A stretch of DNA of 64,000 bases, taken from Podocnemis expansa (Eukaryota > Chordata > Testudines > Podocnemididae). The notes beneath the pieces are model-generated. The model was not told the DNA's origin. It saw nothing but the letters and a program-made list of their open reading frames with translations, and did no database searches. Shown here piece by piece: positions 1 through 64,000 of this stretch; position 1 is the first letter of the stretch, and each line of letters starts with the position of its first letter. The DNA lies in the NCBI GenBank assembly GCA_007922195.1, contig ML681971.1, positions 22,402,386-22,466,385 on the forward strand, in the 5' to 3' direction. A program made the position numbers and the translations under genes.

Positions 1-59
1 TTTGTGGAATCAGTTTAATTGAAAGGGACTGGGGTTTTCCTGAACTAATTCCTACCCTA

Positions 60-188
60 CAAGGCTTAAGAAGTAGGATTTTCTCCCACAAAAGCTCATG
101 CAATAAATAAATTTTAGTCTTTCAGTGCCACAGGACTCCTTGTTTGTTTTACCAAACTAGACTAACATGGTTACTCCTTTGGAACTTA
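60..188 (-). repeat. Foldback repeat, one arm
   Basis: The segment carries the arm of a family seen at least eleven times in the window. Its diagnostic pieces are a stretch reading GGATTTTCTCCCAC, then CATGCAATAAATAAAT, a block like AGTGCCACAGGACTCCTTG, and an end like GACTAACATGGTTACTCC. Complete copies are palindromic; only one arm is present here. No coding capacity. Strand is nominal because the full element is an inverted repeat. Confidence 0.75.
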
Positions 189-1060
189 GGAGAACAGAAA
201 CCAACGACACTAAGGTGAGTCAGTAACAGTCCACTATGAATTTCTTAATGGATAGCAGCCCAGAATGATTTAAAGAGACAATTGCTTAACCGCAATTGTA
301 GCAATGGCATGACTGGCTGTGTCCAGGCAAGCTACACCACTGATAAGGCGTCACGAGAGGCCAAGGTGCCTTCACTGAAAGCGTTGTAATCCTCCCACTG
401 TTCTTGTGGGAGAGAGCTGTTAAACACTTCAAGCATTATGCCAATCTAGAGGGGACATCTAGTAACTGAGGCCTGATGGTCAACAATTTTCCATGGGCAC
501 CGAAGCAAGGGAACTTGGCTACGGGACAAATGTCCTTCTCCGTTGCCATGACCTTGGTACTATTTCCCGTATTTGCAGCATTGATGCATGCAAGGGCCAT
601 AGAAAAGCATACCTGGTGGCGATGCACCCAGCGTCATAATGGACAGAGCCTGGGGATCCCAGCACAAGGGTTGCAAAAAGAAAGATCTTGAGGATCCAGG
701 GCACAGTGGGAGAGAGACTCCCTCTGACGAGATGGGGTGGGGGTGTGACACCATGACAAGGTGCAGCCCGGGCTCCCCACTTTTTGTCTGTTTTCTCACT
801 GTCTTTCTTCCTTCTTGCTCTTCTTTTTTCCCCACTAAGAATAGAGTAGGGAGATGACCAATGGCGGGGGTCATCTGGCTCGCCAAGATCCAAGGTCACT
901 ACACAGTATTGCAGGATGGAACTGGTAACATGTTCCCGCCGTCCTTGTAAAGGTCTTGTAGCTGCCTGGCACTGAAACTTTATGCGTGCCAAGAAGAGGC
1001 TACCCCTATTGCTTAATGTAACCCATGAGCTAAAAGCGCAGGAGTCATAAGGAAGGGTGA
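189..1060. other. No gene seen; left flank of DIRS-like copy 1
   Basis: Open frames here are short, overlap on both strands and match no family I recognise. The left end of the DIRS-like copy that runs rightward to 4940 probably lies in or near this stretch, but I could not find its expected left terminus (a copy of the internal complementary region). Confidence 0.35.
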
Positions 1061-1074
1061 CCACAATATTACCG

Positions 1075-1466
1075 GCACCTTGAGGGCAGGTTCTCTAATG
1101 GGAAAAGACATGTGCCAGGTGAGGAGGCTCCAGGGAAAAGGGGCAGGGAACCACCTAGACCAATGTTCGGAATGAGTATTTACAACTGGCCTCTGGGTTA
1201 GTACCAGGGCCCGACGGCCAGAGTTGGACGGAAATTTCATCCCACCTGAAGGGAAGGAGGATAACTGGTCCATATACTACCCTGAAGGCGGGTGGTCTAA
1301 TGAGAAGATGCCCACTGGGTGAGCAGGCTCTGAGGAGCCACATAGGCCGTTGTTCACAATAAGTATTTACAACTGACCTCTGGGTCAATGTCAGAGGGAC
1401 CAACCACCAGAGTTGGGCGGGAATTCGCCCCAGAGAGGAGAGAGGGGACAGATGGTCCACAGATTA
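1075..1466. repeat. Imperfect tandem duplication, period about 187 bp
   Basis: Two consecutive units share GTATTTACAACT (at 1176 and 1363), CTCTGGGT, CCAGAGTTGG and TGGTCCA in the same order and spacing, giving a period of 187 bp. The units differ at many positions, so the duplication is old. It lies in the G-rich noncoding part of DIRS-like copy 1. Confidence 0.75.
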
Positions 1467-3000
1467 CCCGGCCCCATCATGAAGGGGGGGAGGGGTAGAC
1501 TGGGGCAGTGAGCCTATGCTATCAGTTAGCTGGTGGCCACTAGAGGTGCTCCTGGCATCCATAGAGTGCTCACTGAGTGGCCTTAAGTCACTTCCACCTA
1601 ACCACGAAAACAAAAACCCCTCTGAGGACTAGGGGATGAAGCCCCGGGTTGTAGGGTCCCAGAATACCCTGGATTTCCTGGCAAAACAGCCCCATAACCC
1701 ACCAAGAGGTCCGGCTAAAATATTAAGGGAGCAGAGCTCTTTTCCCACTAAGAGTAGGAAAAACTCCTTTTTCAATTTGGGAAGGAGAGGGATACATGAA
1801 GGGTCAAGGCCAGGGCTCTGCCATGATGAGATACTCTCAAGCGTGTTCACCCCAAGGTGGAGATAGGATGGGGGGGATTCTGGCTGGGGAAAGGGTTAAA
1901 AACCCATAAAGTCTCTGATCCGGATTCAGGGGGTGGGATCCGAGAGGCTGGGCATCTAACTGCCTGGTACTGCCGTTCCGGCTTGGTGTGCGGGCAGGGC
2001 GACAGCGAGTTGACCAGTCCAGGGAAGAGGAAAAGGGGGTAGGGCCCCAGACCTGCCAGACAGCCGCTGGCCAGGGGAGGGCCTGTTTCATGGCCCATGT
2101 TGTAAGACACTGGGGTTCTGTAGTTGTGGGACTGAGAGGCAGGAAAAAGGAAAAACCCCTTTGAGCGGTAGGAAGGGGAGATAACCTGAAGAGCTCCACC
2201 CCACTATAAGGAGGTGCACCAAACCCCTTTCAGAGGAGGATGGCGTGAGGGTTCAGAGCCCACCTAGGTAAAAAACCCCTCTGAACGTGGGTTCGGGGCG
2301 CATGGAACCTGGAGATATGGCCTTTGCAACTAAGCAAATGTGTTCACTTAAGTAACAACAGGGATGCTGAGGGAGGAGTCCCTTAACTCCACCACAGGGA
2401 GTCCCAAAGAGGAAACGCTGTCCCTCCCAAGTTTTATAGGGATACCCTGGTTTTCGCCCTCTGTGCCCAAGAGGGGGAGCAGAGAAGCGCCGAGCTTGAA
2501 GAAGCGGGGGGGGGGAGAGGGGCTTCCCCCACCAATAGGAGAAAACCTGACTGAGAAATAACTGGTGGCACCAGAGAGGAAGGGAACCTTCAGGGGATGT
2601 TTTTGCATCCACTACTCTGGGTGGTAGACAGAAGTATGTCAAGGCCTGGGGTAGAACGAGGTCCCTGCCTAAAAGGGAGAACAATGACCCTCAGCCAGAA
2701 TGAGAGGTTCCAATCTCCATGGAGAGAGGGGTCTCTTCGCAGCAAGAGGAGGGGCAGGCCCGGGGTGGGAGACGCTTCCACTGGAGTCCCCACAGCAAGA
2801 GGAAGAGCAGGCCTGGGACAGGAGGAAACTCTCCTGACTGGCATGGAACCAGGTCACAGGGGTGAGAGCACCGTAACTCAGCCACTAGGGAGGCTCAATC
2901 AAGGCAGGGGCATAAAATTCCAACAGAGTTGGAGGCGTGCAGGGGCCCTTGAAGACAGGAGGTCAAATTACTTAATCTCCCCTCGGGGGTCCTGGGCACT
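1467..3000. other. G-rich noncoding internal part of DIRS-like copy 1
   Basis: Purine-rich sequence with many AAAACCCCTC-type runs. No open frame longer than 155 codons exists on either strand and none resembles a known protein. RT and recombinase of a complete DIRS element would be expected here and are not detectable. Confidence 0.4.
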
Positions 3001-3009
3001 ATCAGTTAC

Positions 3010-4578
3010 GGTCTCCGTCTCAGCCACAAATGAATCTCGCCATCAAAAGGGAGGTCGAAGATGACCTGCTGGGAGGCAGGGAGTACCCCCACTTCTCTAA
3101 GCCAAGTCATGCACCAGAGGGTCACGGCTGAGGCCATTGTGCAGGAGGCTGTGTCTACAGCACCCCAAGCCAATAGGAGGTCTTGGAACAATATCCTGCC
3201 CTTCTCCAGGAAGGCATCATAGTCTTCCCTAGCCTCCTGTGGGAGTAGGTGCCTGAACCTTATTCATTGACTCCCACACATCCATCACATACCTGCCCAC
3301 CAAGGCAGGATTATTGGCCACACACAACTGGAAGGCAGAGGAAGAATAGACCTTCCACCTCAGAAGATTAAATTCCTTCACATCCCTCGATGCCAGGATG
3401 GGGTCACCAGGAATTTGCCCTGGGCCTAGCCCCACTTCCACCACCCTCCTAGATGGTACCAGGTGGTGGGTGAGGGAAGGAAACTCTGTCCCTGGGACCT
3501 GATATTTGAGGTCCGCTGTGTCCGATACCAGGGGAATGGAACCTGGCCTTTGCCAACATGACAATGCAAGATCCCAAACACTAGGATGGAGAGGGACAGT
3601 GATAGGTTTGCTGGACGTGAACACCAGCCCAAAAAATGTGTCGGCAGGTTCCTCAGGGGATTGAACTTCCATCCCCGCATGGGCATCAACATAGCAAAGA
3701 AGATCAAAATGAGCTGTGAGGTCTCCCGTGTAGGAGCATGGCACAGGGTTTAGGGCTCTGGCCGGTGCCAGAGAAGCGGATGCCAAGATGAGCTCTGCAG
3801 TACCCCGAGGGCCCGATGCAGTCTCTTGAGAGAACAATTCATGAGGCCAGTACCTAAAGGGTGACGATGCCAGGGGCCTCAAATGGGGCCGTTTAGACCC
3901 CCTTGAGGCACCTCCTCCAGGCTCAAAGAAAGGGAAACTCCTTGGGACCACAATGATGGTGTCGGTGACAGCAGAGTGATGCAGTGCTATGGAGAAGGCT
4001 CAACAGTACTGGGGCTCTCACACATGGGTTCTGGTGTCAGGGAACTTGGTACCAAAGCCAGAAAGGGTGTTCAGTGGCGCTTCCAGGGCAGCCACACCCT
4101 CAAGGCAAATGCTGGCCTCCTGGGGGGTACCAGAGAGGGCGGTGTGGGTAATAAGAGGAGCACCTTCGCTACCTCGAATGCCTCCGGTATCACGGGGAGC
4201 GGCACCGACTCCTCTCAATCCCATGGTGACCTCCGTGTGGGGGACTGGGATCAACGCTGTCGTCGTGGTACCGACACTGGTACCAAGCTAGTCTTTTTGC
4301 GCTCTCTGGGGGAGCGGTGCTGGGAAAGGCTCCAGTGCCGAAGAGGCATGCAGTGCCGTAGGAGACCCCAAAGCCTCAGAGGTAGGCTGCTGTGCTTGCC
4401 CTGAGGCCAACACACAGTGCCTTTGCTCCCTGTCTCTGATTGTCCTGGGCTTACAGGACAGACAGATGGAGCAGGAGGTGACCAAATGGGCTTCACCAAG
4501 GCACCAAAGGCACTTTGCATGGGGGTCATCCCACAGGAAGGCCTTGCCACAGAGAGCACAAGGTTTAAACCCTGGCAT
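3010..4578 (-). pseudogene. DIRS-like gag, broken copy 1
   Basis: The start MPGFKPC at 4578 opens a Cys/His finger of pattern C-x2-C-x12-C-x2-C-x4-H-x4-C-x2-C, the same as in the intact Gag at 36869. The frame stops at 4288. It reopens in the same frame at 3951-3229, where the segment around LCVANNPALVGRYVMDVWES matches the intact Gag segment LRIANQQAILSRYMFNAWSA. A frameshift near 3230 moves the end into 3191-3006, which contains FDLPFDGE, equivalent to QDLPFEGP in the intact Gag. Gag is inferred to form the ribonucleoprotein particle of the retrotransposon. The copy is dead: at least two stops and one frameshift. Identity is by motif alignment by eye. Confidence 0.75.
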
Positions 4579-4940
4579 GGCGGGCGGCGGAGGGGAGCGA
4601 TGTTGCTGCTCCGATGGATGCTCGGAAGAGGAGACGCTCTTCCGTTGGAACAATGTCCACAAAGAGGTGTTCCCAGTTGAGCTGCTGGCTCATAAAAAGG
4701 AGAAGACAGGCCACTTGCACGATTGCAAGGAGCGGGCAGTTCCATAAACCATTGCTGAGGTGGACAAAATTGAACTGAGGAGGGGCCGGGCGGCGGCCAC
4801 ACATATAGCCATGGGGTGGCAAGGGGATAGCGGCCGCCAGCCCTCTCCTGACGGGCTAGGGCAAAAAAGTTTCCAACCAATCGTGCACTGCAGCATGGCT
4901 ATACCTATTACTGAATGAATCTGAGCAGCAGTCAATTCCA

Positions 4941-5332
4941 GAACTTTTTGTTCTGGAAGGTCATTTTGTGGGTCTCCACACTAAAACTGGTTATTGCTCT
5001 CAAGTATCCTCTGAGTCTGTGGTAACTTCTGATGTCAATCTTTATGGAACAGCTGATTAAGCTACTTTAAAAATTAAAGAAAATATTTTGGTTTAAAAAA
5101 ATTTTACAAAACATGCATACCAGTCAGCTTTTAATTTTTCGGTGATATTTAGGAAATCAGATGCCGCTTAAAAGCCCCTTGACAGAAACCAGAGGTACAA
5201 ATCTAGCAGAAAATTTCAAGTGCTTTTGCTTTTCATAATAAGGAATGGATTATTGCTGAGAGGTTAGAGCAAGGGGAATTGAGAAGCAGGATTCCTGGAC
5301 TCTAATTCTAACTTTCCCAATAACTTACTGTG
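4941..5332. other. No gene seen
   Basis: AT-rich spacer between DIRS-like copy 1 and the hAT cluster. No coding signal or clear repeat is visible. Confidence 0.4.
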
Positions 5333-5574
5333 CAGGGCCGTCCTTGGGGCGAGAGAGGCAATCACCCTGAGTCCCGCGGTTGCCAGGGCAGCGCGGGGCC
5401 TGCTCCACTGCCTCCACAACCAGCTGTTTCTGCCACGGAGGTGGGGCGAGCCAGCCAAAAGCAGAGGCTGGGTTCTGCGCTCCTGGTCCCCACACTGCCT
5501 TCAGCTCTGCGCCAAAGGCAGTGAGCAGGAGGCAGCACAGCCTTGGTGGGGGGCAGGGCAGCAATGCAGGCCCT

Positions 5575-6780
5575 GTAATGTTTTCTAGGTCTAGGGGACT
5601 GTTTATGATTATTTTTCATATTAATATTTCATATTTGCAATAATCCATATGTGATATGACATGTTTGGTATCAACAGAAAAGCTATAACCTGCTAAGAAT
5701 GATTATATGGTTTGTATGTAGATATCATGCTGTATTAGAAATCTATTTGTTTTTATGCATTTTCCAAGGGATTTGATTTTAAGGCATTCCCAGAAAAAGT
5801 GGGCCTAGGAGGAAACCTGTTCTGCCAGCCACCCAAGCTGATCACATGACAACTCCATTTTGATTTGGCAAGGACCCTGAGAGCATGGGGAGGGCCAACA
5901 GGTCAGGGCCATAACTAGAGATGATAGCGCCTGTGGCAAACAGCCCCAAAGACACTCCCCCTAGACCTGGGCCCCGATCCAGGGCCCATCCAAACCCTTC
6001 CCCCAGCAGCTAGAGCCTGGCAGGGGGTTTCTTACCCCACCGCATCCAGAGCGCTAGGGGGGAACCCCTTCCCCTGCCGGGGCCAGCGCCAAGCTGGGAG
6101 CACCTTCTCCCCCCATAGTCAGAGCTGGACGGGGTTTCCCTTTCCCTGATGCAGCAGTAGAGCTGAGTAGGAGTCCCCTACCCTGCCACAGCTGGAGCTG
6201 GGCGGGGAGCTCCTTCCCCAGCTCCCTGAGGAATGTGCCTTTAAGGCACATTCCTCTTCAGGTCCAGGAAAGGGTCTGGCACCCTTTCAAATTGGTGCCC
6301 AGGACCTTGTCCCTTTTGCCCCACCATAGTTACAACCCTGCAAAAGGTCATAAAAGCCCATTCTCCATTTTGTTTTTAGTCTTCAGTCTGTCTGCAACCA
6401 ACACCCCCCTCTGGAACTATTCTCCTGGGACTGAACAAAGGACTGAGACCCACCCACCCAGCTGCTGCTGTTGCTGCTGCTGAGTGCACACCAGAGCCTG
6501 CAAACTACAGGATCTTCAAAGATTTGTTTTCTATGGACTCTAAATCACTTACATGTATGTGATTCACTTTGACCCTTTAACATCTCTCATGTTTTGTTTG
6601 TTTTCTTTTAATATTAAACCTTTAGTTGTAGTTACTAAAGGATTGGCTGGCAGTGTGGTAATTTGGGTAAGATCAAAGCCTATATTGTTCTAGGTGATGT
6701 GGCTGGACCTTTGGGGTCAGGAGAACCTACTTCTTTAAGAGACCCAGTGGCTAGAGGGGACCATAGGAACTGATGTGCAG
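5575..6780 (+). mobile_element. LTR-like insertion inside the hAT element
   Basis: This block has no counterpart in the related hAT at 10844-11259, so it looks inserted. It begins near TGTAATG, has a TATA-like CATAAAAG at about 6349 and an ATTAAA polyadenylation-like signal at about 6614, the arrangement expected of an LTR. No target duplication or exact ends could be fixed, so the class is uncertain. It was later hit by the hAT at 5904-6340. A short CTG-rich run lies at 6461-6482. Confidence 0.3.
5904..6340. mobile_element. hAT-type non-autonomous element, 437 bp
   Basis: Inverted ends CAGGGCCATAACTAG and CATAGTTACAACCCTG. The 8-bp target duplication is CAACAGGT (5896-5903) versus CAAAAGGT (6341-6348), 7 of 8 identical. 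The ends match the element at 50101-50613, so they belong to one family. The GC-rich core has no transposase. Confidence 0.85.
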
Positions 6781-7479
6781 TAAGGGTGGGCTCAGAGGCT
6801 GATTGGCCCAGGGCCCCACACCCCCCCTAGGGACAGCCTTCTTTTGTGTTGGCCTTGGAAGCCAGGAAATCACTTAATGAAGGTCAGAATAAATATAGGG
6901 ATCACTTCTGGGCAGGGCCGGCTCAAGGGGTTGTGGCACCTGAAGCCAAATTTTGCTTTGGTGCCCCCTCATCTCATTCATGTAACTTGAAAAAGGTTTT
7001 CCAAAGTGCATTTACAACCTAAAATTCAAATAGCAAGATTAATTCATTCCTTCAATCTAAATATGAAAATAAAATAATATTGATGAATTTAAATTTAATT
7101 AATAAGAAACATTTATCATGTACAAACTTACTAAAATTTTGCGCTCTCTCAGTCTCTTAAGGTGTCTCAAGTCAACATCCAAAAGCTGAGGCAAGGTGGG
7201 GGAAGAGAATCAGTGTCTGCTTTTGAAAACTTACCTGATGCACATGATTTCCCAAAGGCTACAGAGCAAAGACCAGCAAAACAAGCAGAGTTTTGTGGCA
7301 CTTTTAAAGACTAATGTGCCACACAACTCATGGCAGCCTCTTTACAATTTGTGTTCAGGAAGGAAAGGTTTAGGGATCTAAACATCAGGTGTGACTCCTG
7401 CAGGTTTGAACTGTAGCAAGATCACCTTGGCTTGCTATCCCTCTGAGGTAGCCAGGTGGAATTCTAAGCCATTTACTGT

Positions 7480-7718
7480 GCAGTAATTTAGCTGCATAGG
7501 CCTAATTTTCATGGTAATCTTAAGTAATTATTAGAATCTGACATTAGTAGAATCGATATTTGTCCTCTTTTTATGATAAAATTAAAGTGTGCAATGAATT
7601 GTAAACTTGGTAATTTTGGAGTAGGTAAAAGTATATGGCTATAGGCATCAGTGTGGCTCCTGAAGGTTTAATAATCAACTTGTGCGGCTCTTGAGTTCCA
7701 TAAGTTTAGCCATCCCTG
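7480..7718 (+). mobile_element. Right part of a hAT-type repeat (GTTTGGCCA end family)
   Basis: Sequence such as CATGGTAATCTTAAGTAATTA and the end AGTTTAGCCATCCCTG matches the 3' portion of the element at 22977-23788 and the end of the element at 21635-21821. The left part is missing. Noncoding. Confidence 0.7.
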
Positions 7719-7937
7719 TTCTTTATCATGATTTTCCTGTTCACTTGTACATTGATTGTCTGATTTGTTGCCAATTACACCATGCTGTGTTTCTTTATGG
7801 ATACTCCTAACCTATTCAACATGATTAGTATGATACCATGTTTCTGACAACTTCTTGCTCGCGTGCAGACATGTAGCATGTTTAGCATGGCTCAGGGGGT
7901 CGGTGAGAGGGAAACAGAGCTCTCTCCCAACAAAGTT

Positions 7938-8168
7938 CCAAAGGGGCAGTCGTGTTAGTATAGTCCAGCAAAAAAACCACCAAGGAGTCGTGTGTCACTT
8001 AAAGACTAACAGAATTATTTTTTTCATGAGCTTTCGTGGGAGAAAATCCCACTTCATCGATTCTGTAAATTCTCCCATCTTTGAAGCATCTGACGAAGTG
8101 GGATTTTCTGCCACAAAAGCTCATGCGAAAAATAAATCTGTTAATTTTTAAGTGCCACATGACTCATT
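7938..8168. repeat. Foldback repeat, both arms
   Basis: Left arm runs from AAAGGGGCAGTCGTGTTAG through TCGTGGGAGAAAATCCCACT; right arm is its reverse complement, from GAAGTGGGATTTTCTGCC to AAGTGCCACATGACTC. The centre lies near 8075. Noncoding. Confidence 0.85.
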
Positions 8169-8296
8169 TTTTTTCCTCTTTCCCAGCAGCAAGGAAACAC
8201 CTGAGGGAAGCAACAAAAAACAGGTCAATTGAGGTGGATCAGAAGAGACAATGGGATCACCTCTGCCCACAAAGGGGATAGGGGAGAGTTCTGGAA

Positions 8297-8515
8297 CAAA
8301 AAACAAACAAGGATCCCTGTGGCACTTAAAGGCTAACAAGTTCAATTTATCGCATGACCTTTCGTGGGAGAAAATCCCACTCTGTCAGATGCTTTGAAGA
8401 CGATGAAAACCTGAAAGCTCATGCGATAAATAAATTTGTTGGTCTTTAAGTGCCACAGGACACCTTGCTTTTTTGCTGAATTAAACTAACAGGGCTGCCC
8501 CTTTGACACTTGAAA
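8297..8515. repeat. Foldback repeat, shortened centre
   Basis: Left arm AAACAAACAAGGATCCCTG to AGATGCTTTGAAGACGATG; right arm AAAGCTCATGCGATAAATAA to CAGGGCTGCCCCTTTG. The middle is deleted compared with the copy at 8598-8852. Confidence 0.85.
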
Positions 8516-8597
8516 GAGTTTGTTTTCACTCCTCACCCCTCCCATTGTGGCAGAGGTGATTTCTTTGTCTCCTCTAAGCCACCTGAATCAGAATATC

Positions 8598-8852
8598 TTT
8601 GTAAAAACAAACAAGGAGTTTTGTGGCACTTAAAGACTAACAAATTATTGCATGAGCTTCTCCCACTTCCTCAGATGCTTTGAAGATGAGGGAAATTACA
8701 GAATTCTCTAATTTCCCTCATCTCCAAAGCATCTGACGAAGTGGGATTTTCTCCCACAATACTTCGTGTGATAAATAAATGTATTAGGTTCTAAAAATGC
8801 CACAGGACTCCTTGTTTGTTTTTATTGAACTAGACTAACCTGGCTGTTATGT
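8598..8852. repeat. Foldback repeat, complete centre
   Basis: The best palindrome of the family. GATGAGGGAAATTACAGAATTC is mirrored by TCTAATTTCCCTCATC near 8700, and the outer arms pair from CAAGGAGTTTTGTGGCAC to GCCACAGGACTCCTTG. Third copy in a row within 920 bp. Confidence 0.9.
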
Positions 8853-9621
8853 AGTTGTGTGTGTCAGGTTTGGTGGTTGGGGTTTTTTTTTTCTTTTTTT
8901 ACATTTACAAATAAATGTGGCCTATTGTCTTGTCCCCTGAAGAGATCCTGCTGCTAGTATTGTGGGGGAGTGGTACAACCACCCTCAGGCCCTACCATTG
9001 TGACACCATCGGGGCTTGGGGGGAGGGGAGAAGAGGGGAGAGACCCCAGTCACACTGTCTGTGCTGCATTGGGGGACCCCTCCTCATCCCCCTTTTGCAA
9101 AGGGCACTGAGATGAAGAATGCTATAAGGGCTAAATCTAACAGGAGTGAGGAATTATTTCAGTGTCTATTTAGCTGTTTTCAACTGTAGATCTCAAAGCA
9201 CTTTTAAAAGGGAGGTAAGCTTCATCACCATTTTTATTTTTCAGGTGAGGAAACAGTCCCAGGAATGAGAAGTGACTTTCCCAAGCACGTCCAGGCAGAG
9301 CCAAAAAGAGACCTTTGGTCTCCCAAGTGCCAAGCCCAGTGATCTAGGAAATGCTGTCCTTCTATGTATAGTTTAACTTTTTTTTCTTTTTAAACTAGAG
9401 ACACGTCATTGGTTTTAAACCAGCTCATATTACTGTAAGCAAGCCCTGGTATTCTCCACCCTCTCCATCCCAACAGCCAACAAAGGAAACTAGGTGACAC
9501 TGGAAGGGAAAAGAGACTGCTGACCAGCCCAAAAGTCTGTGTCCTCCCTCTTCATTGCACTGACTAGGTAACTGTGCTCAGATCCAACTTTATCTGCATA
9601 GAAGTGACTGCCAGCGGCTGA
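8853..9621. other. No gene seen; interior of the large hAT-type element
   Basis: Unassigned sequence with a T-rich run at about 8880. Short open frames only. Confidence 0.35.
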
Positions 9622-9745
9622 AAAAGAAAGCAAGGAGTGCTGTGGCACTTAAAGACTAATGAATTTATTCATTGCACAAGCTCTCCTGGGAGAAACCCCC
9701 CCCTTTGTCACATGTTTTGAAGATGGGGGAAACAAACTCCTAAAA
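9622..9745 (+). repeat. Foldback repeat, one arm
   Basis: Left arm only: AAAGCAAGGAGTGCTGTGG, AGACTAATGAATTTATT, then a decayed TCTCCTGGGAGAAA and GTTTTGAAGATGGGGGAA. Confidence 0.8.
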
Positions 9746-10322
9746 ACCCTGTGCCGCTTGCTTTCCCTGTTCTTTGTTTCCACGTTGACTTGTCCCTGAA
9801 ACAACCACCCCAAGAACACCACTGAACTCACTGTCCTGGGAGCCACTTCAAGAAACAGGTGGCTCTGACCCCAGCTCCTCCTGGTCCCCCAGGGAACAGT
9901 GCTGCTTGGACTCAGTGCAGGGGAAGATGAGAGCCCCAGCCAAGCTGTTTGAGTTTGAGAGGGGGTGGGGGAATGTTTGAGTTTCCTGCAACTCCCAGGC
10001 CACAGACACCTGGGACTAGATCTTCCTGGAGTCCCCAGAGGCTAGTGTCCCCTCCCCCGCCTTACCTATTGTTATCCCTCCTGGACTGTGAGTCATTGTA
10101 AAGGTATGCATTCCTTTAAATCTGCAGCCTCTGCCTGCAGAGGGATTTAAAGTGTCCTCTGCCTACATGACAAACTGCAGGCTGACTAACAGTGCCTGGC
10201 TACTAGGAAAGAGTTAAATTGGTGGGAGCCAGCCTGATTTTCAGGGGGGCTAGCAACGACACACCTAGGAACTGTCACCCAAAGCCATGTCTCTTTCTGG
10301 TCCTATGGAAGAGCCGGCCCTG
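9746..10322. other. No gene seen; right interior of the large hAT-type element
   Basis: Unassigned sequence. The last 160 bp probably belong to the original hAT element because they run into its inverted end. Confidence 0.35.
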
Positions 10323-10533
10323 CCTCTAGGGCAATTTTTCACATTAGTTTCCTTCAGCAACAGCTAAACTGTAGGAGAGAACAAAAGGTATTTCCCTTGG
10401 GGGCAAGGGGAATCTTTAATACTTATGACCAAAACTCCTGTAGGGCCAATTATTGTAGCTGGTTCTGTTCATTTGCCATTTCAAGTCAAGAGGCTCAGGA
10501 ATCAGAGATGGAAATTACTCCCTTGGTCTAAAC

Positions 10534-11316
10534 TAGAGGTCTGCAACCTGGGAGCCATATAGGGTTTTTTGGCTGCCTCCTTGCAGCTCCAGCCCCCATC
10601 ACTTGCTACCAAGGAACCCTGTGGATGGTCCACTCCTAGCTCTGGCCCCCATCCCTGCCACCAGGGGACCCTGCAGGTGGCCCGCTCCAGGCTCCCCTCG
10701 TCACCAGGGGAAACTGTGGAGGGACAACTCCTGGTTCTGGGCTCCTCCCCCCCACCAAGGGACTGTATGGGCTGTGCCCTGGCACAGCCCCCTCCCCATT
10801 ACCAGGAGGTTAACTCACTGCAGCTCTCAAAACACTTGGTTATCAGGGCCATCCTTAGGGTGGGGGTGAGAGGGGCAATCATCCTGAGCCCCATGGTTCC
10901 ATGTGCCCTGAGCTGTCCTGCCATGAGTGGGGAAGTGTGGGGTACACTCCGCTGTCCCCCACAGCCACACTGTCCCCTGCCAGTGCAGAACCTGGCCTCC
11001 ACTTTTATCTGGCTCACCCCCCCCCCAGGGTGGGAAACAGCCAGCCCAGGGGCTTAGCAGGCCAGCCAGGGGTCAGACTCCACTTTCCTGCCCCTCCCCT
11101 GGGTCAGCTGTTCCACCCTGGGGGTGGGGAGGGCCAGCCTAAAGGCAGGGCAGGAGAGTGGAGCCCTGTCCTCCACCCAGGACAGGGGTGTTTGAGGGTG
11201 GCAGGGCCCCGCAGAGGCCAATTGGCCCGGGGCTCCACACTCCCCTAGGGATGGCCCTGTTGGTTATTGAAGGAATTTTTAAAAATGGCTGTTATCTTTT
11301 GGGTTGCTGAACCCAG
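10534..11316. mobile_element. hAT-type element interrupted by a second hAT
   Basis: Left end TAGAGGTCTGCAACC and right end GGTTGCTGAACCCAGG are decayed inverse copies. The flanks GTCTAAAC (10526-10533) and GTCTAGAC (11317-11324) match at 7 of 8. A different hAT (10844-11259) sits inside. The right flank coincides with the first recognisable codons of the CR1 element, so the exact right boundary is not certain. Confidence 0.6.
10844..11259. mobile_element. hAT-type non-autonomous element, 416 bp, perfect TSD
   Basis: Inverted ends CAGGGCCATCCTTAGGG and CCCCTAGGGATGGCCCTG. The target duplication TTGGTTAT is identical at 10836-10843 and 11260-11267. The GC-rich core has no transposase. Nested in the element 10534-11316 and therefore younger than it. 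Confidence 0.92.
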
Positions 11317-13597
11317 GTCTAGACCTGCTGCTCACAAACAGGGAAGAATTGATCAGGGAGGTAGAGGTAAATGGCAAACTAGGCAGTAGTGACCATGACA
11401 TGGTTGAGTTCAGGAGGCTGATTAAAGGAAGGAAGGAAAGAAGCAAAACAAAAACCCTGGACTTCAAAAAAGCAGATTTTGGCTCCCTCAGGGAACTGAT
11501 GGGCAGGATCCTTAGGAAGCTAATCTGAAGGGGAAAGGAGTCCAAGAGAGTTGGTTATATTTTAAAGAAACCCTGCTAAGGGTACAGGAAGTTGCCATTC
11601 CAATTAGGAGAAAGAACAAACATGAGGCAGCCAGAATGGCCTAGCCGAGAACTCTGCTCTGAGCTTAAACATAAAAAGGAAGCTTACAGGAAGTGGAAGC
11701 TTGGTCAGATGAGCAAGGAGGCTTATAAAGATATTGATAGGGACTGCAGGGATAAAATCAGAAAGGCCAAAAGACAAATGGAGTTGCGGCTAGCGAGGGA
11801 TGTAAAGGATAACAAGAAGGGGTTCTACAAGTACATTAGTAACAAGAAGAGAATCAAGGATGGTGTAGGTCCCTTGCTGAATGGGGCAGGCATCCTTGTG
11901 ACAGAGGATGAGGGAAAAGTTGAAGTGCTCAATGCTTTTTTTGCTTCAGTTTTCACAGGCAGGGTCAGCTCCCAGCCCACTACCATGGGTATGGCAAGAT
12001 TGGAGAGAAGAGAGGCCCTTGGTGACGGAAGGTCAGGTTAGGGACTGCTTAAAGAAGCTGGATGTGCACAAGTCCATGGGGCCGGACGAACTGCATCCAA
12101 GGGTGCTAAGGGAATTGGCCGATGAGATAGCAGCACTGCTGGCCGTTATTTTTCAAAATTCATGGAGAACAGGGGAGGTGCCAGAGGATTGGGAAAAAAG
12201 CAAATGTAGTGCCTACTTTCAAGAAAGGGAAAAAGGAGGATCCAGGGAATTACAGACCAGTCAGCCTCACCTCAATCCCTGGAAAAATTATGGAGCAGGT
12301 TCTCAAAGAATCCATCCTAAAACACTTAGAGGAAAATAAAGTGATCAGGAACAGTCAGCATGGATTTACCAAGGGTAAATCATGCCTGACCAATCTCATT
12401 TCCTTCTATGATCAGATGACTGGTTTTCTGGATGCAGGAAGAACTGTTGATGTGATATACCTTGATTTTAGCAAGGCTTTTGATACAGTTTCCCACAGCA
12501 TTCTCATTGGCAAATTAAGGAAGTATGGGTTGGATAGGTGGACAGAAAACTGGCTAGATCAACGGTTTCAGTGTATAGGAATCAATGGTTCCATGTCTAG
12601 CTGGCAACCAGTCACGAGTGGTGTGCCCCAGTGGTCAGTCCTGGGGCCGGTTCTGTTCAACATTTTCATCAATGACCTAGATGATGGAATAGACTGCACT
12701 CTCAGTAAGTTCACGGATGACACCAAGCTGGGGGGACCAGTGGACATGTTAGAGGGCAAGGACAGGATTCAGGGAGACCTAGATAAACTGGAACAGTGGA
12801 CCAATAGAAATCTTATGAGCTTCAATAAGGACAAGTGTTAAATCCTGCACTTGGGACGGAAAAACCCTATGCACTGCTACAGGCTGGGGAACATTCAGCT
12901 AAGTAGCAGCAGTGTAGAAAAGGACCCGGGGGTCATGGTGGATGGGAAGCTAGATATGAGTCAGCAGTGTGCTCTTGCGGCCAAAAAGGCCAATGGCATA
13001 CTGGGCTGCATCAAAAGAAGTGTTACCAGCAGATCAAGGGATGTGATCATTCCCCTCTATTCTGCACTGGTGAGGCCACATCTATAATACTGTGTTCAGT
13101 TTTGGGCTCCCCACTACAAAAAGGACAGGGACATGCTAGAGAGAGTCCAGCGGAGGGCAAGCAAAATGATTAAAGGGCTGGAGCACAAGCCCTATGAGGA
13201 AAGACTGGAAGCATTAGGCTTATTTACTCTGCAGAAAAGAAGATTGAGGGGGGATTTGATAGCAACCTTCAACTACTTGAAGGGATGCTCCAAGGAAGAT
13301 GGAGCTCGACTGTTCTCGGTAGTAACAGAGGACAGAGCGAGGAGCAATGGCCTCAAGTTACGGTTAGGGAGGTTGAGGCTTGATATTAGAAAAAACTTTT
13401 TTACTAGGCGAGTGGTGAAGCCTTGGAATGAGCTGCCGAGGGAGGTGGTGGAGTCTCCATCTTTGGAGGTGTTTAAGGCCCGGCTGGACAAAACCATGAC
13501 TGGGATGGTTTAGTGGGAGAGGTCCTGCCTCTGGCAGGGGTTTGGACTAGATAATCTATGAGGTCCCTTCCAACCCTATGTTTCTATGATTCTATGC
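11317..13597 (+). mobile_element. CR1 LINE, 5'-truncated
   Basis: The element starts in the last part of the endonuclease domain and runs through the RT to a CR1-type 3' end: GGTCCCTTCCAACCCTATG followed by TTTCTATGATTCTATG. Upstream UTR, ORF1 and most of the endonuclease are missing, as is usual for LINE insertions that end early during reverse transcription. No target duplication is expected or seen. Confidence 0.9.
11320..13513 (+). pseudogene. CR1 ORF2 remnant (endonuclease end, RT)
   Basis: The frame opens with LDLLLTNREEL and SSDHDMVEF, the end of the apurinic-type endonuclease. It stops at 11529, resumes at 11592 and shifts frame near 12040 and again near 12200. The RT core is at 12209-12841: [43 protein letters not shown]. 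The catalytic box reads FTDD where CR1 elements have FADD. Further stops lie at 12839 and 13084. The C-terminal part (13133-13513) keeps [13 protein letters not shown] and [14 protein letters not shown]. Intact, this protein would nick the target and prime reverse transcription; this copy cannot. Confidence 0.92.
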
Positions 13598-16500
13598 AGC
13601 ACTGTTCTCTGTAGCTTTTTGTTGAGCAGGTAAATAAGGAATATGTTGGCTTACCCTACAACCCCTGCTGAAAATCAGTGGGATCAGTAAACCCTCACAC
13701 AGTGCAGGATCACGGCTTGCCTTGAGAATGACAAAGATGGGGTGATTTTGCAAGAAGATGTCCAAGTAATAATGATCAGGAAGCATAAAAGACTATTTTT
13801 CCCTTTTTGGTATAACTACAAGTTAAAATTTGTCAAATCATTTGAACCACCAAGAACCATCCTGTCTTGAGCCTGGAGAGGGTGATGCACTAAATAACTG
13901 ATGTGTGAGGTCACTCACCTGGCCAAAAGTTAACTCTGGGTCACCAGACACCTGTCAATGTTTCTGTGTTCCTCTACCAGCACCTCTCACAACTGTACAA
14001 GAGAGTCTATTTTATCAAAGAACTGCAGCATCTCATGATGGGCATTACAGACTGTGTAGTAGCATAACTGAGAAGGCATTTCATTCCTTTTGCTCTTCCC
14101 TTTTTCCCTCTGCTATCCTGTGTCTCAGTTCAGTTGTACAATGTTAGGCCTGGTCTTTACTAAAAAGTTTTGCAGGCACACTAACATCTAGAGGTGCTGT
14201 TTTTGCCAACATAGCTACTATGACAAAAGCCCTAGTGGAGATGCAATTATAGTGGCAAAAAATAGTTCTTTGCTGGTATAGATTACTTCACCCAGGAAAC
14301 TGGTATAAGTTATACTGGCATCTATTCTAGGAGAGCTTGTGAGGATATCTTTATCAGCAAACCTTTTCAGTACAGACATTGGATTACAATCTTTCACATA
14401 GAAAAGACATATTTGTTCTCTCTTTCTATGCCATTTCCTTAATCTGAAGTTATCTAAACAAACAAAAAGGAAGAAAAAAGCAAACAAAAACCACATATAC
14501 ATCTGTGCTTTTTGGAAAACAGATGTAGAGCTCAATCCTGTGCTTCACTGGATGCTGACAGCATTCAGACCTCCAAAAGCTGTTCAGTACCTAGCAAAGT
14601 TGGCCCTATAATGAAGCAAATTGTTTTCCAAAAACACAACCCACACCAACAAGACGGCTGCACTAGTTGGCACAGACAAAAATAGTCAACACACTAACTA
14701 ATGCACATACACCAATAATTTTAATAGGCCCTGGCAGCTTTCACCAAAAAACCCACATTAGCTACCACATGATGAGCACTAAGATGTGATTTTAAAGCCA
14801 TCCACATGTGAAAGCCACTATCTATTATACTGTAGCACCTACATGGGTTGCAATTACTAACATCTCTGACTGTTATTCTCCTGCCTTCAGAGTCTAAGGG
14901 CCCTCTGCTTAACGTGCAAAAAAATCATTATTGATTTGCCTACGGCAACACAGAGCAGAAAGATTGCACAAGTTTCTATGGAAACAAAATTAGTACAGTA
15001 AAAACCTCACTCACGGGCATCATAAATTATTTATCAGGACAGGCTCCTGTCCATTAAAATCTGATAAAAAGATTTAAAGGTAATCGCAGTGTTGCAGCTG
15101 TTTAGTTCAGGTCACTGCCACCACACTCAAGAAAGGATGATTTTGGTTTCTGGCCACATGCACTGTCTAAACCACCTTGGGTTGGAAAGCGCTACTCACT
15201 CCTGGGTGGAGAGGAGTTCCACACAACACTACCCAGATGGTGGAGGAGTTTGAACATTAAACATCTTTCAGATCCCACATTTTTGTCGTCATATTTGTAG
15301 TTTGGAAATTTCTTTGTTGAGGTAGAGGCGCAGCAAGGACTGGGGCTGAATGATACAGGAGAGAAGATCCGTGGAGAGGCAGTATCACCAGAGGCTGCCA
15401 TTCTGTGCTCCACATTCTAGTTTTAAACAAAAAAAAAAATCAAGTCTCTTGGATGCACAGCATATAAGTGTATGCCGTAGAACACCTACAGCTGGCCCGT
15501 CTCAGCTGACTCAGCTATGAAATTGCAGCGTAGACATCAGGGTTCAGGTTTAATAGTTTTGATATTTCTAATGGAAAACACAAGAAGGGTGAGGGATGTG
15601 AGGGGTGGTAGAAAAAAACAAATTTTCAGAACAAGGCAAAAACACTTACCCCTTACTTTCCTTCCCACCTTTCAGGACTTCTTTATGCATCACAGAGCAA
15701 CGAAATATGGCATAAACCCAGTTTAAAAAAAAACAATGTAGGCAGTTCACCTGTAAGTCCGTTCTGAAAGAAGATACTTCCAGAAGCACAACACAACTTA
15801 ATACACTTCCAAGGGCATGACTTAAAGATTAGCAATGTGTCATCAACATCACTTCTGCAACATTTAGGTGTTTCCTGTACAGGTCTTCCATCCAAGTATA
15901 AATCTGACACGGCCCTGCTTAACTTGCAATTTGACTGGCACAAGCAATCCCAAGACGCATGTTGTGTTCTTGTCATGCAATGACACAGCATCTTTTTTTC
16001 AATAGCCCTCCTCTTTTATTCTCCCTAACCCCATATGACATGATTCAGTGGAAGTGGCTGTGCAGATTCTCAGATATGCTCCTCCTGCGCATAAAGGACA
16101 GCATGGTGGAAAGGCTCACATCGCTGGCATTGATACAAACTATTTCTATATGCAGAGATGTCAGCCAAGTACTGTGGGACCACCTTAGATAATTGGGGGA
16201 AGGGAAAAGCAGGCACTTTCTTTCCCATTCTCTTCTCTGCCCCCTCTCACCTATCACCTTTATCAAAAGTAATCAAAATATAAACTAACCATATCTCTGT
16301 TAAAGGTCCAAATTTCTATCAGCTGGGGTTCATTTCTACCATTGGGAGGCCTGTCCACTTCTTTCGCTGAAGTCCTGGAGGGAAGAAACCCTGTTAAATG
16401 GAGAACTAGTCTCAAGCATATATTTGGGAAGTTCACAAGCATCTGTTTCCTCGATCATGGTTGACAACCCTGAAGGGTGCTCGTATAATGGACTCCGACA

Positions 16501-17882
16501 CTACAGACAACTTGCTTGATCTGTTTTTCCAAGAGCAAAGACTGCCACAGAAATCTTGACTAAACCAGATTTTATTCACTAATGCACTGCATCATTTTTC
16601 TAGTAACCACTTTATCAATTCTATTCCATTGTAATCTTCCTCCAGACTTGCATCGCCACATCTCTATTGAGCTGGTTTTTAAGTAGACTAAAGTCCAGTG
16701 AGTAAAACATGCTGCTGCCTGCCTCCCTAACCATATAAACACAACTGTGTTAGCCTCACAATCTGCTGAGATCCCTTCCTGCATTACAAGATCCAGTCTG
16801 TGTATGTATTTCTCTATTCTCCTCTCTGATCTCTCCATTCATCTCACTCCTGTTTCCACTCGGTCCCTTCATATAACCTATATACACTTGGTGCACCAGC
16901 TTTTTCCAATCAGCTCATCATCTCATTTCAAATCCTTTGTAAAAACAGCTTCTGTCACTTCCCTGTATCCTGTGTCCTCCTTTGTTTTCTCATCACTGCT
17001 TTCTAACCAAGTTTTATAGCTCCATAAAACATTCTGGGACATGCTTTGCAATGAATGATCCTGTTCAAAAACCTGCTTTACACTGCTCTGTACAGTTTTA
17101 AGAAATGCAAGCTTCAGAAGTCACTCCACCTAATAAAAGAGAGCCAGAAGTATCCAAGTACTTCCAACTTTGATAAAAGAATGAAGTCAATTAAGGTTTG
17201 AAGGTGCCGCTATGTCTGATCAAGATGAGAATGTGGTTCCCTACACCATACCTTAAGGATCTTTACATGTACTGTGGCTGTTACACTTATTTCAACTGTA
17301 AACTGCTAGATAAAAATATTGGGGAAAAAGAGGACACTTATCATTGATCCTATAATTAGGTCAAATGCTAACATCAACTCCAAGACATCATCTCTGTACA
17401 ACTTATCTAAACAGCTGGTCCACACTCCATTCTCCAGTGAAGCTCTACCTATTTTCTTATTTCTAGTCAACTAAAGATTTGCTTTCATGTGACCTGACAA
17501 TAAAAGGGTCTTTAAAACAGGTATATTTAATTAAACACACATTTAAATGCACCCATTTTGCTCTGTAGATAATAGAGGGCCTCTCTCTAGCCCTGCCTTA
17601 ATATGGTCTTTCTAGAGGAACAGAGCAGCAGATGAGAAATTGACAAGCTGTCAGATGGAGGAGGAAAAAATATCACTTCTCAAAGTCAGAGCTCATTTTC
17701 TAGCAATAAAACCAGACAGAGCTGAAAGAAAACACCAGGAACACAGGCAGCAGCCTCTCAATAGGCAGACTCGACTGGCACAGACAACCATTTAACCATG
17801 TGTCCTGTTTGGGCTTTGCTTAAACAGGGAACATTAATGGATATAAATGCAGCACCTTGGAATAATAATAGCCATTTGCAAT
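13598..17882. other. No gene seen; mostly unique-looking sequence
   Basis: No coding signal that I can support. A weak MITE-like start (GGCCTGGTCTTTACTA) lies at about 14148. Open frames such as 15683-15991 and 16572-16838 lack recognisable motifs or splice context. Confidence 0.4.
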
Positions 17883-17886
17883 CCAA

Positions 17887-18636
17887 TGTAACCCCCCTGG
17901 GGTTTTAAGGAGTGTGGTTCCTTTAAATTTTTGCCCTATGGGAGAGGGTTTGTGGAGCTGAGGAGGGGGGCTGGACCTACAGCCAGAAGCCTGGGAGGGA
18001 AGCAGGGAGAGAGGCCCTGCCTGAAGCCAGGGAAGACAGAGCAGCTGACCTGGGATGCCAGGCCAGCACCCACAGAAGGACACTGTGCTGGGGAGAGTCA
18101 ACCAAGGACAGAGCAGCGTCCAGTGACTGGCCATCTGGAGCTGTGGGGCCATGAGTCCAGCACCTGGAACTCAGGGGGGAGGTTGTAGGTAGTTAAGTGG
18201 GGAGGGTGTCGCTCTGGGTTCGCAGAGAGCGGCAGAAGAGGCATCAGAGGGTTTTCTTTTGTTGGGAAAGTGCTGGCACTGAAGACTAGGAGTTGCTGGA
18301 CTGAACTCTGGACTCCTGAACTCATGGTGCAGAAGCAGAGCTCACATCTGCCTCCAGCCTGCTCTATTGTTGGGCCTTGTGGGGCCCTGTCTTAGCTGTT
18401 ACTTTGTGTTACTGCTGCCCCATCTCCCCTGTTGGTTTCCTCTTTGCACCTCTGTAAATAAACCTTCCCCATTCCCATAATCCCTGCGCTATCCCAGTGT
18501 GTGTGTGGTCACTCTGGGGGTTTGGAACAGGTGGCCCTGGGGCAAAGGGGCGCTCCTTGCTGTGTTCCCATGCACACCCTTTCTCTGGTCAGAGCCGCCT
18601 GCAAGGCAGACTCAATCTGGCCACGTGGGTGTTACA
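17887..18636 (+). mobile_element. Solo LTR, 750 bp
   Basis: The segment begins TGTAAC and ends GTTACA, and is flanked by CCAA on both sides (17883-17886 and 18637-18640), a 4-bp target duplication. An AATAAA signal lies at about 18458. No internal retrotransposon sequence adjoins, so this is a solo LTR left by recombination. A 4-bp duplication fits Gypsy-type or some endogenous retroviral LTRs; the class cannot be settled from the LTR alone. Confidence 0.8.
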
Positions 18637-18640
18637 CCAA

Positions 18641-21634
18641 CAACACGGCAGCAAAAATACCTGAACTACCTTCTGACAGAAGAAAAGATGTCAAAGACAA
18701 GCATGACACATTGCATCACAATGTTCTTTGAAGGGCACCACTTTCTGCTATTCCACCTTTGCTTCGCCAGCAACAAATTATATACATACATACGCCATTA
18801 GTCATGGATGCACAGACGCATCTACTTTTTGGCTGACAAATATCTGAAAACAGAGGTAGATATATGTATGTGGCAATTATGTTCAGTTAGCACTAAATGT
18901 GGATGGCATAAATGGCTGCCCCTAAAAAATCTGCTCAGCTGTTTAGGGAAGATGTCCAGTTTCTATCTACAGGTTGCTTTTACTGAATTGTATGCTAGCT
19001 TATGAAATGGCCTATTTTTCACACAGAACAACCTCAATAGAGTAGAAAGTGAAACAATCCTGTCTTCCTAGGCACCAAAAGACATCCATCTTTTTCACAT
19101 TCTCCCTTTGTTCTATTTCATTTCCTGATCTTCGTCCTATTTCCTTCATATTTTCTGGGACCCGACTGCTTCTGCAGCAAGGCCAAGAAACAGTGCAGAA
19201 CAGTATACTGTATTCATCTCATACACATTGCCACTCAATGTGGGGAGTCAAAGACATTCTTTAGGATTTTTCTGAGTTCTTAGTTGGTGAATTTCAACAT
19301 AGTGCAAAAGGACCCTCAAAAAAACCCAAAGGATTTGGGTCCAGATCCCCAAAGGTATTTAGGTATCTAACTCCCACTGACTTCAGTGGTATCAATGGGA
19401 GTTGGCACCAATATATCTTTGAGGATTTGAGCCTTATGACCTCCTCCAGCATCCCAGATGTCAATGGAAAACTTTCCACTGATTTAAACAGCTGTGGCTC
19501 AGACTGTTAATACAGGGCTTTTGCACAGCAATGGTGTAAATTTTGCCCTGTATGCATGAAGCTGCCTGTGTTTATTTGCTTTTGTATAGGCAAAGGGGAG
19601 AAAACCTCACAAAAAGACTAACAAAGACATAACAGCCCTATAGCTCATTCCATATAGAGACTATGCTTACTAACATTCTCTGATCGCTATCAATAATAGA
19701 AAATTTCCTCCCTGGCAAAAGGATTTTCTTCTGAAGCTTGTGAGATCCAGAACTTAAACTCAGATGGATTGGCTTACATAGAGTTTCTGTACACACGGGC
19801 TCTGGCAACTGAGTCTCACCTAATATTTCAGATGCAAAGACTCAAATCTTGAGATTTTGGTGCTGTGCCTCGGAATTGCAGAGCTATGCATAGCATTTTA
19901 TTGCAGAGACAAAAGCACAGAGGGGGTTTTTTTTGTTTGTTTTTTAAGTCATGCTATTGCATACCTAGAGCCATAATTTTGGAGAATGTTCATACAGCTG
20001 ACCGCAAATAATCTTAAAAAATTAGTTTTGCCAAAAAGAAAATACACAATGACAGGAAAGAAGAATAAAACAAACATTTTAACATGAGACATTAAGACTC
20101 TACTTCTTCAAAGTCATTTTCCTTAAAAAAGAAATTAATTGTTCGGTTTTCTGCTTTCATTGAAAATCCAGTTCACAAAAGGATATAACTAATTTTCTGC
20201 AGAAATTTCAGAATAAGAAAAGGTTTTCCTGACTTGCTGAGAAAAGGGTGGAAGGGTGTAGAATTCCATATCAAACGATGTACTGTAGAAACTACCTCAA
20301 GCTCTTTCCACATATTGAGAAGATAGAAAATGACTAGGAATTATTGTGTTCAAGCAAAGTGTGTATTAAAAATGAACACAGTTTTGCTACCAAGATTGTT
20401 ACAGCTGTAAAAAGGACTCTCCTAGTCTGACTCTATTTTCTGATGCCCAGATTGAAACCCAGACTTTAATAAGCTTCAAGTAACAGAGGAAACAAATGAA
20501 ATCATAGAATATTTAGTAATACTCTGCTCTCCTTTCTGCAGGAAGGCAGCTGTGGCTCCCAAGCCCTGAAATCCCTCCTAGATCTCTAATCAAAAGGAGA
20601 GCGCGCCTCATTACATGTCACATGGTTGCTGATAAATAGAAATACCAGAGGAACACCCTCAGCCACACGGGAGGCAGGAGCCCTGCCTTCCCAAAAGCAT
20701 TGGTGTTTGCATGAATGGCGGGTCACTAAGCCATATGTAAATAAGAGGGGGCTTAAAAGAAAGGAACCTCACCAGCTGCGTCCAAAGAGAACATTAAGTA
20801 AAGGGGCAAAAGTTCCACTTGTGTGCCTTGGAGCTCAAATACACATCTCTGTGGGGAACATGAAAGTTACAGAATCACCTTTTCTTCCCACCATAAATAA
20901 AGGGGGGGGGGGAGGCAGATAGGGCTACTGTTCTCACCCCACCCAGGAAACATGGATTGGGCTCACACACAGAGGCTGGTGTTTATTTTAATTAACAAGT
21001 TAATAAAATTATTTTGTCCTGACTTTGAGTGCTCAAAGTGCAGCATAATTCAGCAGCAACAATTTACTTAGCATTATTACAGCCCTATCATCATCATATT
21101 GCAGCTGGGCCACAAGCCAATGGGAGTTAAAGGTGCTCAGTCCCCTGTAAGACCAGGCCTGACCAGCCCTTGATTGTTGCATTTACAGCACTAACCCATG
21201 TCCACACTGGAAAGATTGCATTGGCAACTGACAAGGCAAACTTACTTGCAGTCTGCCCTTAATTATTCTTTGTATTGTGCTTTATTCTTTGTAGAGCCCT
21301 AGAAGTTCCAATCGTGGACCGGAACTCCATGGCGCTAAGTTCTGCACATAGAAAGAACAAAAAGATGGGCCCCACATCTATACCTCCAGTTGTGCCAGCT
21401 AATTCATGGTACTGTCATCATTGCACATGACAACTGATGGTTTATGTATGGACAGAGATTGAAGGAAGGGGTGGATGGAGTGAGCTGACACTGCAGAGGT
21501 ATATCCCTGGTCCCAGGTCTCCAAATACCAAAGCCACCATAGCCTACAGGTTTAACACTTGATGGTCAGATCCTGTAAAGGGCAGTGGCTGGATATAAAT
21601 AACAGGAGTCTAGGGAAGAGTTTATGCTATAGAT
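18641..21634. other. No gene seen
   Basis: Unique-looking, AT-rich sequence. About 19310-19440 resembles an old dispersed motif (GATCCCCAAAGGTATTTAGG followed by CCACTGACTTCAGTGG) that recurs at about 45850-45940. A G-run lies at 20901. Confidence 0.4.
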
Positions 21635-21821
21635 CAGACGTGGCCAAACTATGGCTCAGGAGCCACACGTGGCTCTTGAATGAAAAAGTGTGGCTCCTGG
21701 AAGAATATCAGCAAACCAATTTAGTAGGTAAAAGTATATGGCTATATGCCTCAGTGCAGCTCTTGTAGGTTTCATAATCAACTTATGTGGCTCTTGAGTT
21801 CTATAAGTTTGGCCACCCCTG
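21635..21821. mobile_element. hAT-type MITE, 187 bp, perfect TSD
   Basis: Ends CAGACGTGGCCAAAC and GTTTGGCCACCCCTG are inverse copies. The target duplication CTATAGAT is identical at 21627-21634 and 21822-21829. Internally it repeats TGTGGCTCCTGG-like text. Same family as 22977-23788 and the fragment ending at 7718. Confidence 0.92.
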
Positions 21822-21829
21822 CTATAGAT

Positions 21830-22260
21830 AGATTGGCATTACATGTTGCTATGGTAGCACTGAAGGGCCAAAGTCAAGATCAAGACTCTGTTGTGCTAGG
21901 CACTGTACAAACAGGTATAAGATACTGTTCTCAACCTGAAGAGTTTCTCATCTGAACAAATTTAAAACTACAGCGTTTCTATGGCAAATGCATAGAGGAG
22001 GATGCAGATTCTGCTCCATAATCATCAAAAGATGAATCTTTTCATTGTGGAGTCAATCAGTTTGCAAAAGTCAGTTTCCTAGAATTGTGGCCCCCACCAA
22101 GCAAAGCACTTCAGCACATACTTTAATCCAAATGGGGGTTTAAATCATGGTTAATTAAATCAGGGCCATATAGTGCTATATTTAGGAATCTAATGTTCTT
22201 GGGAACATAATTAAATTGATCATGGGTTCACGGACACTCCCAATGTCCTATCACTGAAAG
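21830..22260. other. No gene seen
   Basis: Short spacer between the MITE and a CR1 tail; nothing recognisable. Confidence 0.35.
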
Positions 22261-22375
22261 GAGAATCATAGAAGTGTAAGACTTGAAGGGACCTTGAGAA
22301 CTCTTCCAATTCATTTCCCTGCATTCAAGGTATTATCGCATCAGACCATCCCTCACAGGTACAACTAGGATCGTG
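22261..22375 (-). mobile_element. CR1-type LINE 3' fragment
   Basis: Reads GAATCATAGAAGTG, then ACTTGAAGGGACCTTGAGA and TCAGACCATCCCTCACAGG, the reverse complement of an older CR1 3' UTR. Noncoding. Confidence 0.65.
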
Positions 22376-22976
22376 GGCCTGATTCTAATCCCACTCTGGA
22401 GTAAATCAGGTGCAACTTCACTGTGATCAAAAGAGTTACAAAAGCAGAAAAGAAACTAGAATCAGCAAGCTAATGTCTCAGAGGAAGACAAATATAAAGC
22501 ACCCTGCCAGACGTGTAATGATGTAGGTGGAGGGAAAGCTCCTTTTTCAACCCCTGCAAGTCATCCAGAACCATAAGATTTGGTTACCTGTGCCTCTGTC
22601 TCAGTTTGCACATTCATTAATGAGTATCAAATTATCCAAATCCTTTTCCAAAACCTGGCCACAGAGCCTGCCTCTCCAAACTGCCACAGCAGGGAACATC
22701 ACAGTAACAACCAACTGGAAAGCAGGGTTTTCTTTTGTGTTTGTTCCCAAATTAACACCCTTCCGTTTTCTCTTCTCTCACACCCCACCCACCTCATCTC
22801 TCATCCTACCCTCACAATTTCTAATATCCTATCACAAAAGAAACAAAGCACAACAATTAGTCCTTCACTCTTCACCATAGCAGCTCACACATCCAGCCTT
22901 CTTTGAAAGCTTGGGGTACTGTATTAAAGAATATAAACAAGTCAATGTTAGAAAGTTGCATCAGTTATATCTACAC
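22376..22976. other. No gene seen
   Basis: C/T-rich on the plus strand around 22760-22820, with overlapping short frames and no recognisable motif. Confidence 0.35.
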
Positions 22977-23788
22977 CAGGTGTGGCCAAACTGTGGCACA
23001 TGAGCAGCATGTGTCTCTTCAAAGAAGTGTGGGTCACAGAAGACCATGGCAAAGAAGGGCAGCATGCTGGGAGACACGGGGAAAAGTTGCGGTGTGGTCA
23101 GGGCCAGAGGGTGGGGGAGAAGTGCAGGATGGTTGGAGACAGCAGAGAAGCAGCAGCATGGTAAAAGACAGCAGGAAAGCAGCAACGCGGGAGGGGAGCG
23201 CAGCATGGTTAGGAAAGCCCCAGCATGTTTAGATTTTCTCATGGGCCCTAATGCAGTTTACTCTTTGTTAAAATAAAACCGTGTTTTACAAGTCCTAAAT
23301 GTGACATGGAATTCTAAGAAACAAAAATACAAAGGAGAAAAGTTTAAAACTGAATGTAAATTACTTTCAATTTTTGGCACAACTTATTGCTGTGAAGCAT
23401 TGTATTCCACAATGAAATTAGTTACATTGAAACATTGTGCAATACTTAGATATCAGCACTTGAGAAAGCTTTTATGTACTGCATTGGCAAGTTATTGCCC
23501 AGATTTTTAAAAACTTGCCACTAGCCTGCAGTGTTCTACATCCAGCAATAGCTAAGTTTTTATTGTATAGGCCTAGATTTCATGATAACCTTAAGTAATT
23601 ATTAGAATCTGTCATGAGTAGGATCAATATTTGCCCTGTTTTTACAATAAAATTAAAGTGTGCAATGAATTTTAAGCCTATGAATTTGGAATAGGTAAAA
23701 GTATATGGTTATATGCCTCAGTCCAGCTCTCAAAGGTTTAGTAATCAACTTGTGAAGCTCTTGAGTTCCATAAGTTTGGCCTCCCATG
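22977..23788. mobile_element. hAT-type element, 0.8 kb, with G-rich core
   Basis: Left end CAGGTGTGGCCAAAC and right end AGTTTGGCCTCCCATG correspond to the ends of the MITE 21635-21821. The core 23040-23220 is G-rich and repeats GAAGCAGCAGCATGG-like words; 23340-23520 is AT-rich. No clear 8-bp duplication survives. No transposase frame is recognised. Confidence 0.7.
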
Positions 23789-24192
23789 GTGTATGCTGTG
23801 AGTTTAAGTTGACATAAAGCCCCTTAAGTCAACTAAAACAAAGCCATGGCCACACTAAGAAGCCATTAAGTCAACTTAAGCATTTGCATAAGTTGACTTA
23901 GTAACTTACACTTGTAAAGCTGACTTAGCAGTTAAATCAACTTTACTAAGTCAACTTAAGCCAATATGGCCCAGGAGTTGACTTAAGTCAACTTAACTGG
24001 CCTCCTAGCTATTTGAAATATGGGGATGTGGGCTAGAGAGAAGGCACAACACAGCTGGGAGCATTCCCAGCTGTGTGCAAGGCTCCAGACTCACAATGTC
24101 TTAGCCCTAGCCCTGCATCCTGGAGTCCAGCTCACCCTCCTCCAACCTGATCTGGAGTCTTCGCACTTCTCAGCCCAACCAGCATCTCCCCC

Positions 24193-24366
24193 CACACTTC
24201 CTATGAGGTCCCTTCCAACCCTATGATTCTTGACCTATGAGGTCCCTTCCAACCCTATGATTCTATCAAAACCATGGCTGGGATGGTTTAGTGGGAGTGG
24301 TCCTGCCTCTGGCAGGGGGTTGGACTAGATGACCTATGAGGTCCCTTCCAACCCTATGATTCTCAG
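24193..24366 (+). mobile_element. CR1 3' tails, repeated
   Basis: The CR1 terminal block GAGGTCCCTTCCAACCCTATG occurs three times (about 24206, 24238, 24335). Between the second and third lies GGGATGGTTTAGTGGGAG...GGGTTGGACTAGATGA, which matches 13500-13553 of the CR1 element. A partly duplicated CR1 tail, noncoding. Confidence 0.8.
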
Positions 24367-24547
24367 CCTGACCCAATCCAGCATCTTTCCTCTTCTTAGC
24401 CCAACCCCCTGCGTCTCTCCCCTCGCCCATCTCCAGCCCGAACCTGCATGTCTCCCCCCTTCTCCAGCCCAACCCAATCCAGTGTCTTCCCCCTTTCTCC
24501 AGCCCGACCCCACGTGTTCCTCCCTTCTCAGCCCGACCCCACTGATA

Positions 24548-24672
24548 TTGTTGTAAAACAAACAAGGTGTCCTGAGGCACTTTTTAAGACTAAACAAATT
24601 TATTTATTGGATGAGCTTTTATGGGAGAAAATCCCACTTTCTCAGACAGTTTGAAGATGGGGGAACTTACAG
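24548..24672 (+). repeat. Foldback repeat, one arm
   Basis: AAACAAACAAGGTGTCCTG, AAATTTATTTATTGGATGAG, GGGAGAAAATCCCACT, then TTTGAAGATGGGGGAACTTA. Ends near the palindrome centre. Confidence 0.8.
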
Positions 24673-25256
24673 AATGATAGGAAATAAATGCAGGGGAGTG
24701 TAAGACATAGGATCAGGTCACACTGTAACAACAGCAAATCAAAGCAGTTGTTAAGATTCAAACACTGGGAAACAGCAGAAAAGAAAAAGTTATTTCTTTT
24801 AAATGAGATTGTGTGAAAGCAGGATTAAATAGTAACTATGGATTTTTTCCCCATTACAACAGGTGATTTGACATTACCTTCCTCTATGTGCTGTGTCCCG
24901 GTGTTTGAGTCTTAACAACTGCTGCGCCCTGCCCGTGCACTGGCAGTTGCTCTGTGGCACCTGCTCCAGAGACGGAGGAGTCTGGACAGTGCAGGGAGGG
25001 GGTGGAGTGCTGTGCTGGCACACTGCTGTTGAGCCATGTCAGGCTCCATGACCTCCCTTTTGCCACACACAGTATGAAGGATGGTGTGGTCACTCACTTC
25101 CTGTGGTAAAGGAGTGGCCAGGAGAGAGGGGCACTTCTATTGTGGTGCACTGTGGGCCAGGTACCCACAATGCACCACTCCTTGGGCAACCTAGCAGCTG
25201 CCAGCGTGGATGTGGGCAGTCTCCTGGCATTTTGAGTGTGAATGCTCTAAGCCAAC

Positions 25257-25300
25257 TTAATAAGGTCTACTTTAAGACGACTTAAAGTAGACTTTATTAA
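25257..25300. repeat. Hairpin, 20-bp arms, 4-nt loop
   Basis: Left arm TTAATAAGGTCTACTTTAAG (25257-25276), loop ACGA, right arm CTTAAAGTAGACTTTATTAA (25281-25300). The arms pair at 19 of 20 positions. Probably the subterminal palindrome of the MITE-like element. Confidence 0.9.
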
Positions 25301-25335
25301 GCTAGCTTAACCAAGCCCTGTAGTGTAGACATAGC

Positions 25336-25804
25336 CACCCAGAGCCCCTATTGCAACGAAGGAGACACTGACCTAACCAGAAAGCCATCTGCATGCAGAA
25401 CAACTGATGATTACAACGGGAGCTCCATGCACAGAGGACATGCAATGTACCATGTCTAGTGTGAAGGCTTACACTGAAGAAGCAAGCAATGAATCTCCAT
25501 CTTTCATCAACAGTTTCCTATTCGCATGATAATTGCTTATGAAAACACTGGGTAAACATCCAGATCTTTCCCTTAAGCAGCTCACCTTCAGATCACAGGA
25601 CAGTCAACTTCTGTGGATTCCCCCCAAAGAGGGCACACTGCATTCGGCTTGGAAAGCATGCTTGAGGAACATTATGATTTCAGGTGAGCGAGCCGGCTCT
25701 GCCTCGTTGCTTGAAGGCAAACCCCCCCCCCCCCCCCCCCACGAATGACTAAGTAAAAGAAAAGCTCTATATATCCACCTCAGGCCAGGGACACTATTCC
25801 CCTC
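25336..25804. other. No gene seen; C-run
   Basis: Unassigned sequence with a homopolymer run of C at about 25722-25741. Confidence 0.4.
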
Positions 25805-26029
25805 TGTGCTATGTTTAAGCTGCAGCCAAAAAAGCTAATGCAATCCTTGGATGTGTGAACAGGGGAATCTAAAATAACAGACAGCTTATTTTACCTCTAT
25901 ATTTCACACCAGAGTAACCGCTGCTGGAATACTGTATCTGTTTCTGGCACCCATAATTCATGAAGGATGTTGATAAGTAGCAGAGGATTCAGAGAAGAAG
26001 CAGGAAAACAATTAAAAACTGGAAAACAT

Positions 26030-26870
26030 ACCCATATATACTTGTGTATAAGCCGAAATTTTTGTGCCTGAAAATGACCTTCAAAAAGGGCACTTGGGCT
26101 TATACGTAGGTCAGGGATCAGAGAGTAGCCCCAGCCTAGGAGTTTTAAAACTTCCACCCTGAGCCTGCTCAGAGCAGGCTCTGGGGGGAGCCCCAGCTTC
26201 AGAGTAGCCGTATTGTATGCTCAGCCTGAGCAGGACTTATAAGCTGGGGCTTGCTCTCCTTACTTTGCCTAGCCACTGGAGCTGCCAGGTAAGGGGGCCC
26301 TCGGGAGGCCGGGGGTCAGCCCAGGGGAGCCAGCGGCAGGAGGAAGGGGTCGGAACAGCGGGAGAAGCAGCAGCAGTTCCTGGGGTCAGGGACAGCAGGG
26401 AAGGGGAACACAGGGGGGAAGCCACGGCATGGCTAGGATGGCATGGTCGGGGAAGTAGCAGCAGGATCAGGGACAGCGCAGGGTGAAGTGGCAGCATGTT
26501 CGGGGGTTGCATGGTTGGGAATGGCACAGGGAGAAGTGGCAGCATAGTCGGGGGTGGCATGGTCAGGGACAGCACAGAGGGAAGCAGAGGCATGATCAGG
26601 GATGGTGCAGGCAGAAGCGCGGCAGGGTTGGGGAAACTGTGGCATGGTCGGGAACAGTGCAGGGGGAAGCAACAGCTGATCCGGCATGGCCTGGGGGTTA
26701 AGGAGGATGTCAGAGTCCAGGTAAGCCGGCAGTGCAGGGTGGGGGGGGGGTTAGAGGCTGCAGAGGGACCTCAGCTTATGCACAGGTCGTGTATTTTTGC
26801 TTATTTTGGGGGCCTGAAAATGTGGGGTTGGCTTATATGCAGATCAGCTTATATCTGAATACATACAGTA
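26030..26870. mobile_element. TIR element with ATA-rich ends and minisatellite core
   Basis: The left end has ACTTGTGTATAAGCCGAAAT and CCTGAAAATG; the right end has TGAAAATG, GGCTTATATGCAGATCAGC and TGAATACATACAGTAT. They are imperfect inverse copies and interrupt a CR1 frame, which shows it is an insertion. Superfamily not assigned. No transposase. Confidence 0.6.
26340..26690. repeat. G-rich minisatellite
   Basis: Degenerate units built on GAAGTGGCAGCATGGTCGGG and GGGACAGCACAG. Two successive units of 48 bp (starting at 26485 and 26533) are clear; others are shorter or decayed. It gives long overlapping open frames on both strands that should not be read as genes. Confidence 0.75.
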
Positions 26871-27290
26871 TCTTAGAGTAGTGATCAACTGCAACAGCTC
26901 AAGCTATTCAGCTTAACAAGGAGAAGGTTAAGGGTAACTTGATTACAGTCTATCAATATCTACACAGGAAACAAATATTTAATAATAGGTTATTCAATCT
27001 ATTTGACAAAGGAATCACATGATCCAATGGCTGAAAGCTGAAGCTAGATAAACTCAGACTGGAAATAAGGTGTCAGTTTTTATTGGTGAGAGTAATTAAC
27101 CACTGGAACAATGTACCAAGGTCGTGATGGGTTCTTCATCACTGATGATTTTTAAACAAAGAGTGGATGTTTTTCTAAAAGATCGGCTTGAGGAATTATT
27201 CTAGGGAAGTTTTCCAGCCTGTATTATACAGGGGATTAGAGAAGATGATCACAGCAGTCCCTTCTGCTTTTGGAATCTATGAATCTGCAT

Positions 27291-28723
27291 GGATGGTCTA
27301 GTCTAGTGCTTATGGCATTAACCTCGGACTTAGAGGAGCTGTGTTCTGACCTACTTTACCACAAGTTTCCTAGGCCTGGAGAACACTAAGTGAGTCACTG
27401 AGGGTTTGTCTTCACTGGAGAGATAACTGGGCATCTTACTTGGGCGTTCTCCCTAATCCAGTTACTACCCCCACACTAAAAACTCTCACTCGAATGCTGT
27501 TGTGTTGGAAACCCAAAGTCCAGCTTGGGTTATGGCATAAAACCTGAATGTGGCTTACACTCAGGCTAGTAACCCTCCCATAGTACTATGAGAATACAGG
27601 CTAAACCACTCCAGTGCCTTCCTACCATTCCCCCAGGTGCCCAAGACGACAGACAAATTCTCTCATAATTCACATGAAAAGAATTAAGAGCAGCTCAGCC
27701 CAGTGCAGTGCTAAGAACCATGAAATGTGCCCCCAGAAGCCTTAATGCCTTATTAGGAGCAGCACTGCACTGGTGTGGGCATTCACACTCAGGCCAAACC
27801 CAGGTGCTCTTACCTGAGAGCCAGTCACCTGACGAAGACACACCCTGGGTCTTGCTGTACCTCTGTCCCCATCTGTAAAACAAAGATAACAGTACTGCCC
27901 TGCCTCACAGGGCATTACCTGAACAAATATATTAAGGATTGTGAGATGCTCAAATGATATAGTAAACGAAGCCACAGACATATCTTGGATAGACAGACAG
28001 TAAGTAGACTGGCTAGGCAACTCTTTATGAAGTGCTGAATTAGAAAATGCCCAGAGACACAGAAGAATTCAAGTTCAGCAAGGGAAATAATAGTGTTCAT
28101 CTGTCTCCCCCCTTTTTGGCAACAAATAACTCCCTTTATAGCCATACAATATGGACAAGTTAACCCAGTACACTGTTCAGAGATACTTTCCAGCTGTATT
28201 GGTTTACAAGGCTGGCAGTGGCTCGATCAGGACTGTCCAGGGCACTGATGCTGTACTAATCAAGAATGAGACAAGCTAATGAAACTCTCACTGCTACAGC
28301 CTAGCTCCTCTGCCCCTGAGCTAAGACAGGCAAATTCATCCATGAGGGGTGTGTGGTTAAGGTGTAACAAGCTGGTACCTTGCCCTTTGTCACTCCAAAA
28401 CAAAACCCTATCAAATAGTTTTGTTTGTCACACATCAGAACATCCCACTTAGGGAAAGTTCTGCTACCAATAACCTGTGTTACAGCCTTGCTCAGCAAAC
28501 GCTGTTATCCTGTACTTGCTTGCTTACAAAGAACATACAACTATACTTTGCATAAACCCTCTTAAGCTCATAGCTTTGCATGGCTTTTTCTCCTTGCAGT
28601 AACCCCACAAGCAGATCACCCTTCAAAGTTGAGATCTAGATCACTGCTGACCTCCCCATGCCTGAAGCATGCTTCCTTCAGGGGGAACTCAAATCTGTAT
28701 CTCCTGGTCATGGGGCTGTAAAA
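27291..28723. other. No gene seen; MITE-like text at its start
   Basis: About 27405-27800 begins GGGTTTGTCTTCACTGG and has CAGTTACTACC-like text of the TCTACACT MITE group. The rest has no coding signal. Left flank of the nested DIRS block. Confidence 0.4.
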
Positions 28724-28922
28724 CAGTGGGTTACTTACCGGTAACCATCCTTCTTCGAGATGGGCTGCTTGGATTCATTCAGTAATAGGTATACGTGCCT
28801 CAGCGCACAATTGGTCAGAAACCTTTTAGCCCTAGCCTGTCAAAACAGGGCTGGCAGCCAATGCCCCCTGGCCACCTGTGGCTATATATATGGCTGCAGC
28901 CCTGACCCTCCTCAGTACCTAA
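28724..28922. repeat. Left terminal repeat of family-B DIRS
   Basis: Opens CAGTGGGTTACTTACCGG and carries TGGCTATATATATGGC at about 28878-28894, a TATA-box-like core that could serve as a promoter. Inverse partner lies at 39342-39512. Confidence 0.8.
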
Positions 28923-28959
28923 AAGTTGCCAACTCCGAGTTGCGGGGGGTGGGAGGATT

Positions 28960-29050
28960 CTGAATGAATCCAAACAGCCCATCTCGAAGGAGTACAGTTA
29001 CCGGTAAATAACCCACTGTTCTTCTTCGAGAGCTACTCAGATACATTCAG
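28960..29050. repeat. Internal complementary region of family-B DIRS
   Basis: 28960-29018 (CTGAATGAATCCAAACAGCC...) is inverse to the left terminus; 29019-29050 (TTCTTCTTCGAGAGCTACTC...) is inverse to the right terminus at 39474-39512. In the DIRS model this region joins the ends of the linear cDNA into a circle. Confidence 0.8.
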
Positions 29051-31306
29051 TAATGGGCGACTGCTAGGCATACCAAAGTTGGGTTCTTTTCCCACTTTCA
29101 GCATGGTTACCTCTGAAACGGCCAAACCCCAGGCCTGGAGGAGCCAGTAGGATGAAACGGCCCGGCCTAAGTAGGGAAGGAGTGAGGCCTATACCTCTCA
29201 AGTGCACCCTGCCTATGACCGCAGGGGAGAGGGAGGCCTGAAGTCACCTTATCATGGAAAGAGATATGGTGGCAACATCTCAAATTGGTTGGGCACCACC
29301 AGATGAAGGACATAAGAGGCCGGTGCTAGGCACCTGACAAAAGGAGGCGACCAGGGTGCATCCCTTGGTCTTAGGCTCATGAGGAACACCCTAGCTGGTT
29401 TGATCGGGGGGCTGAGGTGGAATCCAGAGTTGCTGGCCTGCTGACCTATACCAGGAATCAGTAAAAGAGAGAGAGAGAGACAGAGAGGGAGAGAAGGAGA
29501 CCCCTCTACCGACCCAACTAAGGGGAAAAAGGGTTATGTGGTTGTGCGGGAGGAATTGAATAACCACCCAGCCAGAACATTTTACCTGGTGTGTAAATGC
29601 CAAGACCGCAACCAAGGTACCCGATGCCCCCTTCAGAGACCCACAGAAAGTGTGGCCACTGGTGGCTGAAGGGAGAGGGAGAACGTGGGGCCAGGGAGAG
29701 TTTGTATGAGCCCACTGTGCTAAGGGGCCAAACCAACACTTTTGAGATGCCAATGGGAAGAGAAGGTCCCATGGTTGGGATGTAGGAGGAACCAGCCCCA
29801 CTTGGCCGATTTTGGGGTTGAAAGGAGGGGAAAGGCACAATGTGAAACAGTGCCCCACGTGTAAGGTATATTGCCTCCACAACCGACTGCCTCCCCTCAC
29901 TAGGCAGCGGGCAGGTATATAAAGGCCCTGAGTGGATCGAGACCATAAACTTCCCCCATGGAACATACAAAAGGAGGAAAAGGAGGTACAGTTTCAAAGG
30001 CCTCCCAAATACTGAATAGAAGGAATCATGAAGGAGGCAGTAGGGATTGGGATGGGAATGTTTATTTCCTCTGATAAGTACCCCAGAACCAAGGCAGATG
30101 CAGGAGGATAATCCTCCTGAGGAAAGAAGGCGCCACCCTATGGGGAGACAGGGTGATAAAGTTAAGGGGTTGACCACCCTGGGCCTGAACTGGGAAGGGG
30201 CAAAGAAGACAACATGTGGGTCTACCCCAAAAAGGATTCCCATCCCCACGGGAAGGGTCCCAGAGTCATTAGATCTCCCCCTCTAGGTGTAGGAGTGGGT
30301 TTATCAGCATTGTGAGGGGTGAGGTATCCTCGGAGTGTGCTAGCGCAAGGACAAAAAAAGACACAACCCGCTGAAGGAGTGCACTTGGTCCTGGGTACAG
30401 CCTGGGGTGTTGCCCCGGGGTGCACCAGAATGGAACCACACTGATCTCCAATACGCTGGAGTGTGAGAGGAGATGTATTTGCATCGGGGAATTGGCAAAA
30501 TCAAAAGGCCCCTATTCTGGAGCATGGAGGGAGCATGGGCATGTGGGTTGGGCAGGTGACCATTGACGGCGTGCCTACCAGCTCCTGACCAGGCACCTGA
30601 TAAGGAAAATTAAAGCAATGCCCACCAATATGACCCCAGGGGACAAGGCCTTCATGGAACGAGTAAGGCTTGATGGAACCTGGACCGATGAATGCTATCA
30701 GGCAGAAGGATAAGGGGACCACAGGGCCCACCCCGACAGCAAGCCAGTTGGTCGCATTTGTCATTGGTCCTAGGGGGATAGTAGTCACTGAGACACTCAG
30801 AGGGAAAAAAAAAAAAAAAAAAAAGGAAGGTCAGCGTCTGGCGTTGGGATCCCCCATGTTATCCACTCTCTCTCTTCTCTGGGGGGGGGGGAGGAGCCCC
30901 CTCCCAAAGTAAATGACCCCAAGCTGAAAAACTCTTAACCTATACCTGAGAGCATGGTATAGTCCATTAGAAACCCCATGAAGGTGCCCCAGCCCGCGGC
31001 CTAAGCAAGTAAAGTCTGGGGGGGGGGGGGGCAGGCGACAGCCCTTCAAATATCCTGACCCGAAGGGTACTTGGTATTTGGACTTGCGGTGTGGTGGCGG
31101 GGAGGGAGGGCAGTGGGCCTTTGAGCTAGGGAAGGGTGGTTCAACAAAGCCCTGTCCCAGGCATGTCCCCGTAAGCTATCGGGGGTATGGGCTGCCCAGG
31201 GGATTGCCAGGAGGGCATTCTTAAGGGCATGCCACATGGGAGAAGGAATCCCAAGGGGTATTCCAACAGAGCCACCAGGAATATTTTTCCCAGGAGGTGA
31301 TTTGTA
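29051..31306. other. G-rich noncoding left part of family-B DIRS
   Basis: In a complete DIRS element the recombinase would lie here. The longest minus-strand frame (30249-29518, 243 aa) has no R/H-x-x-R/Y recombinase motif and no RT motif. Includes a GA-rich run (29467-29495), an A-run (about 30806-30826) and G-runs (30880, 31019). Confidence 0.5.
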
Positions 31307-31307
31307 A

Positions 31308-31512
31308 GAAGAGGTTACTTACCGGTAACCGGTGTTCTTCGAGACGTGTGCTCCTGGCCATTCCTTAGTAGGTGTCTGCACGCCTCGTGCACGGCACGCC
31401 GGAAACTTTTCCCCCAGAGTACCCGTAGGGTCGGCTGTAGTGCCACCTGGAGTGGCGCCGCCGCCACTGCCTATATAGTCACCAGCCGACCCGTCCCTCC
31501 TCAGTTCCTTCT
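31308..31512. repeat. Left (3') inverted terminal repeat of young DIRS
   Basis: From GAAGAGGTTACTTACCGG to CCTCCTCAGTTCCTTCTAC. It is the inverse of 37041-37217 but extends further outward by about 28 bp that include ACCGGTAACCGGTG. Confidence 0.92.
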
Positions 31513-31541
31513 ACCCAATCTCTGAGGGGCGGTGGGAGGGA

Positions 31542-31645
31542 TTGGAATGGCCAGGAGCACATGTCTCGAAGAACACCGGTTACCGGTAAGTAACCTCTTC
31601 TTCTTCTTCTTCGAGTGCTGCTCCTGGCCATTCCTTAGTAGGTGA
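31542..31645. repeat. Internal complementary region of young DIRS
   Basis: 31542-31602 (GGAATGGCCAGGAGCACATG to GGTAAGTAACCTCTTC) is the reverse complement of the left terminus 31308-31363. 31603-31645 (TTCTTCTTCGAGTGCTGC to CTTAGTAGGT) is the reverse complement of the right terminus 37177-37217. It thus spells the head-to-tail junction of the two ends. Confidence 0.9.
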
Positions 31646-31676
31646 ATATCTAGCCTTACCTTGGAGGTGGGAGACA

Positions 31677-32693
31677 TCACAGAGAGACCGACTGCAGCAC
31701 TGCTCTGCCCACTGCCGCATCCTGCTGCGCTTGCTGGTTAATGGCATAATGCTGTGCGAAAGTATGCGGGGTGGACCACGTTGCTGCCTTGCATATATCA
31801 ATAATCGGGACACCCGCGAGGAACGCTGCGGAAGCCGCCTGGGCCCTAGTTGAATGAGCCGTTACCCTTGGCAGGTGCTTACCCCCCAGCTTGTAGCACT
31901 CCTTGATGCAGGCTGAAATCCAGGAGGCTATCCTCTGAGTAGACACCGGTTGGCCTTTTTTATTGTCCGCTACTGCCACAAACAGCTGGGGGGTCTTGCG
32001 GAACGGCTTTGTCCTTTCCACATAGAAGGCTAGCGCTCTGCGCACATCCAGGGAGTGGAGACGCCTCTCCTCTTCCGATGCATGGGGCTTCGGGTAGAAG
32101 ACAGGCAGGGAAATGTCCTGGTTCACATGAAAGTGTGACACCACTTTAGGCCTGAAGGATGGATGAAGGCGTAGCTGTACCTTGTCCTTAAAAAACTGGG
32201 TATACGGTGGATCCACCACCAACGCTCGCAGCTCGGACACTCTCCGGGCTGACGTGATAGCCACTAAAAACGCGACCTTCCACGACATATACAGGAGGGA
32301 GCAAGTCGCCAGTGGCTCAAAAGGGGGTCTAGTAAGTCTTACCAGTACCGTATTTAGGTCCCACTGAACCGTGGGCGCCTTTACAGTCGGGTATAGTTTG
32401 GAAAGCCCCACCAGGAACCTTTTTACCATAGGCACCGTGAACAGCGAGCTACCCCCAGGACCGCGGCAAAACGCTGCAATCGCCGCAAGGTGGACCTTCA
32501 GGGACAATAATGCTAGTCCACTCGACTTCAAATACCATAAATAGTCTAGTAAGCGGTGAACCGAGACCGACTCTGGTTCCTCCCCGTTGGCTGAGGCCCA
32601 CCGCGCAAACCTGTGCCACTTAGCGGCATATGTAGTTCTCGTGGCAGGTTTCCTGCTGCCACACAACACCGCCCGTACCGGGGAGGAGCACAT
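31677..32693 (-). CDS. DIRS tyrosine recombinase
   Basis: The 338-aa frame reads from MCSSPVRAVL to the stop beside the internal complementary region. The start is the first Met upstream of the recombinase N-domain; the frame is open further upstream only because it shadows the RT frame. The core-binding-like part covers about residues 20-100. The catalytic part has the first Arg in AITSARRVSEL (150-151), the H-x-x-R box in TAHSTRAQ (280, 283), Trp 306 in KAATWSTP and the nucleophile Tyr 316 in AQHYAI. All expected catalytic residues are present and no stop interrupts them. The enzyme would insert the circular cDNA by cutting and joining without target duplication. The frame differs from that of RT, as in other DIRS elements. 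Confidence 0.93.
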   Translation of the reverse strand: MCSSPVRAVLCGSRKPATRTTYAAKWHRFARWASANGEEPESVSVHRLLDYLWYLKSSGLALLSLKVHLAAIAAFCRGPGGSSLFTVPMVKRFLVGLSKLYPTVKAPTVQWDLNTVLVRLTRPPFEPLATCSLLYMSWKVAFLVAITSARRVSELRALVVDPPYTQFFKDKVQLRLHPSFRPKVVSHFHVNQDISLPVFYPKPHASEEERRLHSLDVRRALAFYVERTKPFRKTPQLFVAVADNKKGQPVSTQRIASWISACIKECYKLGGKHLPRVTAHSTRAQAASAAFLAGVPIIDICKAATWSTPHTFAQHYAINQQAQQDAAVGRAVLQSVSL

Positions 32694-32848
32694 CTGTTCG
32701 TTGTCCGTCAGCCATGAAGGCACCACGCGTGGAGGTGTAGGGCCTCCAGGTTGGGGTGGAGAAGTCTCCCGCTGTCCTGGGATAATAAGTCTGGTCTGAG
32801 TGGCAACCGGATCGGCCTGCATCTGGACCACCACATTAGGACCGAAAA

Positions 32849-34657
32849 TCAATGCTGCCTGGGCCACGCGGGGGCGACCAAGATGACCTGCGCCTTGTCC
32901 ATCTTTATCTTCCACAGCACCTTGGCTACTAACGGTGTCGGAGGGAACGCGTACAGGAGACCTCTCTCCCCGCAGTGGATCTCGAAAGCATCCGCCCCCG
33001 AACCGGGGCTGCGTCCCCGGAAGGAGCAGAAGCTCTGGCACTTTGCGTTGACCATGGAGGCGAAGAGGTCTAGACGGGGATAACCCCACTTCCGGAAGAG
33101 TGACTCCGCCACCTCCGGGTGAAGAGACCACTCGTGGGTCATGAACTTCCGGCTGAGCTTGTCTGCTAAGCAGTTCTGGAGGCCGGGAATATACGATGCC
33201 ACTGGTTGGATCTTGTGGCGAATACAAAACTCCCAGAGCTTCATGGCTTCCTGACAAAGGAGAGGCGAGTGCGTGCCACCTTGCTTGTTGATATAATACA
33301 TTGCGGTGGTGTTGTCGGTACGAACCGACAGCGTCTGGCCCCGGAGGTGTTCTTGAAATACCTCGCATGCGAGTCGGACTGCTCTGAGCTCCTTTATGTT
33401 GATGTGTAGCGCGGAGTCTGCGACCCCCCACAGGCCCTGTGTCCTGAGGTCTCCGAGATGCGCACCCCAGCCGATATCTGATGCATCCGTCGTCAAATGC
33501 AGTGATGGCTGAGGAAGACTGAACGGAACCCCTGAGCATAAATTGGCTTCGCAGGACCACCAATGCAGGGTCTCCAGCACCGATCCTGGCACAGTGAGCA
33601 TAGCGTCCAAACTGTCCCGCACTGGGCGGAACACCGTCGCCAACCACAGTTGGAGCAGTCTCATCCGTAAGCAGGCGAAAGGGACTACAAAAGTGCAAGC
33701 CGCCATGAGACCCAGTAAGCGGAGGCATTCTTGCGCCGATACCCTGGGAAACCTCACCAGAGCATCCACTGTCTGTCTGATAGTCTGAAACCGGTTGGTC
33801 AGGAGGCTCGCCCTTACAGACGTGGAATCGAGGACCGCTCCTATAAACTCTATTCGTTGCGCGGGAACCAACGCCGACTTTTGGACATTTATCAACAGAC
33901 CTAAGCAATCGAAGATGTATTGAGTCAGGTTTATGTGGGACAACACCTCTCGCCGCGACTTCCCCACGATCAGCCAGTCGTCCAGATATGGAAACAGGGT
34001 GACTCCTTGTTTCCTGAGATGTGCCGCCACCACCGCCAGGCACTTTGTGAATACCCGCGGAGCTGCGGAGAGGCCGAACGGGAGCACGGCGAACTGCAGG
34101 TGCGTCCGCCCCACGATGAAGCGCAGGAACCTCCTGTGCTGCGGATGTATTGCAATATGAAAGTACGCATCCTGCAAATCGAGGGCGGCATACCAATCGC
34201 CCGGATCCAGAGAGGGAACAATTGATGAGAGGGACACCATCCGGAACCGAATCTTGCGAAGGAACCGGTTGAGCCGCCTCAAATCTAAAATCGGCTGCAG
34301 GCCCCCTTTCGCCTTGGGAACAAGGAAATATCGGGAATAAAAACCCTTGCCCTTGCAGGGTGGCGGCACCTCCTCCACTGCCCCTTTTTGAAGTAAAACC
34401 TGCACCTCCTCCCGTAGTGCATGCTGGTGGGCCTGGTCCCGCAGGGCACCACGCAGCGTAGGAGGGGCCGGCGGGGGCAACGAAGAAAATTGGAGGGAAT
34501 AGCCCTCCTGAACCGTCCGGAGGACCCAGTGGTCTTTTGTGATCTTGCGCCAACGTGGCGCGTAAGGGGACAGTCTGTTGCTGAATATGGGAGTCTCTGG
34601 ATCTTTGGCCTTTGATAAACCGCCCTCGTGTTGACCCTCAAAAGGTCTTTTTTCCAC
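32849..34657 (-). CDS. DIRS reverse transcriptase / RNase H
   Basis: 602 aa. RT spans about residues 75-300 with LVPKAKGGLQPILDLRRLN, ALDLQDAYFHI (Asp 160), LPFGLSAAPRVFTK and the YLDD catalytic box (residues 224-227). RNase H spans about 385-505 with LTTDASDIGWGAH (Asp 391), INIKELRAV (Glu 423), VRTDNTTAMYY (Asp 448) and NCLADKLSR (Asp 499). A conserved tail follows: YPRLDLFASMVNAKC and AYAFPP-like text. The frame ends at a TGA (32849-32851) straight after APAWPRQH. The same frame stays open beyond it with DIRS-like sequence, so this is probably a nonsense change of a Trp codon. It starts 20 bp inside the end of gag. The protein copies the RNA into cDNA. Confidence 0.93.
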   Translation of the reverse strand: MEKRPFEGQHEGGLSKAKDPETPIFSNRLSPYAPRWRKITKDHWVLRTVQEGYSLQFSSLPPPAPPTLRGALRDQAHQHALREEVQVLLQKGAVEEVPPPCKGKGFYSRYFLVPKAKGGLQPILDLRRLNRFLRKIRFRMVSLSSIVPSLDPGDWYAALDLQDAYFHIAIHPQHRRFLRFIVGRTHLQFAVLPFGLSAAPRVFTKCLAVVAAHLRKQGVTLFPYLDDWLIVGKSRREVLSHINLTQYIFDCLGLLINVQKSALVPAQRIEFIGAVLDSTSVRASLLTNRFQTIRQTVDALVRFPRVSAQECLRLLGLMAACTFVVPFACLRMRLLQLWLATVFRPVRDSLDAMLTVPGSVLETLHWWSCEANLCSGVPFSLPQPSLHLTTDASDIGWGAHLGDLRTQGLWGVADSALHINIKELRAVRLACEVFQEHLRGQTLSVRTDNTTAMYYINKQGGTHSPLLCQEAMKLWEFCIRHKIQPVASYIPGLQNCLADKLSRKFMTHEWSLHPEVAESLFRKWGYPRLDLFASMVNAKCQSFCSFRGRSPGSGADAFEIHCGERGLLYAFPPTPLVAKVLWKIKMDKAQVILVAPAWPRQH

Positions 34658-36869
34658 CTGCCGGCGGACGCGAGGATCCTTGCCCGCTGGGGTGACGCCC
34701 AGCCGGCCGACGGGGCCCTTTGCCCCTCCATCTGTCGTCGTCCTGGCGGCGGAAGTAGGGTCGCGGGGGAGGAGGGGGCGGCTTGAACTGCTTCCTTTGG
34801 TTCGCCAGAGTGTGGAGGCCTAAGGACTTAATCAGCGCCCTAGAATCTTTTAACGTCTGCAGACGAGCGTCTGTCTGCTGCGAAAAGAGTTCAGGTCCTT
34901 CAAAAGGTAAGTCCTGAATCGTAGTCTGGACCTCTAGGGGCAGCCCCGACGCCTGCAGCCATGAGCTACGCCGCATTGTCACCCCTGTGGCCATGGAGCG
35001 AGCCGCGGCGTCGGCCGCGTCTAAGGCTGATTGCAGCAGGGCCTTAGACATGACTTTACCCTCTTGGATAGATGCTGATAGAGCCGCTCTGGAGTCCTGC
35101 TCCATAGAGTCACTGAAACGCTCCATAGCTGACCATGCATTAAACATGTAACGGCTGAGAATAGCCTGCTGGTTCGCTATTCTCAGCTGCAGCCCCCCCG
35201 TAGAATAGACCTTACGGCCAAACAGGTCCAATCTTTTATAGTCCTTAGACTTAGGAGTTGACCCCGGGCGACCTTGTCTCTCACGCTCATTCGCCGCCGC
35301 AACGACTAGTGAGCTGGGGGTGGGGTGTGAATAAAAATGTTCATAACCCTTAGAGGGCACGAAGTACTTTCGTTCGGCGCGCTTGGCTGTAGGGGGGATC
35401 GAAGCCGGGGTGTGCCACAGCGCCTTGGTCGTGTTATGTACAGTCTTGATAAAGGGCAGGGCCACACGGCCCAGGGCCTCTGGGAGCAAAATGTCCACCA
35501 TAGGGTCCGCGTCCTCTGCGATCTCCTCGGCCTGCATATTCAGTCCGCTGGCTACCCGACGAAGCAGCTCCTGATGGGCCCTAGCATCATCCGGGATCGC
35601 CAGTGGCTTGGCTCCCGCCACTGCCTCATCGGGGGGCGAAGAAGAAGATTCTTCAAGGTCTGGATCCTTAAACGGAGCTCCAGATGTCATACTATGGTCT
35701 CCGGTGGCCAGGCTCTCTCTATCTGGCTCGTCTCGCAAGGACTCCACCTCTGACACCTCCCTGGTACCGAGGGGGGGAGGGGCGCCGAGCGCGGCCGATG
35801 GCGGATGTCTGGCCTGCGAACTGGGAATGGGGGGTGCCGAGCCTACACCCGGTCCCTGGACGGCCCAAGGGGTCCAAAAAGGCCATTGCCAACCCAACCA
35901 CTGAGGGTGGAAGGGCGGTACCATCGGTGCCAACTGAGGCTGCGACGCCGAGGTCTTCTGAGGTCGACGCGGTACCGACTCCTCTGCCGAACTCAACGAA
36001 GAGCCGGAACGAGGGGACCACGGCGGTGCCGATGACGACGGCACCGGAGACCAGTGCCGACCCTCATCGCTGCGGTCACAGTGCCGACGAGGTGACTCAT
36101 GGTGCCGATGAGACATTGGGGAGCGGAACCGGGGAGCCCCAGCCGCAGCTACCACCGTTGGCAGTACCGGAGAGCGGTGCCGTTGCTCCCGAAGTGGCAC
36201 CGGGCTTCGACCTTGACCTGCTGCAAGGGGGGTCGGTTTCCCCCGGGACGGTGCCGAGCGTGGTACTAGTGTCGCCGCTGGAGCCGGCGAGGCCAACTGC
36301 ACCGACAGCTCCTGCGCGGCTGCAAAGGCCTCCGGCGTCGTGGGCAGGATCAAGTCCTCCTCTAAAATGTCCCTGGTAGGCGAAGAGGTCGAGCCCGGAC
36401 TAAACTGCGCCTCCGAAGGGTCGCGTACCGAAGCCGGGGACACGGAGATAGGCCGGCCAACATGGCTCTGGCTGTCTCCCTGCTGCACTGCCGCTCGGTG
36501 CGGTGATCGCCCCCTACCAAGCCATTTCTTCTTGGGCGGTACCGGGGAAGAGGAGTGGCGCCGGGGCTCCTTCAGAGTCCTGGGGCGAGCTGGCTTCAGT
36601 GCCGCCGACAGTGCCGAGGATGCCGGTGCACTCCGCACTGACGGTGCCGTGCTGGACCCCGAATCACCGGGGGCCGGGCGAAGAGCCTCCTCCATGAGGT
36701 GCAGCTTAAGGCGCTGAACCCTGTCCTTTTGAGTCCTTGGCTTGAAGCTCCGACAGATTTTACACCTCTCGGTGAGGTGAGCTTCGCCCAAGCACAGAAG
36801 ACAATCGCTGTGCGGGTCGTCCACGGGCATGGGCTTTTTACAATGCCCACAGGTTTTAAAGCCCGGCAT
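34638..36869 (-). CDS. DIRS Gag-like protein
   Basis: 743 aa, starting MPGFKTCGHC about 200 bp inside the terminal repeat. The N-terminal Cys/His finger has C7, C10, C23, C26, H31, C36 and C39. Residues about 75-340 are low-complexity and rich in Ser, Pro and Arg, with repeated RSPVP-like text. The folded-looking part follows, with LRIANQQAILSRYMFNAWSA at about 555-580 and IQDLPFEGPELF near 650. A PPPPPP run near 700 and an Arg/Gly-rich tail end the protein and could bind nucleic acid. No stop or frameshift. The role as particle protein is inferred from its position upstream of RT; two dead relatives are in the window. Confidence 0.88.
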   Translation of the reverse strand: MPGFKTCGHCKKPMPVDDPHSDCLLCLGEAHLTERCKICRSFKPRTQKDRVQRLKLHLMEEALRPAPGDSGSSTAPSVRSAPASSALSAALKPARPRTLKEPRRHSSSPVPPKKKWLGRGRSPHRAAVQQGDSQSHVGRPISVSPASVRDPSEAQFSPGSTSSPTRDILEEDLILPTTPEAFAAAQELSVQLASPAPAATLVPRSAPSRGKPTPLAAGQGRSPVPLREQRHRSPVLPTVVAAAGAPRFRSPMSHRHHESPRRHCDRSDEGRHWSPVPSSSAPPWSPRSGSSLSSAEESVPRRPQKTSASQPQLAPMVPPFHPQWLGWQWPFWTPWAVQGPGVGSAPPIPSSQARHPPSAALGAPPPLGTREVSEVESLRDEPDRESLATGDHSMTSGAPFKDPDLEESSSSPPDEAVAGAKPLAIPDDARAHQELLRRVASGLNMQAEEIAEDADPMVDILLPEALGRVALPFIKTVHNTTKALWHTPASIPPTAKRAERKYFVPSKGYEHFYSHPTPSSLVVAAANERERQGRPGSTPKSKDYKRLDLFGRKVYSTGGLQLRIANQQAILSRYMFNAWSAMERFSDSMEQDSRAALSASIQEGKVMSKALLQSALDAADAAARSMATGVTMRRSSWLQASGLPLEVQTTIQDLPFEGPELFSQQTDARLQTLKDSRALIKSLGLHTLANQRKQFKPPPPPPRPYFRRQDDDRWRGKGPRRPAGRHPSGQGSSRPPAGGKKTF
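35750..36670. repeat. Dense GGTACC / GGTGCC / GGCACC words in gag
   Basis: The low-complexity part of gag contains more than fifteen occurrences of the six-base words GGTACC, GGTGCC, GGCACC and one-off relatives (AGTGCCG, GGTACT), irregularly spaced. The same kind of words recur at the equivalent place in the two dead gag copies (3980-4350 and 38330-38870). Confidence 0.7.
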
Positions 36870-37040
36870 AGCCCGACCCCGGGCCCGGGGGGGGCTCGAA
36901 ACTACTAACTAACCTAACTCTAAATAAAGAACTAACTAACTACCACCAACTAACTGGTTCGGATACTTCGAAGCAAAAAACGGCCACGTGCAGTACTGCA
37001 CGAAGCCAGGGAATGTTCCAGTGACCGACAGGGCGGTAAG

Positions 37041-37217
37041 AAGGAACTGAGGAGGGACGGGTTGGCTGGTGACTATATAGGCAGTGGCGGCGGCGCCACT
37101 CCAGGGGGCGCTACAGCCGACCCTATGGGTATTCTGGGGGAAAAGTTTCCGGCGTGCCGTGCACGAGGCGTGCAGACACCTACTAAGGAATGGCCAGGAG
37201 CAGCACTCGAAGAAGAA
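37041..37217. repeat. Right (5') inverted terminal repeat of young DIRS
   Basis: From AAGGAACTGAGGAGGGACGG to CAGCACTCGAAGAAGAAC. Inverse of 31308-31512. Lies upstream of gag on the minus strand and so should carry the element promoter. Confidence 0.92.
37070..37082 (-). promoter_or_regulatory. TATA-like motif of young DIRS
   Basis: Minus-strand CTATATAGTC within the right terminal repeat, about 205 bp upstream of the gag start. The family-B termini have a TATA-like motif at the matching place. Activity is inferred only. Confidence 0.5.
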
Positions 37218-37419
37218 CCTATGTAGTTCCCTGTGACTGAGTTATGTTCCCCCTTGAGCACAAGGGATATATGTTTGGTCCCTGTTGCCCTGCGAGGATT
37301 TCACAAACGGTATGCAGAAAAGTATAAACCTCAGTATCGTGTTAGCCCAATTTGCCTTCAGGGTAAGGAATGGGAGGCCCCCGGGGAGGGGGGGGGTCAG
37401 GTGCCTTCACAGTCCTAGG

Positions 37420-39147
37420 TGGGAAGAAGGACTCTAAGGAAAATGAAACCTGCAGGGTGAAGGGATTGAAGGATGACCATTACGGGCCAGGAGAGTAGCA
37501 TACCCAGGTATTTTAGGTCCCCTTTGAGGTCAGGGGCACCGCGGAGGGTACTGTCCATCCCTTCCACAAAGAGGGATCCCCCTTCGAAAGGGAGGTCCAA
37601 TACGACCTGCTGTGAGGAGGGGGCACCCTTGCCTCTTGAAGCCGTGCTGCCTGTCTCAGGACCATGGCGGAAGCCACACTGCGGCTTGCCGTGTCCAAAG
37701 CATCCTGGGCAGATAACAGCAAGTCTTGGGACGCTAACCTAGCCTCTTCAACAAAAGTATCATAGTCTGCCTTGTTCTCTTGGGGGAGTAGATGCCTGAA
37801 TTTATTCATAGCCTACCATACGTCCATGATGTAGCTGGCCACCGGAGCTTGGTGGTTTGCTATTCTGAGCAGGAAAGCAGAGGAGGAGGAAGCCTAACAG
37901 GTCTAATTCCCTCGCCTCTCTAGACCTCAAGAGAGGGTCATGGGAAAATTGTCTGGGGCCTAAGGCCGCTTCCACTACCCCTTGAGATGGTACCAGGTGG
38001 TAGGAGAGAAAGGGAGAATCTTCTGCAGGGACCTGGTATTTTTGTCCCACTGTATCCAACACCAGAGTGATGGACCCAGGAGTCTGCCATTGTGCCATGG
38101 CAATCTCCTATATACTAGGGTGCAGGGGAACTGTTATGGGCTCAGAAGGTGACGTGCGCCCAGGGCCAAATAGTGTGTCACTAGGTCCCATAAAGGAATG
38201 AGCCTCCAACCCCACGTGAGCACACACAGTAGAGGAAATCAAAATGCACCATGAGGTCCCCTGTATAGCAGCTGGCGTAGGGTTCAGTGCTCTGTCAGAT
38301 ACTGGAAGACTCAGGGCCGGACGAGACCAATCGGTACCGCAGGAGAGTGGTAGGGTCTCCTGCAGGGACCACTCATTGGGGCTGGTACCTGCAAGGTGTC
38401 AGTACCGAGGACAGGGCTGTTTACTCCCCCTCGAAGCCCCTTCTTTTGGACTCAGAGATCAGGATTGTTCCCGGAGCCGCACTGGGCTCATCTTTGGCTC
38501 TGTGGGAGAAGCTTTAGACAGCGGTGCCAGGAGGGACAAAGTGATACGGCCCCAAGGGCTCTTGGACTCTGTCCCCTAATGGTACCAGGGGCCTCTTCCT
38601 GGGCACCCAGTTCTCTTGCCGGGGAGCCCAGTACTGAAACCGGGGAAGGAGTCCAGTGCCTTTTTTGGGGCAAACAGGCACCTGAAAGGAAGACCGGTTT
38701 ACCCCTCTTTCTGGGTGGCACCGGGGTGGGAGGCATTGGTAAAAGAAGTGCTTTTGCCATCTCAAAGGCCTCCAGGGTAGTGTGGACCAGTACCAACTCC
38801 TGCCGGTCCCAGGGAGACATGGAGCAGCACCGACACTGCAGTACAGAGGCTGGTACCAAGCATATCTTTTGCTCTCAGGGAGAGCAGGGCTGGGACAGCT
38901 CTGGCGCAGAGCTGGCACACGGTGCTGAATGTAGCCCCGAAGCTTTGGGGATAGCTTGCTGTACTTGCTCCAAGGCCAACGCATGACGCCTTTGCTCTCT
39001 GTCTTTTATGGTCCTTGATGTAAAGGACTGACAGATAGCGCATTCGGTGACCAGATGGACTTCACCCAGGCACTGGAGGCACTTCTCGTGGGAATCATAC
39101 TGTGGGAACGCCTTGCCGCAGATAGCACAAGGTTTGAACCCCAGCAT
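37420..39147 (-). pseudogene. DIRS-like gag, broken copy 2 (family B)
   Basis: Starts MLGFKPCAICGKAF at 39147 with the same C-x2-C-x12-C-x2-C-x4-H-x4-C-x2-C finger. It continues to about 38875, then resumes in other frames: LSYHLVPSQGVVEAALGPRQ (38098-37802), MNKFRHLLPQENKADYDTF with DLLLSAQDALDTASRSVASA (37809-37513) and LPFEGGSLF (about 37595). These match copy 1 (MNKVQ, DLLLAWGAVDTASC, DLPFDGE) more closely than the intact Gag, placing both dead copies in one family. The young DIRS lies just beyond its end. Confidence 0.78.
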
Positions 39148-39341
39148 GGCACCTGGCAGGGAGGAGTGATGTTCCTGCTCTGTAGCCAAGCACTGTGTGG
39201 GAGTAGCACTTTCCAGTGGAACAACATCCACAAAGAGGTTCTCCCAATCGAGCGAGTGGCTCATAAACAAGGCAACGACAGGTTGCTTGCTTGATCGCAA
39301 GGAGCGGGTTGTTCCAGTACCGTTGCTGATGGCCGAAAAAC

Positions 39342-39512
39342 AGAACATGAGGAGGATCAGGGATGCAGCCAAATAGACAGCCATGGAGTGGCCAGGGGGC
39401 ATTGGCCACCAGCCTTGTTCTGACAGGCTAGGGCTAAAAATGTTTCTGACCAATCGTGCACTGAGGCACATATACCTATTACTGAATATATCCAAGCAGT
39501 GCTCGAAGAACT
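39342..39512. repeat. Right terminal repeat of family-B DIRS
   Basis: Contains GAGGATCAGGGATGCAGCC, CCAATCGTGCACTGAGG and CCTATTACTGAAT, ending GCAGTGCTCGAAGAAC. Inverse of 28724-28922 and similar to 4790-4940. Confidence 0.8.
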
Positions 39513-42500
39513 CCTAGTGCCATGCTGTCTCATACATCTGAGCTGAACTTAGACAAATTTATACTCCCTCGGAGGAGCCTTTTATCTCTGTGATATTTTC
39601 TTGTCAGAATTATTCTGCAGAATGGAAATATTGATACATGGTGGACTTTATGAATTAACCAGCTAACCCAAGGTACATGTAGGTCAGCATAAAGTTACTG
39701 TACATCAGCAATTCAGACTCTCCAAAATACAGACTCCTCTAGGCAGGGCAAATAGAACAGCAGTGGGATGCAGTTTCAGATAACTGCCGAGCTGTGAATT
39801 GGGGTTTCTTCAGGCAAAGATCAGCATAGCAAGTACTGAGAGAGCAATGAGCTAGCAAGCAAGCAGCGTGCTAGTGAAGAGACAAACATGCAGCTGCTGC
39901 CTCTGCAAGTTCATTGGGAGACAAAGTTAGAATCAAGCCGAACACTTACGCATTGTGCCACCCACCCTTTGGATTTAAAATTATATTGAGCACCTCCATG
40001 AATTATCTAGCTAGGCTGGTCTCCAAATAAAAAACAATAAGTCATACAATGACTCAGCTAGAACAAGATGCAAAGAGTCTGTGGAAGGTGTACAAGCTGA
40101 ATTCATACACAATAAACAGCATAAAAATAATAAATTTATTTCTGTCCAGTACCTTTAACCCGTAAGGATCCCAAGCACTTTCCAGACTGTGCGTTACACA
40201 GACTTTACTCACTTGCCTTGAAATGCAGCCACTTCTGGGGTGGAAAATGGCAATGGTTCTACAGCCCCCAGAGAAGAGGAAAAATGTTGATACACTTCCC
40301 GAAATTAAATTAGGAGAATTCTTTTCAGCAAACAAAATGCAATACCATAGTAAGGCCTTTACTGTGAATAACCCTTTCTCATGACAACTTATAGACACAA
40401 TTTTCTCCACAACCAAGAGTAGCCAATATTAGTTTGCAGCAATGCCTTCATCTTGAACCTACCATCCCAACATAAAGATAGCAAGGGCACAGAGAGGAAA
40501 TCTCCCATCTACATATGAATCTTAGCTCAAGCCAATGTGCCAGAAACTTACAGGAGCTGTCTTGTATTTGCCCAGCTAAAAAGCCTGGCTCACCTTGGAT
40601 CCAATCCTGCAGAGCATGGGACTCCCATTAAAGAGCCTCATAACTGTGCCTTGGAGCACATATCTGCATTTCCGTCCAGCTTTCGCAGCCCTTTAAAACA
40701 GAGCACTGTAGTTGTGGCTCCCAGTCACCTACCCTAGAGGGAACCACATACAAGGCCTCCTGGGCACTCCAGCAGCCAGGAGAGACCCAGAATCAAGGGA
40801 AGCACACTCAACTTCTGTCAGATTAGGGACAAAGAGCTGGTTGCAGTGAAATCAGAAGGAACTGTGAAGAAGGCTGGGAGCTCCAAGGGGCTGGAAGTGA
40901 AGACCAGACAAAGCCCTGAAGGGCCACAAAAATCAGTTGGCACACTTGGCCTCTCAATTCAAGAAAAAATCCTGAGCCAAGGAAATCAAGTGCACCATGG
41001 CTTGGAGCACAATGTCCCCTCTCCCAGCTGGCGGGTCAGCCCACCAGCTCACTTAGCAATTTACACCCAGTCTCAATTTCACCCATATCCCTGGTTGGCC
41101 CTATTCCCCAGCTTCATTAGCAGGAATAGAGGCTGCACCCTACTCACTGTCTGATGTCTGCCCTGCAAGCAGTTTGGAGCCCTGAAATCCACAACTCTTG
41201 CCCCAAACTTTAGTGATTTTCAGTAGAAACCCTGGATCATTGCAAGTGGTGAAAATATTTCAGGATGTGGTTCCCTCAGGTTCAGAGGTCACTTCCCCTT
41301 CTCTGAGCTCTTGCTGGCCAAGAACAGATGTGGCTCTTTCCACATTCATCCCAAGAAGAGATGGTTGTTTCTCTCATCATTCACACTGCCCAAAACCAGC
41401 ATCCCAGTAGACAAGGCAGAGGCTCTGCTCTCTTCCCACCAATGTCTGCCCCACAGTATGGAAAAGCAATTGAGCTCCTACTATTCTTCAATGCCAGATG
41501 CTCTTCCTGTTGTGGCTAAGCAACAACACATCTGCAACAAATCACAACAGCTAGATCACTACCAGAAGGGGAAAACCCATCTGAGGAAAGAGCCCTGAGA
41601 CAAGCAAAACACCACACAGACAAGCACAGTGTTCAATGCTGCAACTATAAGACTCTAATCCAACTTTCACTAAAGCATCAGAAATTTTAGAGGCAACACT
41701 GGAGCAACTGATGTGCACACACTCCACCCACGCCCTTACCACTTCATACCAATCCTTCACCCTGAGCACCTGCTGTAGCTCTAATATATGGGGGGGGGGG
41801 GATAAGACAGGGTGATTGAAATACCGCAGAACAATTGGAGGTGGGAGAACGAAGTGATCCTAACTCCTGGCTCTGAATCCCTGGGACAGCATAGCCCAGA
41901 GCAGACAGGTGAGTACATTTCAAACGCAGTACACAGCTCAGCACCAGCAGCACGTGATGGAGCACAGCAAAGCACAGCCTTGCTAGAGAGGGAAGAGGAA
42001 AACTGACATCACTTTTTCCAGACTCACAGCTGACTTTAGCAAGTTTGGGCAGGCTATGAGATGATTTTCCTCCTCTCTTCAGACACAAGCCAGCTCCTGT
42101 GCACTGGGGCAGGACTTTCAAACACACCAAGCATTAGTCTAACTCTCCTCTGACTGACTTCTATAGCAATGCAGCTAGGCCAGCACCGAGTGCTTTCCAC
42201 AGTCCCATCCTATGACTACGTGCCATGGTGACTGCTTGCCTGACTCAAGGCAGGTGAAAAGAGAGAGAGAGCACGAGTGCATGTGCCTCGGGCAGCCCAA
42301 CCCAGTTTCTTGCTGCAAGAGAAGTGGAATCCAGCATGCACATCTGCCAGTATTTATGAGTGTTTCTGTAATTGGACAATTCTCTATATAAGCCAGATGT
42401 TTGGGGCCATAAGGGCACCCACTGTGGATTTTGTCTGTGTTCTCTGGTGCAGGTTAGCATTTAAGGAAAGGTTCATATGCAATTAAGTGCAACACACGCA

Positions 42501-44348
42501 CACCCCCAGCAAGGGAGACAGTCGGGTGCATTGTTGGCATCCCAACAGAAAGGCTAAGTGATGTGACTAATTCCAATAAGATCATTAGTGTCAGAGGTGG
42601 AAGCAGAACCCAGGAAACTCTTGCTTTCAGGTACTGCTCTTGTCCAACGGCATTGCTATCTGCCCTGCCAGTATGCTGCCCTTCCATGGCTAAAGGGTGC
42701 ACTAACAGCCTAGCGGAGGAGCAAGTTCAGTGGCAGACAAGGGGCCAGCATTTGGAAGGAAACTTGCAACAGGCACCCTGGTATCCTTTGCACTATTAGC
42801 CCCTATGACTAACCATCAAATGTTCTAATGTCCTCCAAAAATTAAGAAACATGTGGATTTCATTGGTCCCAAAGGCCAACACTGAGTGGCTTGAGGGGTG
42901 TGATTTACCAGAGAGAATTACCAGTGATGGGGCATACCATGACTTTCCCTTCTTTCCAATTACTGGCCTATAGGCACCAACCATTAGCTTTGCAATTTCC
43001 AACACTATGAACTTGTCAAGAAGGGTCAGGATCCACTACTGCTGCTAATTGAAAGTCAAAATTCACCCTTGGCATTGGTTGGCCTCCGCATTCATGATAG
43101 GCTGGGAGAGATCAGCACAGTGAGCTCTGCTGGCCCCCAAACATGGCTTTATTTGCTATAGGAGCATGAATTGCAGAGTCCCTGATGATCTCGTTGCCTA
43201 CAGTGGCAGCTGTGGGTATTCACTGCCTCTAATAAACTCAAGTCCTAAGCTTGTATCCAGCATGGTTAGACCTTGACTTGCATAAGAACTGTTATCACGA
43301 TCACACAGGGGGTTCAGAGTCCAAAATTCATAGTAGTGATGGGAGGGAAAGCAAGAGAGAACTGTTGTTTTGAAATAGCTCTTGCAGCACAGTCAACACA
43401 ATGTTCAAAAGCTGCATCAGGTATCCAAAAAAATCCTGAGAGCAGCATAAATTTTTTATTTTGTTGCAATAAAAATAAAATAAAATATAAAATAAAACAA
43501 AATTAAAAAAAAACAAATTTGAGGTTCTTTACCCCCAAAAGCTTTCTAGTGTTTGAGCCACCAGGGTCATGGTTTTGAGTCTTTCATCAGGGCAAGAAAT
43601 TGATTTTTTTTAAAACGTAACCTGGGATTTTTACCTAATCAAATGATTCTAGTAGTAGGGCTTTAAGAATACCAAATGTTACCAGACAAACAAGCATAAA
43701 GCAAAAATAAAGGCTTGATCCCATATTTCCTGTACAAGTAGCACTCACATCAATGTCAGTGGGCATTTTATCTCCATAAGGAATATGGGTTCAAAGCACC
43801 TTTTCCATATGGAAAGTTAACTAACAAAATTTCACTTCAAAAGCTGTTCTGTCTACCACACTCCTGTCTTTTCCCCTTCTCCCCCACATGCTGGACCTGA
43901 CGGTCAAAGAAGCAGACCATTCAACTGCAGCTGACTTGCACAAAAGCTGCAGGTGTTCAGCCCCTCTGGAAAAAGCTAAGCATCTGATGCCTTCTCTAGG
44001 CACACAGCTTCTCCACCCAACCCCAACCTCTCAGCTGTGAGAGCTATAATTAACTATTAGCTATAACCAGCCAGTAACATCCCCTGGGGTTTGCAACAAA
44101 TTCATTTCAGACTGCATTTGGGACAAGGATGCACAGAGTCTCTCCCTCTCCAACTCAACTTATACTGGTGACCAAGAGTTTACAGCTTTCACAGAAAGAT
44201 CCCAGTAACCTTTACAGCAAAACCTAATGTTGAGGCACATTGGCAATTTGCCAGATGCAAGAAGGCTGCACCTAACAACAGAGAGATTGGCGAATGGTTT
44301 TATTGATGGCAAATAAACAGTGTTAATACCTGCTGTGGCTTGTAATCT
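39513..44348. other. No gene seen; mostly unique-looking sequence
   Basis: No supported coding region. A G-run lies at 41790-41801. An A-rich AAATA-type microsatellite lies at 43460-43516. Open frames in 40.8-41.6 kb are short and lack motifs. Confidence 0.4.
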
Positions 44349-44356
44349 CTCTAGAT

Positions 44357-45480
44357 CAGTGGTTCCCAACCTTCTCTCTGTTGTGGCACACCTTGAGACC
44401 TTCAAATTTTTTGAGGCACACCACTATTTAAAAACTCATGAATATTCAAATTAACATAAATTACTTATGAATATTCATGAACCATGGCACAGTGTTTTGG
44501 AAATGTTGCTGTGTGGTGTACTAGGGGTAGCAGAGCAGGGGTGGCAAAACAATGGAGGTCAAGAGTCATATGCAGTGGCAGGAGTGAGTTTGGCGAGCAG
44601 AGCAGGGCAGGGGTGGCAAAAAGAGGACAAGGGCAGCCATGTGGGGAACAGCACAAGGGTGGCAAGAGAGGAGAGAGGAAGGGAGAACAAGCATGGCATT
44701 GTGGGGTGACGGGGGGAACCTGGGGAGTGGGAGAGTAGGGCCGGGGTGCATGGCACAGCACCCACTTCCCCCTTCTCCACAGTGGCTCCCTATTACCCAG
44801 GGCAAATCCTCACCCCACTGCTGCTCCCTCCCATCCCAGTGGGTCCCGTCCTCCCCTCCCCCAGCCCTCTGCTGCCTGTGATGGACCTTCCAACACCCAG
44901 CTACACCACCACCACCCCCACAGCCACCCCACCCCTCATCTATACACGCTCCCAGTCAACCAGCCATTCCGCAGCCACAGACACACACCCTCTGCTATAT
45001 ATCCACTCCCACCCACCTCTGCTACACACACCTGCCCATAAAACCCCCAGCAGTGCTCCCCCCCGCCCCTAGCCCTTACCTGGGCTGTTTGCAGGCTGGC
45101 TGGCTGACACAAGCTGCTCTGCCCTGCAGGGGGAGAGTCGCACACTCCCAGCCTCCCCCAACTCTCTGCTGGCTGGGCTTAAAGTGGAGCCACCTGAACG
45201 GTGTGTTTGGGCTGCTCCTACCATTTTTAGGAGGACCCCTGAAAGTCCCTGTTCTAGTACCCTCCTCTATTTTTAGGGGGCCAGAATGCTTCCTGCCTAA
45301 AAATAGGGGGCCCTGGAACTGTGTTCTGGTGCCTTCCCCCTTACTTTAACACCTGCCTTTTTCCAGCCCTGCACAGCCCACATGGCTGGGCTGAGCAGGG
45401 AGAGAACTTTAACTCCAGCTCTCGGGCATGCTCACGGCACACTTTGGGTGTTCCCACGGCACACTGGTTGGGAACCACTG
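44357..45480. mobile_element. hAT-type element, 1.1 kb, perfect TSD
   Basis: Ends CAGTGGTTCCCAACC and GGTTGGGAACCACTG are perfect inverse copies. The target duplication CTCTAGAT is identical at 44349-44356 and 45481-45488. GGCACAC words recur near both ends. The core 44520-44740 is G-rich with GCAGGGGTGGCAAAA repeats; 44800-45060 is C-rich. No transposase. Confidence 0.95.
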
Positions 45481-45488
45481 CTCTAGAT

Positions 45489-48400
45489 CAACAAAAAGAA
45501 AGTACTTGCAGGAAGAGGGATGAAAGGCTGCAGTTTATCACCATAGCGCTCACCTTGTGCTTACAGGGAGAAACGGAAGTTAGAAGCTGCATTTTAGGAA
45601 TTTACTGACTGCATCCAACACACCAGCAGGATTTCAGGTGCTCTCCCTGCTGCCCTGATTTTCACATAGAGCAGGTGAAAATAAATATGAAAACTAATGA
45701 CAGTATTTAATGGGACTCCTAGGGATTAAGGCTAGAAGTGACTGTAAAATCCCCTAGTCCAACCTCCTGCATAACATAGGACATATGATTTCATTCAGCA
45801 ATTCCTACACCTAGAGCAACCTGTGCCTGCCCTAGAGCAATAGGCAGCATGGCCTAGATCCTCAAAGATAGTGAGGCTTCTGAAGTCCAGTGGTTTCAAT
45901 GAGAGTTAGGTACCCAAGTACGTTGAAGGATCTTGGCCTGTGTGTCTTTCACTTCTTAGTTGCTGGCTCAGATCCAGACTTTGGCTGTTTCAGTTTTGCT
46001 CCCAGTGGATAAATGTCCATACCACATAAACCATCAACACAAGAAGAGTGAACTGCCACCCCCTGAGCATTCTCAGAGGCCAAAGATTGAGTGTAGAGAG
46101 AACTACTCTGATGTACATAAAAGTAGGGCAGTTTGAGAGTTCACACTTACAGACACTTCTTTTCTGGACTTGTCGGGCATTATCCTCCACAGCTGTGTAC
46201 CTGACTACTTACCAAAACTGAAATCCCCCATTATTTATAGAGCTAAGTGTTTGCTCAACCTCAACACATCTACAAGCCCAGTGGACAAACACGGAGACCA
46301 GAAATTCACTGTTCATAGCATTTGCATGTAAGAAAGGAAAGAAAAAGCTTCCTGTGAGTTTTCAAGCATTAAAAATATAACATATATTCACGCATGTCAG
46401 TCCATCCCCAGAGTCAACTTTCCAGAACAAGCAGGGTCATGACAGCAAGACGCAGCTTCTCCTGACACTGATCTAGAAACTCTGGACTTCCCTGAAATAC
46501 TTGGTTGCCCTCCCTTACCAAGGGCAGTTGCTGACCCTCTTCACACACAGAGCATGAGTTTCAATTAGCCAGAGTCTGTAAGCCTTCCAAGAGAAGGCAG
46601 GTTTGGAGCACCTTTGAAAGGGAGGAAGCTGTTGCGAGGGGAATATAGGAATGAGAAAGCTTGTTTCAGGGATTCAAGTAGTTGACTTGGATTCACAGCT
46701 TCTGCCTTCAATCCTCAATACTGAGAGGCTGTGAACCAGTGAACTCCTCCTAACAGACAGGACCTAAGTAATACTTAGGTTTCAATAGGTCTTCTTTGCA
46801 GGGATGAATTTTCACCATGGTTTGTGAGGAACTTAAAAAGCCTTGTGGACAAAGAGTGCCCTGGAATCCTAAAATGGTAGAAGTGCTGCATGATCCTGGG
46901 TATGATACTCAGCCTCTCGGTTTCCCTATCAACACAATAAGAATAATCACCCTGGCTTAGCTCACTGAGTGGTGGTGAGGATTTATCGGCCATGTCTATC
47001 AGGGGAAGTAAGATGTATTACATTCCCCCAATCACTGAAACCTCTGACTCAACACATGGCAGGGATGTCATCAATGTCTTCCCTGTGCAAATGTCCTTAA
47101 GATAATCCAGGTTGGATAAATAGGGAGAACATTGATAAAGGTGAAAAAAAGTCAGGCTGAACAAAAAACAAAGACAAGTGTAGCTGGCTTCTCAGTCTCT
47201 AGGAAACTCCTGTATCTTGATCTCTGATTAAATTGTGGGATCACTTTTCAAAAGAACCCATGATTCAGCAGCACATATCTCATTGGGTTTTGTTCTCATG
47301 GGATTTAAGCATCCTTGACAAGCCCTACTGGGGGAAATTTTCAAAGATTCTGGTGTCAGCCAGGTGCCTAATTCCCTTTTAAACCTATCCTGTTGATCTT
47401 CAATGTGATTTGTACTCCTGAACTGCTCATGTGTTCTGCCAATCCTATCTTTAATTCTTAATGTTTCACTTGCACTCTGAGCACTGGAAAATATCAAGCT
47501 CCATTATTTATGTGGGAAAATGCATCATTCAAAGACGACCCAAGGAAGAATGTGCATTCTTTGAGAACTCTAGTTCTTGACCTCCGTTTCAAGGATGCTG
47601 GCATGTCTTGAAAAGATGAGATGACCCAAGGACACAAAATCCTTAGCACAAAGATTACTTTTGTTCAAGAACTTCCAAGATGTTCATAATTCACTCAGAT
47701 CATTCACTGTAAAGTACACTAATTCAGTTTTTTAAATGTGCATTAAGAAAAGAACATCAGTAATACGAAGTTCTAACTAGGAAAGCAGGAACCAGGGACT
47801 GTGAAAAGACAATGAGACTGCTAAGAATGTACATCTGAACTACAGGCAGACAGAGAACATGCAGTCTCTCCCTCTAACCTTTCCTTCAGGAAATCCCTCC
47901 CTTCCCTCCAGGCGGCACTTTTGAAAAAGCATTTTGGAAGCCTTCATCTGGCTGAACCTTGCAAGGTGCTAAACAGCCTCAACTAACAATAAAATCCTCT
48001 GGGGTTGTGGTCACATGGCACATCACAGGAGCTGCAGTGCAAGGAACTGGCTTTTCCCATCGATGTTGCCTTCTGAAGTTCTGATGCAGCCCTGTCCATT
48101 TATCTCCATGTCCCTGTGGCCTGTTTATGTATAGCGCATTGCTCTAGTTCCCCTCTTACGCCCTGCAGTCTGGCCATGTCTCTTACACAACAACAGTCAT
48201 CGATGGGAAAATTCCATTTGCCCCATCTTCAAAGTGTCAAGACGAAGTGGGATTTTCTCCCGTGAAAGCTCTTGCAATAAATAAATCTGTTAGTCTTTAA
48301 GACTCTTTGTTTATTTTCCTCAATGTTTGTGTCTTCCTCTTACTATAATCTGCATAGACAACCAAAGCCTAAGGCAGAGTTATAGCCCAGAGCCATCTAC

Positions 48401-50045
48401 TGTCTACTGATGATTACCCTTCTAGGTAAGCACAATACAGAGTGGCTTCCAAGGCAGATGTGATCATGGATTGGCCACAGGGAGCTGTCAACAAGCAACC
48501 TGGACTGCCACCAACTCGCTGTGACTTGGGCAAATCACTCTGCATCAAAACATGTGCTTAGCCCTATGATCATTCAACCATCACCCATGATGCACAAAAG
48601 TGCTGTAAGCATCATTGTCTCCATTTGTACCTTTTTAACCCATTTTCTTTGCACTGCTTGCAAAGCCCAGTAAAGACAATTTCAAACAAATGCACAAAGA
48701 GAACATTAGCTCCCAACATCAGGTAGCTGGAACCCTAAGGATAATCAGTATGGCTCCCATTTGGGGGAAAAAGAAGAATCCTGCCACCATGTCAGAGCCT
48801 GTGCTCTCATCTCAGATTCCAAGAACCTAATGACAATTTGCAAAGGACTTGAAGCTTGTGTAGGAATTTGCATAAATATCTGCCTTACCTAAATACGCCT
48901 TGGGTTTTTAGGGGACTAATGGGCTGTTGCATGGATACTTTCATAAAAGTGCACAAGATTCTCTGAAACCACTGTGACATGGGTCACAAAAGTAAGCAGG
49001 AGACAAAGATGCTCATTCTTACTGATAGAATTATAGAAATTTTTAGTACAAGGCCAGAATCCAGAATTCTGTTTTCTCCTTCAACATTCAAACATTTAAA
49101 GGGGAACAGGGAACACAGCTCCCTGTGCTGTTTTAGCAGGTGTGGGATGTCTGGTTTCATTCACTGAGGTTTTTAGGGGTTTTTTAAAATCTGTTTGCTT
49201 CTACACAGCATGTAGGATCACTCCAGCACATTCCATGCCAACATATCAATAACTGGAAATCTGGGTCACCCAGGAATAATGCAGCATTATGTAAACACAT
49301 AGATAAGTTACTAATAATATTCAGTCAACTGGATGGTTTATAGCTCATTTCTAAATGTATCTTTACCAAAAACAAGATGTTATTGGAGCATTCTTCTTCT
49401 GCTGATGCCATTAGCAGTAGTGGGAGACATGTGTCCAAAGCAAACAACTAGAAATGTTTGTTTTCAGAACTTGGTTTTCAGAAGTTAAAGTGTTTTGTTA
49501 AAATATTTTAAACAGTCAAGGCACCCAACATTATAAGAGTCCGCTGCAGACCAGAGCATCTAACTCTCAAAATGCCAAAAGCCATGTCAATTCCATCATC
49601 TTCCCACATCCCAAATCCTAGCTGTAGTGTCCAATTTGCTCATTCTCTTACAGCAGCAAAAGGGATCTCACTGGGTACACCTGTTAATGAGATGGCATCA
49701 CAGCCTGAAAATAGGACTGGGAATCAAGAATATCTGAGTTCTCTTTTGGCACTATCTGTGGCCTTGGCTGTCTCTTTTAGCCTTTGAGAGACTCAGTTTC
49801 TCACGTGTTAAGTGGGATGTGTGACTGATGAGAAAATTAATGAATTGTTATTTGTAACACACTCAAATTTAAAGTGCTATGCACACCAAGCCTTGCAATT
49901 GCATGCCTAATTCATATGTTTGGATGCTATGAATGTACGCGGGAGACAGATTATATTGCAAATGCATGCAGCTATGCATGTCATCTCTGGCAGAAGCTGT
50001 TATTCATTTTGCAAACACAATCATAGCAGCCACATGCATGAAATA
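45489..50045. other. No gene seen; one CR1-like fragment and one foldback arm
   Basis: About 45705-45800 resembles an old CR1-type 3' region on the minus strand (CCCTAGTCCAACCTCCTGCA). About 45850-45945 matches the dispersed motif at 19.3 kb. The rest is AT-rich unique-looking sequence with no supported gene. Confidence 0.4.
48218..48322 (-). repeat. Foldback repeat, one arm
   Basis: CCATCTTCAAAGTGTCAAG, AAGTGGGATTTTCTCCCG, TTGCAATAAATAAATCTG, TTAGTCTTTAAGACTC. Slightly shortened at the GTGCCACAGG block. Confidence 0.8.
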
Positions 50046-50665
50046 CTAAAGAGGAAAGCCATGTTGGTCTAGTTCAGTAAAACAAACAAGGAGTCCTGAG
50101 CAGGACCATAACTAGGCCAAAGTGGACAGGGTAAAGTCCCAGGTGCCGAATTTTAGAGGGCAAAGGGGACGGACCGAGCTTCCTGCAGCTGCTGGGGATG
50201 GATTAGGATCTGTCCCCAAGCACCAGGGGGTAACCAGATCTATCCCTTGTGCCCTCTAAAATTTGGCACTTAGGACATCCAGCACTGCTGGAGCTTGCTG
50301 CCACCACTATGGACACATCCGGTTCCCTGCTATCCCAGCAGTGGGGAGCCCTTGCCACCACTGGCAAGCCAGGGTGCTCCAGATCTGTCCCCAGCCAGAC
50401 GGCTGGGAATGAACCCGGATCCCCCTGACCTGCAACAGCAGTGGGAGCTTCCTGCCACATCCAGTGGCGGCTGGGGACAGATCCAAATCTCCCTGGCCTG
50501 CCAGCGGTGCTGGCTGGGGGGTGGATTGGGCCCAAGACTGGATTGGGGCATGGGGGCGTGGGTGCAGCTGGGGCTCCTTGCCCCAGGCATGAAAAGTTCT
50601 AGTTACAGCTCTGGTCCAGTGGCACTTAAAGACTAACAAATTTATTTATTGAATGAGCTTGCACA
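50046..50665 (+). repeat. Foldback repeat arm split by a hAT element
   Basis: Left piece CCATGTTGGTCTAGTTCAG to AAGGAGTCCTGAG (to 50100); right piece GTCCAGTGGCACTTAAAGAC (from 50614) onward. Removing the hAT restores the continuous arm, so the hAT inserted after this repeat. Confidence 0.88.
50101..50613. mobile_element. hAT-type non-autonomous element, 513 bp
   Basis: Ends CAGGACCATAACTAG and CTAGTTACAGCTCTG are inverse copies. The flanks GTCCTGAG (50093-50100) and GTCCAGTG (50614-50621) each differ by one base from GTCCTGTG, the sequence of intact foldback repeats, proving the duplication. Same family as 5904-6340. The GC-rich core gives overlapping frames on both strands that are not genes. 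Confidence 0.93.
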
Positions 50666-53540
50666 GAGTAGGTGGACAACTGTAGGCTTTTTAAAAACTC
50701 AGGCCCATAGAGCACTCTCCATCCACACCTCAATCTCCTCCTAGCAAGAGCAATGTATTGTCACAGTTATCCACATCTTTTCCACCTCAGTGTTTTATGG
50801 CTGTAATATGCTCCATTTGGAGCAGTGCTAGAGCTACCATTTGGAAACTGAACTAATGTAGATGTGGCTGCCTGCTTATAAAATAACATCCGATGCAAAG
50901 AGCACATAACACTGGGATCTGTGAGCTGTATTGCTTGTTGGTACATTACAGGCTGGAATCAAGAGTGTTGGCCTTAACCATCAAGCCTTAGGTGGTTTGG
51001 AATATGATTACATGATGTATTGCCCAGGTTAAGAGCAGCTGACACACTCAAACTACATCAGAGGAACTCCCTTAATATAAATGAGACAGGGGTCTATGAG
51101 CGACCATTGCTTTGGAATTCACTCCACTGCTCAGTGCTGTTAGCCATCCACAGACGTTGCAAAACCCATGTTTATGGGGTATAAGAATAGGTAGTATCAC
51201 TTTAAAAAGTTAGTAAGCCCTGCTGTGGTATTTACCATGTTCTTTCTCGGAAACTGCCAAAAGCTATCAGAGCAGTGGTATGTCTACATATGCAGTAGAA
51301 CAAGTTGCAATTTTTAACAAAATGGAGTTTTTGTCAGAAAATGTTAATTCATCCAAACCAAAACTATTCACAGGAAAACACAGGTTTCAGATTTCCCATT
51401 TCAAAAAAAATTTTGGAAGAAAGATGTTAGCAATGCTCAACATACCCCGTTTTGACATTTTCTAAAAGTTCCATTTCTCAGTTCAAAGTAAAAAGTTGCT
51501 TTGGAATATAAATTGACTTCTGGCAAATGTAAAAATGTTAAAAGGCTGAATGTAAAATGTTTCGATCAACCCAATCCAAAAACATTTCACACTCACTTTT
51601 CAGGAAATTTTTTTAGATTGATTTTTGTCTCAGTTTGTGATGGGGAATATTTTCAAAATCTCAAAAATGCTCACAGAAATAGAAAGTCATGAGCCATTTC
51701 CCACAACGCCGTACTACCTGTTGCTTGCATAATGTGTTTATATTCAGTAAATATGGTTATTTCGATGCCACTGGTTCCCAAAAGTTACTTCATATTACAT
51801 TTGTTATGTAAAAAGCAAGAAACACAGCAAGTTGGTTTAAGGGAATTAATAGATTTGTTGGGAGGCACGGAGAACCTTTATTTTATAATTATGTTTGCTG
51901 GTCGATATTTATCTGTTCTTTGAACTGGCATCAGCAGCCCAATATAATGTAATACATATAGATGCCTCCTAATCAATATCACAAAAATGCTTCATATCAT
52001 GAGATTTTAGGAAGAAACCATTTAACCTGCCAGAAAAGATTACCTTTTCCTAAGACTGGATTTATATGGATCATCACAGAATTTAACAGAGCACTCAAAC
52101 TCTGCTATAAAATATAATAGTTTTTAAAAATTGTACAAATTGGACCTCATTTTCTATCCAATTCTGTGGAAGAGATTTTTTTTTTTAAATAGGTCTGGAG
52201 TTGAAGAAAGATGTCTATATCCTTCAGTTTATTGTTTTTGTTTAAAAAAAAAACAAAACAAAACACAACACACCATGGGCACCTACAGTTTGGCTAAGCC
52301 CATATGTACGTACCTAAATGAGCAGACAGATTTTCAAAAGGACTGAGTTAATAGAACACCCCAGGTGTTCAGCCGTTTTGAAAATCAGGCTATGTATTTG
52401 ATCAGGATATGTATTTGTATTCCTAGATAGGACTTCGTCAAAAATGGAAGCCTAATGCTAGATAATCTGGGCTCTGCAGGGTTTTAAAGTAATTTCTGTA
52501 GAAACCTAGAAATTCTTCATAAAATAAATCAGATTCATCCCTATTGAATTCTAGAGGACTTTTAAGGACTGGCCTTCAAAAATGCACAAGAACCCAGCAA
52601 CTCGTGTGCTTGAAGTCTGTTAGCCAGCAAAAATTAATAATTATTTATTTATACACAATTCAACTGGACTGGGATTGGGGAGAACATGGAATAGTTCACT
52701 GCCGGAGACAAGGCTTCTTTTACTCTGAATGTTTACGCTGCTGAAGCAAAGATTCACCATGGCAACTAGCTTTGCCACAAAGCATGGCTCAGCTTGAATT
52801 ACTGCAAGGAGAAATGTTGAAACACTAAATCCCTTTTCTGAAACACATCAATATAACCTTTGATTAAAGGCGGAAAAAACCCATGCCAGGCCTTTGCTGC
52901 CAGTTGAAGAGCACATTTTCTAAAGTTCACCTGCAGGGCGGGGGGGGGGGGGGCTGATTTTCTAAAGAGGATTAATGTCCCCTCAGGCGCAAGAACAAAA
53001 TCAAGCACGAGCATCACAATTTTATAGGTAATTAGCTGAGCTTTCAATGACTTCCACCTTCACCTCGCTCCCCAATAAAATGCTGGAATGCATTCAGGGC
53101 CCAATCCACTATACCCACTGAAATACACGGATATCTTTCCATTGATCTCAATGAGAGTTAATGCACTAATCTCTCTATATCCCCTTCTTGCCTCTGCCCC
53201 CGAAATGATGAACTGGATAATTCCACCCCTCCCATTTGGAAAGAATATAAATCCGTGAACAATACCTGCCAGGGGAACACACTTGTTTTTATCTGGCTTT
53301 CATTAAAAATTCGTACAAGTGTCATTTGCTTAGAAAAAGTCTCTCAAATGCAAAAGGCACCAGACACAAGGCTTGGAGACACAGACAGATCTAATTTCTG
53401 AAAAGACGTCCTTAGAGTGCATCATCATTTTTGTTCTCCAGTTTCACAAATATTCCACACAGCTAAGTAAAGCAGCATGAATTTCACAATGGAAAGTCTG
53501 ATCAATGAGAAAAGGAGGGAGAGGGGATACCAAAACTCAT
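50666..53540. other. No gene seen
   Basis: AT-rich sequence with no supported coding region. A G-run lies at 52938-52952. Confidence 0.4.
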
Positions 53541-53782
53541 CTAGGCTTTGTTTACACAGCCCTGCAGTTCAGATTACATGGGTGTCAAAACCCATGCACA
53601 TTGCCATAACTCCCCCACGTGGATGCTGCAGGCACAAACTAAAAGGTTCCTAGTTTGCATTAACACAGTCTTGCCTTAACACAAAGTAGGAACTGTCAGG
53701 TTTTCACCTGCGGCACTGACAGCGCAGCAATTCTAGTCACACCTCCATCACCCAAACTGCAGGGCAGCACAGACAAACCCTT
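53541..53782. mobile_element. MITE-like element, TCTACACT group
   Basis: Left end TAGGCTTTGTTTACACAGCC plus CTGCAGTT; right end AACTGCAGGGCAGC plus ACAGACAAACCCTT, inverse to it. About 242 bp, noncoding. Target duplication not identified. Confidence 0.7.
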
Positions 53783-56700
53783 GTTACAGCATGGTCTTTT
53801 TTGGTGGGCGTTTTTTGATGACTTGAGAAGATCAGTAATGGGACTTGGACCCTTCCAGCTATAGACCAATAGCTCACAGTTTTGGTGGGTCAGAAGAGAT
53901 GACAGTCATCTAGTGGCTCCTGTGGCAGATGAAGCAAACCAGGTGAAGACAACTCAACAAGGGGAAGGGGTTTTGTTTTGGTGGTGGTTTTTTTTTTTGT
54001 TTGTTTTTTGTTTTTTGGTAAATTGAGCATGGCAATCGCTCTTTTCAGCTTTTTTCCCCTCCAGAAAGACCTTATGCGGAAGGAACATGTGTTGCTGCTT
54101 ATGTACGTTACCCTCAGTAACAACAGGAGCAGCAAAGAAATGAGTTGACTCTTGTCTGTTATATTCTACTACTCCTGCAAGCCAAAAACAACCTGCCATG
54201 TGCAGGAGCAATGCAGGCGTCAACTTCTGCTACTGTAGGGGAGCGGACATGCATCAGTAAGCCTCAGGTGGCACACACGGCCATCCTTGTCTAATGAGAC
54301 TGAGGTAAAAGTTATCCATGCTTTGTCTCCACTCCAGTCTCACGCAGGGGTTAACACACCTCTCTTCACAGTGAGGACCGAACCCCAGCAAGACTATCAC
54401 TTATATTGGTAAATTCTGTGTCGCTCAGACAAGTAAAAAACAAACCCAAGAGATAAATTTTGGTGGCATATGCATCCATGTACATAGTGCTATGTTTGCA
54501 GGAGAGCTCTGTCCCATTAGCACAGAGCAGCTACACATGCAGTCTTACAGCAGCATACCTGTGCTGCTGCAAGTTCACTAGTGTAGACATGGCCATGGTA
54601 TTTGCACAGTACGAGCTCAAACTGGCATGACGGAGTGGGAGCAAAAACGAACGGGGGTAGGCAAGAAGTGACATGCTCAGGCTTATGCCACCAGCACACT
54701 GTACAAGCTGAAATAAATTGTTAGTACAAATGCTGACGTTCTTCCATAAAAGGCCCTTGCCACAATCAGCTTAAACCAGGAAGCAGTGTTACTGATGTTG
54801 CTTCAAATAAAAACCTGTAGTTTTGTTATATTATATTTTAGGCCTGATCTGTAGAAATTTTGTACCATGACTGCTATTTCAGATACTGATTGTGTTACCA
54901 ATATAGTTCTACCAGTACAATCCCTGGTATGGACACAGCTATTCAAAGACAAAGGTTCCTCGTACCTTTACTCCCCTTCCCTATTGGGCTAGCTATAACT
55001 GCGTCCAAGCTAGGGTGGTCGTACCATGTTAATTTGTACGTAACTTGTATGATGTTAACATGTACAACTAGCATGTATACAGCAGCATTTATACCGCTGT
55101 CATTTTTAGGAAGAGGAAGCTGAGATCTCAACGTTTTTAAACAAAAATACAAAGTATGCTCCAAACTGTGTAAATGAACAGCTATCACCCCTGTAGCAAA
55201 TTGAAACTACCTGTCACATAAGCCTTAAATTACTACAGAATTCCAGGCACTGACAATAAGACAGAGAAGGTATGCACTATGACAACCTGACCACATGCTC
55301 GGCTAATTACATTTAATTAAACCTTGCAGTGACATAAGCTTGTGAAATTGGTTATGTTACTACTCAATCTGAAAGCAGGAGAAGGCATGAAGCAAGCGGC
55401 CAATCCCAGATTTAAAAAAAAAAAAAAAAAAAAAACAGAAACATTGTACAGCTATTAATAAAGTGATGCCTTTCATTTATTTTGGATTTAAGACATTATT
55501 CTAAAGGCTTTTCTGATAAAAAAAACAGTCAGTAAAGGCATCCAGCTGAAAAGGTAGTATGAATACCTAACTGCAGTCATTAGAAAAGTATTAAGAACTG
55601 TGGACATGGAGAAATGCCAGATTTTACTGACTAGATTTTCCATCTCCCTTAGGAGAGAGTATAATGCACCAATTATGTGTGCAGCTCAAATTCCCCCAAA
55701 CTGCCTTCGCTGAATCTTGTCATCTCTCTTCGCCTCACTCAATATTTTCACACCATGAGGCACTTAAGTGGATTTGGATATTTTCCGATAAAGATCCACT
55801 TTGGAACCATATGTAATAAGTGTCACCCTGGGCACATGAGTGCAGCTAAACTCTGAACCATTTCACCCACCCTTGAGGCAGGGCACTGTTGCAGTCCAAA
55901 TTGTTCATGACAGAACACCATGGATGGATGGATGGATGGATGTTGGTCACCTACTGAAGACAAATGGATGGACTCAAGTCCCACAGCAAGTGAGGAGGTG
56001 CGCACATTCCAAAGTCACCATGCCAGTAGCAGCGTGGCTTCAGATGCAGAAGGGAGACCAAAGACTGACTGGAACACAGAGGCAGAAATCCCCATTCATC
56101 CTTCCGCCAGGCTAGAAGTGAGGCCTGCAAAAGCTCATTGTGTTTGTGCTGAGAGCAGACAGTTTGCAGTTTACATATTCAGCATCCTCCACAGCAAAGA
56201 TGTCATCAACACATCTGGGGCCTGAACTGGGTTCCTAAATCCAGATTTAGGGATCTCAACGGCCAGTAAGTCCTATGCATTACTGACAGGCCATTATTTA
56301 GGTGACAAATGTCTGGATATAGGAGCTTTCCCTCAGGCTCCAACATCACACAGTATAGCAGTATGAGACCTTAAACAGAATCTAAGAAAGTGTTCCAAAA
56401 TCCCTGTGGAATGTTGGGAAAAAAAGATAGGAGTGTAGAAATGTGATATTTTTACTCAGATTGAGTGGTAGAAGAGATGGGGGAATTATTTTTCTTAAGA
56501 CCAATGTTTGCTGATGGAGCAAGCTCAGATATGGGAAGATGCAGGGAGAAGAAATACACAAACTCTGAGCACTAGAGAACAAGCAGCTTAACAATCACTG
56601 TATTTTCATCTCTCTTTATTCACAATACTGTTATCATTCTCTTTTTACTTCAAACCCATCCTCAAACCCAAATTCTGCATTCCATTTAAATTTTGTCTTG

Positions 56701-57017
56701 ACGAAAGGCTTGGATACATGTGGAAGTTAACAGAAACCCAGGAGCAGCACTGGCAGAAATCTCCTAGATCATTAGGACCATCCCGTGCTATCTCAGGCTA
56801 TATGAACTTGAAGCCCAACGATAGTGTCTGTACAAGTCCATGTATGGAAAGGACAGCCTTATTCCAGAACAAGTGTCTTGTTCCTGTTTTGTTTAACCTA
56901 CTTTTGCTGGCAAAGCTCTGAAGCACAGACATAACTCATACCAATAAAGGAGACTTTGCCATATCACCTCTCCAAATTAGGTTACCTACATCATTATCAG
57001 ATCTCCTCCTTTGACTT
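53783..57017. other. No gene seen; short tandem runs
   Basis: T-run at 53989-54010, A-run at 55413-55435, ATGG tetranucleotide repeat at 55920-55943. About 54480-54600 ends CTAGTGTAGACATGGCC, likely a piece of the TCTACACT MITE group. No supported gene. Confidence 0.4.
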
Positions 57018-57135
57018 AGCCACAGCTGCACTGGGGGTTTTGTGGAATAACTATTTCGGTCAAGGGTGTATTTTTTTCACACTCTGACCAATGTAGTTAT
57101 GCTGACTTTACTGTCTACATAGACCAAGCCTCAGT
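57018..57135. mobile_element. MITE-like fragment, TCTACACT group
   Basis: GCTGCACTGGGGGTTTTGTGG at one end and CTGTCTACATAGACCAAGCC at the other, with a GGTCAAGGGTG / CACTCTGACC inner inverted pair. Noncoding. Confidence 0.5.
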
Positions 57136-57199
57136 ACAATTGACTTCCACTGGGTTGCAATTCTTCAGTGGCTATAGGCCAGATTTACAAAGGTATTTA

Positions 57200-57285
57200 A
57201 AATAAATCTGTTAGTCTTCAAGTGCCACACAACTCCTTGTTGTTTTTTCACTGGACTAGACTAACACGGCTATCCATTTTTAAAT
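57200..57285 (-). repeat. Foldback repeat, one arm
   Basis: AATAAATCTGTTAGTCTTC, AAGTGCCACACAACTCCTTG, GGACTAGACTAACACGGC. It interrupts an older dispersed motif, since GATTTACAAAGGTATTTA and AGCACCTAATC flank it. Confidence 0.8.
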
Positions 57286-57940
57286 TTAACTAACTGTCAA
57301 CCACAAGAGGGACCTAGTAGAATTTATAAAAAGCACCTAATCAAATTATGTACCAAACTCCTGTTGATTTTACTGGGAGTTCAGCACCTAACCTGAACTG
57401 TCTGCATTTTTAGGTCTCTTTGCAAATCTAGACTTAAAGCACTTTTGAAAATTTACCCTAGACCTTATTTCAGTACAAGCTGGACTTTAATTACTTACTC
57501 TGAAGTTTATAAGGGACAGATCAGAGCTACAATGAAATGACAAAGTCCATACTTTATTTGTATCAGTTTAACTAAATGAGTGTAAAAACTGATTTAGATT
57601 AAACAGATGTCACTTACTGACCTACACAAGTCCTTAGCTAACACATGCTAAAAACACTTTTTATGCTCGTCTAGATGAGGCCTTAGAATACATCAGTTAA
57701 TCCTAACAAGATACCTTTAAATCCTAGTGAAAACAAAGGCTCTGGAGAAGTCTCTTGCCTTCTCAAGATTATTTCTAACTCTCATTTACAGTTGTCTGTC
57801 TGATAAATTACTAGAGACCAAAGATTAAATTGCTGTTTCCTGCTTCTGGCAGATTGGAATCATCCATGCCCAAGGCAAAGGACATCTGAAAATCTCACGC
57901 TGTCTCTGGGCATTTGTGTGCTGGAAGAGATAGGTTAGAA
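57286..57940. other. No gene seen
   Basis: The first 170 bp resemble an old dispersed repeat containing GTTGATTTTACTGGGAG; nothing else recognised. Confidence 0.35.
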
Positions 57941-58080
57941 GGTGAATGAAGCAAGGAGTCCTGTGGCACTTAAAGACTAACAGATTTATTTACTGCATAA
58001 ATCTGTTAGTCTTTAAGTGCCACAGGACTCCTTGCTTCTTTTGCCAAGCTAGACTAACACGGCTGCCTCTTTGGAACTTG
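57941..58080. repeat. Foldback repeat, near-perfect short hairpin
   Basis: GAAGCAAGGAGTCCTGTGGC to CTAACAGATTTATTTACTGC is followed at once by its reverse complement, ending GGACTCCTTGCTTC, then CTAGACTAACACGGCTGCC. The arms are about 45 bp with almost no loop. Confidence 0.9.
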
Positions 58081-58344
58081 TTAAAAGATGAAGCATCCCA
58101 ACCAGTCAGAACTCCATGAAGAAACAAGCACCCCACAGATGACAGCAAGCCTGTTTCTGATGTTCCAGGAAGCAGAGAAATCTTTCCCCAGCCACACAGT
58201 TGGCTCATGTGAGTTGGTGTCTTGTTATCGCGGGGGCAAGAGCCGTGGACATCAGCTGGAGATGATGGTGACATTTGTGAAATTACAGCCGGGTGGGGGG
58301 TTGATTTGTAGATCACAGGAGTTACTGAAGGAGGCGGCCTATGT
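58081..58344. other. No gene seen
   Basis: Spacer between a foldback hairpin and a MITE-like copy. Overlapping short frames only. Confidence 0.35.
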
Positions 58345-58580
58345 ATGGGCTACACCTAAAACTAGGTTTGACTTAGCTATGTCACTCAGGGTTGTGAAAA
58401 ACGTTGTGTCTTGGGCAACACTTCTGTCAACCTAAACCCCCACTGTAAATGCAGCTGTCCCTACACCTAGCTACCGCCTCTTGGGGCGGACTTACAACAA
58501 CAGTGGAAACCCCCTTCCATTACCATAGCAACAGCCTACACTACACAGCTAAAGGGACACAGCTTTGCTACTGTAGCCCT
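58345..58580. mobile_element. MITE-like element, TCTACACT group
   Basis: GGGCTACACCTAAAACTAGG, GACTTAGCTATGTCACTCAG, TACCGCCTCTTGGGGCGG and GCCTACACTACACAGC in order. Internal short palindromes such as CCTCTTGGGG. Noncoding, ends approximate. Confidence 0.6.
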
Positions 58581-58585
58581 AGCAA

Positions 58586-58806
58586 TGTAACAAACAAGGA
58601 GCCATGTGACACTTTGAAAAGACTAATTATTTTATTTATTGCATGAGATTTCATGGGAGAAAATCCCACTTCATCAAATGCTGTGAAGCGAAGTGGGATT
58701 TTCTCCCATGAAAACTCATGCAATAAATAAATGTTAGTCTTTAAGTGCCACAGTATTCCTTGTTTGTTTTACTGAACTAGACTAACACAGCTGCCCCTTT
58801 GGAACC
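58586..58806. repeat. Foldback repeat, both arms
   Basis: AACAAACAAGGAGCCATGTG to GAGAAAATCCCACTTCATC, then the inverse from GCGAAGTGGGATTTTCTCCC to CACAGCTGCCCCTTTGG. Centre near 58685. Confidence 0.9.
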
Positions 58807-59044
58807 TAACTATGTAGTTTCCACTATTTCTCCTGAGAGACTATGCCACTGTCCCCCAAATTCCACTACTGGGAAACTTCTTCTGAAATGGATTCCTGAG
58901 GTGCAACCTTATTAATGCTTTCTGTGAACCATTTTCAGCACTGTTTCAAGGAAATCTATTACTAAGAGCCACCATCAAGAGCCACCAGACCATTTCAAAG
59001 CACAAAGGTGCTTTAGTTATCATTTGGCCAAATAAAACATTTAC
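58807..59044. other. No gene seen; possible intron sequence
   Basis: If the exon at 59045-59134 is real, this is its downstream intron on the minus strand, starting with GTAAATG. Confidence 0.3.
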
Positions 59045-59134
59045 CTGTCTTGCAAACTTTCATCAGATCTGGCTTCCTGGCCTTAATGATCTCTATTGCT
59101 CTTCTCCGACTTCCCTCCAGTTTGTATAAGCTTC
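59045..59134 (-). CDS. Candidate internal exon of an unidentified host gene
   Basis: On the minus strand a pyrimidine-rich tract TTTTCCTGGTTGCTTTCTGC is followed by the acceptor ACAG, then 90 bp, then a donor-like CAG/GTAAAT. Only one of three frames is open. With two bases of the first codon supplied in the exon it reads SLYKLEGSRRRAIEIIKARK followed by PDLMKVCKT, leaving one base for the next codon. The length is a multiple of three, so it would be a symmetric phase-1 exon. The peptide looks like ordinary helical protein sequence and not like any transposon family here. I do not recognise the gene. A chance open stretch of 29 codons with matching splice sites is possible. Confidence 0.5.
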
Positions 59135-61980
59135 CTGTGCAGAAAGCAACCAGGAAAATAGTCAGGTGTCAAATTTCAGTTTTACACCATGCAAGAAACA
59201 TTAAAATTCATTTTTAAAAACTTCCAAAATTGTATCAAAGCTTTGAACAAAACACACGAGCTGTTTAAGGAAAGGACAGAAGCTTCCTGATTTGTTATTG
59301 TAGAAGTTTTGGTGTTCTTTATATACCATCTTCACCTTACACAAAGTCAGCAGAAGGATTAATTTACTGGCTTGGCCAGGTATAGCTCACATAAGCACTG
59401 AAGGGGATTTAAGGAGCAGTGCCAAAGATTTTATTCTTAACCCATTATAAACTGGTCTAGTTGGGAAGTGACCCACATTACAATCTATAAAGCATCTAAC
59501 CACCTTCTGGGTGCTGTCAAGTTCATTGCACTGGGGCATGAGAAAAAATACTCAAATATTATGGCGATGAGGGCCATAACAGCACCTAGAAAGTTTACGT
59601 TAGAAAGGAATCAGAAAGTTGTGGAGAGCCAATTGCAGGTTCTATTAATCACATGGAATTAATCACTATTTAGAGCACTTAACACATATCCCATTGAAAT
59701 CAACCTTTGTCATGGCTGAAAAAGCTCCATTTTTATCACAAGATAACAAATGAATGATACCTCATCTCCTGTAAAATCCCAAGGGAGGACAAGGCATGCT
59801 AATTTTTATCATGAGGTAGCTTTACAAAATAGTCATATCAAATTTTGTTAAACTAACAATTATGGGACCCAATAGGCAAGAAGCGTAGAAACCAGTTATT
59901 TGTGGTCTGATCTTCTGAATTTTTCAGTGTTCTCAAACCTCACTAACATTCCTGGGCATTGAGCATCTTGGGGAATGCTCAGCACATCCAACTAGCAAAC
60001 CCATTGTCCTTTTTCAGCTTAGCTAGAAGCACCAGAACTCCCTAATCCTTATTGTAGGAAAGACCCCTTTATCAGTTAGTACACCTACACTTACTTTTCA
60101 TGGTAACAGCAGAATGCTGTGTTTTGGTTGTTAGAGTTTTAAATTTGCAAGCTTTTGAAATAAAGTGGAGTTAAAAAAAAAAGAGAGAGACTTTAGGCAT
60201 GCAATGCATGCACCTAATTAGTCAGTGACTGCACACACAAACAGTTTTGCTGTGTACATTTTTTAAAGAGATGTTTTTTCTCAAACTTTTCTCAGATGTA
60301 GTTTATCAACTGTCTAATCTGCTGGTAAAATTTTCTGCTGAGAATCAAAAATATAAATGGGGCCAGTTTAGAGGGAAATGAAGACAAATACCATTGAAAT
60401 GACTTGCTAGTCAGTTTCATGTGCATTTCATCTCCAAAGAATCTTTTAATTATGTTGTTCTACATCAAGCCCAAGACCTTCCTAATGGAAATAGTCCCAG
60501 AGCTGAAGGGTTCACCACAAATACTTTGGCATGCAAAGAATCTGTCACATTTTTAAGCTAAATTCTGAGATGTTCTTGACTAAAATATCATTGGTTTAAA
60601 ACACACACACACACACACACACTTCTCTCAAACCCCAGTAAAATAATGGAACTGGGCATTTACATCTCAAAGACTTCAAAGCAGTCTTAGAAACCACCAG
60701 AAAAATAGCCATGTCCACATAATTGTATCTCCTTTGAAATCTACCCAGAAGCTGGAGAGGGGGCTGGTTACACAAGGAAAGCTTTATTTATTGATACAAG
60801 AGCCCCAGTCCTGCAGCCATTCCCCCAGGCAGAGCTTATACTGGGTGCTACATGCACAGAGCAGATGTAAGACTGGAAGCCTGATCCCAGAATGGGACCT
60901 CAGCTCCCCTTGGACTGGATTTAACATATTTAAGCTATGGCCCTATGAGCTATGTCCATGATCCCCAGATCATTAAGATGTACTAACACTAGCTCTCATT
61001 GATCTAGTGGACTAAAAGCAACAATGTAGCCATGACAGTGTGGGCAGCAGTGACATGGCCTAGCCACCCCAAATACAACCCTGCCCAAAGCTCATGGGTA
61101 CACACTTGCACAGTTAACCCTGTTCTACTGCTGTACCACTACTGGTAACTGACTAGCTCAATGACAGCTAGCACAAGTATGTCTTGTAGCTTACAGTGTA
61201 GCTATAGCCTTAACACTGGTCTAATAATAGCACATGCTAGTGAAATTGGAAACCAGTTTCTACAGGATAAAGTGCAACAGCCCTTAGATCTGCTGAGGTT
61301 GTGACTCTGACCACAAGACTGGGGAAGGTAGGAGATAAGAGGTTTCTTGCCTGATCCTCTACCACTCACTGGTCAAAGGTGCTGGCTGTGTGCATAGCAA
61401 GAAGCAAACTATCCCATTAAAAGGGCTAAATGACTTCCTTCCTCCCACCATAAGGAGGCAACAGGGGAGAAACCCTGACGTGCTCTCCAGGATGCTCGAG
61501 CCTGGTGCACAGCACCCCAGATCCTCAAGATCTTCCAAATCTGCCTGCAGGCCAGGTGCTCCGAACAGGTCCTGGCAACTCTAAAACTCTCCACTACAGA
61601 CACAGAAGAGACCACTGAAGTCACGGTAAAGGACAGAATTGGCATAGTGTATGTTTACTGCCATACGAGACACAATGCAAGTCTGAGCCTCAGCACATTT
61701 CAAAAGTTTCAGCTACAGGAACTGCATAGGCAATTTTACATATTAAAATATTTACCTCATACACAACAATGGTATGAGAAGGCAGTAATTAGACTCAGTA
61801 CAAACTGAACAGGTAGCTTACAGTTCCTTCCGGTGCTAAACGTTGCCCCAAAGATACTTTTGTGAACCCTGATTTAAAAGCAAAACCCAGCAGTTCAATA
61901 ACATGCTCAAAATTAAGCATCAAGACCCTCTGGACATTAGGCTAATAATAAAAAGCACAAACCATATCAACCAAATTACA
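59135..61980. other. No gene seen; CA microsatellite
   Basis: AT-rich unique-looking sequence. A CA repeat of about 11 units lies at 60601-60622. About 61020-61215 ends GTAGCTTACAGTGTAGCTATAGCC, perhaps an old MITE piece. Confidence 0.4.
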
Positions 61981-61989
61981 GCACAAGGA

Positions 61990-62890
61990 AGGAAACACTG
62001 AGCAAAGTATGATGAGGCATTTCACTGAGAGCTCAACAATCTCCACCCCACCATCAACCTCAGCCTGGACCACTTCACACAAGAGATGCACTTCATGGTC
62101 ACTACAGTACAAATGAGCAATGGACACACAAACACCACCCTATAGCAGAAACCTACTAACCACCATATCTAACTACATCCCTCAAGCTTTCATCCAGGAC
62201 AGATCACTTGATCAATTGCCTACGGCCAAGCCCTACAACCACATTTGCTCCAAACCCTAAGACAAACACCTTTAAGATCCTTATCAAGCATTCTTAAAAC
62301 TACAATACCCACCCGGGAAAGTGAAGAAACAGATTGACAGAACCAGACAGGTATCCAGAAGTCAACTGCTACAGGACAAACCAAACAAGAAAAAACAACA
62401 CAACGCCAGTGGTCATCACCTACAGCCCCAAATGGTCAAAACTCTGCAGTACACCAAAGACCTACAGCCTATCCTGCAAGATGATCCCTCACTCTCAAGC
62501 CTTAGAAGATAGGTCTCTTTTCACTCACAGACAGCCTCCCAACCTTAGGCAAATACTCCCAGCAACTACCCACAACAGAAACACTAAGGCAGACACCTAT
62601 CCCAACAACAAACCCCTTTGCCAACTCTGCCCACATATCTACTCAAGTGGGCATCATAGGACCTAACCAAACCAGCCACTCCATCAGTGGTTCATTCACC
62701 TGCTCATCCACCAATATGATATGTGCCATCATGTACCAACAATGCCCTTCTCCCTTGCACATTGGCCAGACTAAACTGTTGTCCCATGTAACATTCAAAA
62801 ACCAATAGGGGAACACTTCAAACTCCATCTACATTCTGCGAATGACATGACAATTACAGTGCTTCAACAGAAACACTTTAAATTTAAAAT
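61990..62890 (+). pseudogene. Penelope-like retroelement remnant (C-terminal part)
   Basis: In one frame 62334-62666 shows RQPPNLRQILPA, NTKADTYPNNKP and LCQLCPHIYSS. The next frame from 62653 continues GPNQTSHSISGSFTCSSTNM and then ICAIMYQQCPSPLHIGQTKL. This order (PPNLR block, CxxC block, GSFTC block, then a GIY-YIG-like box) is that of the linker and endonuclease of Penelope-like elements. The endonuclease box is decayed: its usual Tyr residues are missing and stops follow. Upstream, 62000-62330 has similar but frameshifted text. Identification is by motif memory, without a search. Confidence 0.6.
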
Positions 62891-64000
62891 GAGACTCCTA
62901 TGTGAAACTGCAGAGTTTGAATTCATGTGCAAATCTGATTCTATTCACACCTAGTGTAATGGTGATTTCAGAGGGCTCACTCTTTACCAAAGGTAATTTT
63001 AACACTCTCACCTTCTCATCTGTTCTTCCACACTGTTTAAATCAATACAACTTGATTTGTTTGTCAAAAAAGACTGAACTGACCTTGTGACTTATCCTTC
63101 CCTGTATTAATTCACCTGACATTCTACAGCTTCCATTTGTACCGTTTTCATTTGAACTACACAGCTTCCTCCTCCAACTGCCTAAGTGCCAGTGAGAGCA
63201 CAGGAAAGACAGGCTCCCTGCTCTCAGTTCCCATGTTCAGCCCAACCTGCCTCCTGCCCTGGTGGTGCCGGGAGCAAACATTACAGGGAAAACCTGGCTT
63301 TACCCTGTAGGCCTTACCTGGAGCCTGTTCAGGCACTCTGCAGGAATGATGCACGCACAGTTTAGTCACACACAGAAGCTGCATGAGGCTCAAGCGTGCT
63401 CATTGAGATGGAATCTTCTGAGATTTTAGCTGCTAACATTGAAGAAGTCTCTACATGCAAACTGTGATTTTTCAAAGGCTTATCATTCAGCCAAATGTAG
63501 GTGGATTTTCAAGGAGATGGCAAAAGAATACCCCTGACATAAAGGTCAACCCCTTGCCAAATGCCAAGCTCCTGCCCTGAAACATAAGAACTCTAGAGCT
63601 GTTCAAAGAAAAGACCTCGAGAGTTTGGGGGTGGTAGCATGGAGAAAACCACATATTTTCCCTGAGCCTCATTCTTGGAAAGTGCTGTACAGTTATGGCT
63701 GAAATTTTGCTGAAAACACATGAGCCAGAGGCAGGCCCTGCATGTAAACTTTTAGCCCAAACAGTTCAAGTTTGGAAAAGCAAAAAGCAAATGAAAACAA
63801 GGTACGGTAATGGGAACAGTCAAGCAACAATAAAAGGCACCACTACCACACCTGCCTTCAAATAGAGGATTTTTCTGATCTCCAAGCATTTGCAACCTAC
63901 AAAACTGGGAAAGTAGGAAAGGATGGTGCTCCCGGTGACCGTTATTGGGAGTGCATTATTCTCATTTCCTAGCATTAAAGATAACTATTTCCCACTACAA
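62891..64000. other. No gene seen
   Basis: Unique-looking sequence to the end of the window. Minus-strand frame 63393-63157 has no supported motif. Confidence 0.4.

Follow-up and report, generated by a model that had tools for sequence, protein, structure and literature searches.

Multi-copy DIRS-type families with a related gag and no pol in the turtle Podocnemis expansa

The window analysed here is a 64,000-nucleotide stretch of the Podocnemis expansa genome (assembly GCA_007922195.1, contig ML681971.1, positions 22,402,386 to 22,466,385 of the forward strand); it contains a copy of each of two DIRS-type families, B1 and B2, and a third DIRS element, of family A, nested within the B2 copy. 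The features are, in window positions:

271 to 4940, sense strand minus: B1 copy, 3' (left) end cut off
271 to 3038, minus: B1 middle (filler), no recognised gene, pyrimidine-rich on the sense strand
3039 to 4578, minus: B1 gag in decayed form, its start codon at 4578 and its 3' bound approximate
4774 to 4935 (or 4774 to 4929): B1 right inverted terminal repeat, the 5' end
28724 to 39512, minus: B2 copy (outer element), split by the nested DIRS
28724 to 28916: B2 left inverted terminal repeat
28960 to 29062: B2 internal complementary region (28722-28782 against 28960-29020, inverted, 90%)
29063 to 31305, minus: B2 middle left of the nest, matching other B2 copies over long stretches at 71-85%
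31306 to 37217, minus: nested DIRS of family A, with terminal repeats and a complementary region at 31544-31644
34638 to 36869, 32849 to 34657, and ending at 31677: family A ORFs for gag, RT/RNase H and recombinase, respectively
37218 to 37500, minus: B2 middle right of the nest; B1-B2 homology restarts at about 37500
37501 to 39147, minus: decayed B2 gag, tblastn matches in several frames, E down to 1e-17
39348 to 39510: B2 right inverted terminal repeat

The B1 copy is colinear with fetched B1 copies from 271-283 to 4928-4935 at approximately 80-84% identity; fuller copies are approximately 5.7 kb long, and because the window copy ends at 271 it is without the left repeat and internal complementary region. 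The original prediction placed this element at 480-4940; its right repeat and decayed gag stand, but the left bound lies at 271, and no left terminal repeat lies at 480, where B1 homology runs on to 271. The right repeat has counterparts at the termini of both the fetched B1 copies and the outer element. Compared with the Gag of the nested element by tblastn, the B1 gag matches at residues 1-81 (51%, E 3e-17), with further matches at residues 422-584 and 584-658 (29% and 35%, E 5e-24). The part following gag had been described as G-rich and free of RT and recombinase, and tblastn indeed found neither DIRS enzyme in the window copy; its pyrimidine content is 0.57 on the sense strand (483-3000), the plus strand being rich in G and A.

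The inverted ends of the outer element (28751-28914 and 39348-39510) are 86% identical, and approximately 29018-29057 within its complementary region is an inverted match to the right terminus of a further B2 copy. It had also been predicted to carry no enzymes, and B2's own parts indeed yielded none; the span 28724-39512, however, encloses a DIRS with RT and recombinase. The nested element matches the Pfam domains RVT_1 (4e-20), Phage_integrase (0.004) and Phage_int_SAM_1 (0.008), the latter two below Pfam's cut-off, and other B2 copies show empty sites at its insertion point. The gags of the B1 and B2 elements are related as predicted, at approximately 64% DNA identity, but the two are not copies of one unit as had been supposed: they belong to two families whose middles fail to align.

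B1, B2 and a third family, B3, are each multi-copy families with DIRS end anatomy, a related gag and no pol, so that the original prediction of a non-autonomous DIRS that keeps Gag is upheld in its core and reaches further than first stated, to at least three such families. The search for B1 produced 9528 first-look candidates; the 40 that were scored yielded 51 matches, almost all at 77-86% identity (the window copy is included and some matches are fragments of a single copy), which marks B1 as a repeat family rather than a chance similarity. For the B1 middle alone there were 378 candidates, and the 40 scored yielded 47 matches. Pairwise identity between B1 copies is approximately 0.80-0.87, indicating that they are old. 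Of six B1 copies examined, five show a left repeat, a complementary region matching both ends and a right repeat; across 20 B1 loci, 13 have all three end parts, one more has a partial left repeat and six have none of their own. Six B2 copies besides that of the window appear in both B2 match lists; five span 4.7-5.2 kb from end to end, which by coordinates leaves no room for a pol region. B3 adjoins one fetched B1 copy, and its middle was searched with 40 scored of 822 candidates; its ends and gag C-terminus are known from one copy only, at locus L019, where the complementary region was identified by likeness to B1 and B2.

Searches for DIRS enzymes were run with the proteins of A at E 0.01 and with those of both A and C at E 0.5, family C being a relative with RT, RNase H, at least a partial recombinase and B-like ends. 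At each of 20 loci the B1 element was without a DIRS RT by tblastn; the B2 pieces (window copy and six partial loci) had neither a DIRS RT nor a recombinase, and the single B3 copy searched showed no RT, RNase H or recombinase. Family-B copies carrying both RT and recombinase, which would have refuted the original prediction, were thus seen neither at the 20 B1 loci nor in the B2 pieces. As controls, the RT of C was recovered at 49% identity (E 9e-127) and Gag at approximately 30-50%. Three weak matches were judged to be chance, one in gag at L018 (E 0.23), one outside the element at L026 (E 0.15) and an antisense one at L034 (E 0.01); an RT-like match at L023 (25% identity to DIRS RT) was excluded from B1 because it sits in an insertion of approximately 4.8 kb that other copies do not show. 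By coordinates, none of 106 B-gag matches lies near any of 186 listed RT matches, a test with little power against an RT unlike those of A and C; 150 C-gag matches gave 18 same-strand C-gag/RT pairs. Of the 14 B1 copies scanned, nine carry, at E <1e-3, a recombinase remnant of 26-56 residues that is 38-63% identical to A (13 do so if E up to 0.56 is admitted); no such remnant was found in four scanned pieces of B2 or in one copy of B3. As a neutral fragment should not survive the gag dS seen between families, this little-decayed remnant suggests either that B1 lost its recombinase late or that its 3' end was captured from an autonomous element.

The place of RT and recombinase is occupied in all three families by a pyrimidine-rich middle of 2.5-3.3 kb; the middles are similar in size, GC content (0.52-0.54) and sense-strand pyrimidine (0.556-0.588, versus 0.51 in the RT/YR region of A). 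Middles of different families did not align by blastn, and a profile of the B1 middle gave only weak matches; the best cross-family match (E 0.004) adjoins the 3' end. In simulations at 0.6 substitutions per site blastn nearly loses true homologues while the profile still detects them, and at 0.8 one of eight blastn trials and no profile trial gave any match; non-homology of the middles is therefore not concluded, since true homologues at the gag dS of 1.4-2.4 probably would not align. None of eight middle ORFs (six from B1, two from B2) matched Pfam at E 0.5. Some sense-strand frames of the B1 middle are stop-poor for approximately 500 bp; which frame this is changes along the middle, and the open stretches vary in position and length among the ten copies listed.

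The Gag of B1, B2 and B3 is of DIRS type by tblastn to the Gag of the nested element. Pieces of B1 Gag had no Pfam match beyond one at chance level (E 0.54), and a large protein set searched with a B1 Gag piece held no match at E 0.001 among 7835 candidates. The gag tree, which is unrooted, separates all B sequences from A and C with support 1.000; B3 is placed inside B1 with support of 0.087 from 130 codons only. Purifying selection on gag, raised as a question with the original prediction, is seen between the families: the median dN/dS is 0.21 for B1-B2 (84 pairs), 0.10 for B1-B3 (21 pairs) and 0.16 for B2-B3 (four pairs), at a dS of 1.4-2.4 (1.44 for B1-B2), and the share of differences at third positions is 0.48-0.58, versus 0.38 within B1 and B2. 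Since the median within families is already below 1 (0.58 in 210 B1 pairs, 0.46 in six B2 pairs), method or subfamily structure explains part of the low ratios; pairing codons by means of a Gag alignment biases the comparison towards conserved ones, and some of the selection may be a legacy of a time when the elements were autonomous. The longest stop-free stretch in any of 25 gag sequences read is at most 390 codons, and over gag columns 450-750 the gag frame is no poorer in stops than other frames, so stop counts alone cannot mark the gene there.

Family C is considered a possible helper rather than a demonstrated parent of the B families because its Gag is distant from theirs (39-42% amino acid identity) and groups with A. 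For one C right end, the similarity to B1 and B2 is 69-75% over 117-191 bp, and that to A extends over 20 bp only; global alignment gives a weaker contrast than BLAST, the C end scoring above 50 shuffles against B2 and not against one B1 copy. Of the leftmost 31 bp of A, 27 positions are identical in B2 and 24 in one B1 copy; with the ten alignment-anchor bases removed 17/21 and 14/21 positions match, scores reached by none and by seven of 100000 shuffles, respectively.

The B families are probably best explained as non-autonomous, gag-keeping DIRS retrotransposons mobilised in trans. Each would have retained its inverted terminal repeats, internal complementary region and own Gag while RT, RNase H and tyrosine recombinase were lost; what now lies between gag and the 3' end would be a middle of similar size, unrelated or decayed. 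B RNA would have been packaged by Gag, either own or shared, and reverse transcribed by the enzyme of a C- or A-like element; the copies may then be made circular via the complementary region and inserted by the recombinase of the same helper, which would recognise the conserved outermost ends. Gag may have been retained for helping the element's own RNA enter particles. With their own copying enzymes lost, the B families have likely moved with those of other DIRS elements, a borrowing that we infer from the shared end motifs; an autonomous family carrying a Gag of B type may have gone undetected. It is quite conceivable, if somewhat short of probable, that at least three families form a long-lived gag-only DIRS clade in which Gag is strongly selected, RT and recombinase come from other DIRS families, the end signals of partners are tracked, possibly by exchange of 3' ends, and the middle is free to turn over.

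One alternative, itself a sharper form of mobilisation in trans, is a single ancient loss predating the split of B1, B2 and B3, in a gag-only clade that long retained Gag, after which B1 gained a 3' end and its scrap of recombinase by recombination with an autonomous element. B1 and B2 ends are 81-84% alike over approximately 350 bp, far above the gag synonymous sites (dS 1.44), and C has B-like ends without a B-like Gag; however, the terminal repeats are themselves constrained, so that their likeness need not mean exchange, and this history is conceivable but less likely than not. Doubtful on balance is a history of separate recent losses from unseen autonomous B-Gag DIRS, the selection on Gag being that of their ancestors and Gag later a mere passenger. 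It would account for the little-decayed recombinase fragment of B1 not found in the B2 and B3 pieces and for middles that do not align between families, but none of the three families yielded an RT, the B gags are split from A and C with full support, the middles resemble each other in size and composition, and the low-power coordinate test saw no autonomous B-Gag element. That the middle encodes an unrecognised replacement enzyme, rendering the element autonomous in a new way, is very improbable: the B1 middle does have stop-poor sense frames, but these shift, the open stretches differ among copies and none of the eight ORFs matches Pfam. Chance-deleted debris of ordinary DIRS copies, without gag-only amplification, is hardly credible, for although no gag read is stop-free beyond 390 codons and the copies are old, one and the same middle recurs in the dispersed copies of each of the three families (40 scored places each), which refutes it for all three families as such.

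LTR elements and LINEs have well-known non-autonomous partners; DIRS replication is understood less well. From a gag-only DIRS group one can read which parts are needed on the element (end repeats, complementary region and perhaps Gag) and which can be supplied by others (RT, RNase H and recombinase), and the B families are natural material for asking whether DIRS Gag prefers its own RNA. DIRS1-like retrotransposons of vertebrates and others are outlined in two papers as having inverted terminal repeats, 3' internal complementary regions and Gag as the first ORF (PMC3266345, PMC9210276); the B families share the inverted repeats, a region complementary to both ends and a DIRS-type Gag, but differ in that the copies read have no RT, RNase H or full recombinase and an unrelated middle. 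Plant TR-GAG elements are described as non-autonomous LTR retrotransposons with terminal repeats, a single Gag ORF and no pol (PMC8704663, PMC5818461), with transposition reported in Arabidopsis ddm1 (PMC8704663). The B families similarly have terminal repeats, Gag as sole ORF and no pol, but their repeats are inverted and accompanied by a complementary region, and they would need a tyrosine recombinase, whereas TR-GAG has direct LTRs. By this analogy the B group is comparable to a DIRS counterpart of TR-GAG, for which the label "Gag-keeping non-autonomous DIRS" is proposed here; a gag-only clade, if real, would be such a counterpart diversified as a separate lineage. Large retrotransposon derivatives (LARDs) likewise have a long enzyme-free middle between mobile ends, but are without coding regions (PMC5818461), whereas the B families kept gag under selection, at least until late. 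No description of a gag-only DIRS lineage was recognised in a search of a paper library with few subscription journals. A painted turtle study of DIRS Gag and LAP2alpha scanned 792 turtle regions, 642 of them with RT_DIRS1; its subject is domestication rather than non-autonomy, and the available part of its text does not discuss the RT-less regions (PMC4495291). The Gag of the nested A element has a LAP2alpha match as well, a weak one below Pfam's cut-off.

The first element of the window is predicted from its sequence to belong to a DIRS family (B1) that is non-autonomous but keeps Gag, as originally proposed, and is an old copy that has been truncated; the anatomy of the elements, the multi-copy families, and the lack of a DIRS RT inside the B1 element at all 20 loci checked (tblastn with the nested A RT/RNase H and recombinase, E 0.01) argue for this reading. 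The B1 family is not alone; the outer element is a second family, B2, and a DIRS element, A, is nested inside it.

271-4940: first element, family B1
28724-39512: outer element, family B2
31306-37217: nested DIRS A with gag, RT/RNase H and recombinase, from ORFs, self-comparison and Pfam (its Pfam recombinase matches score below Pfam's own cut-off)

Self-comparison of the window places the inverted ends of the outer element at 28751-28914 and 39348-39510, gag likeness to it in the first element at 3040-3760 and 4268-4928, and one end common to both at 4774-4929 of the first element. A search of the 2.39 Gb genome with 3229-4940 gives at least 51 matches (best 40 of 9528 candidates scored), some being pieces of one copy; 20 of the matched places were fetched at 10 kb each. 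The left end was first placed at 480, which is not an end since family homology continues to 271, where the window copy stops without a left repeat. Fuller B1 copies are ~5.7 kb and run left repeat, complementary region, middle (filler with no recognised gene), gag, and right repeat in five of six copies inspected; the complementary region pairs first with the left end, then with the right. Both repeats and the complementary region are present at 13/20 loci, including L017 where an insertion splits the left repeat; one locus has a partial left repeat, and at six the fetched stretch holds none belonging to the B1 copy. The B1 middle also features a diverged ~200 bp tandem duplication (L018, oriented 5323-5531 and 5525-5719), with halves 69-70% alike in L018 and L026 and partial like matches in other copies.

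A second tblastn round added the proteins of an RT-bearing relative, family C, and loosened E to 0.5; the three weak matches that result, located in gag at L018 (E 0.23), outside the element at L026 (E 0.15) and antisense in the B2 piece L034 (E 0.01), are taken as chance. At L023 a stretch distantly resembling DIRS RT (25%) lies within a ~4.8 kb insertion (oriented 2450-7214), which is probably another retroelement; at L020 a separate C element adjoins B1. The recombinase was also said to be missing; B1 copies keep a recombinase fragment of 26-56 residues at 38-63% identity in 13/14 copies scanned (up to E 0.56; E <1e-3 in 9/14), which presumably covers the first catalytic box. The window copy lacks this fragment because its place is beyond 271.

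The first and outer elements were originally regarded as two copies with the same layout; gag and one end are indeed related, but B1 and B2 are separate families with middles that do not align. Alignment of five B1 copies to the window B2 covers the 3' end (~350 bp) and gag (~2 kb) but nothing in between. A B1-middle profile search finds weak matches only (best E 0.004, adjoining the 3' end), including one to the nested A element at E 0.07. This failed alignment does not prove non-homology, since simulated descendants of the B1 middle become hard to recover as well; at 0.6 substitutions per site blastn recovers 35-251 bp out of 3 kb, against 0.8-2.3 kb for the profile, and at 0.8 blastn covers 64 bp in 1/8 trials and the profile none in any trial. 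The gag dS is 1.44 for B1-B2, 2.02 for B1-B3 (a third gag-only family) and 2.41 for B2-B3, the last two being near saturation. The middles resemble each other: they are of similar size, with GC at 0.52-0.54 and the pyrimidine content of the sense strand at 0.556-0.588 (0.51 for the nested A RT/YR). None of eight middle ORFs (six B1, two B2) matches Pfam.

Queries from the left and right parts of B2 give at least 152 and at least 49 matches, respectively, with 40 places scored for each and often several pieces per copy; six places besides the window are common to both, spanning 4.7-5.2 kb in five and 6.1 kb with a gap in one. Other B2 copies contain ~240 bp at ~30194 that is missing from the window copy. 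B3 is a partial element beside the B1 copy at L019; its ends and complementary region are 71-79% like those of B1 and B2, the gag C-terminus is also there, and no RT or recombinase is found in the 3.3 kb in between (two RT matches, E 0.38 and 0.88, are taken as chance). The B3 middle recurs in the genome (best 40 of 822 candidates scored) and gives nothing below E 0.2 against B1 middles; it too varies in internal length, as ~155 bp of the B3 query (L019:6700-9200, query positions 959-1115) is matched unbroken in only two listed places, one being itself. Pieces of B1/B2-like end and complementary region adjoin B1 copies at L028 (oriented 1797-2194) and L010 (oriented 9200-9620); the sequence beside them matches neither the B1 nor the B2 middle.

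Purifying selection on gag, suggested as a check in the original prediction, is seen in median between-family dN/dS values of 0.21 for B1-B2 (84 pairs), 0.10 for B1-B3 (21) and 0.16 for B2-B3 (4), where B3 is represented by the gag C-terminal part of one copy. Codons were paired through alignment to the nested A Gag with stop codons skipped, and within-family medians of 0.58 for B1 (210 pairs) and 0.46 for B2 (6 pairs) serve as the baseline; as these are already below 1, subfamily structure or the pairing method somewhat lowers the ratios. Hand subtraction of within-family values leaves ~0.12 for B1-B2. In an alignment of ten B1 copies, stops in the gag frame number 0.2-2.1 per 100 codons (columns 150-1950), with other frames equally stop-poor at columns 450-750; stops occur among the paired codons of 10/21 B1 rows and 4/4 B2 rows. 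Selection therefore worked on the source lineages that separate the families, and may have done so before or after the enzymes were lost; the B1 recombinase fragment is too well kept for neutrality since before the B1/B2 split.

Family C, read in part from a single decayed copy (L020 with L041), contains an RT (49% identity to A), RNase H, a recombinase N-terminal portion and gag; at least 113 C-like matches, with identities of 65-100%, were scored in an RT search. For another C copy (L042), BLAST shows the right end to be 69-75% like B ends over 117-191 bp and to match A over 20 bp only. By coarser global alignment, the end of the first C copy scores 0.748 and 0.728 against two B2 copies, above 50-shuffle maxima of 0.731 and 0.689, and 0.675 against a B1 copy, below a maximum of 0.724. 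Among the matches listed, a C end is near a C RT in 3/40 end matches, and 150 C gag hits give 19 pairs with C RT within 6 kb (18 same-strand, 16 of these 795-868 bp apart), whereas 0/106 B-gag hits are near an RT (113 C, 73 A); this contrast is weak evidence because it covers the listed matches and because an autonomous B element might carry an RT unlike either query. A gag tree (unrooted, 341 columns, with A and C represented by one sequence each) separates A and C from every B sequence (support 1.000), and a further split divides B2 from B1 plus B3 (0.985).

The outermost ends are common to A, B2 and one B1 copy; with a shared 10-mer as the anchor of the comparison, 27 of the left 31 bp of A agree with B2 and 24 with the B1 copy. 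Without the 10-mer 17/21 and 14/21 positions match, and out of 100000 shuffles 0 and 7, respectively, do as well. The complementary region probably helps make circles during DIRS replication; through the shared ends, B RNA and B circles may be open to the RT and recombinase of an A- or C-type element. DIRS complementary regions are described in the sections consulted of PMC3266345. The nearest parallel to the B elements is the plant TR-GAG elements, which likewise keep gag without the enzymes and for which transposition is seen in Arabidopsis, according to the parts of PMC8704663 consulted; no account of a gag-only DIRS lineage was recognised in the portions of the literature searched. In the painted turtle, the consulted part of PMC4495291 describes a scan of 792 regions homologous to the LAP2alpha-like part of this Gag, with RT_DIRS1 in 642, and does not take up the others.

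Elsewhere in the genome, a DIRS family shares ~80% identity with the nested RT; its numerous copies score almost equally and hold open frames of ~713 aa, a pattern that suggests recent activity of autonomous DIRS. Outside the DIRS elements of the window, a short repeat occurs many times in both orientations (70-188, 7930-8850, 57200-58810), and ORFs at 11592-13513 resemble those of a putative CR1-type LINE.
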